From Bryum argenteum (taxonomy: Eukaryota; Streptophyta; Bryopsida; Bryales; Bryaceae), in NCBI GenBank assembly GCA_037043015.1, contig CM073330.1:1451263-1515262 (forward strand): a DNA stretch of 64,000 nucleotides, written 5' to 3'. Position 1 is the first letter of the stretch. Each line of letters begins with the position of its first letter. Of this stretch, positions 1-64,000 are shown in pieces. The notes beneath the pieces were generated by a model, which searched no databases, was not told the origin of the DNA, and was given only the letters and a program-made list of their open reading frames with translations. A program made the translations under genes and the position numbers.

Positions 1-786
1 AAAGCACGAAGTCGATGAGATGTAAGTGGAGTATACCTCCAAGTGCCCATCTGTGACTAGTTGCATTGGCGTGAAGAAACTTAGGGTGAACCCTAACGTG
101 GTCAATGCCTCCTGAATGCATGAAACACAAAGGTGATTAAATAATGTCGCTTCTCATGCCGGTGATCATGTTTTGACAGTATATACATTGCTTCCTGTGG
201 ACATGAATGCCGCCCCTGGGGCATAAACCTCCAATACATACTCTTCAATGAACATACACGGGGTCATTTGAGCAGCACTCTCTCCATCGCTATCCCTACT
301 CATGTTTTCAGCAGAGCAACGCTCACTGGAGAATACCCGCTAATAAACGAGAAATACTCGTGCAAAGGAAAAAGAATGTCCACCTCCTTGTTGCATTGCA
401 ACGGCAGGCTGGCCTTCATAGTCTCCAGCTTTCCAGAACTGCTTGCAACTGGTGCGAGTGCGCACAGAATCCTCCTCTACAGAAGGTTGGGGGAAAAAGG
501 GCAATGCAATCGGTGAAGCACTTTTAACTTCATGTTCTAAATCTTTTTGCGCCTGATTTTTCAAGTTTTCGTACCCCCATGCTGCGTTCAGTCGCAAATC
601 ATGCACAGGCTCTAGCTTCTGCTTCTTCTGCAAAAACCCTGCGCCCCATGGGCTTTCCGATGGACTCTCTCTTTTACCATGTTGCTCCTCCCCCTCTCGG
701 GGCTCATCACTGTTGGTACTGCTAGAACTCAGCTCATACACATCGTCTGTCTCTTCTTCCCTCTTCACAGCCCCCGGTGCAGACAT
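1..786 (-). CDS. MORC-family GHKL ATPase, 5' part only (exons 1-2), runs off the left edge
   Basis: Paralogue of the complete MORC gene at 55.6-61.9 kb. Exon 1 is 384-786: the ATG is at 784-786, it encodes 134 codons plus one base, and it ends at a GT donor after a Gln-Gly-Gly stretch. Exon 2 is 37-111; it encodes the hallmark block with HVRVHPKF, HANATSH and RWALG that starts the ATPase domain of plant MORC proteins. Bases 1-36 are the start of intron 2. The N-terminus has the same acidic/Ser-rich leader (KREEETDDVYELSSSS) and the CKQFWKAGDYEG motif as the other copy, with scattered substitutions and small in-frame indels. Plant MORCs are nuclear ATPases acting in gene silencing and immunity. 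Nothing seen here is broken, but most of the gene is outside the window, so it could be intact or truncated. Confidence 0.88.
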
Positions 787-1915
787 TGCTGCACCTTATA
801 TCTTTCTGTCAGTAGTGTGTGCAGCAGGAGACGGACCTGAACATTGTTTGCTACAGAGCACTATTTCGTATGCTCCCGACCGTTACATCCCTCAAAGTAT
901 TAATATTTAAAAAAGAAACTGCGTCGTTCTTCTTAAGTCCGCTACTTAATGTAATCAGCGTACTGCAATGCCCTCCCATCAACTTCTTCTCGATTCCACA
1001 GCTTAACGTACTCAAACATCCGTCCGCTTTAACTCCTACCAAACCTGGAAACTAAAATTCCACCGATCGCCACTCGCACCAAATTGGTCCTATACAACAG
1101 TATCCAGTTCCCCGAAACCAGAAAACTAAAACCCGAATCAAGTCCCGGTCGCAACTTCAAAAAATCTGGAGTATCACAAAGTACGAGCGTTCCAGCATTG
1201 CTAGTCAAAGAAGTCACTTAAAAACGCCAGCCATTCAACAGTCTTGATCAGTACACCGTCGGCACGATAAAGTAAAACGCCCCGGCAGTCAGCACAGCCA
1301 ATTCACCACCTTCAGCTCGTCATCAACCTGCTAACTACGACTGGAATCTACACGACACCTTTCACACCCCGAACGCTTCGAAACAAACGAACCGTACAGT
1401 TACTCTCTTTTTCTTCTGAATCGAATCACATGCAGCAGGTGCGACATTTGGAGCATCTCTACACCAGCGTTCCACAGCCTCTAATGAACCTGGACCGGAA
1501 AATGAACGGTACGTAAGGGCTCGGGTCCAAGAAAACAAAGTTCCTGAGCGTGAACTGAAGCAGCGAAATCGTGCGAAGGAGCAATAACTAAGCCTCATGC
1601 GGGAGTATTGTGTGCAAACTTGTTCGAAACCCTGGTCGTGGCGTAACTGCTACGATACGGCACCATATCGGCCACGGAAAAGCTCGGAAGATGCACCGGA
1701 ACGAGCTCTTTCCGGTCGTGACGGTCTATCAATCCGCAACTACGAGGAAAACGGCCTAAATTTCCACCCCGTTCGTGATCGGACTACTGTGTTGTCAAGA
1801 GTTTTTGTCTGTTTTGTTCAGGTGGTCCTTCTCGAGGTTTAGTGAAGGGGGAAGACAGTGTTCCCGTGCATGTTCCCCACCTGCCCCGTACTAGTTCCCA
1901 ACTGCCGCTGCTAAA
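787..1915 (-). promoter_or_regulatory. Upstream region of the left MORC gene, conserved with the other copy
   Basis: The sequence upstream of the start codon resembles 61914-63050 in patches over about 1.1 kb. The strongest block is 1638-1663, identical over 26 bases to 62784-62809 and at nearly the same distance from the start codon (about 852 and 871 bases). The similarity fades near 1915. It probably holds promoter and 5' UTR. No protein was recognised in its short ORFs. Confidence 0.6.
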
Positions 1916-3474
1916 ATGCATGGAGAGTGTTGAGGTTTCGAATGGCTTTCATGTGACACATTCATGTGCTAAGAAAGAGCGTGGGCAATTTAATGATATC
2001 AACTTACCTACTATTATGAGGAAAGCTTTTAAAATTTTGTTTTACACCAAGAATGGTAATGGTTGTAGATGTCATCCAGAAAAAGTATTAAAAGAGTATT
2101 TTGTAATGGAACTATAGACTTTATAAAGTGTCTCCAAATATTCAGCTTATCTAGTATTTCATTAAAGGTTGAGCGAGGAGGTTGGTTGAGAGCACGTAGC
2201 AATCATCAGATTTCAAATTCGAAAGGAGTTATGGTGACAGTTTGAACTATCACGTCTTCGGTTCAAACCACTCGACCGCCAGACTAACGAATAACTCAAG
2301 AGACGTGACACTTTGAACTATCGAGTGTCTATTTCAAGGAAGTCAACAAGGACAACTAGTCAACGTGATAGTTTGAGTTCTTGCGCCTTTAATGAGGGAC
2401 TTAGTGAGGATAATCAACAATCGCCTATACAATACTAATTGAACCACCCTCACAGATCACCAAGAACTTAAACTGAAAAAAATCTTTCAAGTGTCTTTGA
2501 TTTGGTTTTGAACATATATCATGACTATAAATGTAGAGTTTCATCTATTTCTGTATCGCAGATGTGTTCCATTAAGAAAAATTGCTTATCTTAAATCTTG
2601 TCACTCACAACTTTTTGAACTGATCAAAATTGAATCACCAAACAACATTAGTCTGGACAATATGAATCCAAGCATACTCTTGGTATAATACAAATACACA
2701 TGTATCTTACATTCACATGCATACATACCCGTATAAGACTTTTCCTTTTTTTGGGATAAAAACCAAACTAATCTCCTATCTCATTATGATTCATAGTCAA
2801 CTCCACCAAAATCCAAAATGCATGATCAAACTCTGTAAATCCATTTAATCAAAAATGCACATAATATGCCATGTCTATCATGTGTGTATTGGAGAATAGG
2901 AAAGACCATGTTCACCATCCATGTTTCTCAAAGAATATGATTGTGGACTATGATACATCAAGACCCAGAGTGATTTCTCACCTCACAAGTCAACTATCAG
3001 AAAGAGCATACAGTATATCATATGATGGGGGCAGTGGCTCCGAATTTTAAATGAATTTCCAAGAGGCCCGATTTCCAGTGAAAAAAGTAAATGTAGGGGG
3101 AATGTACTGCAGGGTGCAAATTCCGGTTGAGCTAATGAATGTGATTTATCCAATGTTATAACGTACAGGCCCCAGTTGTGGTCATGGACGAATGGGCCGT
3201 GGGGCCATAGCCACGGTGAATGATTTTTGCATGATTTTCATGACGTTCGGCTTGTGATGATGTCGGTGATACGACATGGCATGGTTGCATTTGGACGTTG
3301 TTCCACACATGGAAGTAGTTTATGTGATGAATTCAAGATGGTACTAAATCTTTTGCAATATGGTGTGGAGGGTAAAATTTTCTCTCCCCTTGTTCATTCA
3401 GATGCATGTAGAAGAGATTTTTTTTAAAAATAAAATAAAATAAAATAAAAATAAACAAATAAAAATTGCTTAGA
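1916..3474. other. AT-rich spacer with a degenerate short repeat
   Basis: No gene recognised. Around 2230-2380 a motif like GTGACAGTTTGAACTATC recurs three times imperfectly. The segment at about 3427-3465 is an A-rich simple repeat of the AAATA type. Confidence 0.5.
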
Positions 3475-3802
3475 TTGGAATAACAAAACTTTCAAGGATC
3501 ATTTGGCTATGGTAACTTGTAATAAACAGTTGCAAGTAAAATTTGCCAGAATTCTCTTGTTAGTTGAGATAATAAGATGTCAATGTGTAAGTACAACAAC
3601 TTGTGAAAGAGCTTCCTCAATTCAAAATATCATCAAAATAAAACATAGAAATAGGTTAGGCACAAAACACCTTGATGTTGTTTTAAGAGTTGCTTTGGAA
3701 GGGCCACAAGATGATTATGATCATATTTTGGGGAAGGCCATGGAGTTGTGGAAAAATAACTGCAAAGTGGAGGTGAAAATGGTAAATTCACATGATTTTT
3801 GA
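3475..3802 (+). pseudogene. hAT transposase C-terminal (dimerisation) fragment
   Basis: An open frame at 3503-3802 gives 99 residues resembling the hAT-family C-terminal dimerisation region: a hydrophobic helix (ARILLLVEII), then VSTTTCERASSIQNIIKIKH and RNRLGTKHLDVVL, followed by an acidic tail. The pattern CER-x-SS-x-x-x-IK-x-x-x-RNRL is typical of hAT proteins of the ZNF862-like type. No other part of a transposase (zinc finger, catalytic core) was seen upstream, so this is a solitary fragment of an old DNA transposon. A domesticated short protein cannot be excluded, but nothing supports it. Confidence 0.65.
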
Positions 3803-6800
3803 TGTTGTATTTCAAAAAAATAAAATCATAATTATGCATTCAAATTATTTTAGGTTTTTTTTATCCAAACTTAAGGGGAATCCTTGGCCTTCAAATGGGA
3901 AGGGTTCATATCCTGCCAAGAATGAGTTTGTCTTTATACTGTAGTTAATTTAGATTTTTACTGCTACTGTTTTTGAGTATTTACTACAGCTGAATCGAAA
4001 TTTGGTATGGCAGATTTTTGGCTGATTGGTTTAGAAACATTGTGGAAATGTAGCCGAAATAATGTTATAAACTAGATGGATTACATAAGTTACAGTCACA
4101 ACCGAATGAACATCAAAAATTACCGAATGCGTGTGGGAAACCTATTTTGCCTAAAATCTCCCCGAACACTGCCTTCGACCCAGAAGTGCTGCACTGCTGA
4201 TCTCATCTGGGACGGCTGCTCAAAAGTAAATGCACGAAAGAGGCCCAGATCTCATAAAGGCCTGCACTCTGAGATTTTAGAATGATAATAAGCTGGACGG
4301 ATCTTTTTGAATCAACGAATTCGGTTTAGTTGGGATTTGGGAAGCCAGTAGAAGTCAAAATTAGGGGATACACAATCAGCACGTGGTACACCTACTTGTG
4401 GGGCCCAAGAATGTTTGTCTTTCTTGCCAAAACATCCATATGTCTGCCCACTGCAGGAGCACAATAGCCCATTTCTGTCACAAACGACGATGCGGAGTAA
4501 ATAAGATGAAAAACAATAAATGAGTACATCTCCTTATACACCGACCTACCCAATCTCTGAAGTTGTGCAATGCACGGCAAACTGTTTGGCACGCTTCGAG
4601 GAGGACCTCAAGAACCTAGATAGACTCTGGACGATGCACTTTAGACGGGGAGAAGAACAGAAAACATAAAACAGAGGAGTCGAGATCACATTGGTTGAAA
4701 GTGTTACATTCGCTTTGGACCATTTGTTTCTCTGGTGGATGGACTGCAAGTCTGCAGCAACATCTTATCACACTCGTCAGCCAGGTGAGGTAGGAAAAAA
4801 AGAACTGGTCGACAAATATGGGAAGGAGTGTTCCATGTGATCAGGCATCATCAATGCGGCCGATTGACCAGATCTTTCACACGACTTGAGTCGTACAGGG
4901 GCACAGGAGGTTGTTTCTGCGCTATCGTACTCCGGCAGCATCATCATCGCAGGTTTCTTCAATCAGTACCAGAGGAGGTAATTAAATTCCACCGCTTTCA
5001 TCCTTTTGCCTGGTACTGCCCATAGCCATCGAAGTAGGTGAGCTGGAATGAAGTGCAACTTAGCCTCGTCACAGGATAAGAGGAAGACGTAGTCTGTGGA
5101 GGTGGCCAACATGCACACACAATGTCAAGAATTAATGCAAGGCAGGAGGTTCTCGCATCATTTGACTTGCAGAACGTCAGTTGCGTACCAGAGACGGGAT
5201 ATAAGTTAGCTTCGTGTGAACGACATTTTACTGGAATAAGTCAGGGCACTCGGGAATCCTGTAAGTACAATATTCACCACCGATGCAATTCAAGGGCCAT
5301 TTGCATATGTGCCATATTCGACTTAAATAAGGCCTATGGTTACTATTTGTCAGTAAGACTCTGTCACTGGAATGAGTGAGTATGATGGAGACCGCAGGTC
5401 CCTCATCAACATGTAGCTTTTCTAAAATTGGATTTAGATGGAAAAACAGCAGTGTTCGGAGAGCAATCGGTGAGAATTGTGGCACTCTGGCCACCTTATG
5501 AACGCTTTAAACTCGGCGAATGTTCACGTGCGCCTTACCCATGGCAGCAGAGCGCGCTCTCTCGATTGTCCATAGAATGCAAAGTGTAGCCGATCTTCCC
5601 GGTTCGCCATCCGCAATTCATGCAAATTATCGGTGCACAAAAAGTTACGTTAGCTCTTTGACCATCCCAACCAGTAACCTAGAATCCCTCAAGCTGCTTT
5701 CAGAAAGCGATGCAGCTTCGGAATCCTTTGTTTGTGCTTCGAGTCCAACACGACAGTATATCCTTGCATCAACTACTTTTACAATTGAGAAGTCATTCAC
5801 TGTCCCCTGAGGTCCGTGACCCCTATCTGCCTTTCCTATCCAAGTAGAGTATTGTTTCACGTCAGTTGTTTTCTGTGAGCAATAATTGTGCACGATACCG
5901 AATCTGAGTTCTTAATGATATTCACAGATTGCTCACGGTAAACGTGTGATGCAAGCAGCCGGAAAGAAATACGGTTTCGTTATCAGTTGGTCCTTTCCTG
6001 TTTGCGCCAGGTAGGTTGAGACGTCGATACATAACACACTTTATTATCGGGATGCACACTGTAGAAAATCATGTCAGTCGATTTCAACTTGTACGAACAA
6101 GATTTTGGCAGGAATACACTGTTACTTAGACGTTTGCTTGAATATGCGGATTACTGTACATTTTGATCACTGTACAAGATAACGATGACTATTTCTTGGT
6201 ACTTAAGGCTTTCTGGCTGTCAGTCCAGGTCAAAGGGATAGCATATGCACAACGCTTCGTTGACATCGAATGCCTCGTGGAAATCTTCTCGATCAGTCGG
6301 TCTTTCTGAAATACTACAGTGCTGTAAACAAGATTCTTGGAGTTGATAACCTAATTTTGGCAAAGACACCAGTACCTTGCCGAGCCATTTTCTTATTCAA
6401 AGACAAGTGGCTCTCTCATCACCCTTACATTTCTTTTCTTTCTCGATCTGTTCCATTCTCGGGATGCTTGGTCGTTCAGGCGGTACTCATCACGTGTTCT
6501 TCGCACAAAGAGCATAGTCTGAAGGTGTTTTCTGTTTGTTTCATTTTGACTGCTCAATTGAACCGAAGAGGACTCTTAACAGAATACATATAATATTTTA
6601 TTCATCAAAGTTCTGTCATGCACGCATCAGGTCGTACATTGAGTGGAGGCTTCACTGACCTGGCGCAAGTCGATTTTCTGTTGTTGGGAAGCGATTTTTA
6701 GGACAAGTGACGTGATGCTGGCACGGTAGAGGTCGGTCCAATGGTTGGATAGTTTGATCACAGAAGGTTCTAAAACCTCAGATAATCAGAAACATTTTGC

Positions 6801-7514
6801 ACTTCGAAGTACTTCACCTTGTTGAAGTGCTGTCTTTTCCGAGTATAGCACACGTGCCTGATACAAAATAGCTTCATTCAATGACAAACTACTCGGTCTT
6901 CCTGTCTCAGATAGCAACACAGTGGTTCAAAACATAATGAAACATTAAGATTGACAAATTCTAGCAATAATTTTGCGATGTTAATGCTGCGTTCTCATTT
7001 TGATTCGCTCCCGAGGTTTGCCGATTATCGACGTCCACATGGTCACTTGACACGGAAAACTGAGTTCGGCTAATGTCATTGTGCGGTACTGTATGAAACT
7101 CTTAATAATCAGAATCAGTGTACATGTCACATAGTAGTTAAATCTCGAACGAAAAAGAAGAGACTCCGGACTTTCACCAATATATTCTGAATGAAAGTCT
7201 CTCAATTCACTTCGAAGCACATGTAACATCATACTTGTTTCTAGACATGAACACCTTTGATAGAATGGCAATACCACGTCCTGCGTAAGGTTCGAATCTT
7301 AGGATTTTTATGACCAGATCTCTCAGAGAAGGAGCTTATACTCAGAGTAATGGCAAGCAAGAGGAATAAATCCCTCCTTTGAGAGGTCTGGTCATACAAA
7401 GTGATTGGCAGAGAAATATTAAAGCGCCGCGACCGCAAGACAACTCACAGCTAGGTCCTGCATTATGCTAGTCCCTCATTACTGCTCTTAGAGTGATTAA
7501 TAGAACTGATGGAA
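3803..7514. other. Mixed-composition region, no gene assigned
   Basis: Base composition is less AT-rich than in the transposon-filled spacers, and there are several open frames of 60-107 codons on both strands (for example 5520-5810, 5645-5893 and 6270-6593). None resembles a family I recognise, and I could not assemble a convincing exon set. It may hold a non-coding transcript, a decayed gene or scattered exons. Confidence 0.4.
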
Positions 7515-8700
7515 TAACTCAATGCGTCAAGCACCAGCCAACAAATTCAAAACGGGCGGGAAAAGTTTGTAGCAATTTCAAAGCAGCGGTAATGTTGTCA
7601 CTGCAGTTTCATATCAGAGATCGAATCTGTCAGCAAACTATAATTTGAATCTTCCATCAACGTATCTTGATCCTAACTTTCAGACGGAGATTTCAAACTT
7701 GTCTCGTATACTTAACTTCGAGACATCAATTTGCAGAAATTCGCAGAATCATAGATCAGATTTTAGAGATCTTTACGAAATAAGCTCTCATTGAACGAAA
7801 CCGAATGCAGTTCCTTCAATTGCAGTCTCATGGCAATGTATGCAGTCTGACATTGAAAATGAAGCGAGGAATCAAGCAATTACAAAACTCCATAGTAACA
7901 TGATGGATAAACTTAATGTCTCGAGCACCAGGCAAAAAATTCAGAACAGGCGGGAAATTGTGCAACAATTTCAAGCAGCGATAATTTTGTCACTGACGTT
8001 TCATACAAGAAATTCAATCTGTCTGTAAATCATAACATGAATATATGTTTACCGATCCTAACTTCTAAAACGCGAATTTCAAACTCGCCTTATGTCTTCT
8101 ACTTCGGGACAACAATTTCTGCCACTCACTAAAGACACATGATCGCAAGCGTCGTCACGATCGTTAAGCGTCCTCGATGGCTATGGCGGTGACAAGCTCT
8201 GAAATGTTTGAAATTCACCTTGATAGAAGAGATTTGCAGGATTGTACATCAAACGTTACGAATTATTCACACAATTAACGAAATCGAATGCCTCTAGATG
8301 CAGTCTCATGACGATATATGCAGTCCGACGTTGAAAATGAAACGAGGAATCATGCAATCGCGAAGTTCCTTAGTTCAGCGATGGACAAACTGAATGCCTC
8401 GAGCACCAGGCAACAAATTCGAAACAGGCGGGAAAAATGTGCAACAAATTCAAGACAGCGGTGGTGTTGTCACTCAAGTTTCACATCAGAGAGTGAATGT
8501 GTCAGCAAAGTATTAATTGAATCTTCCATCACTGAGCACCGATCCAGACAAATTTGAAACTTACCTTCAGGGCATCAATTCGAGCCACTCACTAAAGACA
8601 TCTTCGCAAACGTCGTCTGAAACAAGACGCGCGTCCTCCATGGCTATGGCAGTGACAAGCTCTGGAATGTTCAGAACGAACGTCCGCGCCAAAATTGTGG
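7515..8700. repeat. Degenerate tandem repeat, unit about 470 bp
   Basis: Three diverged units are visible. Units 2 (about 7797-8277) and 3 (about 8278-8700) align along most of their length; unit 1 (about 7515-7796) shares the part starting near a segment ending in AGGCGGGAAA. Units 2 and 3 each open a small reading frame at the same place (7840 and 8318) starting MQSD-(I/V)-ENE and reading through NRRE before the frames diverge. No known family is recognised. Confidence 0.6.
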
Positions 8701-8988
8701 GATGAGAACTATGCAGTTGTCTGTTGAGGTAAAAGCAACGAATTGGTGCATGCTTCATCATGCTTCTAATATTTGGTTCCAGTAAAAAATAAATTATAAT
8801 GAATTGTTTCAATGTCTCTACGTCGGAGAAAAAGGTTGGTTATAGAGGTTAAGGGTATGTAGCGTAGTAGTAGTAGTAAAGGATTACTCTATGGATACAA
8901 GTATAGTGAGATTACCTTTATTTTACATGTTCTCTAAAAAGATATGGTGGAGAAAAGGAAAGTTGAATCTTTGTCACGAACAAATCCA

Positions 8989-9403
8989 GGGTAAACATTA
9001 CGGGTTACTTACCATGTTCATTTATGATTAATTGAAACAGCAAGTTGAGTGTGTTCTTTTGTCATATTCCCTGACAATTTAATCTTAGCATGGGCCTATT
9101 CCATTAGTTCCCATAGCCCCAAAGTACATTTTCTTTCGTCTTCTTCTTTCTAAATCTAAATTCAATTTTTTTATACTTCATACTCATTTATTGAGTGGAG
9201 AGGTTGTAGGGAAAGAAAAAAGTTGAATCTAGATCTAGAAAGAAAAAGAAGACGAAAGAAAATGTACTTTGGGGACTATGGGAACTAGTGGAATGGGCCC
9301 ATGCTAAGATTAAATTGTCAGTGAATATGACAAAAGAACACACTCAACTTGTTATTTTAATTAATCATAAACGAACATGGTAAGTGACCCGTAATGTTCA
9401 CCC
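8989..9403. repeat. Long inverted repeat (fold-back element)
   Basis: Bases from about 8989 to 9170 are nearly the reverse complement of about 9215-9403, with a short centre. The outer ends read GGGTAAACATTACGGG on the left and its complement on the right. Transcription would give a hairpin with arms of about 180 bp. It looks like a fold-back MITE. The arms differ at few positions, so the event is fairly young. Target-site duplications were not certain. Confidence 0.85.
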
Positions 9404-9441
9404 TAAAAAGTGACCCTTCAAAAAATATGGGTAGCCACTCT

Positions 9442-9546
9442 GAAATTATGAGGTCGAGTCTCATGTGAATTATGGGATCGAGTCTCACATGTGAATTATG
9501 GGATCGAGTCTCACATGTGAATTATGGGGACGGGTCTCACATGTGA
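9442..9546. repeat. Minisatellite, about 26-bp unit, four copies
   Basis: The unit GAATTATGGGATCGAGTCTC plus ACATGT repeats about four times with few changes, immediately beside the fold-back element. Confidence 0.85.
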
Positions 9547-10186
9547 GTGCGCCCTAAGTAAGGAGCACGGCTTTCGCTCAGGGTCTTGTACAGCAGCTGC
9601 TTACGAGCCGCCCACGTTCGATGTGGGATATATCGGGACAGCCTTCATTAGCCACACGAGCCCCTGTTACCATAGTTGCTTCTGCTGATACTCTCCAGAG
9701 GCACTTACATTTCGAAAAGAGCTCGACATCAGTACTCGCAACGTTGTCCGCCTTATGACTTTTGTGAAGTTTCACATGCACTGCTCTTTACCCAACCTAG
9801 TGTTTGAGCCCATTGAGCTGACTAATATTTCAGAATATGATCACTCAAATTCGGCAATTCAGTCGGAGACACGTTCTTCAATCCATGACTCATCTTCATC
9901 TTCTTTTAGGGTTTCAGCCTGCTGAGATCATATCTTCTGAGTGTTCTTAACGAAGAATCTCGTGGAGAGCTTAATATTACCTCGAGGATGAATATAGCTG
10001 AAGCTGAAGATCCATCCGAATGAGGCCCTCCGCAGTGTCTGCATATCTGCAAATTAGTCTGGTGCAATTCTAGGTCATGCAGGATGGTACATGAGCGTTT
10101 GATTCTGACCGTCGACACATGAATTTTGAGAATGTAGGATTTACTGTGAATTCGACGGTTGTCATTTGATACTTCCGTCGGGTGAG
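9547..10186. other. Upstream region of the TilS-like gene
   Basis: No coding exon recognised. It presumably includes the promoter and 5' UTR of the gene starting at 10187. A short minus-strand open frame at 9578-9781 has no recognised similarity. Confidence 0.4.
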
Positions 10187-11479
10187 ATGTTGGGGCTTAC
10201 AGTAGAGGCGAGGATGTTCATCCCATCATTAAACTTCAGCACTTCAGCTACGCCTCAGCTTGCAGTGGGGAGGCAAGCTCTCGGGAGGAGAAGACCATTG
10301 TTGGCCAATGCGGGAGGGGAAGGAGGAGGAAAATCAATAGACTGGTCGACGCTGTCAGAAAGCATCTCTAATCGCGAGTCTTCAGAGGAATCCAAATCAA
10401 AAATCAAGCGGAGCTTCAACCAAAGACTATCCAAAACGATTCGCGATCAAAACCTCTTTCGTCCAGGCGAGAAAATCCTCATTGCAGTTTCAGGAGGACA
10501 GGACTCCGTCTGCCTTCTTCACATGCTAGCGAATCTTTGCTCGCAGTGGGACTGGGCGCTTTCCGTTGCGTATTGCGACCACCAATGGTCATCTTCCTCA
10601 CAAAGCCAAGGCTCGCATGTCTCGCAGATTGCAGCTAGTCTGGGATTGAGCTACTACCAAGCAGTGACAACGTCCCCTGTTCCCGGTGAGAGCCTCGCGC
10701 GCACATGGCGATACGGCGCCCTGCAACGCATTGCGCTTCGGCATGGATGCAACTCCATTGTTACTGCGCACACTGCGAGCGACCGTGTAGAAACGCTTCT
10801 TTACAACCTCTTTCGCGGCTCCGGGCTCCACGGGCTGCAATCGTTGACATGGAAACGAGCGTTATCTACGAAGCTGTCGTTGTCTTACCGAAGTGCGTTC
10901 GCGGCCAGCGAGGTCGTTGCTGCAGTTGAAGGGGATGATGCGATCAGAAGCTCCGACGAGATTGCGCTTGTAAGGCCGCTTCTAGGGTTTACAAGGACAG
11001 AGCTTCGGGAGTATTGTGACCTTTTGGAGTTGCCGTTGTGGCCTGACGCTTCTAATATGTCGCTAGAGATTGACCGCAATCGTATTCGCCACGAGCTTCT
11101 TCCATACTTGCGGGAGAATTTTAACGACTCCGTTGACAAATCCCTAGCTCGTTGCGCGGAGATTCTTCACGCGGAGCAACAGTATCTTGATGGCGTATGT
11201 GAGAGCATCTTGAGGAAGGCGGAGTCGGAGGACGGCGATGGCGGAAGGAAACTCGATGTCGAGATTGTTCAATCGCTGCCGGTGGCCTTACAACGCCGCG
11301 TTTTGAAGCAATTTGTTGAGCGATTCACTGGTAGGGGTTTAGGTTTTGATCACGTGGAACGCTTGCGAGCTTCGTATTCCCTCTCCTCTGATTCACCAAG
11401 CGCTGTGAACCTTGCTGTGCCGGGGCATGCCACAGTACGAGTGATGAAATCGTGCTTCCACCTGACGCGATCAAAGTAG
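10187..11479 (+). CDS. tRNA(Ile)-lysidine synthase-like protein (TilS/RSY3 type), organellar
   Basis: An intronless frame of 430 codons from the first ATG; the frame is open to an upstream TTG at 10166, and a second ATG lies at 10214. The first 90 or so residues are rich in Ser, Arg and Ala, like a plastid or mitochondrial transit peptide. The PP-loop ATP-binding motif SGGQDS is at about residues 102-107. It is followed by the Asp-His block (YCDHQW), ESLARTWRYGALQRIA, the TAHTASDRVETLL block, and the LVRPLLGFTRTEL and RNRIRHELLPYL blocks, all in TilS order. TilS makes lysidine at the wobble C of tRNA-Ile(CAU) so that it reads AUA. In Arabidopsis the nuclear homologue is RSY3, needed for plastid function and embryo development. 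Length fits. Function in plastids is inferred from the family. Confidence 0.9.
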   Translation: MLGLTVEARMFIPSLNFSTSATPQLAVGRQALGRRRPLLANAGGEGGGKSIDWSTLSESISNRESSEESKSKIKRSFNQRLSKTIRDQNLFRPGEKILIAVSGGQDSVCLLHMLANLCSQWDWALSVAYCDHQWSSSSQSQGSHVSQIAASLGLSYYQAVTTSPVPGESLARTWRYGALQRIALRHGCNSIVTAHTASDRVETLLYNLFRGSGLHGLQSLTWKRALSTKLSLSYRSAFAASEVVAAVEGDDAIRSSDEIALVRPLLGFTRTELREYCDLLELPLWPDASNMSLEIDRNRIRHELLPYLRENFNDSVDKSLARCAEILHAEQQYLDGVCESILRKAESEDGDGGRKLDVEIVQSLPVALQRRVLKQFVERFTGRGLGFDHVERLRASYSLSSDSPSAVNLAVPGHATVRVMKSCFHLTRSK

Positions 11480-11515
11480 TGTAAATCAATCACGATTTGG
11501 AGATAAGACCATGAG

Positions 11516-11720
11516 ATTCTCTTGAAGAAGGCGGAGACAGAGAGAACAGCTGCAGAAGGAAACTCGACATCGAGATTGTGCAATCGCTGCCGACAGAGCC
11601 TTAGGTTCTGATCACGTGGAACGCTTGCGGGCTTTCGCAGATTCTCCTAGCGCTGTGAGCCTGGGTTTGCCACAGTGCGAGTACTGAAATCGTGCTTCCA
11701 CCTGACACGATCAAATCAAG
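11516..11720 (+). pseudogene. Decayed tandem copy of the TilS-like gene 3' end
   Basis: This stretch repeats the last ~270 bases of the TilS-like gene (from about 11205) with substitutions and an internal deletion of roughly 60 bases. Matching blocks include GGAAGGAAACTCGA, TCACGTGGAACGCTTGCG and ATCGTGCTTCCACCTGAC. There is no promoter or start, so it is a 3' fragment only. Confidence 0.88.
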
Positions 11721-11746
11721 ATGGTGAGAGCTAAGATGGTTGAGAA

Positions 11747-11838
11747 TGGCCAGCGATGGAAGGAGGCACGACATCAAGATTATGCAATTTCAGGGCAACT
11801 AGATATCGAAAACGTGCCTCCACATCAAATCAAATTGT
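11747..11838 (+). pseudogene. Possible second, more decayed copy of the same 3' end
   Basis: Shorter and more diverged: GGAAGGAGGCACGACATCAA corresponds to GGAAGGAAACTCGACATCGA in the copy before it, and a CGTGCCTCCACATCAAATCA segment to the final coding bases. This suggests more than one local duplication. Confidence 0.5.
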
Positions 11839-13004
11839 AAAATCTGTAAAATCACAATGCAGAAATTAAGGTTTCAGTTGCCTTCTTCTACCGTTGCGAT
11901 TGATCGCCTTCTTGGGGTGCACCATTGATCTCCGTATTTGGTCTCAATTCTGCTCTATTCTGAGAATTGTAACAACTTTCAATTCTGCTCTAATCTGGAA
12001 ATTGTAACAACTTTCAGCACGCGAAGGCCACCGGCAGAATTGTACTCGACTCAATGGCCGTAGAAATTTAGACTCCAACGACTTGTGCATTGTGCACTTG
12101 GGAATGAATCTCAACAAGTACAGTATGGTCAATGGCTGATGAGCCTCAAGCACTACACTTGGCCTTTGCAACCTTGTAATGTGACCTCTTGTCATGTAAG
12201 AATTGGTCTCAAAGTGACATAAAGTTTTCATCTTCACTTTTTGCAAACAACACAATCTGATTATGGAGTGACATTTTGTTGGTCTGCATTAGGATTTAAC
12301 TTTTTCATACTCATGTACTCAAACATGATATCAAATTAAGCATTTAACTTGTATTTTAGAAGATATGAAGGTTTGAAAGACGAGACGAATAAAATACGTC
12401 ACCCATAAATCCCCCGATCATTAATGTCATGTCCAAAACAACACCTCACGCCCAAGATCATAATGTCATGTCCAAAACAAAACAAACAAACTACCTGCCT
12501 TAAATAATAAACTAGTATGGCCCGTAGTGTTGACATGGATATATGGTTATTTTTGTAACTTACAGTGAGTTGGGGGCCATAAAAACATAAAACACAATAT
12601 CTCCGGATGTGCCAACCCGTTTTGTAATCTGATTGTTTACTACAACTCTACAAAAAAAACCTTGCTTCTAACGACACCTAATGCAACCCGATCTGACCGA
12701 CCGGCCGTTCCCAAATTCATAATGATACTCACTAAACAAAATAAGACAAAACAAACTACGTGCCTTAGATGATAGGTGTTGGACATGTATTTATGTATAC
12801 TAGCATTGACAATAATACAACTTGAAGTCAAGTTGTGTAATGCTAATTTTAATTGCTATCGCAAGGTAGATTGTTGAAGGCTAAAGATCAAAAAATAGAA
12901 CATTTTTTTTTGTTTTGAGAATAAGTACCTTTGAAAACTTCCTCAAACAATCATCGACTTAGCCCTCTATAATCCAAGTTTTCGTTAATTACTTCATCTC
13001 TTAA
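11839..13004. other. AT-rich spacer with small repeats
   Basis: No gene recognised. At 11945-12018 a segment of about 37 bp is duplicated in tandem (ATTCTGCTCTA...TTGTAACAACTTTCA). Around 12430-12500 the motif TCATGTCCAAAACAA recurs, and a related stretch appears near 12730-12790. Confidence 0.5.
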
Positions 13005-13611
13005 CCCCTAAATGGTTTGACTCATTTGTAGTAAAATGAACACATCCTCAAAAGCATTGTCATAGGTGGAGGTAAAAGTGTGTTATCCAAATCTCAACCG
13101 TACAATCTTGTCGTACACATATTGAACATCATGTGGGTCAAATTTTGAGTCATGAGGCTTCATAGATTGCGAGATCATAATGTATTAATACTCAAAAATG
13201 ATCACATAATTTCATCATTTTCACTTTAAAGTGAAAATGCTACCATTAGACTTATTGCAATGAAAAAGTCACCAATTAGAATGTTGTTCACCTTCATCTC
13301 AGTAGCATCCTTGAACAAAAAAAAACCATGAGAAAAATTTCTTTGTGCAAATTATGGCCCTGCAATGGTGAAAACTGCCTTAAATCTTAGAAAGGAAAAA
13401 ATGTCTAAAACTAGGCTGCTGTCACTGAAATGCATGCCATTAATTCATACCTCATTGTATGGGTCTGAGATTCTTAGAACATGAACTAGACTTGATTTGG
13501 GACCCAACCCAAGTGATTTCGTCCAAAACGGAGTCCGGATGAAGAAGTTATGGCTCTCCAAAGTTTCTGTCATCCAAAATGTCGTTTTTCGACATTCGGC
13601 CCGCTTAAGGG
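13005..13611 (+). mobile_element. TTAA-bounded non-autonomous element, copy 1
   Basis: About 607 bp between two TTAA sites (13001-13004 and 13612-13615). The left end is CCCCTAAATGG and the right end CGCTTAAGGG. The interior matches three other copies in this window (26292-27204, 28897-29367, 34199-34886), for example CATCATGTGGGTCAAATTTT, CATTTTCACTTTA and AGACTTGATTTGGGACCCAA. No transposase is encoded. TTAA target sites are typical of piggyBac-like elements, but the family assignment is only inferred. Confidence 0.65.
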
Positions 13612-13989
13612 TTAAGTGTCAAAGTTTCATTTTAGTTACATAAAGATTTGTGAACATTATAATTTCAAGACACTTTTAATATAAAAATTCATCAATATCT
13701 CATTGGTGATAATTAAAGTATTGAGTATGAGTATGTTACATGAACCTCTATTATTGATTGGTTGACCCCAAATTCACTATTTTAAACTTAACTTCAAAGA
13801 TCACATGGTTGAAAGTTTGAAATCTTTGAATTTCCCTATGAATCTCTTTGATATTGTACTGTACACAAATCATTCAAGAAACCTCTGAATGACTCAAACA
13901 AGCTTAGGCATGTTTAAGGAACATGAAGGGACATTAAATAAACTTTTACTAGTACCCAAGAAAGAAAATAAAGAGAAAATTGTTTTCGG

Positions 13990-14144
13990 GGCAGCCCAAG
14001 AACCAACCCAAGATGGACGGCGCCGATCGAACCCAGAAACCCGAAACCCTAACCGTGGCGACAAGAGGGAGGAAGGTTTGCGGATTCACTCTTTTCCAGT
14101 GCAGCTTCGTCTCCGTGAGTGAGCAAGCTCTCGCATTGGCAGCG
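13990..14144 (+). promoter_or_regulatory. RPL4 proximal promoter / 5' UTR with telo-box and site II-like element
   Basis: A telo-box AAACCCTAA lies at 14044-14052, and an AGCCCA (reverse of TGGGCT, a site II core) at 13993-13998. This pairing is the known signature of plant translation-apparatus genes and supports 14145 as the start downstream. Confidence 0.7.
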
Positions 14145-15633
14145 ATGGCGTCAGCTGCTCGCCCGTTGGTGAGCGTCCAGAGCGTGGACGGGACCGGGGA
14201 GAAGGGAGCGCAAGCAACTCTTCCGGCAGTCTTTCTCGCACCAATTCGCCCGGATGTCGTCTCCGACGTCCACACGGCCCTGGCCAAGAACAAGCGCCAG
14301 CCGTACGCCGTGTCGGTAAAGGCAGGGCACCAGACCTCGGCCGAGTCATGGGGAACCGGGCGTGCCGTGTCCCGTATCCCTAGGGTTCCCGGAGGCGGAA
14401 CGCACCGTGCAGGACAGGGAGCTTTCGGCAACATGTGCCGTGGTGGACGCATGTTCGCGCCTACCAAGATCTGGCGCCGTTGGCACCGCAAGGTTAACCT
14501 GAACCAGAAGAGGTATGCCATCGCCTCCGCATTGGCTGCCTCCGCTGTCCCTTCTTTGGTCCTTGCTCGTGGACACAAGATCGAGCAGGTGCCTGAGGTT
14601 CCTCTTGTCCTTAACGACGCTGCTGAGGGCATCGAGAAGACTTCTGCTGCTGTCAAGCTGCTGAAGTCTCTTGGTGCATACGCTGATGTTGAGAAAGTTA
14701 AGGCCAGCCATGCCATTAGGGCTGGTAAGGGTAAGATGAGGAACAGGCGTTACATCTCCCGCCGTGGTCCCCTCGTTGTCTACGGTACCGATGGCGCCAA
14801 GCTCGTCAAGGCTTTCAGGAACATTCCCGGTGTTGAGATTGCCTCCGTCGACCGCTTGAACCTCCTTCAGCTCGCTCCTGGTGAGAATCGGCAAACCCTA
14901 ACTATTCCTTTCACTTAGGGTTGACTGAAATCCAGATGAAATCGGTAGCATTGGACAATACTAACCCAGGGTTTAGGGATTATGCCTTTCTTGACATGTC
15001 GTATCTTGTTTGAAGGTGGTCACCTTGGCCGATTCATTGTATGGACCAAGTCTGCTTTTGAGAAGTTGGATGCTATTTTCGGCACGCAAGAGAAGAAGTC
15101 GCTGGTGAAGAAGAACTACATCCTCCCCCGCAACATCATGGGCAACCCCGACTTGGCCAGGATTATTAACTCTGACGAAATCCAGAGTGTTGTCCGCCCT
15201 ACCAAGGCGACTACGAAGAGGCGTGTGCTGAAGAAGAACCCGTTGAAGAACTTGGGTGCTCTTCTCAAGCTCAACCCCTACGCCAAGACCGCCAGAAGAA
15301 TGGAGCTTTTGTCTCAGGAGAGGCAAGCCAAGGCCAAGAGCGAGAAGTTGCAGAGCAAGAGAAGCAAGATCTCGGTATGCATTCTCTCAGCGATAGCTTG
15401 ATTACAGCATTTCGTTTATCTTTTCACTGAATGCAATGTATCGAGCCCTTTTGTGATTTCATATGCTGCATTTGCTCCATCATTCTTTGACCTAGTTTTG
15501 TGATGTGCTGCAGCCCGAGGAGAAGGAGCTTATCAAGAAGCAGGGTGCATCGTGGTACAAGACTATGGTTTCGGACTCAGAGTACACCGAGTTCGAGAAC
15601 TTCACAAAGTGGTTAGGTGTAGCTGCCCAGTAA
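14145..15633 (+). CDS. RPL4: Cytosolic 60S ribosomal protein L4 (uL4)
   Basis: Three coding exons: 14145-14880, 15016-15374 and 15514-15633, joined at GT-AG introns of 135 and 139 bases; the spliced CDS is 1215 bases, giving 404 residues, the usual plant length. The ATG at 14145 starts [12 protein letters not shown]. An in-frame ATG at 13980 is further upstream but would add an unrelated leader across the telo-box. Family landmarks: a long loop with [19 protein letters not shown] and [15 protein letters not shown], then [18 protein letters not shown] across the first intron, a lysine-rich C-terminal extension, and an acidic end with WLGVAAQ. uL4 is a large-subunit protein whose loop lines the peptide exit tunnel. 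It looks intact. Confidence 0.97.
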
Positions 15634-16460
15634 ATAGGACTGTAATTGTCCATTTTTTACTTACTGGATTGGCTGTCATTGGAGGGATAAGCCTTTTTTT
15701 GCAGACGCTGTATGAGGTATCATTCGGAAGTTAGGGGTGACGGCACACCCTTTTATACATTGTTTGTCTACTCCGAAGGTGTCTTTAATTTACATCGATT
15801 TAATTTACTAAGGTTAACTCTGCAACAACATCTGGCATTCGAGTTTGTACTTGATCGCAAATGTTGAAAGTTGGCCTTGTATTAAATCGACGTGTCTCTA
15901 ACCTACTATCAATCTGTGTCTGCGTTAGCGTTTGTGATTGCGTTTACGTTCTGATCCGTGTCATGTTTCGGATGACCACAAATCAAGCTTGAGCCTGTTC
16001 TGTTGATACTATTTTTGATGCTTCAAGGAAGCGTTGCAGTAGATGTGTTACGATCTAGTGGTAGGAATTTCGGCCCAAGTCAGAGGTAGCAGTTTTAGGG
16101 TAAAGGCGGATTATTACCACGCTTCTAGTCTTGCATCTGATTTTAGGTTTTAATTCATTCCAGATATTCGAAGAAGCTGTTTTCTTCAGATTCTTCTTTA
16201 AGCTTGATTCCAGGACGAGTTCTCATTCTGACTTTTAATTTTTGTAAGAAGTAGTCGATGGATTGTGGATTGCTGTAATCCATCACAACTGTCTTGATTG
16301 AGAGAAGGTCAGATGTTAAACCGGTTTTCATTAACAATGAGATAAAGCTACTGTCCTCGTCACCCACAATGACTCATAAATTTACATACTGCCTGGTATT
16401 CAAGATCCATCTATTCGAATCATCTGCAAGTTGGTTATTATTATAAGTTGCGATCAGTCG
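15634..16460. other. RPL4 3' region and spacer
   Basis: Probably contains the RPL4 3' UTR. Downstream the sequence becomes AT-rich; the one notable open frame is listed separately (16155-16367, minus strand). Confidence 0.5.
16155..16367 (-). other. Possible small coding fragment, unknown
   Basis: An open frame of about 70 codons opens with GTG and has its first ATG about 12 codons in. Its composition is protein-like (for example SIDYFLQKLKVRMRTRPGIK followed by an acidic end), but no family is recognised. An in-frame stop sits just upstream of the GTG and no obvious splice acceptor is seen between them. It could be a gene fragment or chance. Confidence 0.25.
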
Positions 16461-16711
16461 AATTCTGTTAAAATGGCACTATGCCATGTGCCATTTTGTC
16501 ACACTAGATCTTACATTTGTGCTCATATAAAATTGCATATTCTGTAATATCATAATTTTTTTGGTAATATCACTTCTCTATATACATTGTCATTTATTTT
16601 CCCTAATATCACCTTAAAATTCTGTTATATCACATGGTTTTTGAACTACAGTTCAGAAAGTTGAGGTGTGCCATTTTACCGGAATAATGCCATTTTAACG
16701 GAATTGGGGTT
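16461..16711 (+). mobile_element. MITE of the AATTCCGTTAAAATGG family, copy 1
   Basis: About 250 bp with inverted ends AATTC(C/T)GTTAAAATGGCA and TGCCATTTTAACGGAATT. The interior matches two further copies (33302-33561 and 42472-42728), including CTATGCCATGTGCCATTTTG and several repeats of a TAATATCAC motif. The left end of this copy is eroded. It has no coding capacity. Confidence 0.85.
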
Positions 16712-16719
16712 CTTGCCAG

Positions 16720-17815
16720 AGATTCTTACCACTTTAGAGAGACTACGTGCAATATGTGTGGTCATGGTTGGAGGGCTAGATTCGGTAGTATAGGGGGAGC
16801 GAAAGTGTTGAGAGAGGGTAAAGAAGTAGGTCTTTGTGATAACACTTTGTGGTTTGCTTTGAGAGATATTGGATTGATTGCTTGTGAGAAGATTCCTAAG
16901 CCTTGTTTGTCATAGAAAAATGTAGGAGAGAGGCTACGGTTTGCGAAAAATCATTAAGAAAGGATAGCAGAGGATTAGAAGATAAATCGTTTTAATTTAG
17001 ATAGGAGGACTTGGGTGATGGGTCAGTGACAAAATACACCTTGCTTGATCGTGCAAAGTAAGGTAGAGTGTCCTAAAAGCGCCACAGGACCCAAAAGCGA
17101 TCTGGCCTCATTTGTAGATTGTGAAGATACAAATGTACCTCATTTGTATATAACGCATTTGGGTCAAATCTTACTTAGCACTTTGGAATTTTGTATAAAA
17201 TTCACAAATGCGAATTACATGTTGCAAATTTTTGCAATCCTCCCAAAAACCTATTTCGAATGTGGTCATAATTTTATTTTGAATTTACTAGTGCTAAAAA
17301 TAGGTCAGATCCCTTAAGGTGGCGCTTTTAGGACACTCTACCTTAAACAAGTGAAGCATGGTGGAGCGTCTTTGATGCTATGGAGTTGTATGACAACAAG
17401 AGTTGTAGGTGATTTACAAAAGGTGGACATGTGTTTAAATGCGGAGGCACTATACTCTAATCTTGCATGAAGATTTGTACTTGAGTTTAGAGAGATTAGG
17501 ATACTTGAATCGTGATATTGTCATTTTCAAGCATGATAATGCTCATAAACATAGAACAAAGATTGTAAAGGATTGGTTCTTAGAGTAACCAACTCAATCC
17601 TTAGACCTAATTCCCATAGATCATGTTTGGGCAATTCTCAAAAACATCGTTTGAATTCCTATCCAACTCCTCTTGTAAGTCTTTTGCAATCATAGGAGTG
17701 TGTGGAGAGAGTTATAAGACGATTCACTATAGAGCAATGTGAGAGGTTTTACGTTAGCATGCCAAAGCGAACTGCATATATTTTGGCTACTCGTGAAAAC
17801 TGAACAAGTATTTGA
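16720..17815 (+). pseudogene. Tc1/mariner transposase remnant
   Basis: Conceptual translation gives typical Tc1/mariner blocks in order: an N-terminal part near 16730-16915; then VKHGGASLMLWSCM near 17351; then NRDIVIFKHDNAHKHRTKIV near 17510 (the second catalytic Asp region, HDNA-x-x-H); then a degraded PNPIEHVWA-like block (LIPIDHVWAILKN) near 17620. The frame shifts and contains stops, so it is non-functional. A separate element (17061-17343) is inserted inside it; without that insertion and its TA duplication, the reading across the junction (VQSKQVKHGG) is continuous. It is a plain DNA transposon. Confidence 0.85.
17061..17343 (+). mobile_element. Stowaway-like MITE inserted in the mariner remnant
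   Basis: 283 bp with perfect 25-bp terminal inverted repeats (starting AGGTAGAGTGTCCTAAAAGC), flanked by TA at 17059-17060 and 17344-17345. TA duplications and the size fit Tc1/mariner-related MITEs. The perfect ends mean it is much younger than the transposase remnant it interrupts. It has no coding capacity. Confidence 0.93.
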
Positions 17816-18578
17816 CCAATCTGTAGATAATGCCTCAAAAAATGAGTCTACATACATGGCACCATGTAATTTTAAGATTTAATGGCAAATTCTTTTCAAT
17901 CTCCTTGAGGTTGTCACTCAATTCATGCTCTCAAACCTTCGTATTGCTTTTATTCTTCATACTCTCTACATTGTTACTTTTCTAAATCAAATAACCTCGT
18001 AAACTCATTTTTTAAAGCCGCTGTAACACAAAGCATCAAGTAAAGCAAGCATCAACAACTGGCAAAGCCGCTGTAGCACAGAGCATCAACTGGCAAACAA
18101 TCGGTGCACATGTATAAATAATTCGGAAATGTGACTAATCAAGCTCAGGTGATGCATATGAAACGATGTTGAGAAGTACCATCGCCGGACTACTTGAAGT
18201 GAAAACAGGAGTCACTTCCATGGAAGTATTTGTGATTCAATCCTCTTGAGAGAATTTAAGGGGGCATTTGTGAGTCAAATCCGTCATGTACTCGTAGGTT
18301 TACTTCGAATTGATCAAATTGTGTTGAAAAATTGAACATGTATGTGGCAGGCTTAAGATTACTCGGGCAATGGTTTCGTAGCAGCTACCAAGGAGGCACC
18401 CTAAAATCTGTGGGACCTCCCAAGGCCGTTTTTGATAATTTTGAATTCAAATTTGAGGTCTGCGACCTCAATTTACCCACGGAAGCCCACTCCTTGGCAT
18501 TTAATGTCTATACATCAAAAACTTAGGGGCTCATTACCCCTCCTCCATCCTCCTTGGTAGGAGCTACGAACGCAAAAA
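17816..18578. other. Spacer with a short tandem duplication
   Basis: No gene recognised. At about 18014-18100 the phrase AAAGCCGCTGTA(A/G)CACA...GCATCAA is repeated within about 50 bp. Confidence 0.5.
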
Positions 18579-18660
18579 CGTGCTCAGCAGGATTCCAACC
18601 TGCGCGGGCGAAGCCCACATGATTTCTAGTCATGCCCGATAACCACTCCGGCATGAGCAC
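18579..18660 (-). tRNA. tRNA-Ser (anticodon AGA)
   Basis: 82 bases that fold as a class II tRNA: acceptor GTGCTCA/TGAGCAC perfectly paired, D stem CCG/CGG, anticodon stem CATGA/TCATG with loop CTAGAAA (anticodon AGA), long variable arm TGGGCTTCGCCCGC, T stem GCAGG/CCTGC, and discriminator G. A run of five T follows within a few bases (Pol III terminator). There is no intron. The T loop reads TTGGAAT instead of the near-universal TTCGAAT, so the base at position 56 is G, not C; this also changes the B-box. All stems are intact, so it may be a live gene with an odd T loop or a recent pseudogene. Confidence 0.88.
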
Positions 18661-19917
18661 TCGCTGAGGTAGCCCGGAATGAATGATCTCCGACTTCAGA
18701 TGACATCACCGCCTCCATTTTAATCTATAACAACACCACATTCTTAAGCTAGCGAGGAATTAAATATGAATTCTGATATTTGTAGAGGTTTCCTATTGTG
18801 AAGACATGCATCTCAAGGAAACCTGCTACGAACACATGCTAAACGTTCTTGCATAAAATTCACTCAAACGATCAAATGAATGTAAAGGACACAGAAGAAT
18901 ACGAACACATGCAGCATCCTCACACAGAAGTAACTCAAACAAATGTAAGGAAAAATAAGATGGGCTCTTCCCACGAGTGATTTATTACAAGAACGGTGAA
19001 CATACCGATTTCTCTTCAGAGGATTGATACAGGGATGATATTATGCACTAGAACGCACTCAATCAGTGGACAACTAATGGTGCTAGCTATGTCGAAAGAA
19101 AAAAGAGCACTCCCTTCCATGTCAGAAGGCGGCACTTACAAAAATATTTTGTGGTTCCTAATTTACATAGACTCTGTTTGCTCAGTCTGTATGCAGCCGC
19201 TGTATATGGATCAAAACTATTAACTTACAGCCTGACAGTTGGAGCTCAAAAACTCCTTTTTCAATTCACAAAAAGAAAAGATAATGTCATCATGTGATTA
19301 TAGGTCTTGTTGGTTGGCATCGTATTCAGGGCGCTGGAAATCGTGTATACTTTCACCACATGAACGATTGATGTCTCTGCATAATCATCAACAATCGCTT
19401 GATCAGAATTGGAACGAATCTGTCTGTATCCTTCAGAATGCAATCTAAGAGATTCCACAACATGGACCAGCTTGATCAGACTCTCGCTAATTACACAGCA
19501 AGCTGTTTCTATCTTTAAGGATGCACTCTGAAATGCACATAGACTTGAAGAATGTATACCTTTGTAAATGTGTCGTCGTAGAGGACGATGGACTGTGTCT
19601 TGACGACGCTCCGTTTCGTGTATCGCTGGAGAGATTGTTTGAGCGAGTTGCAGAGTACCTCCTGGTCAATAGAAACATGGAAAGTTTATGTCAATTGCAA
19701 TATCCCATGTACGACAGAACTGTTTAACCATCACCAACAACCTCATGTATGCAAATTGGTAAGCAATCCTGAGAAATTCAGGCTTTTGGTTCTGGAACTG
19801 TGAAAGGTGAGAGTAGAAGAGCCTCTGAGGAAAGATATGATATGCTGCTGGTTGAAATGACATACTGCAAGATGGGTAGTGGAAATTTGAGTGATTGGGC
19901 GAGTGGGGCTGAAGGAT
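18661..19917. other. Region downstream of the DUF688 gene, no gene assigned
   Basis: Mixed composition with several short open frames on both strands (for example 19239-19448 and 19521-19727). No family recognised. Part may be 3' UTR of the minus-strand gene ending at 19918. Confidence 0.4.
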
Positions 19918-21558
19918 TCAAGGGGCACTCACGACAAGGTGGGAGTGGCGACGGCGAGTGCTGGGGCTACGAAGCTTGGAGGCGCTCTTCTTCGCAAGGA
20001 GGTCAGGCGAGGGCGAAAGAAGGTCAAGGGTGGCCTTGTAAGCAGGCGATCGATATCCATCTTCCACTATGGGAGACGGCTTCCTACTTTCCACCCACTG
20101 AGTGGACGGATTTCTCGTTTCCACCCAGTGAGTGATGGCGGAGTCGCTCCGGGTCAGAAACCTCGGCAATGCGAGACAATGCGAGAATTCTCGCGTTGGT
20201 GACGACGGCGGCTCCATCACGCGGGAGGGTGACGAGGGCGGCATCTTGTAAGGCAGGCGCGTCGCGGGCTCCTCCTCCTGCTCAGTCGGGACCCTCAGCG
20301 GCGAAGCCGCCGCGAGCGTCTGTTGGCAATCGTAATACTCCTCCACATGAGCACGCACGTTCGGACTCCGCGACTCCTCCACATAAGCACGCACGTTGGG
20401 ACTCCGCGACTCCTCCATATGAGCTCGCATTTTGGGGCTCCGCGGGGGCTTCGAGAGATTCAATTTCCTCCGGAGTTTTACTATGGCGCCATCGAGAACT
20501 GGCTCTGGCGGCGGATTCGAGTCTTGAGACTCGGCATAAGAGTGGCGAGACGTCGGGCTCACGTGATCCCATCGATCGAAGGACTCCAGCGAGTAGCTTA
20601 CGCTGCTCGGCTTGCGACTGTAACTGCTGCTTGAGGACGACGAGCTCGGGGTTCCCGGTCCACACAGCGTGCTGGTGGGGGACCGGACGCGGTCCTCGTA
20701 GCAGTAATCACTGCTCTGATACTGGGGCGCCCCGAATTGCGCCCGGCTCGGTGATGCTGACTCCTCCGAAATGCTATTCGTCCGGTGGCGCGATGCTGCC
20801 TCCTCCGAAATGCTATTCGTCCGGTGTCGCGATGCCGGCTCCTCCAAACGGAAGCGCGATGGTGGCTCCTCTGAACGGTAGCGGGAAGCAGAGCAGGGGC
20901 TCCAGCTATTGCGATGCTTCAGGGAGGGAGCAGAAGCAAGTCGTGGCGGTAGTTGCAATGGCGGCAATGCACGCACCGTCTCATCGACCTGCGACTTCCT
21001 GGGTTTCCCGGGCGTGACCTCCCACTTGAACGGTACGGCCAAGCTGACCTCACCAGGCTCGCCACTTCCGCTCTTCGTCGCCTCCTCCCACTTGAACGGA
21101 ACCGGCACAATCGCAAGCCCCCTTGTGCGCGGACTCTCGACGTTATCAGCATCGTTCAGAGTCTCCCAGAGAATGGAGCCAGACGGTCGATGCATGTGGT
21201 GCACAGGCGCTGGTGACTTCTTCCCCGACTCGGGAATTGGGAAAATCCCATCGGCCCGAATTTCGAGCCCCACAATCTCACCACTCTTGCTTCCGCGCGC
21301 TTTCACGGGCGCCTCGAACGTCCTCTCGAGCTCGCCACTCACACACTTCCTTGTCCTCCTGGTCCGGCTCCCCTCATCCGGCAATCGACCCGCGAACGAG
21401 CTCGAGTGCGAGAATTGGCGACTGTTCGCGGCCATGGTGGGTTGCCAGGGGGATTGGGGGCGACTGGAGTCTTCCCCGGAGAGGCTGCAGCTACGGAGCT
21501 GGTAGTCGCGACGAGATGGTGAGGCGAACCCATGATCGTGTTGAAGCTCAGTCGCCAT
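19918..21558 (-). CDS. DUF688-family plant protein
   Basis: One uninterrupted frame of 546 codons with ATG at 21556-21558. Two copies of the family's signature are present: VPFKWEEATKSG (about residues 153-164) and VPFKWEVTPGKPR (about 175-187), the short P-F-K-W-E motif that defines plant DUF688 proteins. The rest is low-complexity and rich in Ser, Pro and Arg, so probably disordered. It has internal tandem repeats: a RHRTNSISEE unit twice (about 244-266) and an EESRSPNVRA unit near 380-405. No signal peptide or membrane segment is seen. Molecular function is unknown in the family. Lack of introns and higher GC than the neighbours are notable. A splice near the 3' end (a GTGAGT just before the stop) cannot be excluded, so the true C-terminus may differ. 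Confidence 0.85.
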   Translation of the reverse strand: MATELQHDHGFASPSRRDYQLRSCSLSGEDSSRPQSPWQPTMAANSRQFSHSSSFAGRLPDEGSRTRRTRKCVSGELERTFEAPVKARGSKSGEIVGLEIRADGIFPIPESGKKSPAPVHHMHRPSGSILWETLNDADNVESPRTRGLAIVPVPFKWEEATKSGSGEPGEVSLAVPFKWEVTPGKPRKSQVDETVRALPPLQLPPRLASAPSLKHRNSWSPCSASRYRSEEPPSRFRLEEPASRHRTNSISEEAASRHRTNSISEESASPSRAQFGAPQYQSSDYCYEDRVRSPTSTLCGPGTPSSSSSSSSYSRKPSSVSYSLESFDRWDHVSPTSRHSYAESQDSNPPPEPVLDGAIVKLRRKLNLSKPPRSPKMRAHMEESRSPNVRAYVEESRSPNVRAHVEEYYDCQQTLAAASPLRVPTEQEEEPATRLPYKMPPSSPSRVMEPPSSPTREFSHCLALPRFLTRSDSAITHWVETRNPSTQWVESRKPSPIVEDGYRSPAYKATLDLLSPSPDLLAKKSASKLRSPSTRRRHSHLVVSAP

Positions 21559-22258
21559 GCTCTCTCATCAACCAGAAACTCTAATCGGGCTACCTTATCT
21601 CGTGAGGGGCGTCACGCGCTTTGGGACATGGCCATTCAATGCTAGTGTTCGGGTACTGTCAGTACTGGTGTGGAATATGGGCGAGACTCATAATGATGCG
21701 CGCAACCTGGGCCAGCTCCTGGCATCCCCCAGCTCATACAGCACTCACCCCCCGCTGCCCTGCCCCCTCACTGGCTCCTGTCAGTGCTTGTGTCCGCTCA
21801 TCACATTCGCTTGTCGAAGCTGTAAAGCAGGCAAAACACTGGCTGACTGGGTCCAGTGCAGACTGCGAGCAGTACGAGCAGCACGAGTGAGAATGCGAGC
21901 AATGTGAGCAGCGCGAGTAAGGGTGCGAGTAGCGCGAGTTGTGAAACTGGGTGCTGGGGTGCGAGGGGTTGTTATAGAAGAGCCCAGCCGCTAAAGGTGG
22001 TGGTTGTGGTGGTGAGTTCGAGTTCATTGAAGGGGAAAACGGCTGATCATTTTAGGGGTGAATCCGCCCAAGCAATAATTTTCAACGTCGTGTAGGTTCG
22101 GTTTTTTGGGAGACTGTGATTTTAGGTGATGGTCTGGACGTGCCTACAGTCTTTGTTTGTTGCTTACGTGCCATGATATGGGCTCAAATGAGCTGGGCTG
22201 GCCTGTCAGAGATTGTTGAAATATGGTTAACTAAAAACGTCAGCAACACAGCATGGCT
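21559..22258 (-). promoter_or_regulatory. GC-rich upstream region of the DUF688 gene with a minisatellite
   Basis: Upstream of the start codon the DNA stays GC-rich for about 450 bases. At about 21862-21945 a degenerate repeat of GCGAGCAGTACGAG-like units (10-12 bp period) occurs. Promoter elements were not pinned down. Confidence 0.45.
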
Positions 22259-22260
22259 TA

Positions 22261-22725
22261 GGGTCCCTTTACACAATGATGAAGAGTCGTTATCAAGAAA
22301 ATGAAAATCATTATCATGGCCAAGAGCCGTGACCATGATAAATCAAATCAAAATGGATTGTTGAGTGGCTTGGTCACTCTTATAGTGTAAAGTGGATTTA
22401 TTCCTGATCAAGTTTAAGCTCAATTTACTCTCTTACTCATCATTCTCTCTTTTACCCTCCTCTTTTTTCCTTTTTTCCACGTGAATAATTAACACTAGCC
22501 AATGATTTTTGAGCCTCATGGTCTACTTGATTGTAGTTGAGTCGAGGCATTTGCTTTAACTCAACTATAATCAAAAGATCATACTTTGGGGACCTCAAAG
22601 TTAGTGGTCATTCTCCTTTTTTGAAGGTAGTTTAAAGCCAAATGGGACCAAGAGCACTTTACTCTCCGATCACAAATTTTAGAGGGTTGTGGTCAATCTT
22701 CATGATCCATAGTGTAAAGCGACCC
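22261..22725. mobile_element. Tourist-like (PIF/Harbinger) MITE
   Basis: 465 bp with inverted ends GGGTCCCTTTACAC and GTGTAAAGCGACCC, flanked by TTA on both sides (22258-22260 and 22726-22728). TTA duplications with GGG/CCC ends are the PIF/Harbinger pattern. It contains an internal palindrome (TTATCATGGCC...CCATGATAA). It has no coding capacity. Confidence 0.85.
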
Positions 22726-24496
22726 TTACTCTAGTTTAATTTTCAAAGTGGGTGACATAAGAAAAAAGGAAGTTCTATCAACGATATGGGCTGCATACGG
22801 TAGGTGTACGAAAGACATTCAAATCCATAAGGTAGGGGCCTTGAGAATCATTCCGAGTTCATAAAATTGTTGAAACCACCTATTTGATACATGTACGTGC
22901 TTTTAGAATGTTGTGTATGTTTTGGAAGTAACGTGCTTATTGGTAAACTCACACACTAATATAGGCATGTGCTCCTCAATAGTTGTGTGTGAAATTTGGA
23001 AGGTAAGATGCTTCTTGATGCTCTTACTATAATTTATATAAAGTGAAGCGGGATTGGTGCAATGGTTGGGAAGTAATATGCTTATGGGCAGGTTGGTCAT
23101 AATTGATAAAGTAAAGTGTAGCAATACAACTGTTGGACTCATGGTACATCAATGTTAGCTTTTGTGTCATTTTATTATTTATCACCTTTCATATTGCATA
23201 TGGAAAGGCTGTAAGAACTCTATTTAGAGACCTACAAAGCTCTTTAGAACTCTGATTCTTATAATTGACCAACATGATTGATAAAGATTAACACCCTATT
23301 ATTGTTTATTCTTGCAAATAGAAACTAAGCCTATACTTTATAATAATGAAAATTGAGAGACAAAAACTCGAAATCTTGTAAAAAATACATATACAGTGAA
23401 AGCTCCAATCAACAAACATGTGGATGGTACTATGGTTGAGAATATATCTATGAAGTGCTTAACCCCTAGAGTCATGTAAAATCCCAATTGGTGTTTGAGT
23501 ACTTTAAAGAGCAATTGTTTACCAAACTTTGAAAAATACTCTCTCATGTTTTTATATTTTTTTAAGAAAAAAACACATTTGACATGACTTGTGAATGAAG
23601 TTGATTTGAGATCCTAGAAGTTGGATAAAAATAACAAATAATTATAGGCCTGAGATTTTAAAGGTATGAAATCTTCAATTTTTATGATTAAACAAACTTT
23701 TTACTAGGTCAAAACCAAATTCTTGAGACCCCCTATAGTTTCATATAATGATGTTTGACGTTGCATCTACATTCACCATAAACTATAATCCCTTCCTTAA
23801 CATTCACCATAAAACAAGAGTCCCTTGCATTAACATTCACCATAAACAATAATCCTTTCCATTAACATTCACCACATGGTGTTCATTCAATATCCTTTCT
23901 CATACACCATAGTTTCACTTTTAGAGGGGTTAGTAGCCCTACCATTACCATAATGACCTCTGGACATACATCCATGGATATGTCGAACAAACACTATATA
24001 TACGCTGACCTCAAATAGGTTGGAGTTCTTCCTCCCAACATGCAAAACTTGAGCTAAAGAAATCTAGTTCATTGAGGTATTAGAGCTAATCACATAAAAA
24101 AGCCTGAACTAACTTGGGTCACATCGTGAAATATATCATGAAACACCCAAAAATTGACTTGAGCACGACTGATTGCAATCGCAATTCCGTAGGGAGCTGC
24201 TCTTCATCTTCCTCACTCACGTAGGGAGCAACAAAGTCCATGTTGGAGTTCTTCTTCTTCATACACCATAAGACGTTTGTTCTATAGGAAAAAACAACCC
24301 ACTAAAACGAGTGTGCCACATTCAACGAGAATAACCCGCACGAGCGTCCAAGCTAAATAAAACCCTGCCAATTAAAGCAGCCCCTTCGACACCTTTTTTT
24401 TAAGGGAGCAACAAAAAATCCCCTTTTGTTCTATACAATCCACTATTGTACTCCAGCCCAAAAAACAATCTTCTTTCAGTAAAGCATTTACTGTTC

Positions 24497-24497
<1 letters not shown>
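22726..24497. other. AT-rich spacer with a minisatellite
   Basis: No gene recognised. At 23768-23880 a unit of about 36 bp beginning AACATTCACCATAAA is repeated three to four times. Confidence 0.55.

Positions 24498-24533
<36 letters not shown>
24498..24533. repeat. A36 homopolymer
   Basis: An uninterrupted run of 36 A. No retroposon body was recognised on its 5' side, and its true length is uncertain because such runs are error-prone. Confidence 0.9.
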
Positions 24534-24535
<2 letters not shown>

Positions 24536-25467
24536 TCCAAAAATGCAAAAACAAGAGAAAGCATCAGAATCCTCTCAGGAATTTCAAATATACATTAAAA
24601 TTCAATTTGTTTGAGTAGATAAAGACTGCAAATTACTGCAAGCCATTAAAGGAAGCCACTGAATATCCTGCTTGCTTTTTGCATTATAGGAGAGCCACTG
24701 GATCCTTGGCAGTAAAAAAAGGACGATGGAAATCTAATGGGGTCAAAGTCACAGTTAATGACAAAATTCTGTTTATAAGTGTGGCTATAAATAGAACAAA
24801 GATTCAGGGGCAGCAAAGTGGAAAAAATTGACCTGAGTGCTTTCTTACTTTCCAAGTGTCAAGACCATAGGATTCATTAATGTGGGTTAAGACAAAGTGT
24901 CTGCAAAGGGCCGAAATTAATGGAAAAAGGGAGGCTCTCCTGCCCTTAATCAACTGCTAAAAAATATATATGCAGAGGGCACCAATGATTTGAAATGTGG
25001 AGGCTCTTCAGTGGGCGGCTGCTCACAAACAAAGTGTGATTACTTGCATGCCCAAAGAATCTATGGACTTCGCTTGGCATTTAACTCGCATTTGTCGTTT
25101 TTCCTAAGCTCATTTTCATTTGTGCAGTTTCTTTTAGAAAAGAAATCCTTAGCTCCCGTGATTTTGTCCCTCTCACATTGAATGGCAAGATAGAATGGTC
25201 GTTGGAAGTTACACTCTGCTTGAATGAAAATCACACCAGAAATATATGGTAGAATTCTCTTTTGTTTCTTTTGTTTCGTATGATATGAAAATTTTAGCAT
25301 GGTTGCAGGAATAAAAAATCACTAATCAGAACACACTAATTCTTTTGTCAGAGCAAGTATCACCGTAATAAAAGTACGTCATGTCACAAACCACCCAAGG
25401 CCAATACTCTCACTTGAAATATCAAAAACATAAACCTCGGAAACTCAGAGGCCGTTGGAGCAGGGAC
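24534..25467. other. AT-rich spacer
   Basis: No gene, RNA or repeat recognised; open frames are short on both strands. Confidence 0.5.
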
Positions 25468-25606
25468 AAATGTGGGGTATCTAGTGAAAATGGCAAATGT
25501 GGGGGTGTCCAGTGAAAATGGCAAATGTGGGGGAGTCCAATCAAAATGGCAAATGTGGGGGTGTCCAGGCAAAATGGCAAATGTGGGGGTGTCCAGTCAA
25601 AATGGC
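25468..25606. repeat. Minisatellite, about 28-bp unit, five copies
   Basis: The unit GCAAATGTGGGGGTGTCCAG plus TGAAAATG repeats in direct contact with small changes (TGTCCAG/AGTCCAA). There are no spacers between units. Confidence 0.9.
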
Positions 25607-26073
25607 TTCACTACCATAGTTGGTAGCGGATGGACCATAGACGTAACTCTCATGTTACCTGCAGGTCATGTCTGGTCCCCCTCTCCCTCTACTTCGCCAT
25701 CTCAAGTCGGACCTCTCAAGTCGGACGTACTGTAACTTAATGGAGCTATTTGGTACCAGATATTTATCTGTGTATTGGACAATCTATTGGACTCCGAAGG
25801 TGAGAGAAGCGAAGAGCCTTCGATCTGGACACCACAGAACCGCTTGTTTGAGAATGGCCATACCTGGAAGACATGGATCGGATTGTTCCACTTGCCTACG
25901 ATTGCTGCTCACCATCGGTCGTCACGGCGCAACTCACAGTATTTTGCCTGTGCTCACTTTCCTCTCCACCGCTTCGCTTGCTGCCTGGAGCTCACCAACC
26001 CTAATTACGATCTCACTTGCAGTAATAATACTACACCAAAAAAGTAATAATATGGCTAGCTGAATCTTAGTTG
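25607..26073. other. GC-richer island, unassigned
   Basis: Less AT-rich than its surroundings, with overlapping open frames (25668-26063 and 25775-26047). Neither resembles a known protein. It may be a piece of an old gene. Confidence 0.35.
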
Positions 26074-26216
26074 TTGTCTTATCAGACAAAATTCTTATTC
26101 ATTTGTCGTACACAATTTAGATGAGATGTACATTTGATACATTGAAAATGTATTAGATGTACGTCAAATCTAACTTGTGTTTGACAAATGAATAGGAATT
26201 TTGTCTGATAAGGCAA
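26074..26216. repeat. Short hairpin element (143 bp inverted repeat)
   Basis: The outer arms 26074-26115 and 26175-26216 are inverted copies (TTGTCTTATCAGACAAAATT against AATTTTGTCTGATAAGGCAA), and the inner 60 bases are also partly self-complementary. It folds as one long stem. It could be a small MITE or a microRNA-like precursor. Confidence 0.8.
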
Positions 26217-26291
26217 TCTTGCTTTTGATCAAATAAGTAAGATATCATGTTATAAGATCCCCCAAAGTAGTATAGATAGTTGTTTGCTTAA

Positions 26292-27204
26292 CCCTTGAAC
26301 GTCTTTAGTCAAAAAAGTATTCTCAAAAAATGTCATACATGAAAATGAAGGTGAGATTTTTGATCTCATCCAAACAAAGTTGTTGTAGGTCATGTGGGTC
26401 GAAATTTGATTTGTGAGGCCTCATCGATTGCGAGATCATAACGTATTAGTACACATATCGAGCTACAAAATTTCATCATTTTCACTTTAGAGTGGATATT
26501 CTACAAACAAAGCTACTCTAATGGAAAAAAATTCTCCAACAGAAAGTTGTTCACCTTCATCTCAATACTACCCTTGTGCCAAAAAAAACTTCCGAAAATT
26601 CTTGGTTTGAAAAGTAGCCTAGCACTGGTAAAGGGAAAATAGAACAATACTAAACCCTTTGACTCATATGATGCCTTATCTACGAAATGTCTTCAATTTT
26701 GATCAAGATTTCTACTACTAAGACTAGACTCTAAATGGAAATCAACCCAAAAATTAAAATTTGAAATCTAACCGTGGATGAAGAAGATAGAGCTTTTCAA
26801 CAATAATCTATTTTTTCATTTTTTACCATTGTGGAAACATCATTGCATTTGTAATACCAAAAGTATTTGGATCAAAAATGTTCTAAACAAGAAGTTGTTG
26901 AATTTTATCTTAAGATCTTGTTCATGTAAAACAAATAAATATTTTTGGTTTTACATAATTGGATGGCAATGGTAAAACATACCTTATGTTTGAAAACCAA
27001 AACCAAAAGTTGTCTTCAATAAAATGCATGCCATCAATTCATACTTCATTAGGTTTGAGAATTTTATCACACAAACTAGACTTGATTTGGGACTCAACCT
27101 AAGTGATTTCATTTAAAAGAAAGTTTGAATGAAAAAGATATGGCTCTTCAAGTTCCTCCCCTTTATCCAGACTGTAAAAAAACGATATTGGGGACGTTTG
27201 GGGG
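26292..27204 (+). mobile_element. TTAA-bounded non-autonomous element, copy 2
   Basis: About 913 bp; left TTAA at 26288-26291, right boundary GGGGG then TTAC (one change from TTAA). The interior aligns with copy 1 (for example GTCATGTGGGTCGAAATTTG, TTGCGAGATCATAACGTATT), with extra sequence in the middle. Non-coding. Confidence 0.6.
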
Positions 27205-28896
27205 TTACTAAAAAATTATCAAACCTAAAAGATTAAACTTGAGGTAAACCCTTATCATAAAGTGTGGCTACATTAAACATACAATTGAGTGCAACATAAA
27301 ATCAAACTCAATAACCTCCCCTTTTTTTCAATAGAAAGTTGATTTGTTCTTGAATCAACAAAGATTGTGCAATTGGAAGAAATTGGTGGACTAATGCGAA
27401 TATGTTATGTGTTAGCTAGATCTCAAAATCTGCAATCTTTATATCAAATAGCCATATGTTTGTTTGGGCGATGGAATCTCCGCCCTCGTGTTGCCATTCA
27501 ACCATGCATGTGACGTTGTTGAAAGTGGCCATATTCCTTAGGTTGCACAAACCATCTAGAGTTCAATTCCGACTTATATTCCATATGATATTGGATATCA
27601 AGGTATTTTATGTTTTAACAACTACAAATGAATAATTGGTGTGGAGGATTATGCGCAAGAAATTTATAAAGAGTTGAGAAGGTCGGGAATTATTAGCCGG
27701 GGTGTGAGAACATGGTGTAGGTTGAGAACTTTTCGAGTTTGGGTTTGATATCCTTATAGTAACACAACAAGTGCACGGTGCATGAGGTGTTGATGAAATG
27801 ACATTTCTTTCAGGAATGCATAAACCAATTGGATTGCACATTTGACTTACGTCCTAAATGATAGTCGGATTCCAAAGTATTTGTAACCCCTTGTTTGGAA
27901 GTGGGAATTGTAGCAAGGAATCCTCGGCATGCAATGCAACCGATGTGGATAAGATTTTTTATTTGTTTCTTTCAAAACTCAATTGGAAGAAATTTCCATA
28001 GCAAAAGTGGATAAAAATTTGTAACTTATAATTATATCATTGACTTCACAAAAAGTTACTTTCCATATTGTTAGTTGCAATATCCACTTGTGATCAAAAA
28101 GTTACTAAAAACTTGAAATGGATAAGAGCCCCAAATAGGGTACCATAGCTAGTTACTCTTTCTATCTGATGGGCCAGATACGTAGAATATACAATTCCAA
28201 CTACAAAGCAGTATATGAATATGCCCTATACAAGAGAACAAGAATGTACTCCAAGACAAAATGATGCTGGGGTTAAATTAAGCACAAGTGAAAAAAAAAA
28301 GTCACTTCACAATAACTTCACATGGAATAGAGAAATCATTGATCCCGGGCAGCTGAGAGAAAAAATTTCAACTTGCATTCAATGCAAGCAGTCTTTTTAA
28401 CCCGAGGGCCCGCTGCATTCAATGCAGCTGCCATCAACAATTTTCTCGGTCCGTGGTCCCTGGGTCCAACGGACTCAATTGGTCCCTCCGGGCATGCGGG
28501 CAGCACCCTGAGGACTCTTTTTGGACTTTTTGGTCACAGAATTCTGGGGGCTTTTTAGACTTCCGCTAGATATTGTTCATTATGATTAGGCTAATTAGAT
28601 GGGGGCCGGTTATCGTAATTAGAATGGGTATTTAATTGGCCTATTTGCATGTTGGTCTTCAAGTGTGTGAGATTTGCTCAAATCGGTGGTTGCTATTAAA
28701 ACAACAATGCCTCAAACCTGAACTTTTGGGCATAATTCATGACTTTTCTTATATTGGCAATTGAGACAGATCATTTATGCTGGAAAAATGTCTCAAAGTG
28801 GAAAAAAATTGAAGTCAAGGTAGAGACACCTATACCCATTGATTCTAGGCTTTGTATAAAGTATTATTAGGTTATAAGAGGGGGATCAGTGGTTAC
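27205..28896. other. AT-rich spacer with possible small MITE and twin palindromes
   Basis: No gene recognised. Between about 27885 and 28142 the ends CCCCTTGTTTGG and CCAAATAGGG could be those of a hAT-type MITE, weakly supported. At 28372-28388 and 28412-28428 two palindromes share the core TGCATTCAATGCA. Confidence 0.4.
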
Positions 28897-29367
28897 CCTA
28901 AAATGTTTGAAATGTCGAAAAATGACAATTTGGATGATAAGCCGAATATGTGAAGAGCCATAGATTATTCATTCGAAATTCTGTTCTTGATGAGATTAGT
29001 TTGGTTGAATCTCTAATCGAGTCTAGTTTGTGTGGTGAAATTTCACCATTACAAGGCCAACATTTGCACGTAGAATTTTTTTTGTTGCTTTTTTTGGGTA
29101 TAAGTGTGTTTTTGAGCCGGAGGTAAACAACTTCCTAGTTGGAGACTTCGATTGTAGTAGGTTTGTTATTAGTATTTTCATGTTTTATTGGTACTAATAC
29201 CTTAAAATCTTGCAATCTATAAAGCCTCACAAATAAAAATTTTATCCACATGACCTACAACAAGTCTATCATAAGATTGAACAGTTAAGTTTTGAATTAC
29301 TTGTCTTCATTTTCACCTCTGCCAATTTTTTGAGAATTATGTTTCAAGGCTTAGGACCCCTGGGCAT
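28897..29367 (-). mobile_element. TTAA-bounded non-autonomous element, copy 3
   Basis: Reverse-oriented relative to copies 1 and 2. The left end ACCCTAAAATG, ATGTCGAAAAATGACAATTT and GAAGAGCCATAG match the right part of copy 1 in reverse. The right end reaches a TTAA at 29368-29371. Shorter than the others. Confidence 0.55.
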
Positions 29368-32300
29368 TTAACTCCTAAACGACCACGGCCACCGATTCAA
29401 CTTTTACAAAAAAAAATTTACAGTCAACTTCAAATGTTATGATCTCACATCTAGTGATGATCCAACGGTTGAAAATTTTCACACTACTACCGATGGTAGT
29501 CTACTTCAAGATCCTACGGTTGAAAGTATCAAAAATTTCCAAAAATATTGGACGTACCCCCATTAGTACATACTGGTCAGTGTTGGGATTTCAAGCTGCC
29601 AAAACAACGTGGATCTTTAGGGGTTAAGCCCTAAACGATCATGGTGTTTTTTGGGAGCTTGAAACCTTAAACTACAATTTCCTAAAAAATGTGGTTTTTT
29701 CTCGTGGGATTCAATTACCAAGAACTTCTATAGATTTTTCTCGTGTAGATTTTCCGTGCTGAAAATTGCGCCATTATAATATCCTCGCGCTCAAAGATTC
29801 GTCAAAGACTTCAGATGACAAAAGGAACATTCGTGCATGGATAACAAGAACGTTCATACGTGTGCAACTCTGCAATTACAATTTTCAAAAACCGGTAAGC
29901 CCGCATGCATTAACTCCATTCCACCTAGAAATTCAGGAGATCTTACACGACTGACAGTGACGAGAGACACAATTTTTCTCTCTCGGCTTCAAATCCGGTC
30001 AATTCAAACTTCTAACTTTTGGCTTCCCTATGAAGATCTGCTTTCTGATTTCTGAATATTCTAAATGCTGAAAGGAATAGATCAATATGGCACAACCATA
30101 TTTCAATTGAAATCTCACCTGCAACGTGAAAGGCACATTCAAGCTGTCCGTTGATGGATACTCCAATTAATCGATCATGGCCTATGTCGATCGATGATTC
30201 ATATCCTCACACTCAGTCCTTCTGCGGTGATCCATCGTCTCTCACGATCAAAGGTGGCCATGATTCAAGCTCGAAAGCTACGTCAATGAAGACTCGGTTG
30301 TTTGCAAGGTACACATTGTCCAACACAAATCAAACCGCCCAACTGATAGTAGCTCTCACCATCAATCCATTTTACTAGTAAAAGTTTCCACATCGAGAAA
30401 GCAATCATGGACTTCATTCCCGGCCATGAAACACCGCAACGTCATAATCTGTCCCGAAACTACAGATGCTGGGTGTACAGCAGTATCACGATTGTATGGC
30501 GTTTCCGTTAATCTTGTGAATGAAATGCAGACTTGCATGTACCATCTTGACATGGAGGTGGATATGATTGTGTTTGTACGTGTAGAATGGAACTGCTCAC
30601 TCTTGATGTGGTTTCTCTTCAGTTTTTACTCTGTAAGCTACTGGCCATCTTTCTTTCGGTGCAGTACTTAACTGGCAATTCAGCTAAAGTAGCATCGAGA
30701 TTCAATCGAAGAAGAGCTGATTTCGATCTATTAGGGTGTGGAACAGGGCTAGAGTTTGAATAATGTATAAATTGCATGCACGTCACTCGGTGGATGGTAG
30801 CCCTTCTGTTCGGTGGAATATGACAGATCGAACGTAGTGGAAGCTGCGTTACGTTACATTATGCATCGATTAAGAACTTTTTGTAACCGCAATCCAACAC
30901 TTTTTAATTTGTTGTGGTGGTAGGTTCGCATTTGAAGAGACTATCAATGTTATATCTCATAATAGTGCCTACCCCAACTTTATGAGTTTCCTTACCCTAA
31001 AAGAGAGAGGTGTGAATTGGGACGATATGGTTTTGAGCAAGATCCTATGGTTAGATTCAGAAATACTTTGTTTGTGGATTTCAAATATGGCCGTGTGGAG
31101 ATCATTAAGCTTCTTCTTTAAGGGGTTAATTTGTCATTTTGATATTAAGTCATGTGGATGAAGATATTCATCCACATATCAATTATTCTTTCTGGTGCGA
31201 GATTTTGTTCACTTACAAAACATGAAGTAGTTTCTCTTTCTCTCTTACTATAAGGTAGTGTGCTCAAAATCCATATAGCGGAAGAAACCGTTTAGTAACT
31301 CCATCCAAGTAGGAGATACATTCTAGCTTCCACTTTCAATTTTCAATGCACTCATGGGATACCAAAACTCCAACATTGTGCTCTGAAACGGAACTTGAAC
31401 AAGTTCCGCTGTCGCTTAGCAATATGCTGAACAAATCAACCATGAATTTGTTTGATTTATGCGTGGAATTACGCCATACATAATCTTGGAACTCTAGTTC
31501 CTTACACTAGTGCAAAACCCATGTTTTAATACTAGGCAAAACAATGTTTCAATAGTGTTAGAACAATTTTGATGTTACTTGTTTGAACGCCTAAACAATA
31601 TTTGAAAGGGGTGGTTAAAACCATCGAGACACTATAAATAGACTAAGTATTTGAACACCTCTCTGTTAATCGATCATTTGTTGGATATACCCTTACAATA
31701 GGCTAGGTCCGGACTAGTCGATTCGGTCCGTCAATATAGACGATAGTCGATACCCGGTCGGATGTAATGACCGATATGAGTTAGAGGAAATAGAGAGAAT
31801 CAATAGACTTAGTATCAACAAATAGAGACCTACCCGACTAAGGTAGGCGACTTGACTAGTCGACTAGACCAATCGAACCGACCAAGTTGAGCCGACCAGG
31901 CCTAACACCATGTCAGACTTGGCCCTACATGTACTCCTCTTTCAATTAGGAGGAGTGATTCTTTTCATTGTAGCTAAACTTTTTCTCTTTCTCTACAAGC
32001 GACAACCACTCTTGTATATTATGTTTGTTGTTCGATTGTTGCTAGTCCAGTGTCTCACAGTTTATGGGCTGAAGTTCCATGCTTAGAAGTGGATTGTACT
32101 AGTTTAAGAATCTTGAGTGGTATTAAATATATGTTTTGCTTCCGCCATATTGAATGGTTAGCCCACCTGTCTAGCCTCAGTCAGTCGATGGAAGGTTATG
32201 AACTAAGGTTATGAACTACCATCAATCCGTTGACGGCTGAAGTTGAGTTTTGCAAGAGGAGTAAATGATAAAAACCCCCTACTTCCGGTAGTCCTAGATT

Positions 32301-32589
32301 TTGAGAATCTACACCTAACACTCTCTTGGTGTTTCAACCAAGCTATATGAGGTGAAGATTTTAGAAATTTCAATATTGTACATTTCAAGAGTAAAGCCTC
32401 CTTAATATAACTTTCATAATTTCAGTGGTGAAAATATTCCAAAAATAAAAACCCTTAATCCACTGTAGTGCAAAAATAAAAACTCTTAATCGAGTTTGGC
32501 TTAGTAATCGTGATAATATGCTTACAAACTTCTAATCTTTTGTATATTTATTCTAGTTAGAACTAAGTTTTATTGGCTTGGGCATGCTC
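29368..32589. other. Spacer, no gene assigned
   Basis: About 29760-30800 has mixed composition and short open frames (30151-30378 and 30426-30671) without recognised similarity. The sequence around 29610-29650 resembles the ends of the TTAA-bounded family. The rest is AT-rich. Confidence 0.4.
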
Positions 32590-32737
32590 TCATTAAAGAG
32601 AAGTATTGAGCAAGAGCAAGTCTCATCCAACATAAACAAGCTCCAAAACTCAAATAGTGTAAGAGCCAAAAAGCATAAGCACATTTATCTACATCTATTG
32701 AATATCTTATCTTGAACTTTATAAGTAGCAATCAGTT

Positions 32738-32982
32738 AGGCACCACAAGCCTTGGCTTGGTGGTTGGGGCTCCTCGCCCCCAATGAGGAGGTCGTGGGTT
32801 CAATTCCGCATGCCGGTGTGGTGCTCACCACTATAGTCCACCCAACTATTGTGGGGGTCCTTGGACCTTGTTGTATGGGTACCAATCTCTCCTTGGCCGG
32901 TGGCCATCGGGATATTAGCATTACTTCATCGGGATATTACACTTCATACACGCCGGCCCCGTAGGGACCGGAGTTTCTGTCT
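32738..32982 (+). mobile_element. tRNA-derived SINE, copy 1
   Basis: The 5' end GGCACCACAAGCCTTGGCTT with TGGTGGTTGGGG (A-box-like) and GGTTCAATTCC (B-box) shows a tRNA-derived head. It ends near GGAGTTTCTGTCT. It is flanked by 11-bp direct repeats AGCAATCAGTT (32727-32737) and AGCAATAAGTT (32983-32993), one mismatch. It matches the copy at 54579-54938 but lacks an internal stretch of about 115 bp. Confidence 0.9.
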
Positions 32983-33301
32983 AGCAATAAGTTTTTTTGT
33001 CAAATATGTGCCTACGAGAAACACACTATTAGGATATACTACAACTAGAGGATTGCAACCCATGATGGAGTATTGAGAAATGTTATGATGTTATAGATAT
33101 ATTTAGAAGTCTCACCTCAAGTCAAGTATTTGAACATTGTTTTTAAAACTTACCACTATATTTATAAAATCATAACATTTCTACTAGCTTATAAAAAACA
33201 AAGGTACTCAAATGTAAATAACAAGCTTTGAACCTTGGAATGGTTCTGAACCTAGAATGGTAGTGATACTAACAAAAAGTAGTTTGCCTCTCACTGTATG
33301 T

Positions 33302-33561
33302 AACCTCAATTCCGTTAAAATGGCATTATGCTATGTGCCATTTTGTCACACCATATCTTACATATGTGCTCGTGAACATGGAATGGTGTATTTTGTAATA
33401 TCACAATTTTTAAATGATATCACTCCTTTGTATACATTGTTACTCATTTTCCATAATATCACCTTCAAATTCTGTTATATCACATGATTTTTGAATTGCA
33501 CTTCAAAAAGTTGAGGTGTGCCATTTTAGCGGCATAACGCCATTTTAACGGAATTGAGGAT
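33302..33561 (+). mobile_element. MITE of the AATTCCGTTAAAATGG family, copy 2
   Basis: 260 bp, ends AACCTCAATTCCGTTAAAAT and ATTTTAACGGAATTGAGGAT, flanked by ATGT on both sides (33298-33301 and 33562-33565). It is inserted in the exon 2 remnant of the decayed AP2-derived copy. Confidence 0.88.
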
Positions 33562-34198
33562 ATGTGTATCTTAAAAAAAAATACTGGAAGTTTGAACTTT
33601 TTTGAAACAATTGTTCAAATATGTAAAAGAGCAATGTTTCTGAATGGCTGTTCAAAAGCATTGCCCTTAAATATTGGTAAACAACATAAACATTTGAGGG
33701 TCATAAACAACCAAAAATTTTGTGCTATTAGGGAAGGTTTTAGTAGTATTAGAGGGATCAAGTGATATAAGATAAGAGTAATGTTAAATGATGTGTTGCC
33801 TTAAAAGCGTAACTAGATACGCCTTTAAATGGGCATGTGGGCCAAAATGGGACATTGAATAACACCATTTTCAGAGAATTGCGATTATAATAAATCATTA
33901 TGAGGTTTACACTGGTTTAAATTTGAATTGTATTGATTTGAATTGTATTGGTTAGGACACGTGTTGTTACAATTGTTATTGGATGATTATAAAGCATGAA
34001 TGATTTGTGTCTATCATGCAAAGGGCCATTGCTGCAAGAGTACTTACTCCTTTCCGGAATAGACACTTTATGAGAAAATGTATAGATTACTTCATCCATT
34101 CGTGCAAGTTGAATTGCTTATTTTAAAGTTTATACCCAAGAGTCAAAGGGGTGTCTAAATTACACCAAATACGACATAAAACACGTTAAATTGTTATA

Positions 34199-34886
34199 AT
34201 ATGAGCTCCTAAACGTCCCCAATGTTGTTATCTACATTTTGGATGAAGCTTTGAAAAGCCATAACTTCTTCATCTAAATTCTGTTTTTGATGTAAACACT
34301 TTGGTCTGGGCCCAAATAAACTCTAGATTTTCTAGTAAAAATTATAGACCCATACAATTAGGTATGAACTAGTGGCATGCATTTTAATGAGGGGAGCTTT
34401 TGGTTTTGGAATTTCAAACTTAAGGCATGTTTTACCATTGCAAGCCAATAATGTGAGCACTCTTGGAGGTGTGAACCAATTTTGTCTTTTTTTAAAAAAA
34501 AATTTAACTTCCGACAGTAAGATCTTGTACCTTAGCCTATTTTTTAAGTTACTAATCCAAAAAATGAATGTTGGATGTTTACAATTTGAGAGATCATAAC
34601 ATCCAAAGTTTGTCTTCCAAGTTTTTCTCGGCACAGTAAAGATTGTTTTCAAATTTTTTTGGGGCTACTCTTGTAGGTTTGGTAAACTTTTTGACTTGGA
34701 TCACTATGGAACTTTAGTTGGATTTAGCAATAAAAAAATTTCTACATATGTGAATTTTACCACATACACTTTGCAGTATAAGAAGCACCTTATAATACTC
34801 TTAAACAAAAATAAAATTTTTAACTCCTTCATCTAAGCTGCCCAAAATCTCAAAAACCCATTTGGGTTTTAAAGGAGCTTTAGGGG
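34199..34886 (-). mobile_element. TTAA-bounded non-autonomous element, copy 4
   Basis: Reverse orientation. CCTAAACGTCCCCAATGTTG and GCCATAACTTCTTCATCTAA match the right part of copy 2 in reverse; the right end CTTTAGGGG meets TTAA at 34887-34890. Confidence 0.6.
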
Positions 34887-35236
34887 TTAAAGATACATTA
34901 AGGACTAAAAAGTCAAAGATATACTCACCAAAACAAATTTATATGTATGTATAAAATTATACACTACGTTTTTGAGTGTTTTATGAGGTTTTTAATGTGA
35001 CGTCTAAACTTAAGACCAAAAATGCTCTACACAAAGTTTTTTTACTCATTGAGATTGTTTCTTTCACCAAAATTATAAACCAACTATATTTATGAGCATC
35101 TACAAACAACAGGTTTTGTTCAAAGTCTATCCTTAAAATATCAATACCAAACCAACCATCAAATATATAAATCATGAAAATTACAAGCACTTTAAAAAAT
35201 GATGTCATAGTCTTCGATTATAGTTATAAAATGATT

Positions 35237-35644
35237 TATAGTATATAGTATGTAATAGACACTTAAGGTGTATAGTATCACTGGCTATATTTTTGAATTA
35301 ATTAATTAACAAGATGGAGCTTGTGGGGGCTGCCTGTTTTGCCACATGGACCCCCTTGAGGGAGTGCCACGTGGACTTGAGGTGCACTTTAAAATTAGAA
35401 TGTCATTCCGTCCGGCCCTACCCCCAACCCTCTTATACTTTTTAAGGAGAGGAAGCGGCTCCCAACATTATGGGATAAATCCCTCCAAGATTCTCTCATA
35501 CCATCACCATGCCATACCATCACTATGACCGTGCATGCCCCTTCCCCTCCCTGAATCTCCCCCATGACCCCAGGGCTCCAGGCCTCTAATGAATTAATGC
35601 CACTCCAAGTTTCAATGGATACAGTAGATAGTTATGAAATGATT
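35237..35644. mobile_element. 408-bp insertion in block A, flanked by 16-bp direct repeats
   Basis: Absent from block B. The sequences TAGTTATAAAATGATT (35221-35236) and TAGTTATGAAATGATT (35629-35644) bracket it, like a target-site duplication of a retroposon. The interior (GGACCCCCTTGAGGGAGTGC and a C-rich stretch near 35530-35590) is not recognised. Confidence 0.7.
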
Positions 35645-36288
35645 CCCTTGGATCATTGATGACTTTGGTATTAGAATACTATGGAGGAAGCCATTAAACA
35701 TAGAGATCTTTAACTTTTTGAGTTGTATTATAGAGCAATTTTCTTTTTCATTTTTGTAAAATAAGGGAGAGAACAAAGAGTACTAGTGCAATGGACAATG
35801 GACAAATTTGGGTTGTATCCAAAGCTGGAACAAGTAAGAACACACTTATGTATGTGAAAAACTCATGTAGACCCAAGTAACAGTTTTTGTGGTTCATGTG
35901 ATAAGTAAGTGTGAAACACTACACATATTTATTTTATCAAATTGAGGATTCTTAAATTTCATAAAAAAAACCTTTTATCAAACCTATGTAATCATCTAGT
36001 ATAAAATAAGACATTTTCTATACTTGCGTTGACAAACGACCATCTAAACAAAATGTGCGGAAATTTCAAATACATTGTATGAATCACATGATCTTTATGT
36101 TAATCATATTCTTTGAACATCAAAAACTCAATGTACTCTTCGACAAGTTCAAGCATAATGCATTACACAACCACGTTCAGTCCAACTATGAAAGGTTCTT
36201 CAAAAGAACATAGTAATGGTCAACATGCACTATAAATAAATTTCTTTCTAAACCTAAGAACTCAAAAATCTCTCAATAACTTCAAAAT

Positions 36289-39200
36289 TCAGTGAGGTTT
36301 AAACCGACTTCGACGAGTTGGACCTCGTGATGGAGCCGGAGTTGCCGTTGGAGCCGGAGTTGCGGTTGGAGCACGAGCTCGAGATGGAGTTGGCGCTCGG
36401 TTTGGAGCCGGAGTTGCGGTTGGAGCCGGGGTTGCGGTTGGAGCACGAGCTTGAGCTGGAGTTGGCGCTCGGTTTGGAGCCGGAGTTGCAGTTGGAGCCG
36501 GAGTTGTGGTTGGAGCACGAGCTCGAGTTGGAATTGGACCTCGGGTTGGAGTTGGAACTTGGATTCGAGTATAAACTCGATCTCCACGAGAAACTCTGGC
36601 TCGAGTTGAAACTCGAGCCCGAGTTCGAGACAAAGTGAGGGATGGATCATGCTTAAGTAAAGTCAAAGTAATTGAGGAGATCATGGCTTCACCCATGACG
36701 CTACCCACTTCCAACTCCGTGTCCGTTGCCATTCCACTCCGCCTTCTGCATATCATTCACACAACTTAATATTTATTCTTAGTTTAGGTACTACATTATC
36801 ATAACATGAAACTCCGAATCTTTGATCATTTGTTGGCTCAGCATATTACACACACTCATCCTTTAACTAAAACAAACTATTTTCAATAACAAGTATCATT
36901 GAAATGTGCTGATTGATAAATCCACTTTTTGTTGTACTAATATATAAAATTCACTTTATAATAAACAACTTATTTATAGTGATACTCTAATACATACAAA
37001 GATACTCAAAGAATCTTTCCTAATTATATCATGTTTCTTGCTTTAATACTAATTTAGCTCATCAGTCCCAATATTAATCTTGAAAGGCAATATATTATGT
37101 ACAAAATGATTGAATAACCAAAACCTCTAACAACGTATACTTGCTATGTGAGGATGGTGATTCCTTAGACATGGATATGTATGTTGAGACATACATAGTA
37201 ACTTTGTAATGTATACTATACTTCATTGAGGAGACCAAATTTATGAACCAAGACGTATGTTCAAAACTGAAACGATTGTTACTTTCAAAAATAAATAAAT
37301 CGTAATATATATTTGTTTCATATCTTTTGTATTTATTTCAAACCCTTTATATCAATCAATTACATATAAGAGATGTTGAGAATGAATATAACTTACCTCC
37401 TTCCAACCCATGAAGGAATGGAGTCACTTGCTTCAGTTGGAGTAGAAACCACGGGAGGTGCGACTACGAGAGGAGCGGCCACGGGAGGTGCGACTAGGGG
37501 AGGAGCGGCCATGCCAGTTGTGATTATACAAGCTGCTAACCTGGAAGTCACCGATTCGACCAAGGCGATGGGAACTCCTGAAGAGGGAACTTGCTGAAAT
37601 TCGGAATCCTCCTCTTTGTCCTCGTTGGTAGCAAGGTTGACATTTCTTTTCTCCTCATCATCCTCTTTGAATATATCCTCCCCATCTTCTTCCACACCAT
37701 CATCTTCATGAGGAATGTCTTCACCACCGTCTTCCTCATCATCTACCTCATCATCGTCATGATGAATCTCTTCATCACCTTCTTCCTCACCATCTTCATT
37801 AATTATGTACTCGTCTTCCTCGTCGGTTTCCTCCTCATCCGCACTATCATATAAAAATGTGTCAAAAATTGAGAAATAAGGTCACTTACTTCAATATAAT
37901 GTATTACAAAATTCACATGCTCATTTTATACTATTAACCAAGAAACCTTTGCAATGCATGCATAAAAGGTTATCCAACTCCATCTACTATGTCTCTATTG
38001 AAAGAGACACTTTAAGATACTACGCAATCTTAGATTTTTGTTCGTCGGCCTCTCATGACATTTCATTAGTTGGGGAAAATATTCTCTTACTTGTCCTCAG
38101 CCTCTGAAGAGTTGGGAGCAGTCGAGGAGCTTGGGAGGTTGCCTAGAGCAGCTTCTTGAGCCAAAAACTTCTTCAAACCTAAAAAGTATCAATCGATACA
38201 AATCAATCGTGAGAAACAAGGATGTTGCTATACGGACTTGTTAGTGTTGAAGAGAAAACTAGTTAAACATTCAAATGTAAAGAAGTAATGTTTGGATATG
38301 TTGCTTCATAATTCTCCAACATAGTTTGTCCTATAAAATTGCATAAAGCGAAATTCTTCAGTAAGAGATGCCTACATTCAGACTGGTCGTATTTCTTGTA
38401 ATGAGCACGGCTCTCGCCTCGGAGCATGCGAAGGAATTCATCAACACACATGTTTGATCTCTGCAGTTACACCACACATGCGTTTGTCTCATTCTCAAGC
38501 ATTTGAAAAATCTAATTACTATGAATAATCATAACTAAAGGATTCACAATGCCAACTTGACCACATTCAAAAACCATCTCATCACATGAGGTTCTAATTT
38601 GCATGTTTTGACTTTGCCCTACACTCACCAAGTCCACATCCTCTGCATAATCGGCTCTGTCGAAGTTCAGTTGGATTTGCTTTTTCATGCCCGGCTCGTG
38701 CTCGATCTTGAGGAGGGCACGGTCTTGGCATCTAGAATTAGCATGTGATAGTACGATTTTAATTGCAAAGAGCTATTGAGCAAGTTGGAGCAAGCTTTGT
38801 AGCTCCAAGACACAAATAAAATTGACATCAAGATTGCCTAAACACATCTAAAAGCTTGAAATATATTACGCATTGTAAAAGGTGTACCTTGCCGCCAATC
38901 TTTCTGTCAAATGTGTGCCTACAAGGAACAATTCAATATCAAATCCACAATTAGACAATTGTAACATGTAGTGGAGTAATGTGACTTGTTATGATGTCAA
39001 AATCACAGTGAGGAGTCTCATTGCACAATATGTACTCAAATGGTGTATCCAAGCGTGCTACTACTATGTGTGAAGTGCATGCAAATATTAATAACAAACT
39101 ACAAACTTTGGAATGGTGATGATTGAGTACCTACGAATAGTCGTTTGCCTCTCACTTTAGGCTCTCTGCGTATACATATCACAACCAAGTGTAGATGTTA

Positions 39201-39497
39201 GTTTGTAATCTCAAAAATTTTACATTTTATAATACACCTCTAATTTTTTTTGTTAGGTTAGACATGTGTTTTTATAAGAGTTAAGTTAAAAGCATGACTC
39301 GTTATATATATTTATATGTATAACTTGGTAAAGAGATAATACATGCTTATAAGGAATTGAATTGGGAAAAGTAAATTTGTCCTTTACCTCACCCAAGCCC
39401 CCCACCGATTTGTCTTTATGTACAAGTGTACGTGGGTGTACACTTTTGAGGGACGTGTAGCCCTCTCGTTGTTGCGAGATGGAGGTTTTCGCGCCAT
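36289..39497 (-). CDS. AP2-derived protein A (single AP2/ANT-type repeat plus acidic and Pro/Arg-rich tail)
   Basis: Eight coding exons: 39388-39497, 39131-39165, 38888-38918, 38629-38731, 38376-38460, 38091-38178, 37397-37843 and 36289-36745. All introns are GT-AG; the joined frame is 1356 bases, 451 residues. Residues 20-82 resemble an AP2 domain: YTHVH, RWGAWVREPK, RLFVGTHLTERLAARCQDRA and a closing LNF. They are followed by DYAEDVDL...NMCVDEFLRMLRGES (86-110), which resembles the linker between the two repeats of AP2/ANT/WRI1-type factors. The second AP2 repeat is not seen. Residues 152-225 are strongly acidic, about 250-290 are Pro/Ala/Val repeats, and the last 150 hold repeats like RARAPTATPAPTATPAP. 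Double-AP2 proteins are plant transcription factors; DNA binding here is inferred, since the domain is divergent. Gene B is its close paralogue. Confidence 0.78.
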
Positions 39498-40159
39498 TTG
39501 TTTTTGTAGCTTTTGGAAGCTTCACTCCAATATTTTTCTGCACTGTTCCAATAACACATTTATTATTGTAAGAATGATCACTACATAGATTGTTTGGAAG
39601 TTATTGCATGATTTATTCTTATGCTTGACTACACAATCTAATAGATGTACTGTCCCATAGACTAAAATGAAAAGAAACATGTAAGATTTTCCTAAAAAGT
39701 TGCCTTAGTTTCTCTTGAAGGCTTGTGCTCATGACAGAGGGTTACACGAGGCGTATGATTTCTTAAGCACACCTAGTATCGGCCGCCTGGCGGGACAGGT
39801 AAAATTGTTGTCTACCTCAGCGAGTCTCTGACCAATGAGTAACTCTTTTGTTCTAGTTTTATATTTACACTAACCAAGTTTAAAAACATATGTAGAGCAC
39901 TTACCATCAAGTATCTTGAATAGATGAACAATTGCCGCTAATCACTATCTAAGAATGCAGACAAGGGAGACAACTATCTTTCACAAGCGGAAGCAGAGCT
40001 TTGCATGTATATCTTAAGAGGTAAGTCTTTCGATCAACTTATGTTCTCGCGCCACAAATAAGATTTGCAATACAGAGAGAATAGTCAATTTATTAAGTTA
40101 GTTCACGGTTTTTTCAGCTCCTTCGACAACAAATTATTCATCAACTATTCATTGCTCAA

Positions 40160-40550
40160 TACAAAGGCGGAAAATCAAAGGTGGATGCTCAAAGCAGGAT
40201 ACCTGAAAGCGCGGATGCTTGAATGCGATGCGCACAGTCAACCTGTGAAAGGCAATGAACAAAGACAGATGCGCAAAGGCGGTATGCAAAAGCGGATGCT
40301 CGAAGGCGGATTTGAAAAAGCTATACGCAGAAGCGCACGCTCGAAGGCGATGCACTAAGACAAATATGCAAAGGCAGAAGCTCAAAGGCGGATACCTGAA
40401 CCGGATGCTTGAAGGTGATGCGCAAAGTTGAGCGATCAAAGCCAATCAATGGATGCGCAAAGGCGACATGCAAAAGCAAATGCTCAAAGGCGGATGCCCA
40501 AACGCTCTACACAAAGCGCACGCTAGAAGGCGGGTATCCAAATGCAGAAA
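40160..40550. repeat. GC-rich degenerate minisatellite upstream of gene A
   Basis: Short units such as AAGGCGGATGCTCGAAGGCG and GATGCGCAAAGGCGG repeat with a period of 12-25 bp in otherwise AT-rich DNA, about 0.7-1.05 kb upstream of the gene A start. The counterpart in block B is 52340-52690. Open frames across it (Lys/Arg/Ala-rich) are by-products of the repeat. Confidence 0.85.
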
Positions 40551-41427
40551 TCAACTTATACATGACGAGGAAGGGAACATATATGAGAACGTGATAATAA
40601 TGTGTGGATGTTACCGCTCAAAGTTGCAGGAAATGTTGACTCTCTCTCGAGGCTACTCTTTCACAAATATAATAGTATCAATTGAGTGCACTTGAAAAAA
40701 ATGAAATGTTTAAATATTTTTTGACCCATTTGTGTATAATTTCCTAAGAAAATTGACAATAAGACCTTTCATGCCGCACAAGAATAAAATTCCTTAGATT
40801 TTATTTCCTCCACCATTCAAAATAAACGCTAAAAAATAATTCGGAGAATGCATCTTGTCGAATTTAAGATTGTAAGTTCAACATGTCCTTGCTTCATGTA
40901 CCTTTTCAGCTCCCTAGTTTTAGGTTGACTTTTTATTTTAGTTTGTCTCTTGAAAGGACTTTCACTGTTTTATTTTTAAGAAGTCACAATAAGTGCCTTG
41001 CCAAATCTCTCAAGAATCATGCAAATGCTAAAGAGAGTCAATTGACCCATCACCTCTGTCTCCCTTTCGTTTTCGGTTCCTTGCTCATATTTCACAATGG
41101 AAAGTTGGCCTTGTTAGTAGGGAGAATGATTGGGTGATAAAATTAATTTCATTGCAAGCGTGAAAAAATGAAAAGTTTTTGAGCTGAAGCGACAAGTTGT
41201 GATGAATCAAGTGCTTACTCCTTTCATCTTGTGGTTCTTAAAATTTTGTGATTGTTGGATCTACTGATGTTTTTCATTTTTGGTGGTGTTCTGCGTTTTG
41301 TAGGTCATGTAGAATTGTAAATTAGCTTGTGAGTTGTGTGACAAGGTATTCTTCACCAATCTTTCTTTCCTATGCGAAGAAGAGCAACAAGTCATAAAAA
41401 CTCAAGAAGAAAGAATGATCTACTTAC

Positions 41428-41549
41428 CTCACCCAAGCTCCCCATCGCTTCATGTTCTCGTAGAAATGCACATGCGTGTACAAGCTTGATTGACGCTTAG
41501 GGTTCTCGCACTTGCTGCGAGAACAAGAATTTGCACTTTTGGGAGCCAT
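41428..41549 (-). other. Orphan first exon of the AP2-derived family
   Basis: An ATG (41547-41549) opens 40 codons plus two bases and ends at a GTAAGT donor in the same phase as exon 1 of genes A and B. The product starts MAPKSANSCSRSKC and ends LYTHVHFYENMKRWGAWV, matching the AP2 start of A and B but with a different N-terminal leader. No exons 2-8 of its own follow; the next exons in this direction belong to gene A, about 2.3 kb away. It is either an alternative first exon of A or the remains of a further copy. Confidence 0.65.
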
Positions 41550-41785
41550 TGATACCTCGCAAAACAAATCGTGCAAAAACAAATTAACTACGCAAAAGAA
41601 TTGCAAGTCAACAACATATGCAATACTTAAGAAGCAGAAAAATGCTTGAGGATTCACAATCTTGTCTTCACAAGTATGGTTCTTGCCAATCTACCAAAAT
41701 TGAACAAGCCGCAATTATAGTGAGAAACTGAGAAACAAAATAAGTTTGTTCTACTTACAAATGAGAGCCAAACAAATTTCTCAAG

Positions 41786-41850
41786 TACCTGAGACTCTAA
41801 TATACGATTCCGGTAAATCTCAAGCATCGTACTCTGTTCAGCAAGGTTTC
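41786..41850 (-). pseudogene. MORC exon-19-like fossil
   Basis: The reverse strand reads EQSTMLEIYRNRILESQ then GT, against EQSLMFEIDRNRKLESQ then GT in exon 19 of the complete MORC gene. The other MORC exons were not found beside it. It is a decayed piece of a further MORC copy. Confidence 0.7.
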
Positions 41851-44800
41851 CGAAAACACTTAATTCTGAATTGAGCAGAAAACATCAGGGTTGTAACGTT
41901 TAGTATTTCATTCGAATACAGGATAGTCATGGTTTCCAAATGTCTCGAATGTTCCTCATCGCACTCAAGAATTTCATTTCTGTGTTCAAACAGAGAATTT
42001 GGTTCTCTAAATTTTAAATGATTACGTCCTAAAGTTAAGTCATATGCACTCTGTCAGCCAATTGAAGGTTAAAGATCTGAACTCGGAGCGATTGATTTAA
42101 TCTAATTATACTAGATTTCAGAATATCTCACTCTTTTCATCAATAATAGCTTTCTGGTCGTTTGAATGAGTTGATGTATTATAACTATCGTTCACTCTGA
42201 AGCGAAGAATTTCAGTTTTCAAGTTTCAAATTATACAATTCCATGTTCGATAGAAGACCTTCTTGATGTGCGAACGGCATGGATTCTGATCACTTCAACT
42301 GTTTTGTAACAAATTCTAGTCAGAACGTTTGTTCTCTTTCAGTCAATTAAAGGATTTGGTTTATGAACTTGTGCGATTCATTCAACTAGAATCTTGATTT
42401 ATGTGAGGGAATACATTTCTAGACGGTCGAAATCCATGTTGCTAATTCAAAGAATTTCAGTATCTGTCAATAACCCCAATTCCGTTAAAATGGCACTATG
42501 CCATGTGCCATTTTGTCACACTAGATCTTACATTTGTGCTCATATAAAATGCTATATTCTGTAATATCACAATTTTTTTCGTAACATCACTTCTTTATAT
42601 ACATTGTCACTATTTTTCCTTAATATCATCTTAAAATTCTGTTATATCACATGGTTTTTGAACTACAGTTCAGAAAGTTGAGGTGTGCCATTTTACCGGA
42701 ATAATGCCATTTTAACGGAATTGGGGTTCAATGTCGTACTTGGTTCCTGTCTGTTTTCTTCCAATCGCAAGAAGTCAGTCCGATTTAACAAAGTTAACTG
42801 AATTCTGTGACCAAACCATTTCAGTGAGGAAGTTGGTCATTGAACGCTTTGATGTTTCGGTTCTTTGTTGTTTATAAAACAATACATTCATTGTGATTCA
42901 TTTTCATATAAAGTACTTATGTTGTTGGTAGTTAAATAGGAAATGTTTGATAAAATCTTGAAATGTTATCGGTTAAGTCCTTAAACATATCATCTAGAAC
43001 ATGTCATTTATCATTAGTAACGTTGCAATCTTTTTGAACATGAATTTTCAACACTTAGTACCTCCTAGACGTTCTAGAAGTTACATTTTGACATCTTGGA
43101 TGAAATATAAACTGTGAGGAGATGTGAATTTTTTGTTCAATGTTCTTTTTCGATAAAATTCACACTTGGGGTGTCAAAATATATAAAGGATCTCGAGATC
43201 TTACATACTGTATGTGTATGCATTTAGTACACACGCGTTGACCATGTTTGTTTACGTGCATGTGGACTCAGCGTAGGGAATAATGTGTCAACAATTGGTG
43301 ATTGACTATTACATGTATTCTTGATAAAGTATGTATATACATGAACTTTGTGGTGACATTGTAGATATCAAAATTATGATTGTTTGAGTTATTTGTTGTT
43401 AGTGGCATTTAAGCATTTGTTAATCTAGTTGTTTGGGGTGAGTAGAAAGCGCTCAAACATGTACATGTAGTTCCTTTAAAAAGTGTAGTAAGATTTTTTT
43501 GGGAACGTGAAATAAACACACTCAACTATCAAGCATAGACATCTCTTGTTTTCATTACTCAAGCAAGTATTGTGGAAAGAGAGCAATATGGAGCTAGATG
43601 TAGCTCAACCCCTCTCAAATAATCGGTAATTCTTTACTACGAAACTTTAGTTTCTTAAATCTTTGAAGTGATTCACTCTTTTGAGTTGTGTGATAACAAG
43701 TCTTTTATCCCTTTTACTTTTCAATCAATCACTTGTTAACTTTTTTGTTTCAAGATAGTAGTGTTGATGCCCCTAATATTAGATTGTTTATAATTTGTAA
43801 GTATATTGTCACTACCTCAACAATGGCGTCTAATAAAAAAGCTATGGCAAATGATAGAGATGGTTAGAATTTACTTTTCTATCTATTGCATATCACAATA
43901 CAAAGAGGAAAACATGCTTTTAAATGCAGACGTATATTTGCAACATTCCTAGTATCACATTAGATTATACATTCACTTACTTGACATTAGTTGCACACTT
44001 GCACCAAAATACATGTGCTAAAGTCAAGGATCTTGCTCTAACAAGAAATCTACTCACACATCAATAGTGATGATATATTAATGTTTGCATATTGTGAATG
44101 ACATTGCTTTGTTTTTTATTAGTGCATGATTAGGCTATCATCTTTACTGTATCAATTTCTTGGTTTGCTTTTATGGTGTTCTTTTGCATGGAAATGTTTT
44201 TGGTTAAAGTTAACCCTTGTGATTGTAAGGGTTTAGGTTGTTTAGTGTGGGATAGTTGATAAACTGATTGTGTTTAAAAACTTCACTCTTGTTGAGTTTC
44301 TCCTTGATCAGTAGTAAGAGGCTTCACCCAATAACGTCCTTAGAGGTATTATGAGCCCTCAAGATAATTCAAGTACTTGTCTTGTGCATTCAAAGGGGTT
44401 TGAAACGTTATGGATTGTAGCATTCGAACATCATATAATGGTGACCATTTGTTTGCTCTCCAATATGATTTTAAGGCTTTAGTTCATTAAGTTGATTGAG
44501 TTTTGTCCAAAGTTTTGCTTATCTTGATGTCAAGTGTAGTTAATATCTAAATAAAAATTCTAGCAAGTAATTTGAAAATCACATCAAAAATATGAAGCCC
44601 AAAAAGTGTCATTTGGTACTTAAGAGGTTAAAAACCGAACAACCTACGTAGACTATGGTGAAGTGTAGTTTCACAAAAGCTTGTCATTACGTCAAGTGAG
44701 AAACTTACAAAACCTTCATTCAATATATTTGAGAAACAACTCATACATTTTGACTTGATTTAACATTGGATAATGGCTCACTTGTGCTATTATACTCAAT

Positions 44801-46639
44801 TTGTCAATTTCAAGCTCAAGGTGGCAACAATACTTTTTTTTTTTTGAACTTGTTCTTTCTACGGTTGTACTTTATGGAATAATATTCATTTTATTTTCTT
44901 GACTTGTAATGAGATGTGCGAGGTGAAGTCAATGAGAGGTAGAAGGTTAAATTCGAAGATTGAGGCATGAGTTTGCTTGCACATGCATTAGTAGTCAATG
45001 GTTGTAGCCACTTTCTCTACATCAACAATTCCGATCTTTTGCATACTTAGCCAAGATGTCACGTGGGAGTTTCTTCTACAAAGCGATCGCACATGAAAAT
45101 TGATACATTGGAGTTGTGCTAAGCCATAGAGGAGAGCGCGGTGGTTACTTTACATACATTTTGGACGGCTTTGGAGGTTGTCAATTACCAATCCCTATAG
45201 AAAAAATAGACAATAGTGTGACAAGATTGCTCGTTGAAACCTATTTAGAGGGCTATGAAGATTGCCTATAACAACTCACCTGCCTTGAGAAGGATTGGAT
45301 GATGAATTTCATTCAATTGATGGCTTACAAAGTACAACCACATGTCGTGTATTTTGTTTTAACATTGGTTTAGTAAGTCAAAATTTATGAGTTTATAGAC
45401 CTCTCATTACAAGACCTGTAAATGTTGAAGTAGGTGAAATGCATGATGTAACAATTCACTATAGTCTTTATAACCTTAATCCATGAAACTTGGTCTATTC
45501 TTCTCAAATGATCAATATTACTTACAAGCACCTAACTTATGATTCCACATTGAATCAATTAAATAGTTGGATTCAATACTAAACTAGGAAGATGTCGTAA
45601 GTTTGAAGGATTTTTGAAGAAATCCTAGATCTATGATAGAAAACCATCATGAATTTTGTTAAGATTTGAGGAGTTATAAGGAAACGCAATTATATTAAGC
45701 AATTCAAAGCCAAAGGATCTTGTTGATACTACAACATGTTGGTAAAGTATTTGCCCAAATCTTATAAGAAAAACTCCCTTTAAAGATACCAAGAGCGAGC
45801 TTCAATGTCTTTACTGTAAATATTCAAGGTAACTAAGTAGAGATTCTTAAATATAAGTTGGCAACATAAGATAAGTAAGCTCACTTCTCAACCACCGTTT
45901 AGCTTGTATGGTTCCACTGCCAAATTTTCCTAGCAAGCAAGCAAGCAACTATTGTTTTTTTATCATCATGTAAACACATTTAAATTTGTAGAACCGTGTT
46001 ATTGGAAGTACACTTCTAATACATGTATTAGAAGATAAGAATAACGAATAATGGTAAGACTAGTCAAGTTTAAAAAACTCAATTAGCTTCATGGAAAGGC
46101 TACAAATAGGACCAATGATTCATAGGTTGGAAATGGTTACTCAAATCTATTTGGGTGAAAGCATTACAAAAATATCCTATTGGAGTCTTGTGACCATGTT
46201 ACTATGGCTTTCACAATTTAATCCACACAGTTTTCTTTGATTTGCACGTAATATTGCTAACAACAACATATATTATCCTTCTTTAGCCCAAAAAATCTAT
46301 TCCAGTAGCAAGAATCATTTATATGAGCCATTTGATCCATCCATTGATCTATTCTTTATTCTAACAATAGATAAAATTCACTTAGCAATCGCCAACTTAT
46401 ACAAATCAATAAATTGATATACATCTTAATATAGTCATTATGATGTCTCACCAAGGATAGATGGTAGTATGAACAAAGTATATATAAGTATCTCATTTTC
46501 TATAATGTACAAAACCTCAATCATGTTCAACTCACGTTATTCTTCTGCAAAATGGGCATTGATGTGGGTTTCAAAAGTTACAAAAAATAGTGGGATCTTG
46601 ACCGTTTTTGAGTTTTGACCCTCCCATGTTCAGGTACAT
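41851..46639. other. AT-rich spacer with degenerate repeats
   Basis: No gene recognised. At about 42054-42450 two units of roughly 290 bp are loosely alike (TCAGCCAATTGAAGG... and TCAGTCAATTAAAGG...). A MITE sits at 42472-42728. From 42729 to 46639 only short open frames and no known domain are seen. Confidence 0.45.
42472..42728 (+). mobile_element. MITE of the AATTCCGTTAAAATGG family, copy 3
   Basis: 257 bp with near-perfect ends AACCCCAATTCCGTTAAAAT and ATTTTAACGGAATTGGGGTT, flanked by CAAT on both sides (42468-42471 and 42729-42732). It is very close in sequence to copy 1. Confidence 0.92.
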
Positions 46640-47165
46640 TAAAGTGCAATATTTCTAAACGGCTCTGCAAAAACATTGTCCTTTGATATTGTTGAACAAG
46701 AGAAACATTTGAGGGCTAATAACGACCAAGATATGTGATATGTGATATGAGGTAGGATTTACGTAGTAGTAGAGAGATCAAGTGATATTATGAAGGACAA
46801 GAGTGATGTTAGAAGACTGTGACACTTAAGAGACATAACAAAATTCGCCTCCAGAATGGCTTGGGGGCCATAATGACGCATCAAAATTTTTAGAGACTAT
46901 AACCATTTATTATAGGGTCCACATTACTTAAATTTGAATTCTATCGGTTAAGACACTTTGTTATTGCAATCCTTATTGCTTGAATAAAAATCTTGAATAA
47001 TTCAAGGTATAGTTTCATTAGAATCTAGTTAGAAAGTAAGTAAATACATAGGCTACGTCACTCAAGCCTTCCATCCACCGGTGCAACTTGGATTGCTTAC
47101 TTTGGAGTTTATACCCAAAAGTCAAATGCATGCCTAAATCACACCAACCCGGACGTAAAGAGTTA
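46640..47165 (-). pseudogene. Diverged duplicate of the 33.6-34.2 kb region, possible AP2-derived remnant
   Basis: It aligns with 33590-34170 in patches: AAACATTTGAGGG, GAGATCAAGTGATAT, TTTATACCCAA(A/G)AGTCAAA. At about 47050-47085 the reverse strand has a CGGTGG...GGCTTGAGTGA stretch resembling the end of exon 1 in genes A and B. It is too decayed to call a gene. Confidence 0.45.
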
Positions 47166-47419
47166 AAGAATACAAGAAGTAGACTTAATGTTGTGATATT
47201 AAAGATATATTGGGTAGGATTAAAACTCAAAGACATACACAACAATAAATATATTTTTCCAAAATCACAATATTGCCGTTGCCCATCCATCTCGCAATCC
47301 TTCATTTTTTGATAGAAAAAATCATGAATTTCCTACAAATCATGAATTTCCTAAAAATCATGATCTTTCATTGAATATCAAGATGTTTCAAGAAGCAATT
47401 TTTACTAGTGCCACCCCTC

Positions 47420-47826
47420 GTGCCACCCATTTGGCAACCCATCATTATCACGATCATGAAAATCAAGATATTCCATGATTATTTTAACATACAAAATGGA
47501 GGTCAAGGACCTCAATCTCTCAGCTCTTGCCTCTCATTCTTTGCTCTCTTACCCTTCCCTCTTTCTATTTACTGAAGTTATGATTAAAGTTACTAAATTT
47601 GTAAAAAAATGTGCAAAAAAATTATTTGAAATTCACTAAAAGTTACTGAGCTTGTATTCAAAATTACGGAAACTAGAGGTTGTGTACTTATATATATGAT
47701 TCTTGGGGTTGCCAAACGACCCTTCATATTTTTATTGTCATGATATATGAAGATCACAATAATGAGTAGAAAAGAAGGCCGTCAAAATATCATGAAATTT
47801 TATTATCAAATTGCCAAATGTAGCCT
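47420..47826. mobile_element. Possible hAT-type MITE
   Basis: CATTTGGCAA at 47428-47437 and its inverse TTGCCAAATG near 47811-47820 could be terminal repeats, and another inverse GGGTTGCCAAAC lies inside near 47708. Clear target duplications were not found. It abuts the left edge of block B. Confidence 0.35.
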
Positions 47827-48552
47827 AAGTGTATAAATCATGAAAACTACAAGCACTTTAAGAATTGATGCCATAGTTTTCTATTGTATTAATAAATGAT
47901 TCCCACGGTCATTGATATCATTGATAATACAATATTATGTAGCAAGTCATGAAAATATCGAGATCTTCACCTTTTAGAGTTGAGTTATAGATCAATTTGC
48001 TTTCTCATTTTTGCAAAATAAGGGAGAGAACAAAGAGTATTAGTGCAATGGACAATGGACAAATCTGGGAAGTATCCAGAGATGATGGAACAAGTAAGAA
48101 CACACTTAAATGTATGTGAAAACTCATGTAGACCTAAGTAACAACTTTTGTAGTTCATGTGATAAGTAAGTGTATAACACTACACAAAGTTTTATTATCG
48201 AATTCAAGATTCTTAAAGTTCATAAAAAAACCCTTTATGAAACCTATGTAATCATCTAAAATAAAATAAGACATTCTCTTTACTTACGCTGATGAATAAC
48301 CATCTAAAGAAAATGTGGGGAAAGTTTCAATACAATGTATGAATCACATGAACTTTATGTTAATCATACTCTTTGAACATCAAAAACTCAATTGATGTTC
48401 TCTTTGACAAGTTCAAGCATAATGCATTACACAACCACATTCAGTCCAACTATGAAAGGTTCTTGAAAATAACATAGTAATGGTGAACATGCACTATGAA
48501 TAAATTCCTTTCTAAATTCCAGAACTCAAAAATCTCTCAATAACTTCAAAAT

Positions 48553-49509
48553 TCAGTGAGGTTTAAACCGGCTTCGACGAGTTGGAGCTCGTGATGGAGC
48601 CGGAGTTGCGGTTGGAGTTGCCGTTGTTGCCGAAGGAGTTGCGGTTGGAGCATGAGCTCGAGATGGAGTTGGCGTTGGGTTTGGAGCTGGAGTTGCAGTT
48701 GGAGCCAAAGTTGCGGTTGGAGCACGAGCTCGAGTTGGAATTGGACCTCCGGTTGGAGTTGGAATTTGGATTCGAGTAGAAACTCGAACTCGACAAGAAA
48801 CTCGGGCTTGAGTTGAAACTCGAGCCGGAGTTCGAGACAAAGTTAGGGATGGATCATGCTTAAGTAAAGTCAAAGTAATTGAGGAGATCATGGCTTCACC
48901 CATGAAGCTACCCACTTCCAACTCCGTGTCCGTTGCCATTCCACTCCGCCTTCTGCATATCATTCACACAACTTAATATTTATTCTTAGTTTAGGTACTA
49001 CATTATCATAACATGAAACTCCAAATCTTTGGTCATTTGTTGGCTCATCATATCACACAGGCTCATCCTTTAACTAAAACAAACTATTTTCAATAACAAG
49101 TATCATTGAAATGTGCTAGTTGATAAATCCACTTTTTGTTGTACTAATATATAAAATTCACTTTATAATAAAAAACTTATTTATGGTCATACTCTAATAC
49201 ATACAAAGATACTCAAAGAATTTTTCTTAATTATATCATGTTTCTTGCTTTACTACTAATTTAGCTCCTCAGTTGCAATATTAAACTTGAGAGGCAATAA
49301 AATATGTACAAAATGATTGAATAACCAAAACCCCTAACAACGTATACTTGCTATGTACGTACAATGATTCTTTAGGCATAAATATGTATGTTGAGACATA
49401 CATAGCAAAGTTATAATAAATACTATACTTCATTGAGGAGACGAAATTTATGAACCAAGACGTATGTTCAAAAGTGAAACAATTATTACTTTCAAAAATA
49501 AATAAATCG

Positions 49510-49543
<34 letters not shown>

Positions 49544-51691
49544 TTTATTTCAAACCCTTTATATCAATCAATTACATATAAGAAATGTAGAGAATGAGTA
49601 GAACTTACCTCCTTCCAACCCATGAAGGAATGAAGTCACTTACTTCACTTGGAGTAGAAACCACGAGAGGTGCGACTACATGAGGTGCCACCACGGGGGG
49701 TGTAACCACTGGAGGTGCAACCATAGGAGGAGCGGCCTCGCGAGGTGCAACCATGTCAGTTGTAGTCACAAAAGCTGCTACCATGGGAGTCACCGATTCA
49801 TCCAAGGCAACAGGAGCTCTTGGAGAGGGAACTTGATGAAATTCGGAATCCTCTTCTTCGTCCTCGTCAGTAGCGATATCATCGTTGCTTTTCTCCTCAT
49901 CATCCTCTTTAAGTACATCCTCCCCATCTTCTTCTACACCATCATCTTCCTCATCATTTTCGTAAAGAATTTCTTCACCACCTTCTTCCTTACCATCGTC
50001 ATGAGGGATCTCTTCATCACCTTCTTCCTCACCATCTTCATTGAGTATGTACTCGTCTTCCTCGTCGGTTTCCTCCTCATCCGGACTACATGTAAAAATG
50101 TGTCAAAAATTGAGAAATAAGGTCACTTACTTGAATTCAATGTTTAAGAAAATTTTCACATGCTCCTTTAATACTATTAACCAAGAAACCTTTGCAACGC
50201 ATGAAAGGTTGTCCAGCCCCATCTACTATGTCTTTATTGAGAGAGACACTTAAAGATAGTGCATAGTCTTAGGTTTTTGTTAGTCGGCCTCTTATGACAT
50301 TTCATTAGTTTGGGAAATTATTCACTTACTTTTCCTCAGCATCTGAAGAATTAGGAGCAGCAGTCGAGGAGCTCGGGAGGTTGCCTAGAGCAGCTTCTTC
50401 AGCCAAAAACTTCTTCAAACCTAAAAAGTATAAATTGATGCAAATCAATCCTGAGAAACAAGGATGTTGCTATATTGACTTGTTAGTAATGAAGAGAAAA
50501 CTAGTTACACATACAAATGTAAAGGACTAATGTTTGGATATGTTGCTTGATAATACTCCAACATAGCTTATGCTATGAAATTGCATAAAGCAAAATATCT
50601 CAACAAGAAATGCTTACATTTAGATTGGTCGTATTTCTTGTAATGAGCACGACTCTCGCCTCGGAGCATGCGAAGGAATTCATCAACACACATGTTTGAT
50701 CTCTGCAGTTACACCACACATGCGTTTGTCTCAGTCTCAAGCATTTGAAAAATCTAATTACTATGGATAATTGTAACTAGATGATTCACAATGACAACTC
50801 GACCACATTCAAAAACCATCTCATCATATGAGGTTCTAATTTGCATGTTTTGACTTCGCCATACACTCACCAAGTCCTCATCCTCTGCATAATCGGCTCT
50901 GTCGAAGTTCAGGTGGATTTTCTTTTTCATGCCCGGCTCGTGCTCGATCTTGAGGAGGGCACGGTCTTGGCATCTAGAATAGCATGTGATAGTACGATTT
51001 TAATTGCAGAGAGCTATTGAGCAAGTTGGAGCAAGTTTTACAGCTCCAAAAGCCAGATAAAATTGATATCAAGATTGCCTAAACACATCTAAAAGCTTGA
51101 AAAAAAAATTCTCATTGTAAAAGGTGTACCTTGCCGCCAATCTTTCTGTCAAATGTGTGCCTACAAGAAAGAAGGTATCGAAGTCAAAATTAGACAATTG
51201 TAACATGTAGTGGAGTAATGTGATTTGTTATGATGTCAAAATCACAGTGAGGAGTCTCATTGCACAATATGTAGTCAAATGGTGTATCCAAGCGTTAAAC
51301 TTTGGAATGGGTGATGATTGAGTACCTACGAATAGTCGTTTGCCTCTCACTTTAGGCTCTCTGCATCACAACCAAGTGTAGATGTTAGTTCGTAATGTCA
51401 AAAATGTTACATTTCATGATACACCTCCAAAAAGTGTGAGTCTACTTGAATTTTGGTTTGAGTTTTGTAAGGTTAGACATGTGTTTTTATAAGAGTTAAG
51501 TTTAAAGCATGCCTCGTTTGATATATATATATTTATATAACTTGGTAAAGGAATTGAATTGGGAAAAGTAAATATGTTTTTTACCTCACCCAAGCCCCCC
51601 ACCGACCTGTCTTTTCATAGAAGTGTACGTGGGTATACACTTTTGAGGGGCGTGAAGCCCTCTCCTTGCGAGATGGAGGTTTTCGCGCCAT
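48553..51691 (-). CDS. AP2-derived protein B (paralogue of A)
   Basis: Eight coding exons at positions equivalent to gene A: 51585-51691, 51326-51360, 51130-51160, 50871-50973, 50618-50702, 50330-50420, 49609-50085 and 48553-48952. The joined frame is 1329 bases, 442 residues, with no internal stop. The leader is MARKPPSRKERASRPSK, then YTHVHFYEKTGRWGAWVRE, and exons 2-4 encode almost the same AP2-like core as gene A (LNFDRADYAED). Exons 2 to 5 are identical in length in A and B; exons 1, 6, 7 and 8 differ by whole codons (minus 1, plus 1, plus 10, minus 19). This pattern suggests both frames have been kept under constraint. The tail is again acidic, then Pro/Val/Ala-rich, then Arg/Pro/Ala/Thr-rich. 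Likely nuclear; DNA binding is inferred. Confidence 0.78.
49512..49540. repeat. AT dinucleotide microsatellite
   Basis: About 14 AT repeats in the last intron of gene B. Gene A has only four repeats at the same place. Confidence 0.9.
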
Positions 51692-52339
51692 TTGTTTTTG
51701 TAGTTGTTGGAAGCTTCACATGGATCTTTCTCTGCACTGTTCCAATAACTCAATTATTATAGTAAGAATGGTCACTACATAGATTACTTGAAATTTATAA
51801 CATAATTTCTTCTTAAACTACTCAATCTAAAAAATTTAGTGTCACAAAGAGTAAAAAGAAACACTTGAGATTCTCATAAAAAGTTGCCTTAATTTCTCTA
51901 GAAGGCTTGCACACATGAGGCTTACACGAGGCGTATCATTTTTTAAGCACACCTAGTATCCGCCGCCCCGGGCGGGACATGTAAATTTGTTGCCTTACTC
52001 AACGAGTCTCAGACCATTGACTGCCTCTTTTGTTCTAGTTTTTTATTTACACTAAAAGTTTAGAAACATATGTTGGGACTTACCATCAAGTATGCTGAAT
52101 AGATGAACAATTGTCGGTAATCACTACCTAAGAATGCACACAAGGAAGACAAATATCTTTCACAAGCGGAAGCGGAGCTTAGCATGTATATCTTTAACAA
52201 GTAACTCTTTCGATCAACTTATATTCTGGAGCCGCAAATAAGATTTGCAATACAGAGAAGATAGTCAATTTATTAAGTCAGTTCACGGATTCTTGAGCTC
52301 CTTCGACAACAAAGTGTTCATCAACTATTCATTGCTCAA

Positions 52340-52690
52340 TACAAAGGCGGATACCTGAAAGCGGATGCTCGAATGCGATGCGCACAGTCAAGCTGTCAAA
52401 GGCAATGAGCAAATATAGATGCGCAAAGGCGGTATGCAAAAGCGGATGCTCGAAGGCGGATGCGGAAAAGCTATACGCAAAAGCGCATGCTCGAAGGCGA
52501 TGCACTAAGGCAAAAATGCAAAGGCGAATACTTGAAAGCGGATGCTTGAAGGCGATGCGCAAAGTTGAGCGGTAAAAGGCAATGCGCAGAGACGGATGCG
52601 CAAAGGAGATATGCAAAAGCAAATGCTCAAAGGCGGATGCCCAAACGCTCTACGCAGAGCGCACACTAGAAGGCGGGTATGCAAACGCGG
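52340..52690. repeat. GC-rich degenerate minisatellite upstream of gene B
   Basis: The counterpart of 40160-40550 with the same GCGGATGCTCGAAGGCG-type units, slightly shorter, about 0.65-1.0 kb upstream of the gene B start. Confidence 0.85.
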
Positions 52691-53171
52691 AAATCAACTT
52701 ATACACGAAGGGGAAGGGAACATTTATGAGAACGTGATAAGAACGTGTCGATGTTACCGCTCAAAGTTGCAGGAAAATGTTGATTCTCTCCTGAGGCTAC
52801 CCTTTCACAAATATAATATTATCAATTAAAAATGAAATGTTTAAATCATTTTGACCCATTTGTGTACAATCTCCTAAGAAAACTGACTATAAGACCTTTC
52901 ATGCCTCAGGGAATAAAATTCCTTCGATTTTATGTCCTCCAACATTCAAAATAAACGCTAAAAACTAATTCGGACAATGCGTCCTGTGAAAATTAAGATT
53001 GTAAGTTCAACATGTCTTTGCTTCAAGTACCTTTTCGGCTCCCTAGTTTTACGTTGACTTTCTATTTTGGTTTGTCTGTTGAGAGGACTTTCATTGTTTT
53101 ATTTTTAAGAAGTCACAATAAGTGCCTTGCCAAATCTCTCAAGAATCATGCAAATGCTAAAGAGAGTCAAT

Positions 53172-54059
53172 AAGGCGCGGGAACAAAAATACAAACAAAA
53201 ATTCCACTAGAAGTCAATAAGAAAAAAATTCAATAGCATCTATTAGTGGACGATAAAAGAAAGCCTACCAAAGGTTACTATATAATACATGTTCCACAAT
53301 AAATCAAACAATCACAACCTAGAACTTAAAACAAGAACTGAATAATTTGGCTTATTTCCATATTTGAAAGAGTATATGGTGGAGTTGCCCATACTTTGTA
53401 AATGGAATGGAATGTTGGAATTTGACAAAGTACGAAAGACCTTGGTTCATTTGAAGGTTCCGCGTTGGAGATCTTATTACGTATAGTTGAAAGAACCGTT
53501 AAATGTCTAAGCTCTCCATTTTGGAACAATACACATTTAAAGGCAACAAACCAAATTGAAGAATAAATTTGGCATCATAACTCACAAAATATAGTATTAT
53601 ATGCATTAAATGAAAAGCAAATTTCACTTGTGACCCAAATAATAGACTATTGTTGCAAGTTTACCCATTGGAAGCCAAAAATAGTGTTTTCCAAAGCGAG
53701 TAGGCACTCTTGGGCACTTCCTTCATTACTATTGTTTACCTTGCTTCTATTCCATTTTCGTGCCTATTAAGCTTCAAAGTTTTGTTTTGGTTGCCGAAGA
53801 GCGCTCCATGTATTGTTTTTTGAACACACTATCCATTTATAAATTCAACAACATTTATTTGGTTACATTCTAAATATGGAAATTCCTCTTAAACATGTAT
53901 CTTAGATCAATCTCTTTGAAGTATTGTTGAGCTCAAATTTCCTAACAACTATACACCTAAAAGCTCAAACATTCATTTTTGGGTAGTTGTGATCTTATAA
54001 AGTTTCCACACTTAGAATCAAGATGTTGTTGAAAAAACCATTTATGTAAAGTCAAATAT
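53172..54059. other. AT-rich spacer
   Basis: Unrelated to block A beyond the duplication breakpoint. No gene recognised. Confidence 0.5.
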
Positions 54060-54360
54060 TTGTCACTCTAGAATCATATGCAATATACAAGACCTCATCA
54101 AGGTATGTGCACAAATTGTTTTTAGTCTTTCACAGTGAATATACGAGAGTTTCTTTCATTGGCAATTTAGAGACCAAATTTAAACCAATGACATTTTAGT
54201 ATTGATATGAGGTAGGTAGCAACTCCAACATCCAATACAAATTTACAAAGATAAGGAGAGTCCAAAGGATCACCTACAATTCTTTTGGTCAATATCCAAT
54301 TTTTTGAGGCAGAATATGTTACTTCTTCTAGCTATGAAGATGTGTTAAACAAAGAGTTGA
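54060..54360 (+). mobile_element. Ty1/copia-like fossil (reverse transcriptase / RNase H end)
   Basis: A short, strongly decayed stretch whose conceptual reading resembles the C-terminal RNase H part of Ty1/copia polyproteins (an EAEYV core with flanking residues). It is broken and old. No LTRs were recognised around it. Confidence 0.5.
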
Positions 54361-54578
54361 AAATGGGAAATTATAATAATGGATGGTGAATTTTTAGTTC
54401 ACTTTGTATCAAAGTAGAAGTCAACTAAATAGTCCCCCAAATCAACATCAAGGGTGCGAGTTTTTATGTTCCTTAACCATGTACTCTACATGTTAAGTTG
54501 TTTCCCCAGAAATTGTATAAAGATATAATGTATGCCTAGAGTTAGGTGCTCAAAATACTTGTAGGTCTCCCTTTCCCA

Positions 54579-54938
54579 GATAGATAGATAGAAACTCCGA
54601 TCCCTTTCTAAGGGGCCGGCGTGAATGAAGTGTCCGTTCGTAATGCTAATATCCCGATGGCCACCGGACAAGGGGAAATTAGAACAATACTACTTCCCCC
54701 TCTCGAGGGTGGACACTATAACTACGCTAGTTTTTAGCCTAGTTACTAATGCCTTAAAGATCCTTGACATAGTATCCCCCCAAAGGGCTTTGAGGTACCC
54801 ATACAACAAGGTCCAAAGACCCCCACAATAGTTGGGTGAACTATAGTGGTGAGCACCACGCCGGCATGGGGAATAGAACCCACGACCTCCTCATTGGGGG
54901 CCTAAGCCCTAACCACCAAGCCAAGGCTTGTGGTGCCT
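54579..54938 (-). mobile_element. tRNA-derived SINE, copy 2 (full length)
   Basis: 360 bp on the minus strand: head GGCACCACAAGCCTTGGCTT, B-box GGGTTCTATTCC, tail of CTAT repeats. Perfect 11-bp target-site duplication TCCCTTTCCCA at 54568-54578 and 54939-54949. It matches copy 1 and includes the central part that copy 1 lacks. Confidence 0.93.
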
Positions 54939-54949
54939 TCCCTTTCCCA

Positions 54950-55600
54950 ATAAATGCTTGGATCCCCATAACACAGTGTGAATAATTTACAATCTTTGCA
55001 AAGCTTTTCAGAGTACCATACTATGTGATTCCCCAAAAATGCAAACCACCACAGGTTTACCACTTGTGATCCTAGTTTTTCAAATAACTATGAAAGGCAT
55101 ACTCTACAAGAACAAATGGTTACCACTTAAAAATCGAACAAATGGTTACCACTTTAAAATCATCTTGTAAATAATCTAAACACTAGAAATGGAAATGAAC
55201 TGCATTGAATGACCCCAAGTCAATGGTTCAATTGTAAATGTACAAGCAAATGAACTCCTTCCAAAGGAGAAATGCATTCAGGAAAAAATAAGACCAAAAA
55301 CTCTTTGGCCTGGTTTGATAGGGGAGTCTACTTGCAGCGTTTATCATCAATGATACTCATGTAGAGTGTGCACACTAAATCCACAATACCATAATTCCTG
55401 CTGTTGCCTACATTTCTCACACATCCATCTTTCCGGGTACGAGCTCAGGCAGATGAAGCTTCCCTCGATATACTTCACAACCAATAATTTGCACCCCAAA
55501 TGTTCACCAGAATGTGGAAATTCTGATACCAAGACTGAAATAAATTAGCAAGGAGCACTTTCACATGGCTAAAAAAATCACCACCAAATCATGTGTGGGT
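54950..55600. other. Downstream region of the complete MORC gene
   Basis: Probably includes its 3' UTR. At about 55107-55165 a 30-bp segment with CGAACAAATGGTTACCACTT is duplicated. A minus-strand open frame of 61 codons at 55347-55532 has a few Cys and Trp but no recognised domain. Confidence 0.45.
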
Positions 55601-58600
55601 TCAACACCGAGCGAATCGCAAGCGGTGGTTCTCAGATTCTAGCTCGCGCACACGTAGAAGCGCCACCTGTTGCAAAAGAATGACCTTGTTATCAAACTGA
55701 CAAATTGTAATGTCACTGACACAGCCCAACTTTCAAGTGCTTAAGCTTAACCTTCGATGTCAACCAATACGAACAACAATTTAATGTGTTCAGTGGTTGA
55801 CAACTATCTCAAACAAAGAGATGGTGTCTAACTTCTTGCGTCAAATGAATTCCTTGGATGCCAGGAACAGTACCTTAAGTGTCTTCCGCATCTCTTCATC
55901 CTCACTTTCTCGAAGAAGACGCTCCTCCTCCAATGCATGGTGTAGGCTGTCTCGTTCTCGAATACATTTCTCTAAATTGCGCCTAAAAACTGCCTGCTGT
56001 TGTTCTAAATCCAAAAGCTGCACAGAAAGATTATCAAGTCTCACGTCCATGTTCCGCTCATGTCACTAAAACGTGCATTGAAATTGATTGTACTTAAGAT
56101 TAGAATACATATAAGTACAGTGCTCTATGAGCAGGTTCTCAGGTGCCAGTGCAGGATAATTTACCTGCGACTCTAATTTACGATTCCGGTCAATCTCAAA
56201 CATCAGGCTCTGTTCACTCTGTTCCTCTAACCTCCGGCATCTGTAGACAGCATAAAGGACAAATACTGTCATTAAGTGCAACCTAGAGAGAGACGAAAAA
56301 CAAATAGGGCATCAATACAGATAGAAAACTAAAGGTTCTGAAGTATTTCACCTTTCTCGAATTTGGTCATTTTCATCTTTGAGTTGCTTCAATATCTCTA
56401 AATCCACTGGTGCCCTATGCCCATTTGAAGATGCTGGACGCTGCTGCACTTGTGGAGGATGAGAAACCTCCGCTGCAGCAGCTCTCTTCACGAACTGAAC
56501 CACCGAGGAAACGCATAATCAATACAAGCCGGCGTACACATCTTTGAAGAAACCGTGATACCCTAAACCTCCGAGGAGACAGAAAAATAAAATTGAAGTA
56601 AAGATGAAGTGTAGTATCAACAAAAGCATGTCAAGAATTATACCATTCTACCAAGATCTTCCAACGATTTGCGGCTAGGAGCACCCTCCTTGGGACCAGG
56701 TTCATTACCCTGCATTAACATAAAATATGTAGGTTAGGAGACGGCACAGAAGGTCATAGACCAACATAACTCGAAGTGCTGAATCTCAAGATCTGTAACT
56801 GCAAAAAATAGAGTGAAAAGTTGAGAGATTCTAGGAGCACCTTAGCAACACAGCTGCCGTAAGTCAGTGACCCACTTCTAGAAATAGCAGCAGCAGGTTC
56901 AATTTCAAGTCGTAGTCGTCCTGATGTACCCTCTCCATACGTTCGCAAAACCCCTCCACCCTTTCGTCCTTCACTCATCGAGTTGGAAGGCAAAGAGAGG
57001 CGGAGATCTGCGTGAGGGTCTGAGATTGGAGATGACATTGCTGAACCATGAGCCCTACTCATAACGACATCTGAACATCAACAAACATCTCATTACTTAA
57101 TAAACTGTTGCATGTGAGCACACAACCTTACATCATATGTTTAGGTTCTCAGACCACGAAATAAATTAACCGAGGTCTGATCGCAAAAGAGAGTTCAAAG
57201 AATACTCTCATACAAATGCGTGCTTATCAAGAAATTTATGACCAGAAAGTGCCATTAATAGGAAGTTAGTAGGAAATCAGCCAAACCTCCAGGTACAAGG
57301 GCAGGTGTGATAATCTTCTTCTTGCTCTTTTTGCTCACATAACCAATTTTATGACAATTATTTGCCCTGCAAGGAAGCACGTCATGAAGCATTAGAGCTT
57401 GCGTAAGGGGATAAACAAAAGTTATTCTTCTCAGTTTCTTCATGCAGTGCTGAGCTCAAGGGCACAAGGACCTACCAGAAGTTCTTCTGCATCTGCAGTA
57501 AGCGTGACTCTAACCGCGACAGCACCGTGGTGCGCTCAAATCCTTGCTTATCGTGAGCGGGTTCCACAAAGTTGGCCTCCAGCACACCTACAAAGGAACA
57601 GGAGTTTATGGTCACATGCAAGTTCCAAGCCCCTGCTCCAAGTATTTGCGAAGAGATCTGTGTGATTCTGTCGAAGCAATGCTCATACTAAAATCAAGAA
57701 AATAAACCACAAATTGCATGTGCCGACCTCTTTCCAGGAGAGGGATCAATCTTTGAGAAGGTGAAGGTTCAATAATTCAACACTCCCACTGCTCTGATTC
57801 ACATTTCTATACACAAAGTGAGGTCTACAATATTACTGAACCATGGTCTGCTAAAAAAACCATTATCAGGTGTTTAGTGGTAAGCTCGTCGCATTACTTC
57901 ACATAAGGGAGACATTGGCTTACCTATAACGCCTCTCCCGTCGCTGCCAGTGCAGTTCCATATTTTCCAAAATGGCTGTAGACAAACGAAAATATACACA
58001 TTAGCATCTACGTCGGCTGAAGAGATGATAGTCGATGTATGATAGCATAAACCAAGGTTTTTCAAGATAGTAGAAAGAAAATAATCATCTATATACTCTG
58101 ATCACAACATTCTGTGGATGCATGAAACAACAATCACCTTGATTAGTCGGTTTTTGTGGTAAACATTGAATCCTTGTATATTTACATGATCCTTAGCATC
58201 TTTCACAAACCCAATGGTGACAACCGCCACCATCTGCAACATCACAGTCTGCATGTCATAGAAGTTCCTCCTCTCAAAGGTACTCGATAGCTGCAAATTC
58301 ATGTTCGGAGAATGACCATTGAATGCACAGAGAGAAACAGGTTTAAGGATAGCAGATCATAAATAGTCACTTACATCAGTTTCTTTTGTCACATGATCAG
58401 CTCCACTTTGAGGCCTATACGTGTGCTCCTGTGTGTACATCAAATCCTCTATAATGTTGTGATGGGGAACTTCTTGTCCGCGGAGGATGATTCTGAAGCC
58501 AGGCGGCATCCTCAGATAAAGTATCGAGACATAACTCTGTCACACCACCACGAGTCCGATGAAATGAAGACTACGAAATGCTCTGTCACTTCTTCTCGAC

Positions 58601-61600
58601 CTTTATCAGCATCGGTATCAGGGCATTCACAAGTGAAGTAGCACGAAAGGGAGCACAGGAAATGTGAGATACCCGCAAAGAGTGACGATACGTGAGAAAA
58701 TGGCTCGAGTGTGGATATCGCTGAGCCATTGCAATCTTCTTCTCATCGCGATTTGCTCCTCTGATTTGTATATCCTATGTTCCTACGAATGATTAGATAC
58801 GCTTGCTAGTATGCAAAATATCAGAGCAGAAGACCACAATACAGTAAGATAATTGGATGATGGTCAGTATCTGACTTCGTCCGTGAAATCTTGCAGAATC
58901 AATCTGAATTGTGATGACAATGTTCAGGAGGAGCTGAGGAATATACTCACATGGGGGTCGGTTTCAAAGTCTAGCTCGAGCAAGCCTTGATCGTCCTCCC
59001 AGAGATTGTACAGAACAATCTTTGTACCATGGTCCTTCATTCCTACGAACTGCAGAAGTAGCAAAACTGGCATGATTGTCTAAAAACCATCCACTACATG
59101 ACTTCTTCATGTATTGGACTACATATATTGCATGAACATTGATGTCGATGTAACTACAAGACCAGCGTTTTCAACTTTGCACCTTGGAGCACATGCTATT
59201 ACACTTAGCATTGACCAAAAAGCAAACGACCAGGTTTGATGCAGCTAAGGTTTCCAGACGATAGATGTAGCCTCATGGCAAGGACTTGAGCATAATTGAG
59301 GGCCTTGCAGGGCTTGTAACAAACAAACCTGATCAAACAACTCGTCCTCGCTACTGAAAGGAGACCAGGTCTGGATTGTTTCCAGGTTGTGAGTCCAATC
59401 GTTCGTATTTGACCTCGTCAATTTCCAAACCTCCCCATCTCCAATTTCATAGTCGATCTGCACAACGTAAGGACCTCTGCTGAGAATACTCACCACGTGA
59501 ACAAATCCATCAACTTCTCATGGTTTTAGGTTCTGAAGCTTCACACCAACTTCTCAAAGAAAACTCGGTCCTCAACTCTTCGCCGAAAGTGATGCAATTA
59601 ACCTATTCCTTCGTCTAGTAATGGCTTCTAGTATGAATCCCAGACTGCCTGACAAGTTTCAAATTCTTTCATCTCTCGATAGGTACATGTAAAAAATGCA
59701 GAAACATCATCGACGGTACTCACCATTGGCACTACAATATCATCATGGCCAGTTTGCCGTAAAAAAGTGAAAGATAGTATGCCAATACTCTGAGTAGCTC
59801 TGTCAGAAAAAACAGGAATAAGCTCGGACATGTTAACAGAATAATAAAATTCTCCACCTAAAAGGGTTTCCGACCCACTTAAGTAGCATGCAGTGTGACA
59901 TGTCATGAGGAACAACTGAGTAATTCGAAAATTAGAATGTTGGAAGGAACAAGCATGTGTATGTATAAACTAAGAACAAATCTCAGGAATCGGCCTATGG
60001 TTCAAGGCAACGACCTACCTGTGGCCGTTAGAAGCACAAGAGCGAGAAAAGACAATCACATCAGCTCCAAGACGCATGGTACTTGTCTTGAAACCATTTC
60101 CATCTGCAAATGACATATTTGTCAATTCAAAACCTTTACCCTGTGTGAACCATCGTGCAGGTCGAATAAAGGTGATCGAGATACAATGCCAGCATAAACG
60201 AAGCCGACACAAGAATGATACTAATACAACCACCCCGGTAAAACTGTGCTATAATGATACAAGCGTCATTGTAATCAGTTCGCAGACGGATAGAAAAGGC
60301 AGAGTACTCCTAAATCATAGAGCTATGGGGTAGAAGTACGAACATTGACCGATAGTGTTGGCACTTTTGCTCTTTGCAGAGTATCCAAGGGACATGCATT
60401 GACGCATTCGATCGGGATTCATCCCACCGCCGTCGTCTGAAAGTCAAGAGCGAAAACGAACGTCGATGTCTCAGAAGTGAAACAAAAGTGAATCTTCAAA
60501 CATATATCACTCACCTAAAGACGGCACAATGAACCTGTTCACTCACTTGCTAGAAGAGGTGACAACCATGGCCACTGATTCGTACGGGAGAGCTAAGGTC
60601 CTTGACGGGAACAAGATGATACTCAGCAGCAAATAAAGAATCAGCACGAACTGCTTACCCTCGATTACAAGCATTGGAGAGCGGTTTCTAGGGTGCAAAG
60701 CAACATCCACATTCACAAATGTTGCACCGTTCGCGACCTAGATCCAATAGTAAACCGACTGTCAGTGAATTTGGTCACGCTGTGTACACATTCTAGAGCC
60801 GCACCTCACATCCTCAAAACGACAGCCTAAATGGTAGAAAAAACTTGTAGGGATCTAAACTGAAAGGGAGATAATTGTACCTCGTCTACGGCATTGTCCA
60901 CTAACTCGGCAACAGCTGAAGAACACCCACTCTTCAGTTAGTTACACACTCCAAACAGTTGAATTCTAGAAAGGGGCTCGCCCCTACTCAAGGTATTAAA
61001 TTTGATACACTATTCAAGCAACGAACACTTCATATGATAAACATCCGTCCATTGCGATCCCTAACAGCTAAACATGAAACCGCTGGCAAGTGACTAGGAT
61101 GTACCTCCAAGTGCCCATCTGTGACTGGTAGCATTAGCGTGTAGAAACTTAGGGTGAACCCTAACATGGTCAATACCTCCTGATTGCATACAACAGAAGC
61201 TGATCAGAAATTGTCGTTTCTCGTGCCTTAGCTCAAATACATTATCGATAGCACAATACTAGATGATACAAAATGTATCAAGATTAACTGGTCCGTTTAC
61301 GATACTTCAAATTGGAGATGGTACTGCTGCTCTCAGGTGACGCTCACCTGCCATTCAGCATACACTAAGTGTAACCTAAGCTAGAACTGTACCCGAGTTT
61401 AGTTCCATGCCCATCGTAGTTCGAGATAATTGAACCTACTCATATTCTCAAGAGAGCCACTCTCCACTCACTCTAAGAGACCAAAATTACTCGTGTGAAA
61501 GAATAAGAATGTCCACCTCCTTGTTGCATTGAAACAGCAGGCTGGCCTTCATAGTCTCCAGCTTTCCAGAACTGCTTGCAACTAGTGCGGGTTGAATCCT

Positions 61601-61913
61601 CTTCGATAGAGGGTTGAGGGAAAAAGGGCAGTGCAACCGGGGAGGAAGCAACCTTGACGTCATGATTCAGATCCTTTCCCGCGTCATTCTTTGAATCGTC
61701 ATACCGCAATGTGTTTAGTCGAAAATCGTCCACAGGCTCTAGCTTTTGCTTCTTCTGCAAAAACCCTGCACCCCATGGACTTTCCGAAGGACTCTCTCTT
61801 TTACCAAGTTGCTCCTCTCCCTCTCTGGGCTCATCACTGTTGGTACTGCTAGAACTAAGCTCATATACATCGTCTGTCTCTTCTTCCCTCTTCACTACCG
61901 CCGGTGCAGACAT
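55601..61913 (-). CDS. MORC-family GHKL ATPase, complete gene
   Basis: Twenty-one coding exons give 2454 bases, 817 residues: 61517-61913, 61105-61179, 60881-60915, 60659-60737, 60344-60436, 60019-60103, 59724-59799, 59329-59457, 58951-59049, 58673-58774, 58375-58536, 58138-58290, 57924-57975, 57476-57587, 57287-57366, 56841-57070, 56644-56709, 56352-56494, 56165-56240, 55874-56017 and 55601-55666. All borders are GT-AG and phases agree. ATPase motifs: ELVDNAVDE (161-169), DDGGGMNP (196-203) and GQYGNGFKTS (about 225-234). The S5-like part ends in GFNVYHKNRLIKPFW (about 484-498); a basic KKSKKK cluster follows near 563, and a coiled coil fills 715-817. Plant MORC dimers act in chromatin compaction, silencing and defence. 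The start of exon 12 is the least certain junction. A paralogue begins at 786. Confidence 0.93.
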
Positions 61914-63050
61914 TGCTGCCCCTTGTGTCACTGCGTTGAGCAAGAGGCGGACTTGGACATCGCTTGCTACAAAATCAACGTCCTTCGCTTACTTCAACTC
62001 CTCAAACCAATTCATAATGAACAAGACAAAACACCGTGTCGTTCCTCTCAAACTGTACTGCAATGTCCCCCGTCACATCTTTCTCTTGTTTCCACTTCAA
62101 ATGATGCTTGCAAGTTTGAAACCAAGAAGCAATACGTCCCGTCGAAAATCAGTCCTTCCAAACTTCAATCAGACTCTCCAATAAATAAGCCGCTTTGCGT
62201 TGCACCAGAATGGCCAGTATCCTGTTGTAGGCACCGGCTCCTAAGAACTACGACATATGAGCCTTCGTAACCGCAGAAGTTTTCCTGATCGCAAGCTTCA
62301 TAATCCTGGTATCCAAGTCTCTGCGTGACGAGCACTACGGCATTGCAAGCATTCCCTGTACGAGTTCGACGGCAGCTTACCAACACTCCTGAACACAGCT
62401 ACGACTATAGCATCCACGCATACTGGCACCCGACGGCCCAGGAGTCAAACGGAACACCACCGCTGACTTCCAGCTGCCAATTCAACAGTAATCTCCTCCT
62501 GTAACTACAACTGTAATTCTCACCAACCAAACGGCGCCGCTCACACCCTGAAACTTTATATCAAAGGAACCTTCCAGCTACTTCCTTTCTACTCATGCCA
62601 TCACATCCAGATGCTGCTACATTCCCCGATTAATCTACCAGCATTTTCTCTAATGATCCCGGATGCAAAAATAAGCTAGTTTTCGAAGCTCCTCTGCATG
62701 AGCTACATCACCAAAGCTAATCCCTACCACTTTGTTTCCCGAAGTAAAACTAAGTAATGTGCGAGAAGTTCCTAACCCTGGGAGTGGCGTAACTGCTACG
62801 ATACGGCACGAGAAAGCCCACGAAATGGCTCAAAGGATGCACCGCGACGGCGTGCGTGCGATCGTGATGTTTACTTGACACGCAATGGCGATGGCGGCTC
62901 TCGAAATCCTCGGCAACCGTCCGTGTTCCAAACGACCGAGAGTTTTGCCCCCAGCCGCGCGCGCTGAGGTTAGCGAACGATGAAAAGGAGGGAGACGATG
63001 TTCCCTGTGGCGTTCCCCATGCGTTCGTCAACGCTCCCTATCCACCACCC
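61914..63050 (-). promoter_or_regulatory. Upstream region of the complete MORC gene, conserved with the left copy
   Basis: Patchy similarity to 787-1915, best at 62784-62809 (26 identical bases, starting GTGGCGTAACTGCTACGATA). It probably contains promoter and 5' UTR. Confidence 0.6.
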
Positions 63051-64000
63051 CTTCTGATCATTACTACTGTACCAGAGCCAATTAACTTAAGTGGCAGGTA
63101 TGGAAACATTCTATTATGCAAATGAATGCAATTAATACACAATGAATTGCATGTGACGCTTGATCCAAGTTTGGAGAAATATCATAATTTAGTTAGTAAA
63201 CGATGACTATTTTGGAGGTTTGACTTTGCCCTTCAATGAATATAATTGCACTGGGCCCTTTTATTTGGACAAATAATGTCAAAGTTGAGTTTTTACGTTG
63301 GATTCTTAGGTGTCTAAGTCATTTTAGTTAATTAAAAAATGTCTTGGTCCACATTTTTTCTTCAAGATTCAATGATATATAAACTTGAGGTGAGCATAGA
63401 ATATCTATCAATCAACTGAGTACGTCATTTATTTTTAAATGTTTCAAAGTAAACCCTTCTATAGTAAGCAATGGGATTTGGACCTATATTTTGAGGAAGC
63501 TAAGGTATCATCAAATGAATGCACATCTTGATCCTCAAAAGTTTGATACAAGGGATTCTCATGTTTTTGCAAATACTTCCCAAAATGCTCCATTTCTAAT
63601 GTGCATGTACATAGAATGTGTGAGGATTTCATTCACAGATATAATGACACTACAACTATAGTTATTTCATTAGATTTGTTATTGTGCAAAGCTTAAACTC
63701 TCATGTATGTTTTAGTGTGTCACTACTTAAGTTGGGTAACTATGTAGTGATTGCAACAATAATTGAACATGTCAATACCATTAATTTCCAAGAACTGTTA
63801 CATTGTATCAAACTATTTCAACATAAAAGAGAAATACCTTACAACTCAGTCACTTTGTTATGTGAGTTCCAAAACTCCTATACATCACTTCCCCATCCAA
63901 AAGAAAATATCAAAACATACGCTTCAAAGAACATCGTCCATGAGGATTATATATGGAAAAATAAATGTAAAATCTCCCGCTCTTACACACATTTTTGGAA
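63051..64000. other. AT-rich spacer at the right edge
   Basis: No gene, repeat or RNA recognised. Confidence 0.5.

Follow-up and report, generated by a model that had tools for sequence, protein, structure and literature searches.

A pair of moss genes with one diverged AP2 repeat, an AP2/ANT-like linker and charged tails

In land plants, AP2/ANT factors such as AINTEGUMENTA and WRI1 have roles in development and in stem cells. The ANT lineage has been described with a 10-residue insertion in repeat 1 (PMC6361745). Another study reports a moss-specific ERF clade with PpERF24 that shows odd AP2-domain signatures and has WLG in almost all members, and also names Soloist AP2 genes (PMC9520294). 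Against these systems we compared two genes, A and B, found in a 64,000-nucleotide stretch of Bryum argenteum DNA (the window). Like AP2/ANT factors, they encode an AP2 repeat followed by a linker helix. Unlike them, they have neither a second AP2 repeat nor a 9-nt microexon, they carry acidic and Arg-rich tails, and their first-strand contacts are replaced; the insertion described for the ANT lineage was absent from the family rows of our alignment. RAV proteins likewise combine one AP2 domain with a following helix and have the letters WGA in strand 2, whereas A and B lack B3 and their likeness to a RAV linker does not exceed that of shuffled sequences. The PpERF24 clade, going by its published description, is comparable as a group of AP2 genes found only in mosses and with unusual AP2-domain signatures; it differs by belonging to the ERF family and having WLG in almost all members, where A and B show LFVG together with an eight-exon structure and a linker of AP2/ANT type. 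Soloist genes, compared by description only, resemble A and B in having just one AP2 domain and in the divergence of both their sequence and their gene structure. Among the titles and abstract openings surveyed, with most subscription papers out of reach, no family with such a layout was described.

Both genes lie on the minus strand and consist of eight exons with an uninterrupted frame from ATG to stop, encoding 451 aa in A and 442 aa in B. In gene A, exon 1 (39388-39497, 110 nt, ATG at 39497, donor gtaaag) encodes a basic N-terminus and the first part of the AP2-like domain. Exon 2 (39131-39165, 35 nt) encodes REPKVRGKRLFV/G, and its 3' intron falls in phase 1 at the AP2/ANT VYL/G site. The AP2 helix starts in exon 3 (38888-38918, 31 nt) and is completed in exon 4 (38629-38731, 103 nt), which also holds LNF and the start of the linker, and exon 5 (38376-38460, 85 nt) contributes the linker helix CVDEFLRMLRGES. 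After exon 6 (38091-38178, 88 nt) come exon 7 (37397-37843, 447 nt), with acidic and Pro/Ala/Val stretches and WVGRR at its end, and exon 8 (36289-36745, 457 nt including the stop), which has RRRSGMATDTELEV at its head and then Arg/Ala/Pro/Thr repeats. The exons of gene B are located at 51585-51691 (107 nt, ATG at 51691), 51326-51360 (35 nt), 51130-51160 (31 nt), 50871-50973 (103 nt), 50618-50702 (85 nt), 50330-50420 (91 nt), 49609-50085 (477 nt, acidic) and 48553-48952 (400 nt including the stop). All 14 introns are GT-AG, and their phases (2,1,2,0,1,2,2) are the same in both genes. The first-pass annotation had described an eight-exon pair free of stops at 36289-51691, and both models were rebuilt with exactly these coordinates. 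Its statements on exon lengths also held, since exons 2-5 measure 35/31/103/85 nt in A as in B and the differences in exons 1, 6, 7 and 8 (3, 3, 30 and 57 nt) are all multiples of three.

Each gene lies within one copy of a directly repeated 5.4-kb unit, the copies being 85% identical, at 35637-41042 for gene A and 47894-53171 for gene B. Exons 2-5 aligned between the two without any indel and at 96.5-100% identity; gap columns numbered 58 and 49 in introns 1 and 2, and only 0-7 in introns 3-7. The contrast of exon over intron conservation is weaker between A and B themselves than across the family to which they belong.

A genome search placed this family at no fewer than 16 loci, on C10 and C3. 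Five of the 16 are complete genes, namely A, B, L033, L035 and L037, the latter three having eight exons and intron phases as in the pair. Although L032, L033, L037 and L042 share only 44-62% identity with A, they show the exon lengths 35/31/103/85 and the phases again, and because of this recurrence the structure of A and B is more than chance; chance open frames were thereby ruled out. A/B and a second family group both have the acidic stretch and a basic end, RAPT/PAP repeats occur in A, B and, in worn form, L038, and the family has a conserved block, WxGRR/RRRSGMA..E.EV, resembling a nuclear localisation signal. Comparison of the two main groups gave dN of about 0.23 and dS of about 1.5, and the protein was therefore under selection. 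Comparing A with L032, L033, L035 and L037 of the second group over 117 codons gave dN/dS of 0.14-0.16 with dS near saturation, demonstrating purifying selection between the groups. The dN/dS table, like the profile and tree sets, covers 8 of the 16 loci (L038 over 73 codons only, with 0.48 against A) and the alignment covers 6; L031, L034, L036 and L039-L041 were omitted as partial or broken. The family is small, fast-changing and multi-copy, with birth and death of its members, and from this one genome a lineage-specific class is plausible. LEAFY residues in the genome point to a probable moss, and an initial assignment to a liverwort was dropped on reading them.

Homology of the family to AP2 domains is, on profile comparison, close to certain. 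An AP2 HMM built from the same genome scored A at 25.9 and B at 29.3 bits, whereas 2000 shuffles of residues 1-150 of A reached 6.7 at most. In all six full-length products given to it (A, B, L032, L033, L035 and L037) it detected a single AP2 domain and no second repeat. When the first 150 aa of A were compared with the PDB as a single sequence, the best match was WRI1 (7wq5, whole-sequence E 1.7e-4), with a best stretch that spans AP2 and linker and has E 0.12 taken alone. The family profile, searched against 177,635 distinct PDB sequences, returned AP2 domains as its top four matches (best E 4e-4). In hhalign, a pooled profile of AP2 first repeats plus linker (canonical AP2/ANT and four diverged) scored 65.6, compared with a best of 20.4 in 60 column shuffles. 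Genome-wide, 20 of the 22 non-family matches to an L042 query at E <= 5 overlapped Pfam-AP2 loci, and the other 2 fell inside a run of AP2 genes on C7. Profile comparisons and alignment together bore out the AP2 ancestry, single repeat, AP2/ANT-like linker and charged tail proposed in the first-pass annotation. The Pfam AP2 profile (PF00847), which it had suggested as a check, went the other way: full-length A and B gave no AP2 match at E <= 10, nor any B3 match at the same threshold, and the trimmed domain of A scored 13.5 bits, below the cut-off of 33.3. None of six members scanned reached this cut-off and two matched at E <= 10 (best E 0.052), while the unrelated family NAD_binding_4 did slightly better, matching three of the six (best E 0.036). 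The more sensitive profile tests are nevertheless clear. As a separate observation, one weak genome match (C2:14750464, E 2.4) lies at no known AP2 locus.

As for the source of this single repeat, we consider it likely from the sequence comparisons that the family derived from an AP2/ANT-type gene. An AP2/ANT origin is preferred over an ERF or RAV origin because of the linker match and one intron at the VYL/G site. The linker alone scored 21.0 against canonical AP2/ANT linkers, a value reached by none of 50 shuffles (best 14.1), whereas its score against the one RAV sequence used for the RAV profile was 13.9, equalled by 1 of 50 shuffles. The phase 1 intron in the Gly of LFV/G corresponds to the one that follows the 9-nt VYL microexon of L050, as read in its DNA, and of L051 and L052. 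The microexon itself is absent from A and B, whose 35-nt exon 2 shares only the 3'-side intron; its 5' side is unmatched and the remaining introns differ from those of AP2/ANT genes. By a hand estimate, which is not a test, chance would produce one such coincidence among the introns in a few cases per hundred. Descent from a single-AP2 RAV gene that lost its B3, or from an ERF gene, would agree with several of our scores and with the RAV-like helix and strand-2 letters mentioned above. The AP2 part alone scored 40.6 against ERF and 28.3 against canonical AP2/ANT first repeats, which carry an insertion that may depress their score; the repeat thus did not prove more similar to AP2/ANT than to the other kinds of AP2 domain, and our confidence in AP2/ANT is lowered because of this better fit to ERF. 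Over the whole region, RAV (L049) at 52.1, diverged AP2 genes at 52.0, L053/L054 at 50.5 and canonical AP2/ANT at 46.7 were all alike. Given these similar scores and the preference of the AP2 part for ERF, the AP2/ANT origin therefore rests on the linker and the shared intron. On both points the alternative fares worse: beyond the RAV linker score, L049 runs from AP2 to B3 in one open frame and so shows no VYL/G intron, and each of the eight ERF domains compared is contained in a single frame and so shows none either. A RAV or ERF origin is, in our judgement, unlikely. In the tree the family formed one clade (100/99), with L054 as sister at 62/75 and long branches.

We read A and B as recent direct copies within a birth-and-death family. 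Under AP2/ANT descent this family would have held on to repeat 1 and the linker helix, shed repeat 2, and acquired the acidic region, the WxGRR/RRRSGMA..E.EV block and the Arg-rich tail. The AP2 sheet plus linker may sit on a partner or on DNA, its sequence choice altered or weakened, and the acidic region may activate or recruit. That the products work as nuclear transcription regulators has, in our view, an even chance. DNA contacts in AtERF96 include R16, R19, R21 and W23, according to PMC7593309. These first-strand positions, which we placed by eye from the YRG/WLG pattern and number as in AtERF96, are replaced in all seven of the 8 family rows that have letters there; L044 has Lys at the R19 position. 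Seven of the 8 rows retain R31 and six retain R39. The replacements would suit an AP2 domain that has degenerated and lost DNA binding, in a protein that acts as a partner or competitor of other AP2 proteins or as an acidic/basic chromatin protein, and so would the net charges of gene A (-48 over residues 137-292, an acidic region starting in exon 6, and +20 over the tail, 339-451). The sheet surface nonetheless still seems constrained, with all eight rows aromatic (F or Y) at the W41 position and W32, G33, W35, V36, R37, E38, P39, G43, R45 and G49 invariant in the six aligned members. Moreover, RAV binds DNA even though its first strand differs too. Loss of DNA binding is possible, and we lean against it; it concerns mechanism and is compatible with AP2/ANT descent. 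A further alternative is that A and B are dying duplicates, that is, pseudogenes or unexpressed copies open by chance. Several relatives do look broken: L044 has an in-frame stop within exon 2, L032 has no ATG and an early stop within exon 8, and in L039-L041 the corresponding position lacks an ATG and the joins are implausible. Exon 7, at 82.8% identity, is more diverged between A and B than the introns (86.8-93.5%), and dN/dS was 0.65 (0.21-2.6) for AP2 plus linker and 1.10 for the AP2 part alone, both from few changes. On the other hand, the indel-free exons 2-5, the five complete genes among 16 loci and a whole-protein dN/dS of 0.52 (bootstrap 0.36-0.74) make this reading unlikely. The first-pass annotation had raised a dN/dS near 1 as a concern; the whole-protein value is below 1, and that of the AP2 part alone comes from few changes.

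The novelty of the A/B family is real but modest. Its worn single AP2 repeat, below the Pfam cut-off and amplified in arrays, would show how an AP2/ANT factor can turn into something else, and it suggests that moss AP2 gene counts may overlook a class. The intron common to the family and AP2/ANT genes could serve as an ancestry marker in other mosses, and if the domain still binds DNA, it would reveal the strands in the AP2 sheet that tolerate rebuilding. As a broader proposal, in which our belief falls somewhat short of even, these genes may encode moss-specific AP2-derived nuclear proteins in arrays on two chromosomes, with an AP2 fold re-tooled for a new DNA choice or no binding and with acidic and Arg-rich arms, missed by Pfam-based annotation, maybe across moss genomes.

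A mobile-element origin of the AP2 part was also considered but gained no support; the large frames with AP2-like repeats, L057 and L058, had no Pfam match at E <= 0.01. By eye, the far end of L057/L058 resembles an F-box-associated propeller. Near gene A, the minus strand carries at 41428-41549, coordinates counted by eye, an isolated first exon of the second group (MAPKSANSC...WGAWVR, donor gtaagt, phase 2), which may be a remnant or may serve gene A as an alternative exon 1.

We rebuilt the models of genes A and B on the minus strand at 36289-51691. Gene A has exons of 110/35/31/103/85/88/447/457 nt encoding 451 aa, and gene B has exons of 107/35/31/103/85/91/477/400 nt encoding 442 aa. Both are open from ATG to stop with identical intron phases (2,1,2,0,1,2,2), and GT-AG borders occur in all 14 introns. 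These models match the exon lengths and coordinates of the first-pass annotation, which were thus correct. The genes lie in direct repeat units of 85% identity, 35637-41042 (holding A) and 47894-53171 (holding B). Exons 2-5 are 96.5-100% identical with no indels and the introns 86.8-93.5% identical, with 58 gap columns in intron 1, 49 in intron 2 and only 0-7 in introns 3-7. Exon 7, at 82.8%, is less conserved than the introns. Repeats with units like GCATCCGCCTTTG lie upstream of both genes (40176-40532 and 52338-52675), one in each duplication unit.

The Pfam AP2 profile gave no match above its cut-off in support of the proposed AP2 ancestry: full-length A and B gave no match at E up to 10, and the trimmed A domain scored 13.5 bits, below the cut-off of 33.3. 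Among six family members scanned, the profile matched two at all (best E 0.052), and NAD_binding_4 matched three with a slightly better best E of 0.036. More sensitive tests sided with AP2 ancestry. A PDB search with the first 150 residues of A retrieved WRI1 (7wq5; whole-sequence E 1.7e-4), the best stretch spanning AP2 and linker with an E of 0.12 by itself. Against 177,635 PDB sequences, the top four hits of the family profile were AP2 domains. In hhalign, the family scored 65.6 against a pool of first repeats with linker, taken from canonical AP2/ANT genes and from four diverged AP2 genes, compared with a maximum of 20.4 in 60 column shuffles. An HMM trained on the AP2 domains of this genome gave 25.9 bits for A and 29.3 bits for B (maximum 6.7 in 2000 shuffles of A 1-150). 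With L042, a diverged family member, as the query, 20 of the 22 non-family matches were loci already found by Pfam AP2, and the other two lay inside a run of AP2 genes on C7. The own-genome HMM found a single domain in each of six full-length products; no second AP2 repeat was therefore seen, in line with the earlier suggestion that it is gone or replaced.

The AP2 branch from which the family derives is less certain than its AP2 identity. Over the whole region, hhalign did not separate canonical AP2/ANT (46.7), diverged AP2 (52.0), loci L053/L054 (50.5) and RAV (52.1); for ERF domains, where the linker is absent, the score was 42.5. For the AP2 part alone, ERF scored higher (40.6) than canonical AP2/ANT (28.3, a score to be read with the insertion in canonical first repeats in mind), which counts against AP2/ANT descent. 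By contrast, the linker scores count for it: the linker alone scored 21.0 with canonical AP2/ANT linkers, where 50 shuffles peaked at 14.1, and 13.9 with a single RAV linker, a value attained by one of 50 shuffles. The intron 3' of exon 2 in A and B splits the Gly codon of LFV|G after its first base, and in the canonical AP2/ANT genes L050, L051 and L052 the intron after the 9-nt VYL microexon falls at the same Gly in the same phase; the remaining introns differ from canonical AP2/ANT. A conserved VYL exon is described for WRI1 (PMC3724841). In the tree, the family formed a single clade (100/99) with a weakly placed sister (62/75, long branches).

Used as a query on the genome (25 contigs totalling 258.8 Mb), the A domain had at least 60 exon-by-exon matches to the family and other AP2 genes. 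Spliced alignment of these loci defined at least 16 family loci, a lower bound: nine on C10 (A, B and L031-L037; 1.49-1.71 Mb) and seven on C3 (L038-L044; 13.11-16.33 Mb). Exons 2-5 measure 35/31/103/85 nt with the same phases in A, B, L032, L033, L035, L037 and L042, although an automatic model of L035 divided exon 5. Partly read by eye, L043 has 41/31/103/76 nt with the phases of A/B, and L044 lacks the third intron and carries an in-frame TGA in exon 2. L033 (307 aa), L035 (306 aa) and L037 (310 aa) are complete eight-exon genes. L032 has no ATG and an early stop in exon 8, L039-L041 lack an ATG at the corresponding place and require implausible joins, and in L031, L034 and L036 exons 4 and 5 alone are clearly similar. 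With five of the 16 loci complete, this looks like a birth-and-death family.

A second group (L032, L033, L035, L037) shares the A/B order of AP2-like domain, linker, acidic exon 7 and exon 8; its exon 7 ends in WAGRR and its exon 8 starts with RRRSGMA.NDEMEV. L033, L035 and L037 have a short, Arg-rich C-terminus (e.g. STRSRRRTGRRAC in L037); that of A and B is longer, with Arg/Ala/Pro/Thr repeats in 18-nt steps. L038 has a worn version of these repeats, and L042 an acidic open frame at the corresponding position. The net charge of A is +11 (residues 1-136), -48 (137-292) and +20 (339-451); the matching parts of B carry +12, -53 and +14. An isolated exon 1 of second-group type lies upstream of gene A (41428-41549; 83-86% identity to second-group exons 1), with a good donor and the same phase, and could be an alternative first exon.

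Between A and B, dN/dS was 0.52 (bootstrap 0.36-0.74) for the whole protein, away from the value near 1 that the first-pass annotation named as a refutation, and 1.10 for the AP2 part alone, where changes are too few to be telling. The ratio was 0.65 (0.21-2.6) for AP2 plus linker, 0.38 (0.25-0.58) for the acidic part, 1.09 (0.22 to >9) for the exon 8 head and 0.74 (0.35-1.9) for the repeat tail. Against the second group (117 codons), A gave 0.14-0.16 (dN 0.23, dS 1.4-1.7) and B 0.11-0.13; A against L038 (73 codons) gave 0.48. dS against L042 was saturated, and second-group copies are mutually too similar to be judged.

DNA-contact residues of AtERF96 (R16, R19, R21, R31, R39, W23 and W41) are named in PMC7593309. 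We placed them on the alignment by eye through the YRG and WLG patterns, where a one-residue shift is possible given the divergence. So placed, R16, R19, R21 and W23 are replaced in seven of eight family rows, i.e. all with letters there (L044 has Lys at R19); R31 is retained in seven rows and R39 in six, and all eight have F or Y at W41. The replaced first-strand positions make altered or weak DNA binding likely. Judged from sequence, the A/B products are most likely nuclear transcription regulators, in which the acidic region would confer activation and the AP2-like sheet and linker helix would touch either DNA or a partner. The literature searches turned up no account of this arrangement. 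Single-AP2 families already include ERF, DREB, RAV and Soloist, and the A/B family varies on that known type. PMC9520294 describes a different type of AP2 clade that is specific to mosses.

Other AP2-like loci were also seen. L057 (C9:10333500-10338500) and L058 (C10:15189000-15193500) contain open frames of 1416 and 828 aa that extend past these stretches, with two diverged AP2-like repeats plus linker and a far end resembling, by eye, an F-box-associated beta-propeller; neither matched a Pfam family at E up to 0.01. The diverged AP2 genes L047, L048 and L056 (in a run at C2:15.46-15.48 Mb) and L055 (C9:9.17 Mb) have a lengthened loop ahead of LNF, with two repeats in one open frame in L047, L055 and L056, and the first repeat plus linker in L048. 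L045 (C4:7592700-7593700), WRI1-like, has a single open frame that spans its first repeat, the linker and the greater part of its second repeat, lacks the VYL microexon introns and may be a retro-copy. Among the Pfam AP2 matches listed (at least 74 in the genome), none lies on C1, the longest contig if numbering follows size; our guess is that C1 may be a gene-poor sex chromosome.

Within the window, a stretch repeated at 295-855 and 61435-61971 (80% identity) encodes TCKQFWKAGDYEG-like letters, which resemble the start of MORC ATPases, and had no Pfam match at E up to 0.01. The window also holds a TilS-like tRNA lysidine synthase gene (10130-11479; PF01171, 136 bits) and a ribosomal protein L4 gene (13953-14918; PF00573, 114 bits). 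One LEAFY gene was found in the genome (two adjacent exon matches). We take the Asp within its MRDYVHCYALH and the Cys within its GAWCQACY to be residues 312 and 345 of the moss type II form, so that the host is probably a bryopsid moss. LEAFY types are set by sites 312, 345 and 387, Bryopsida members were type II, and a type II gene also occurs in one liverwort, as described in PMC6588583.
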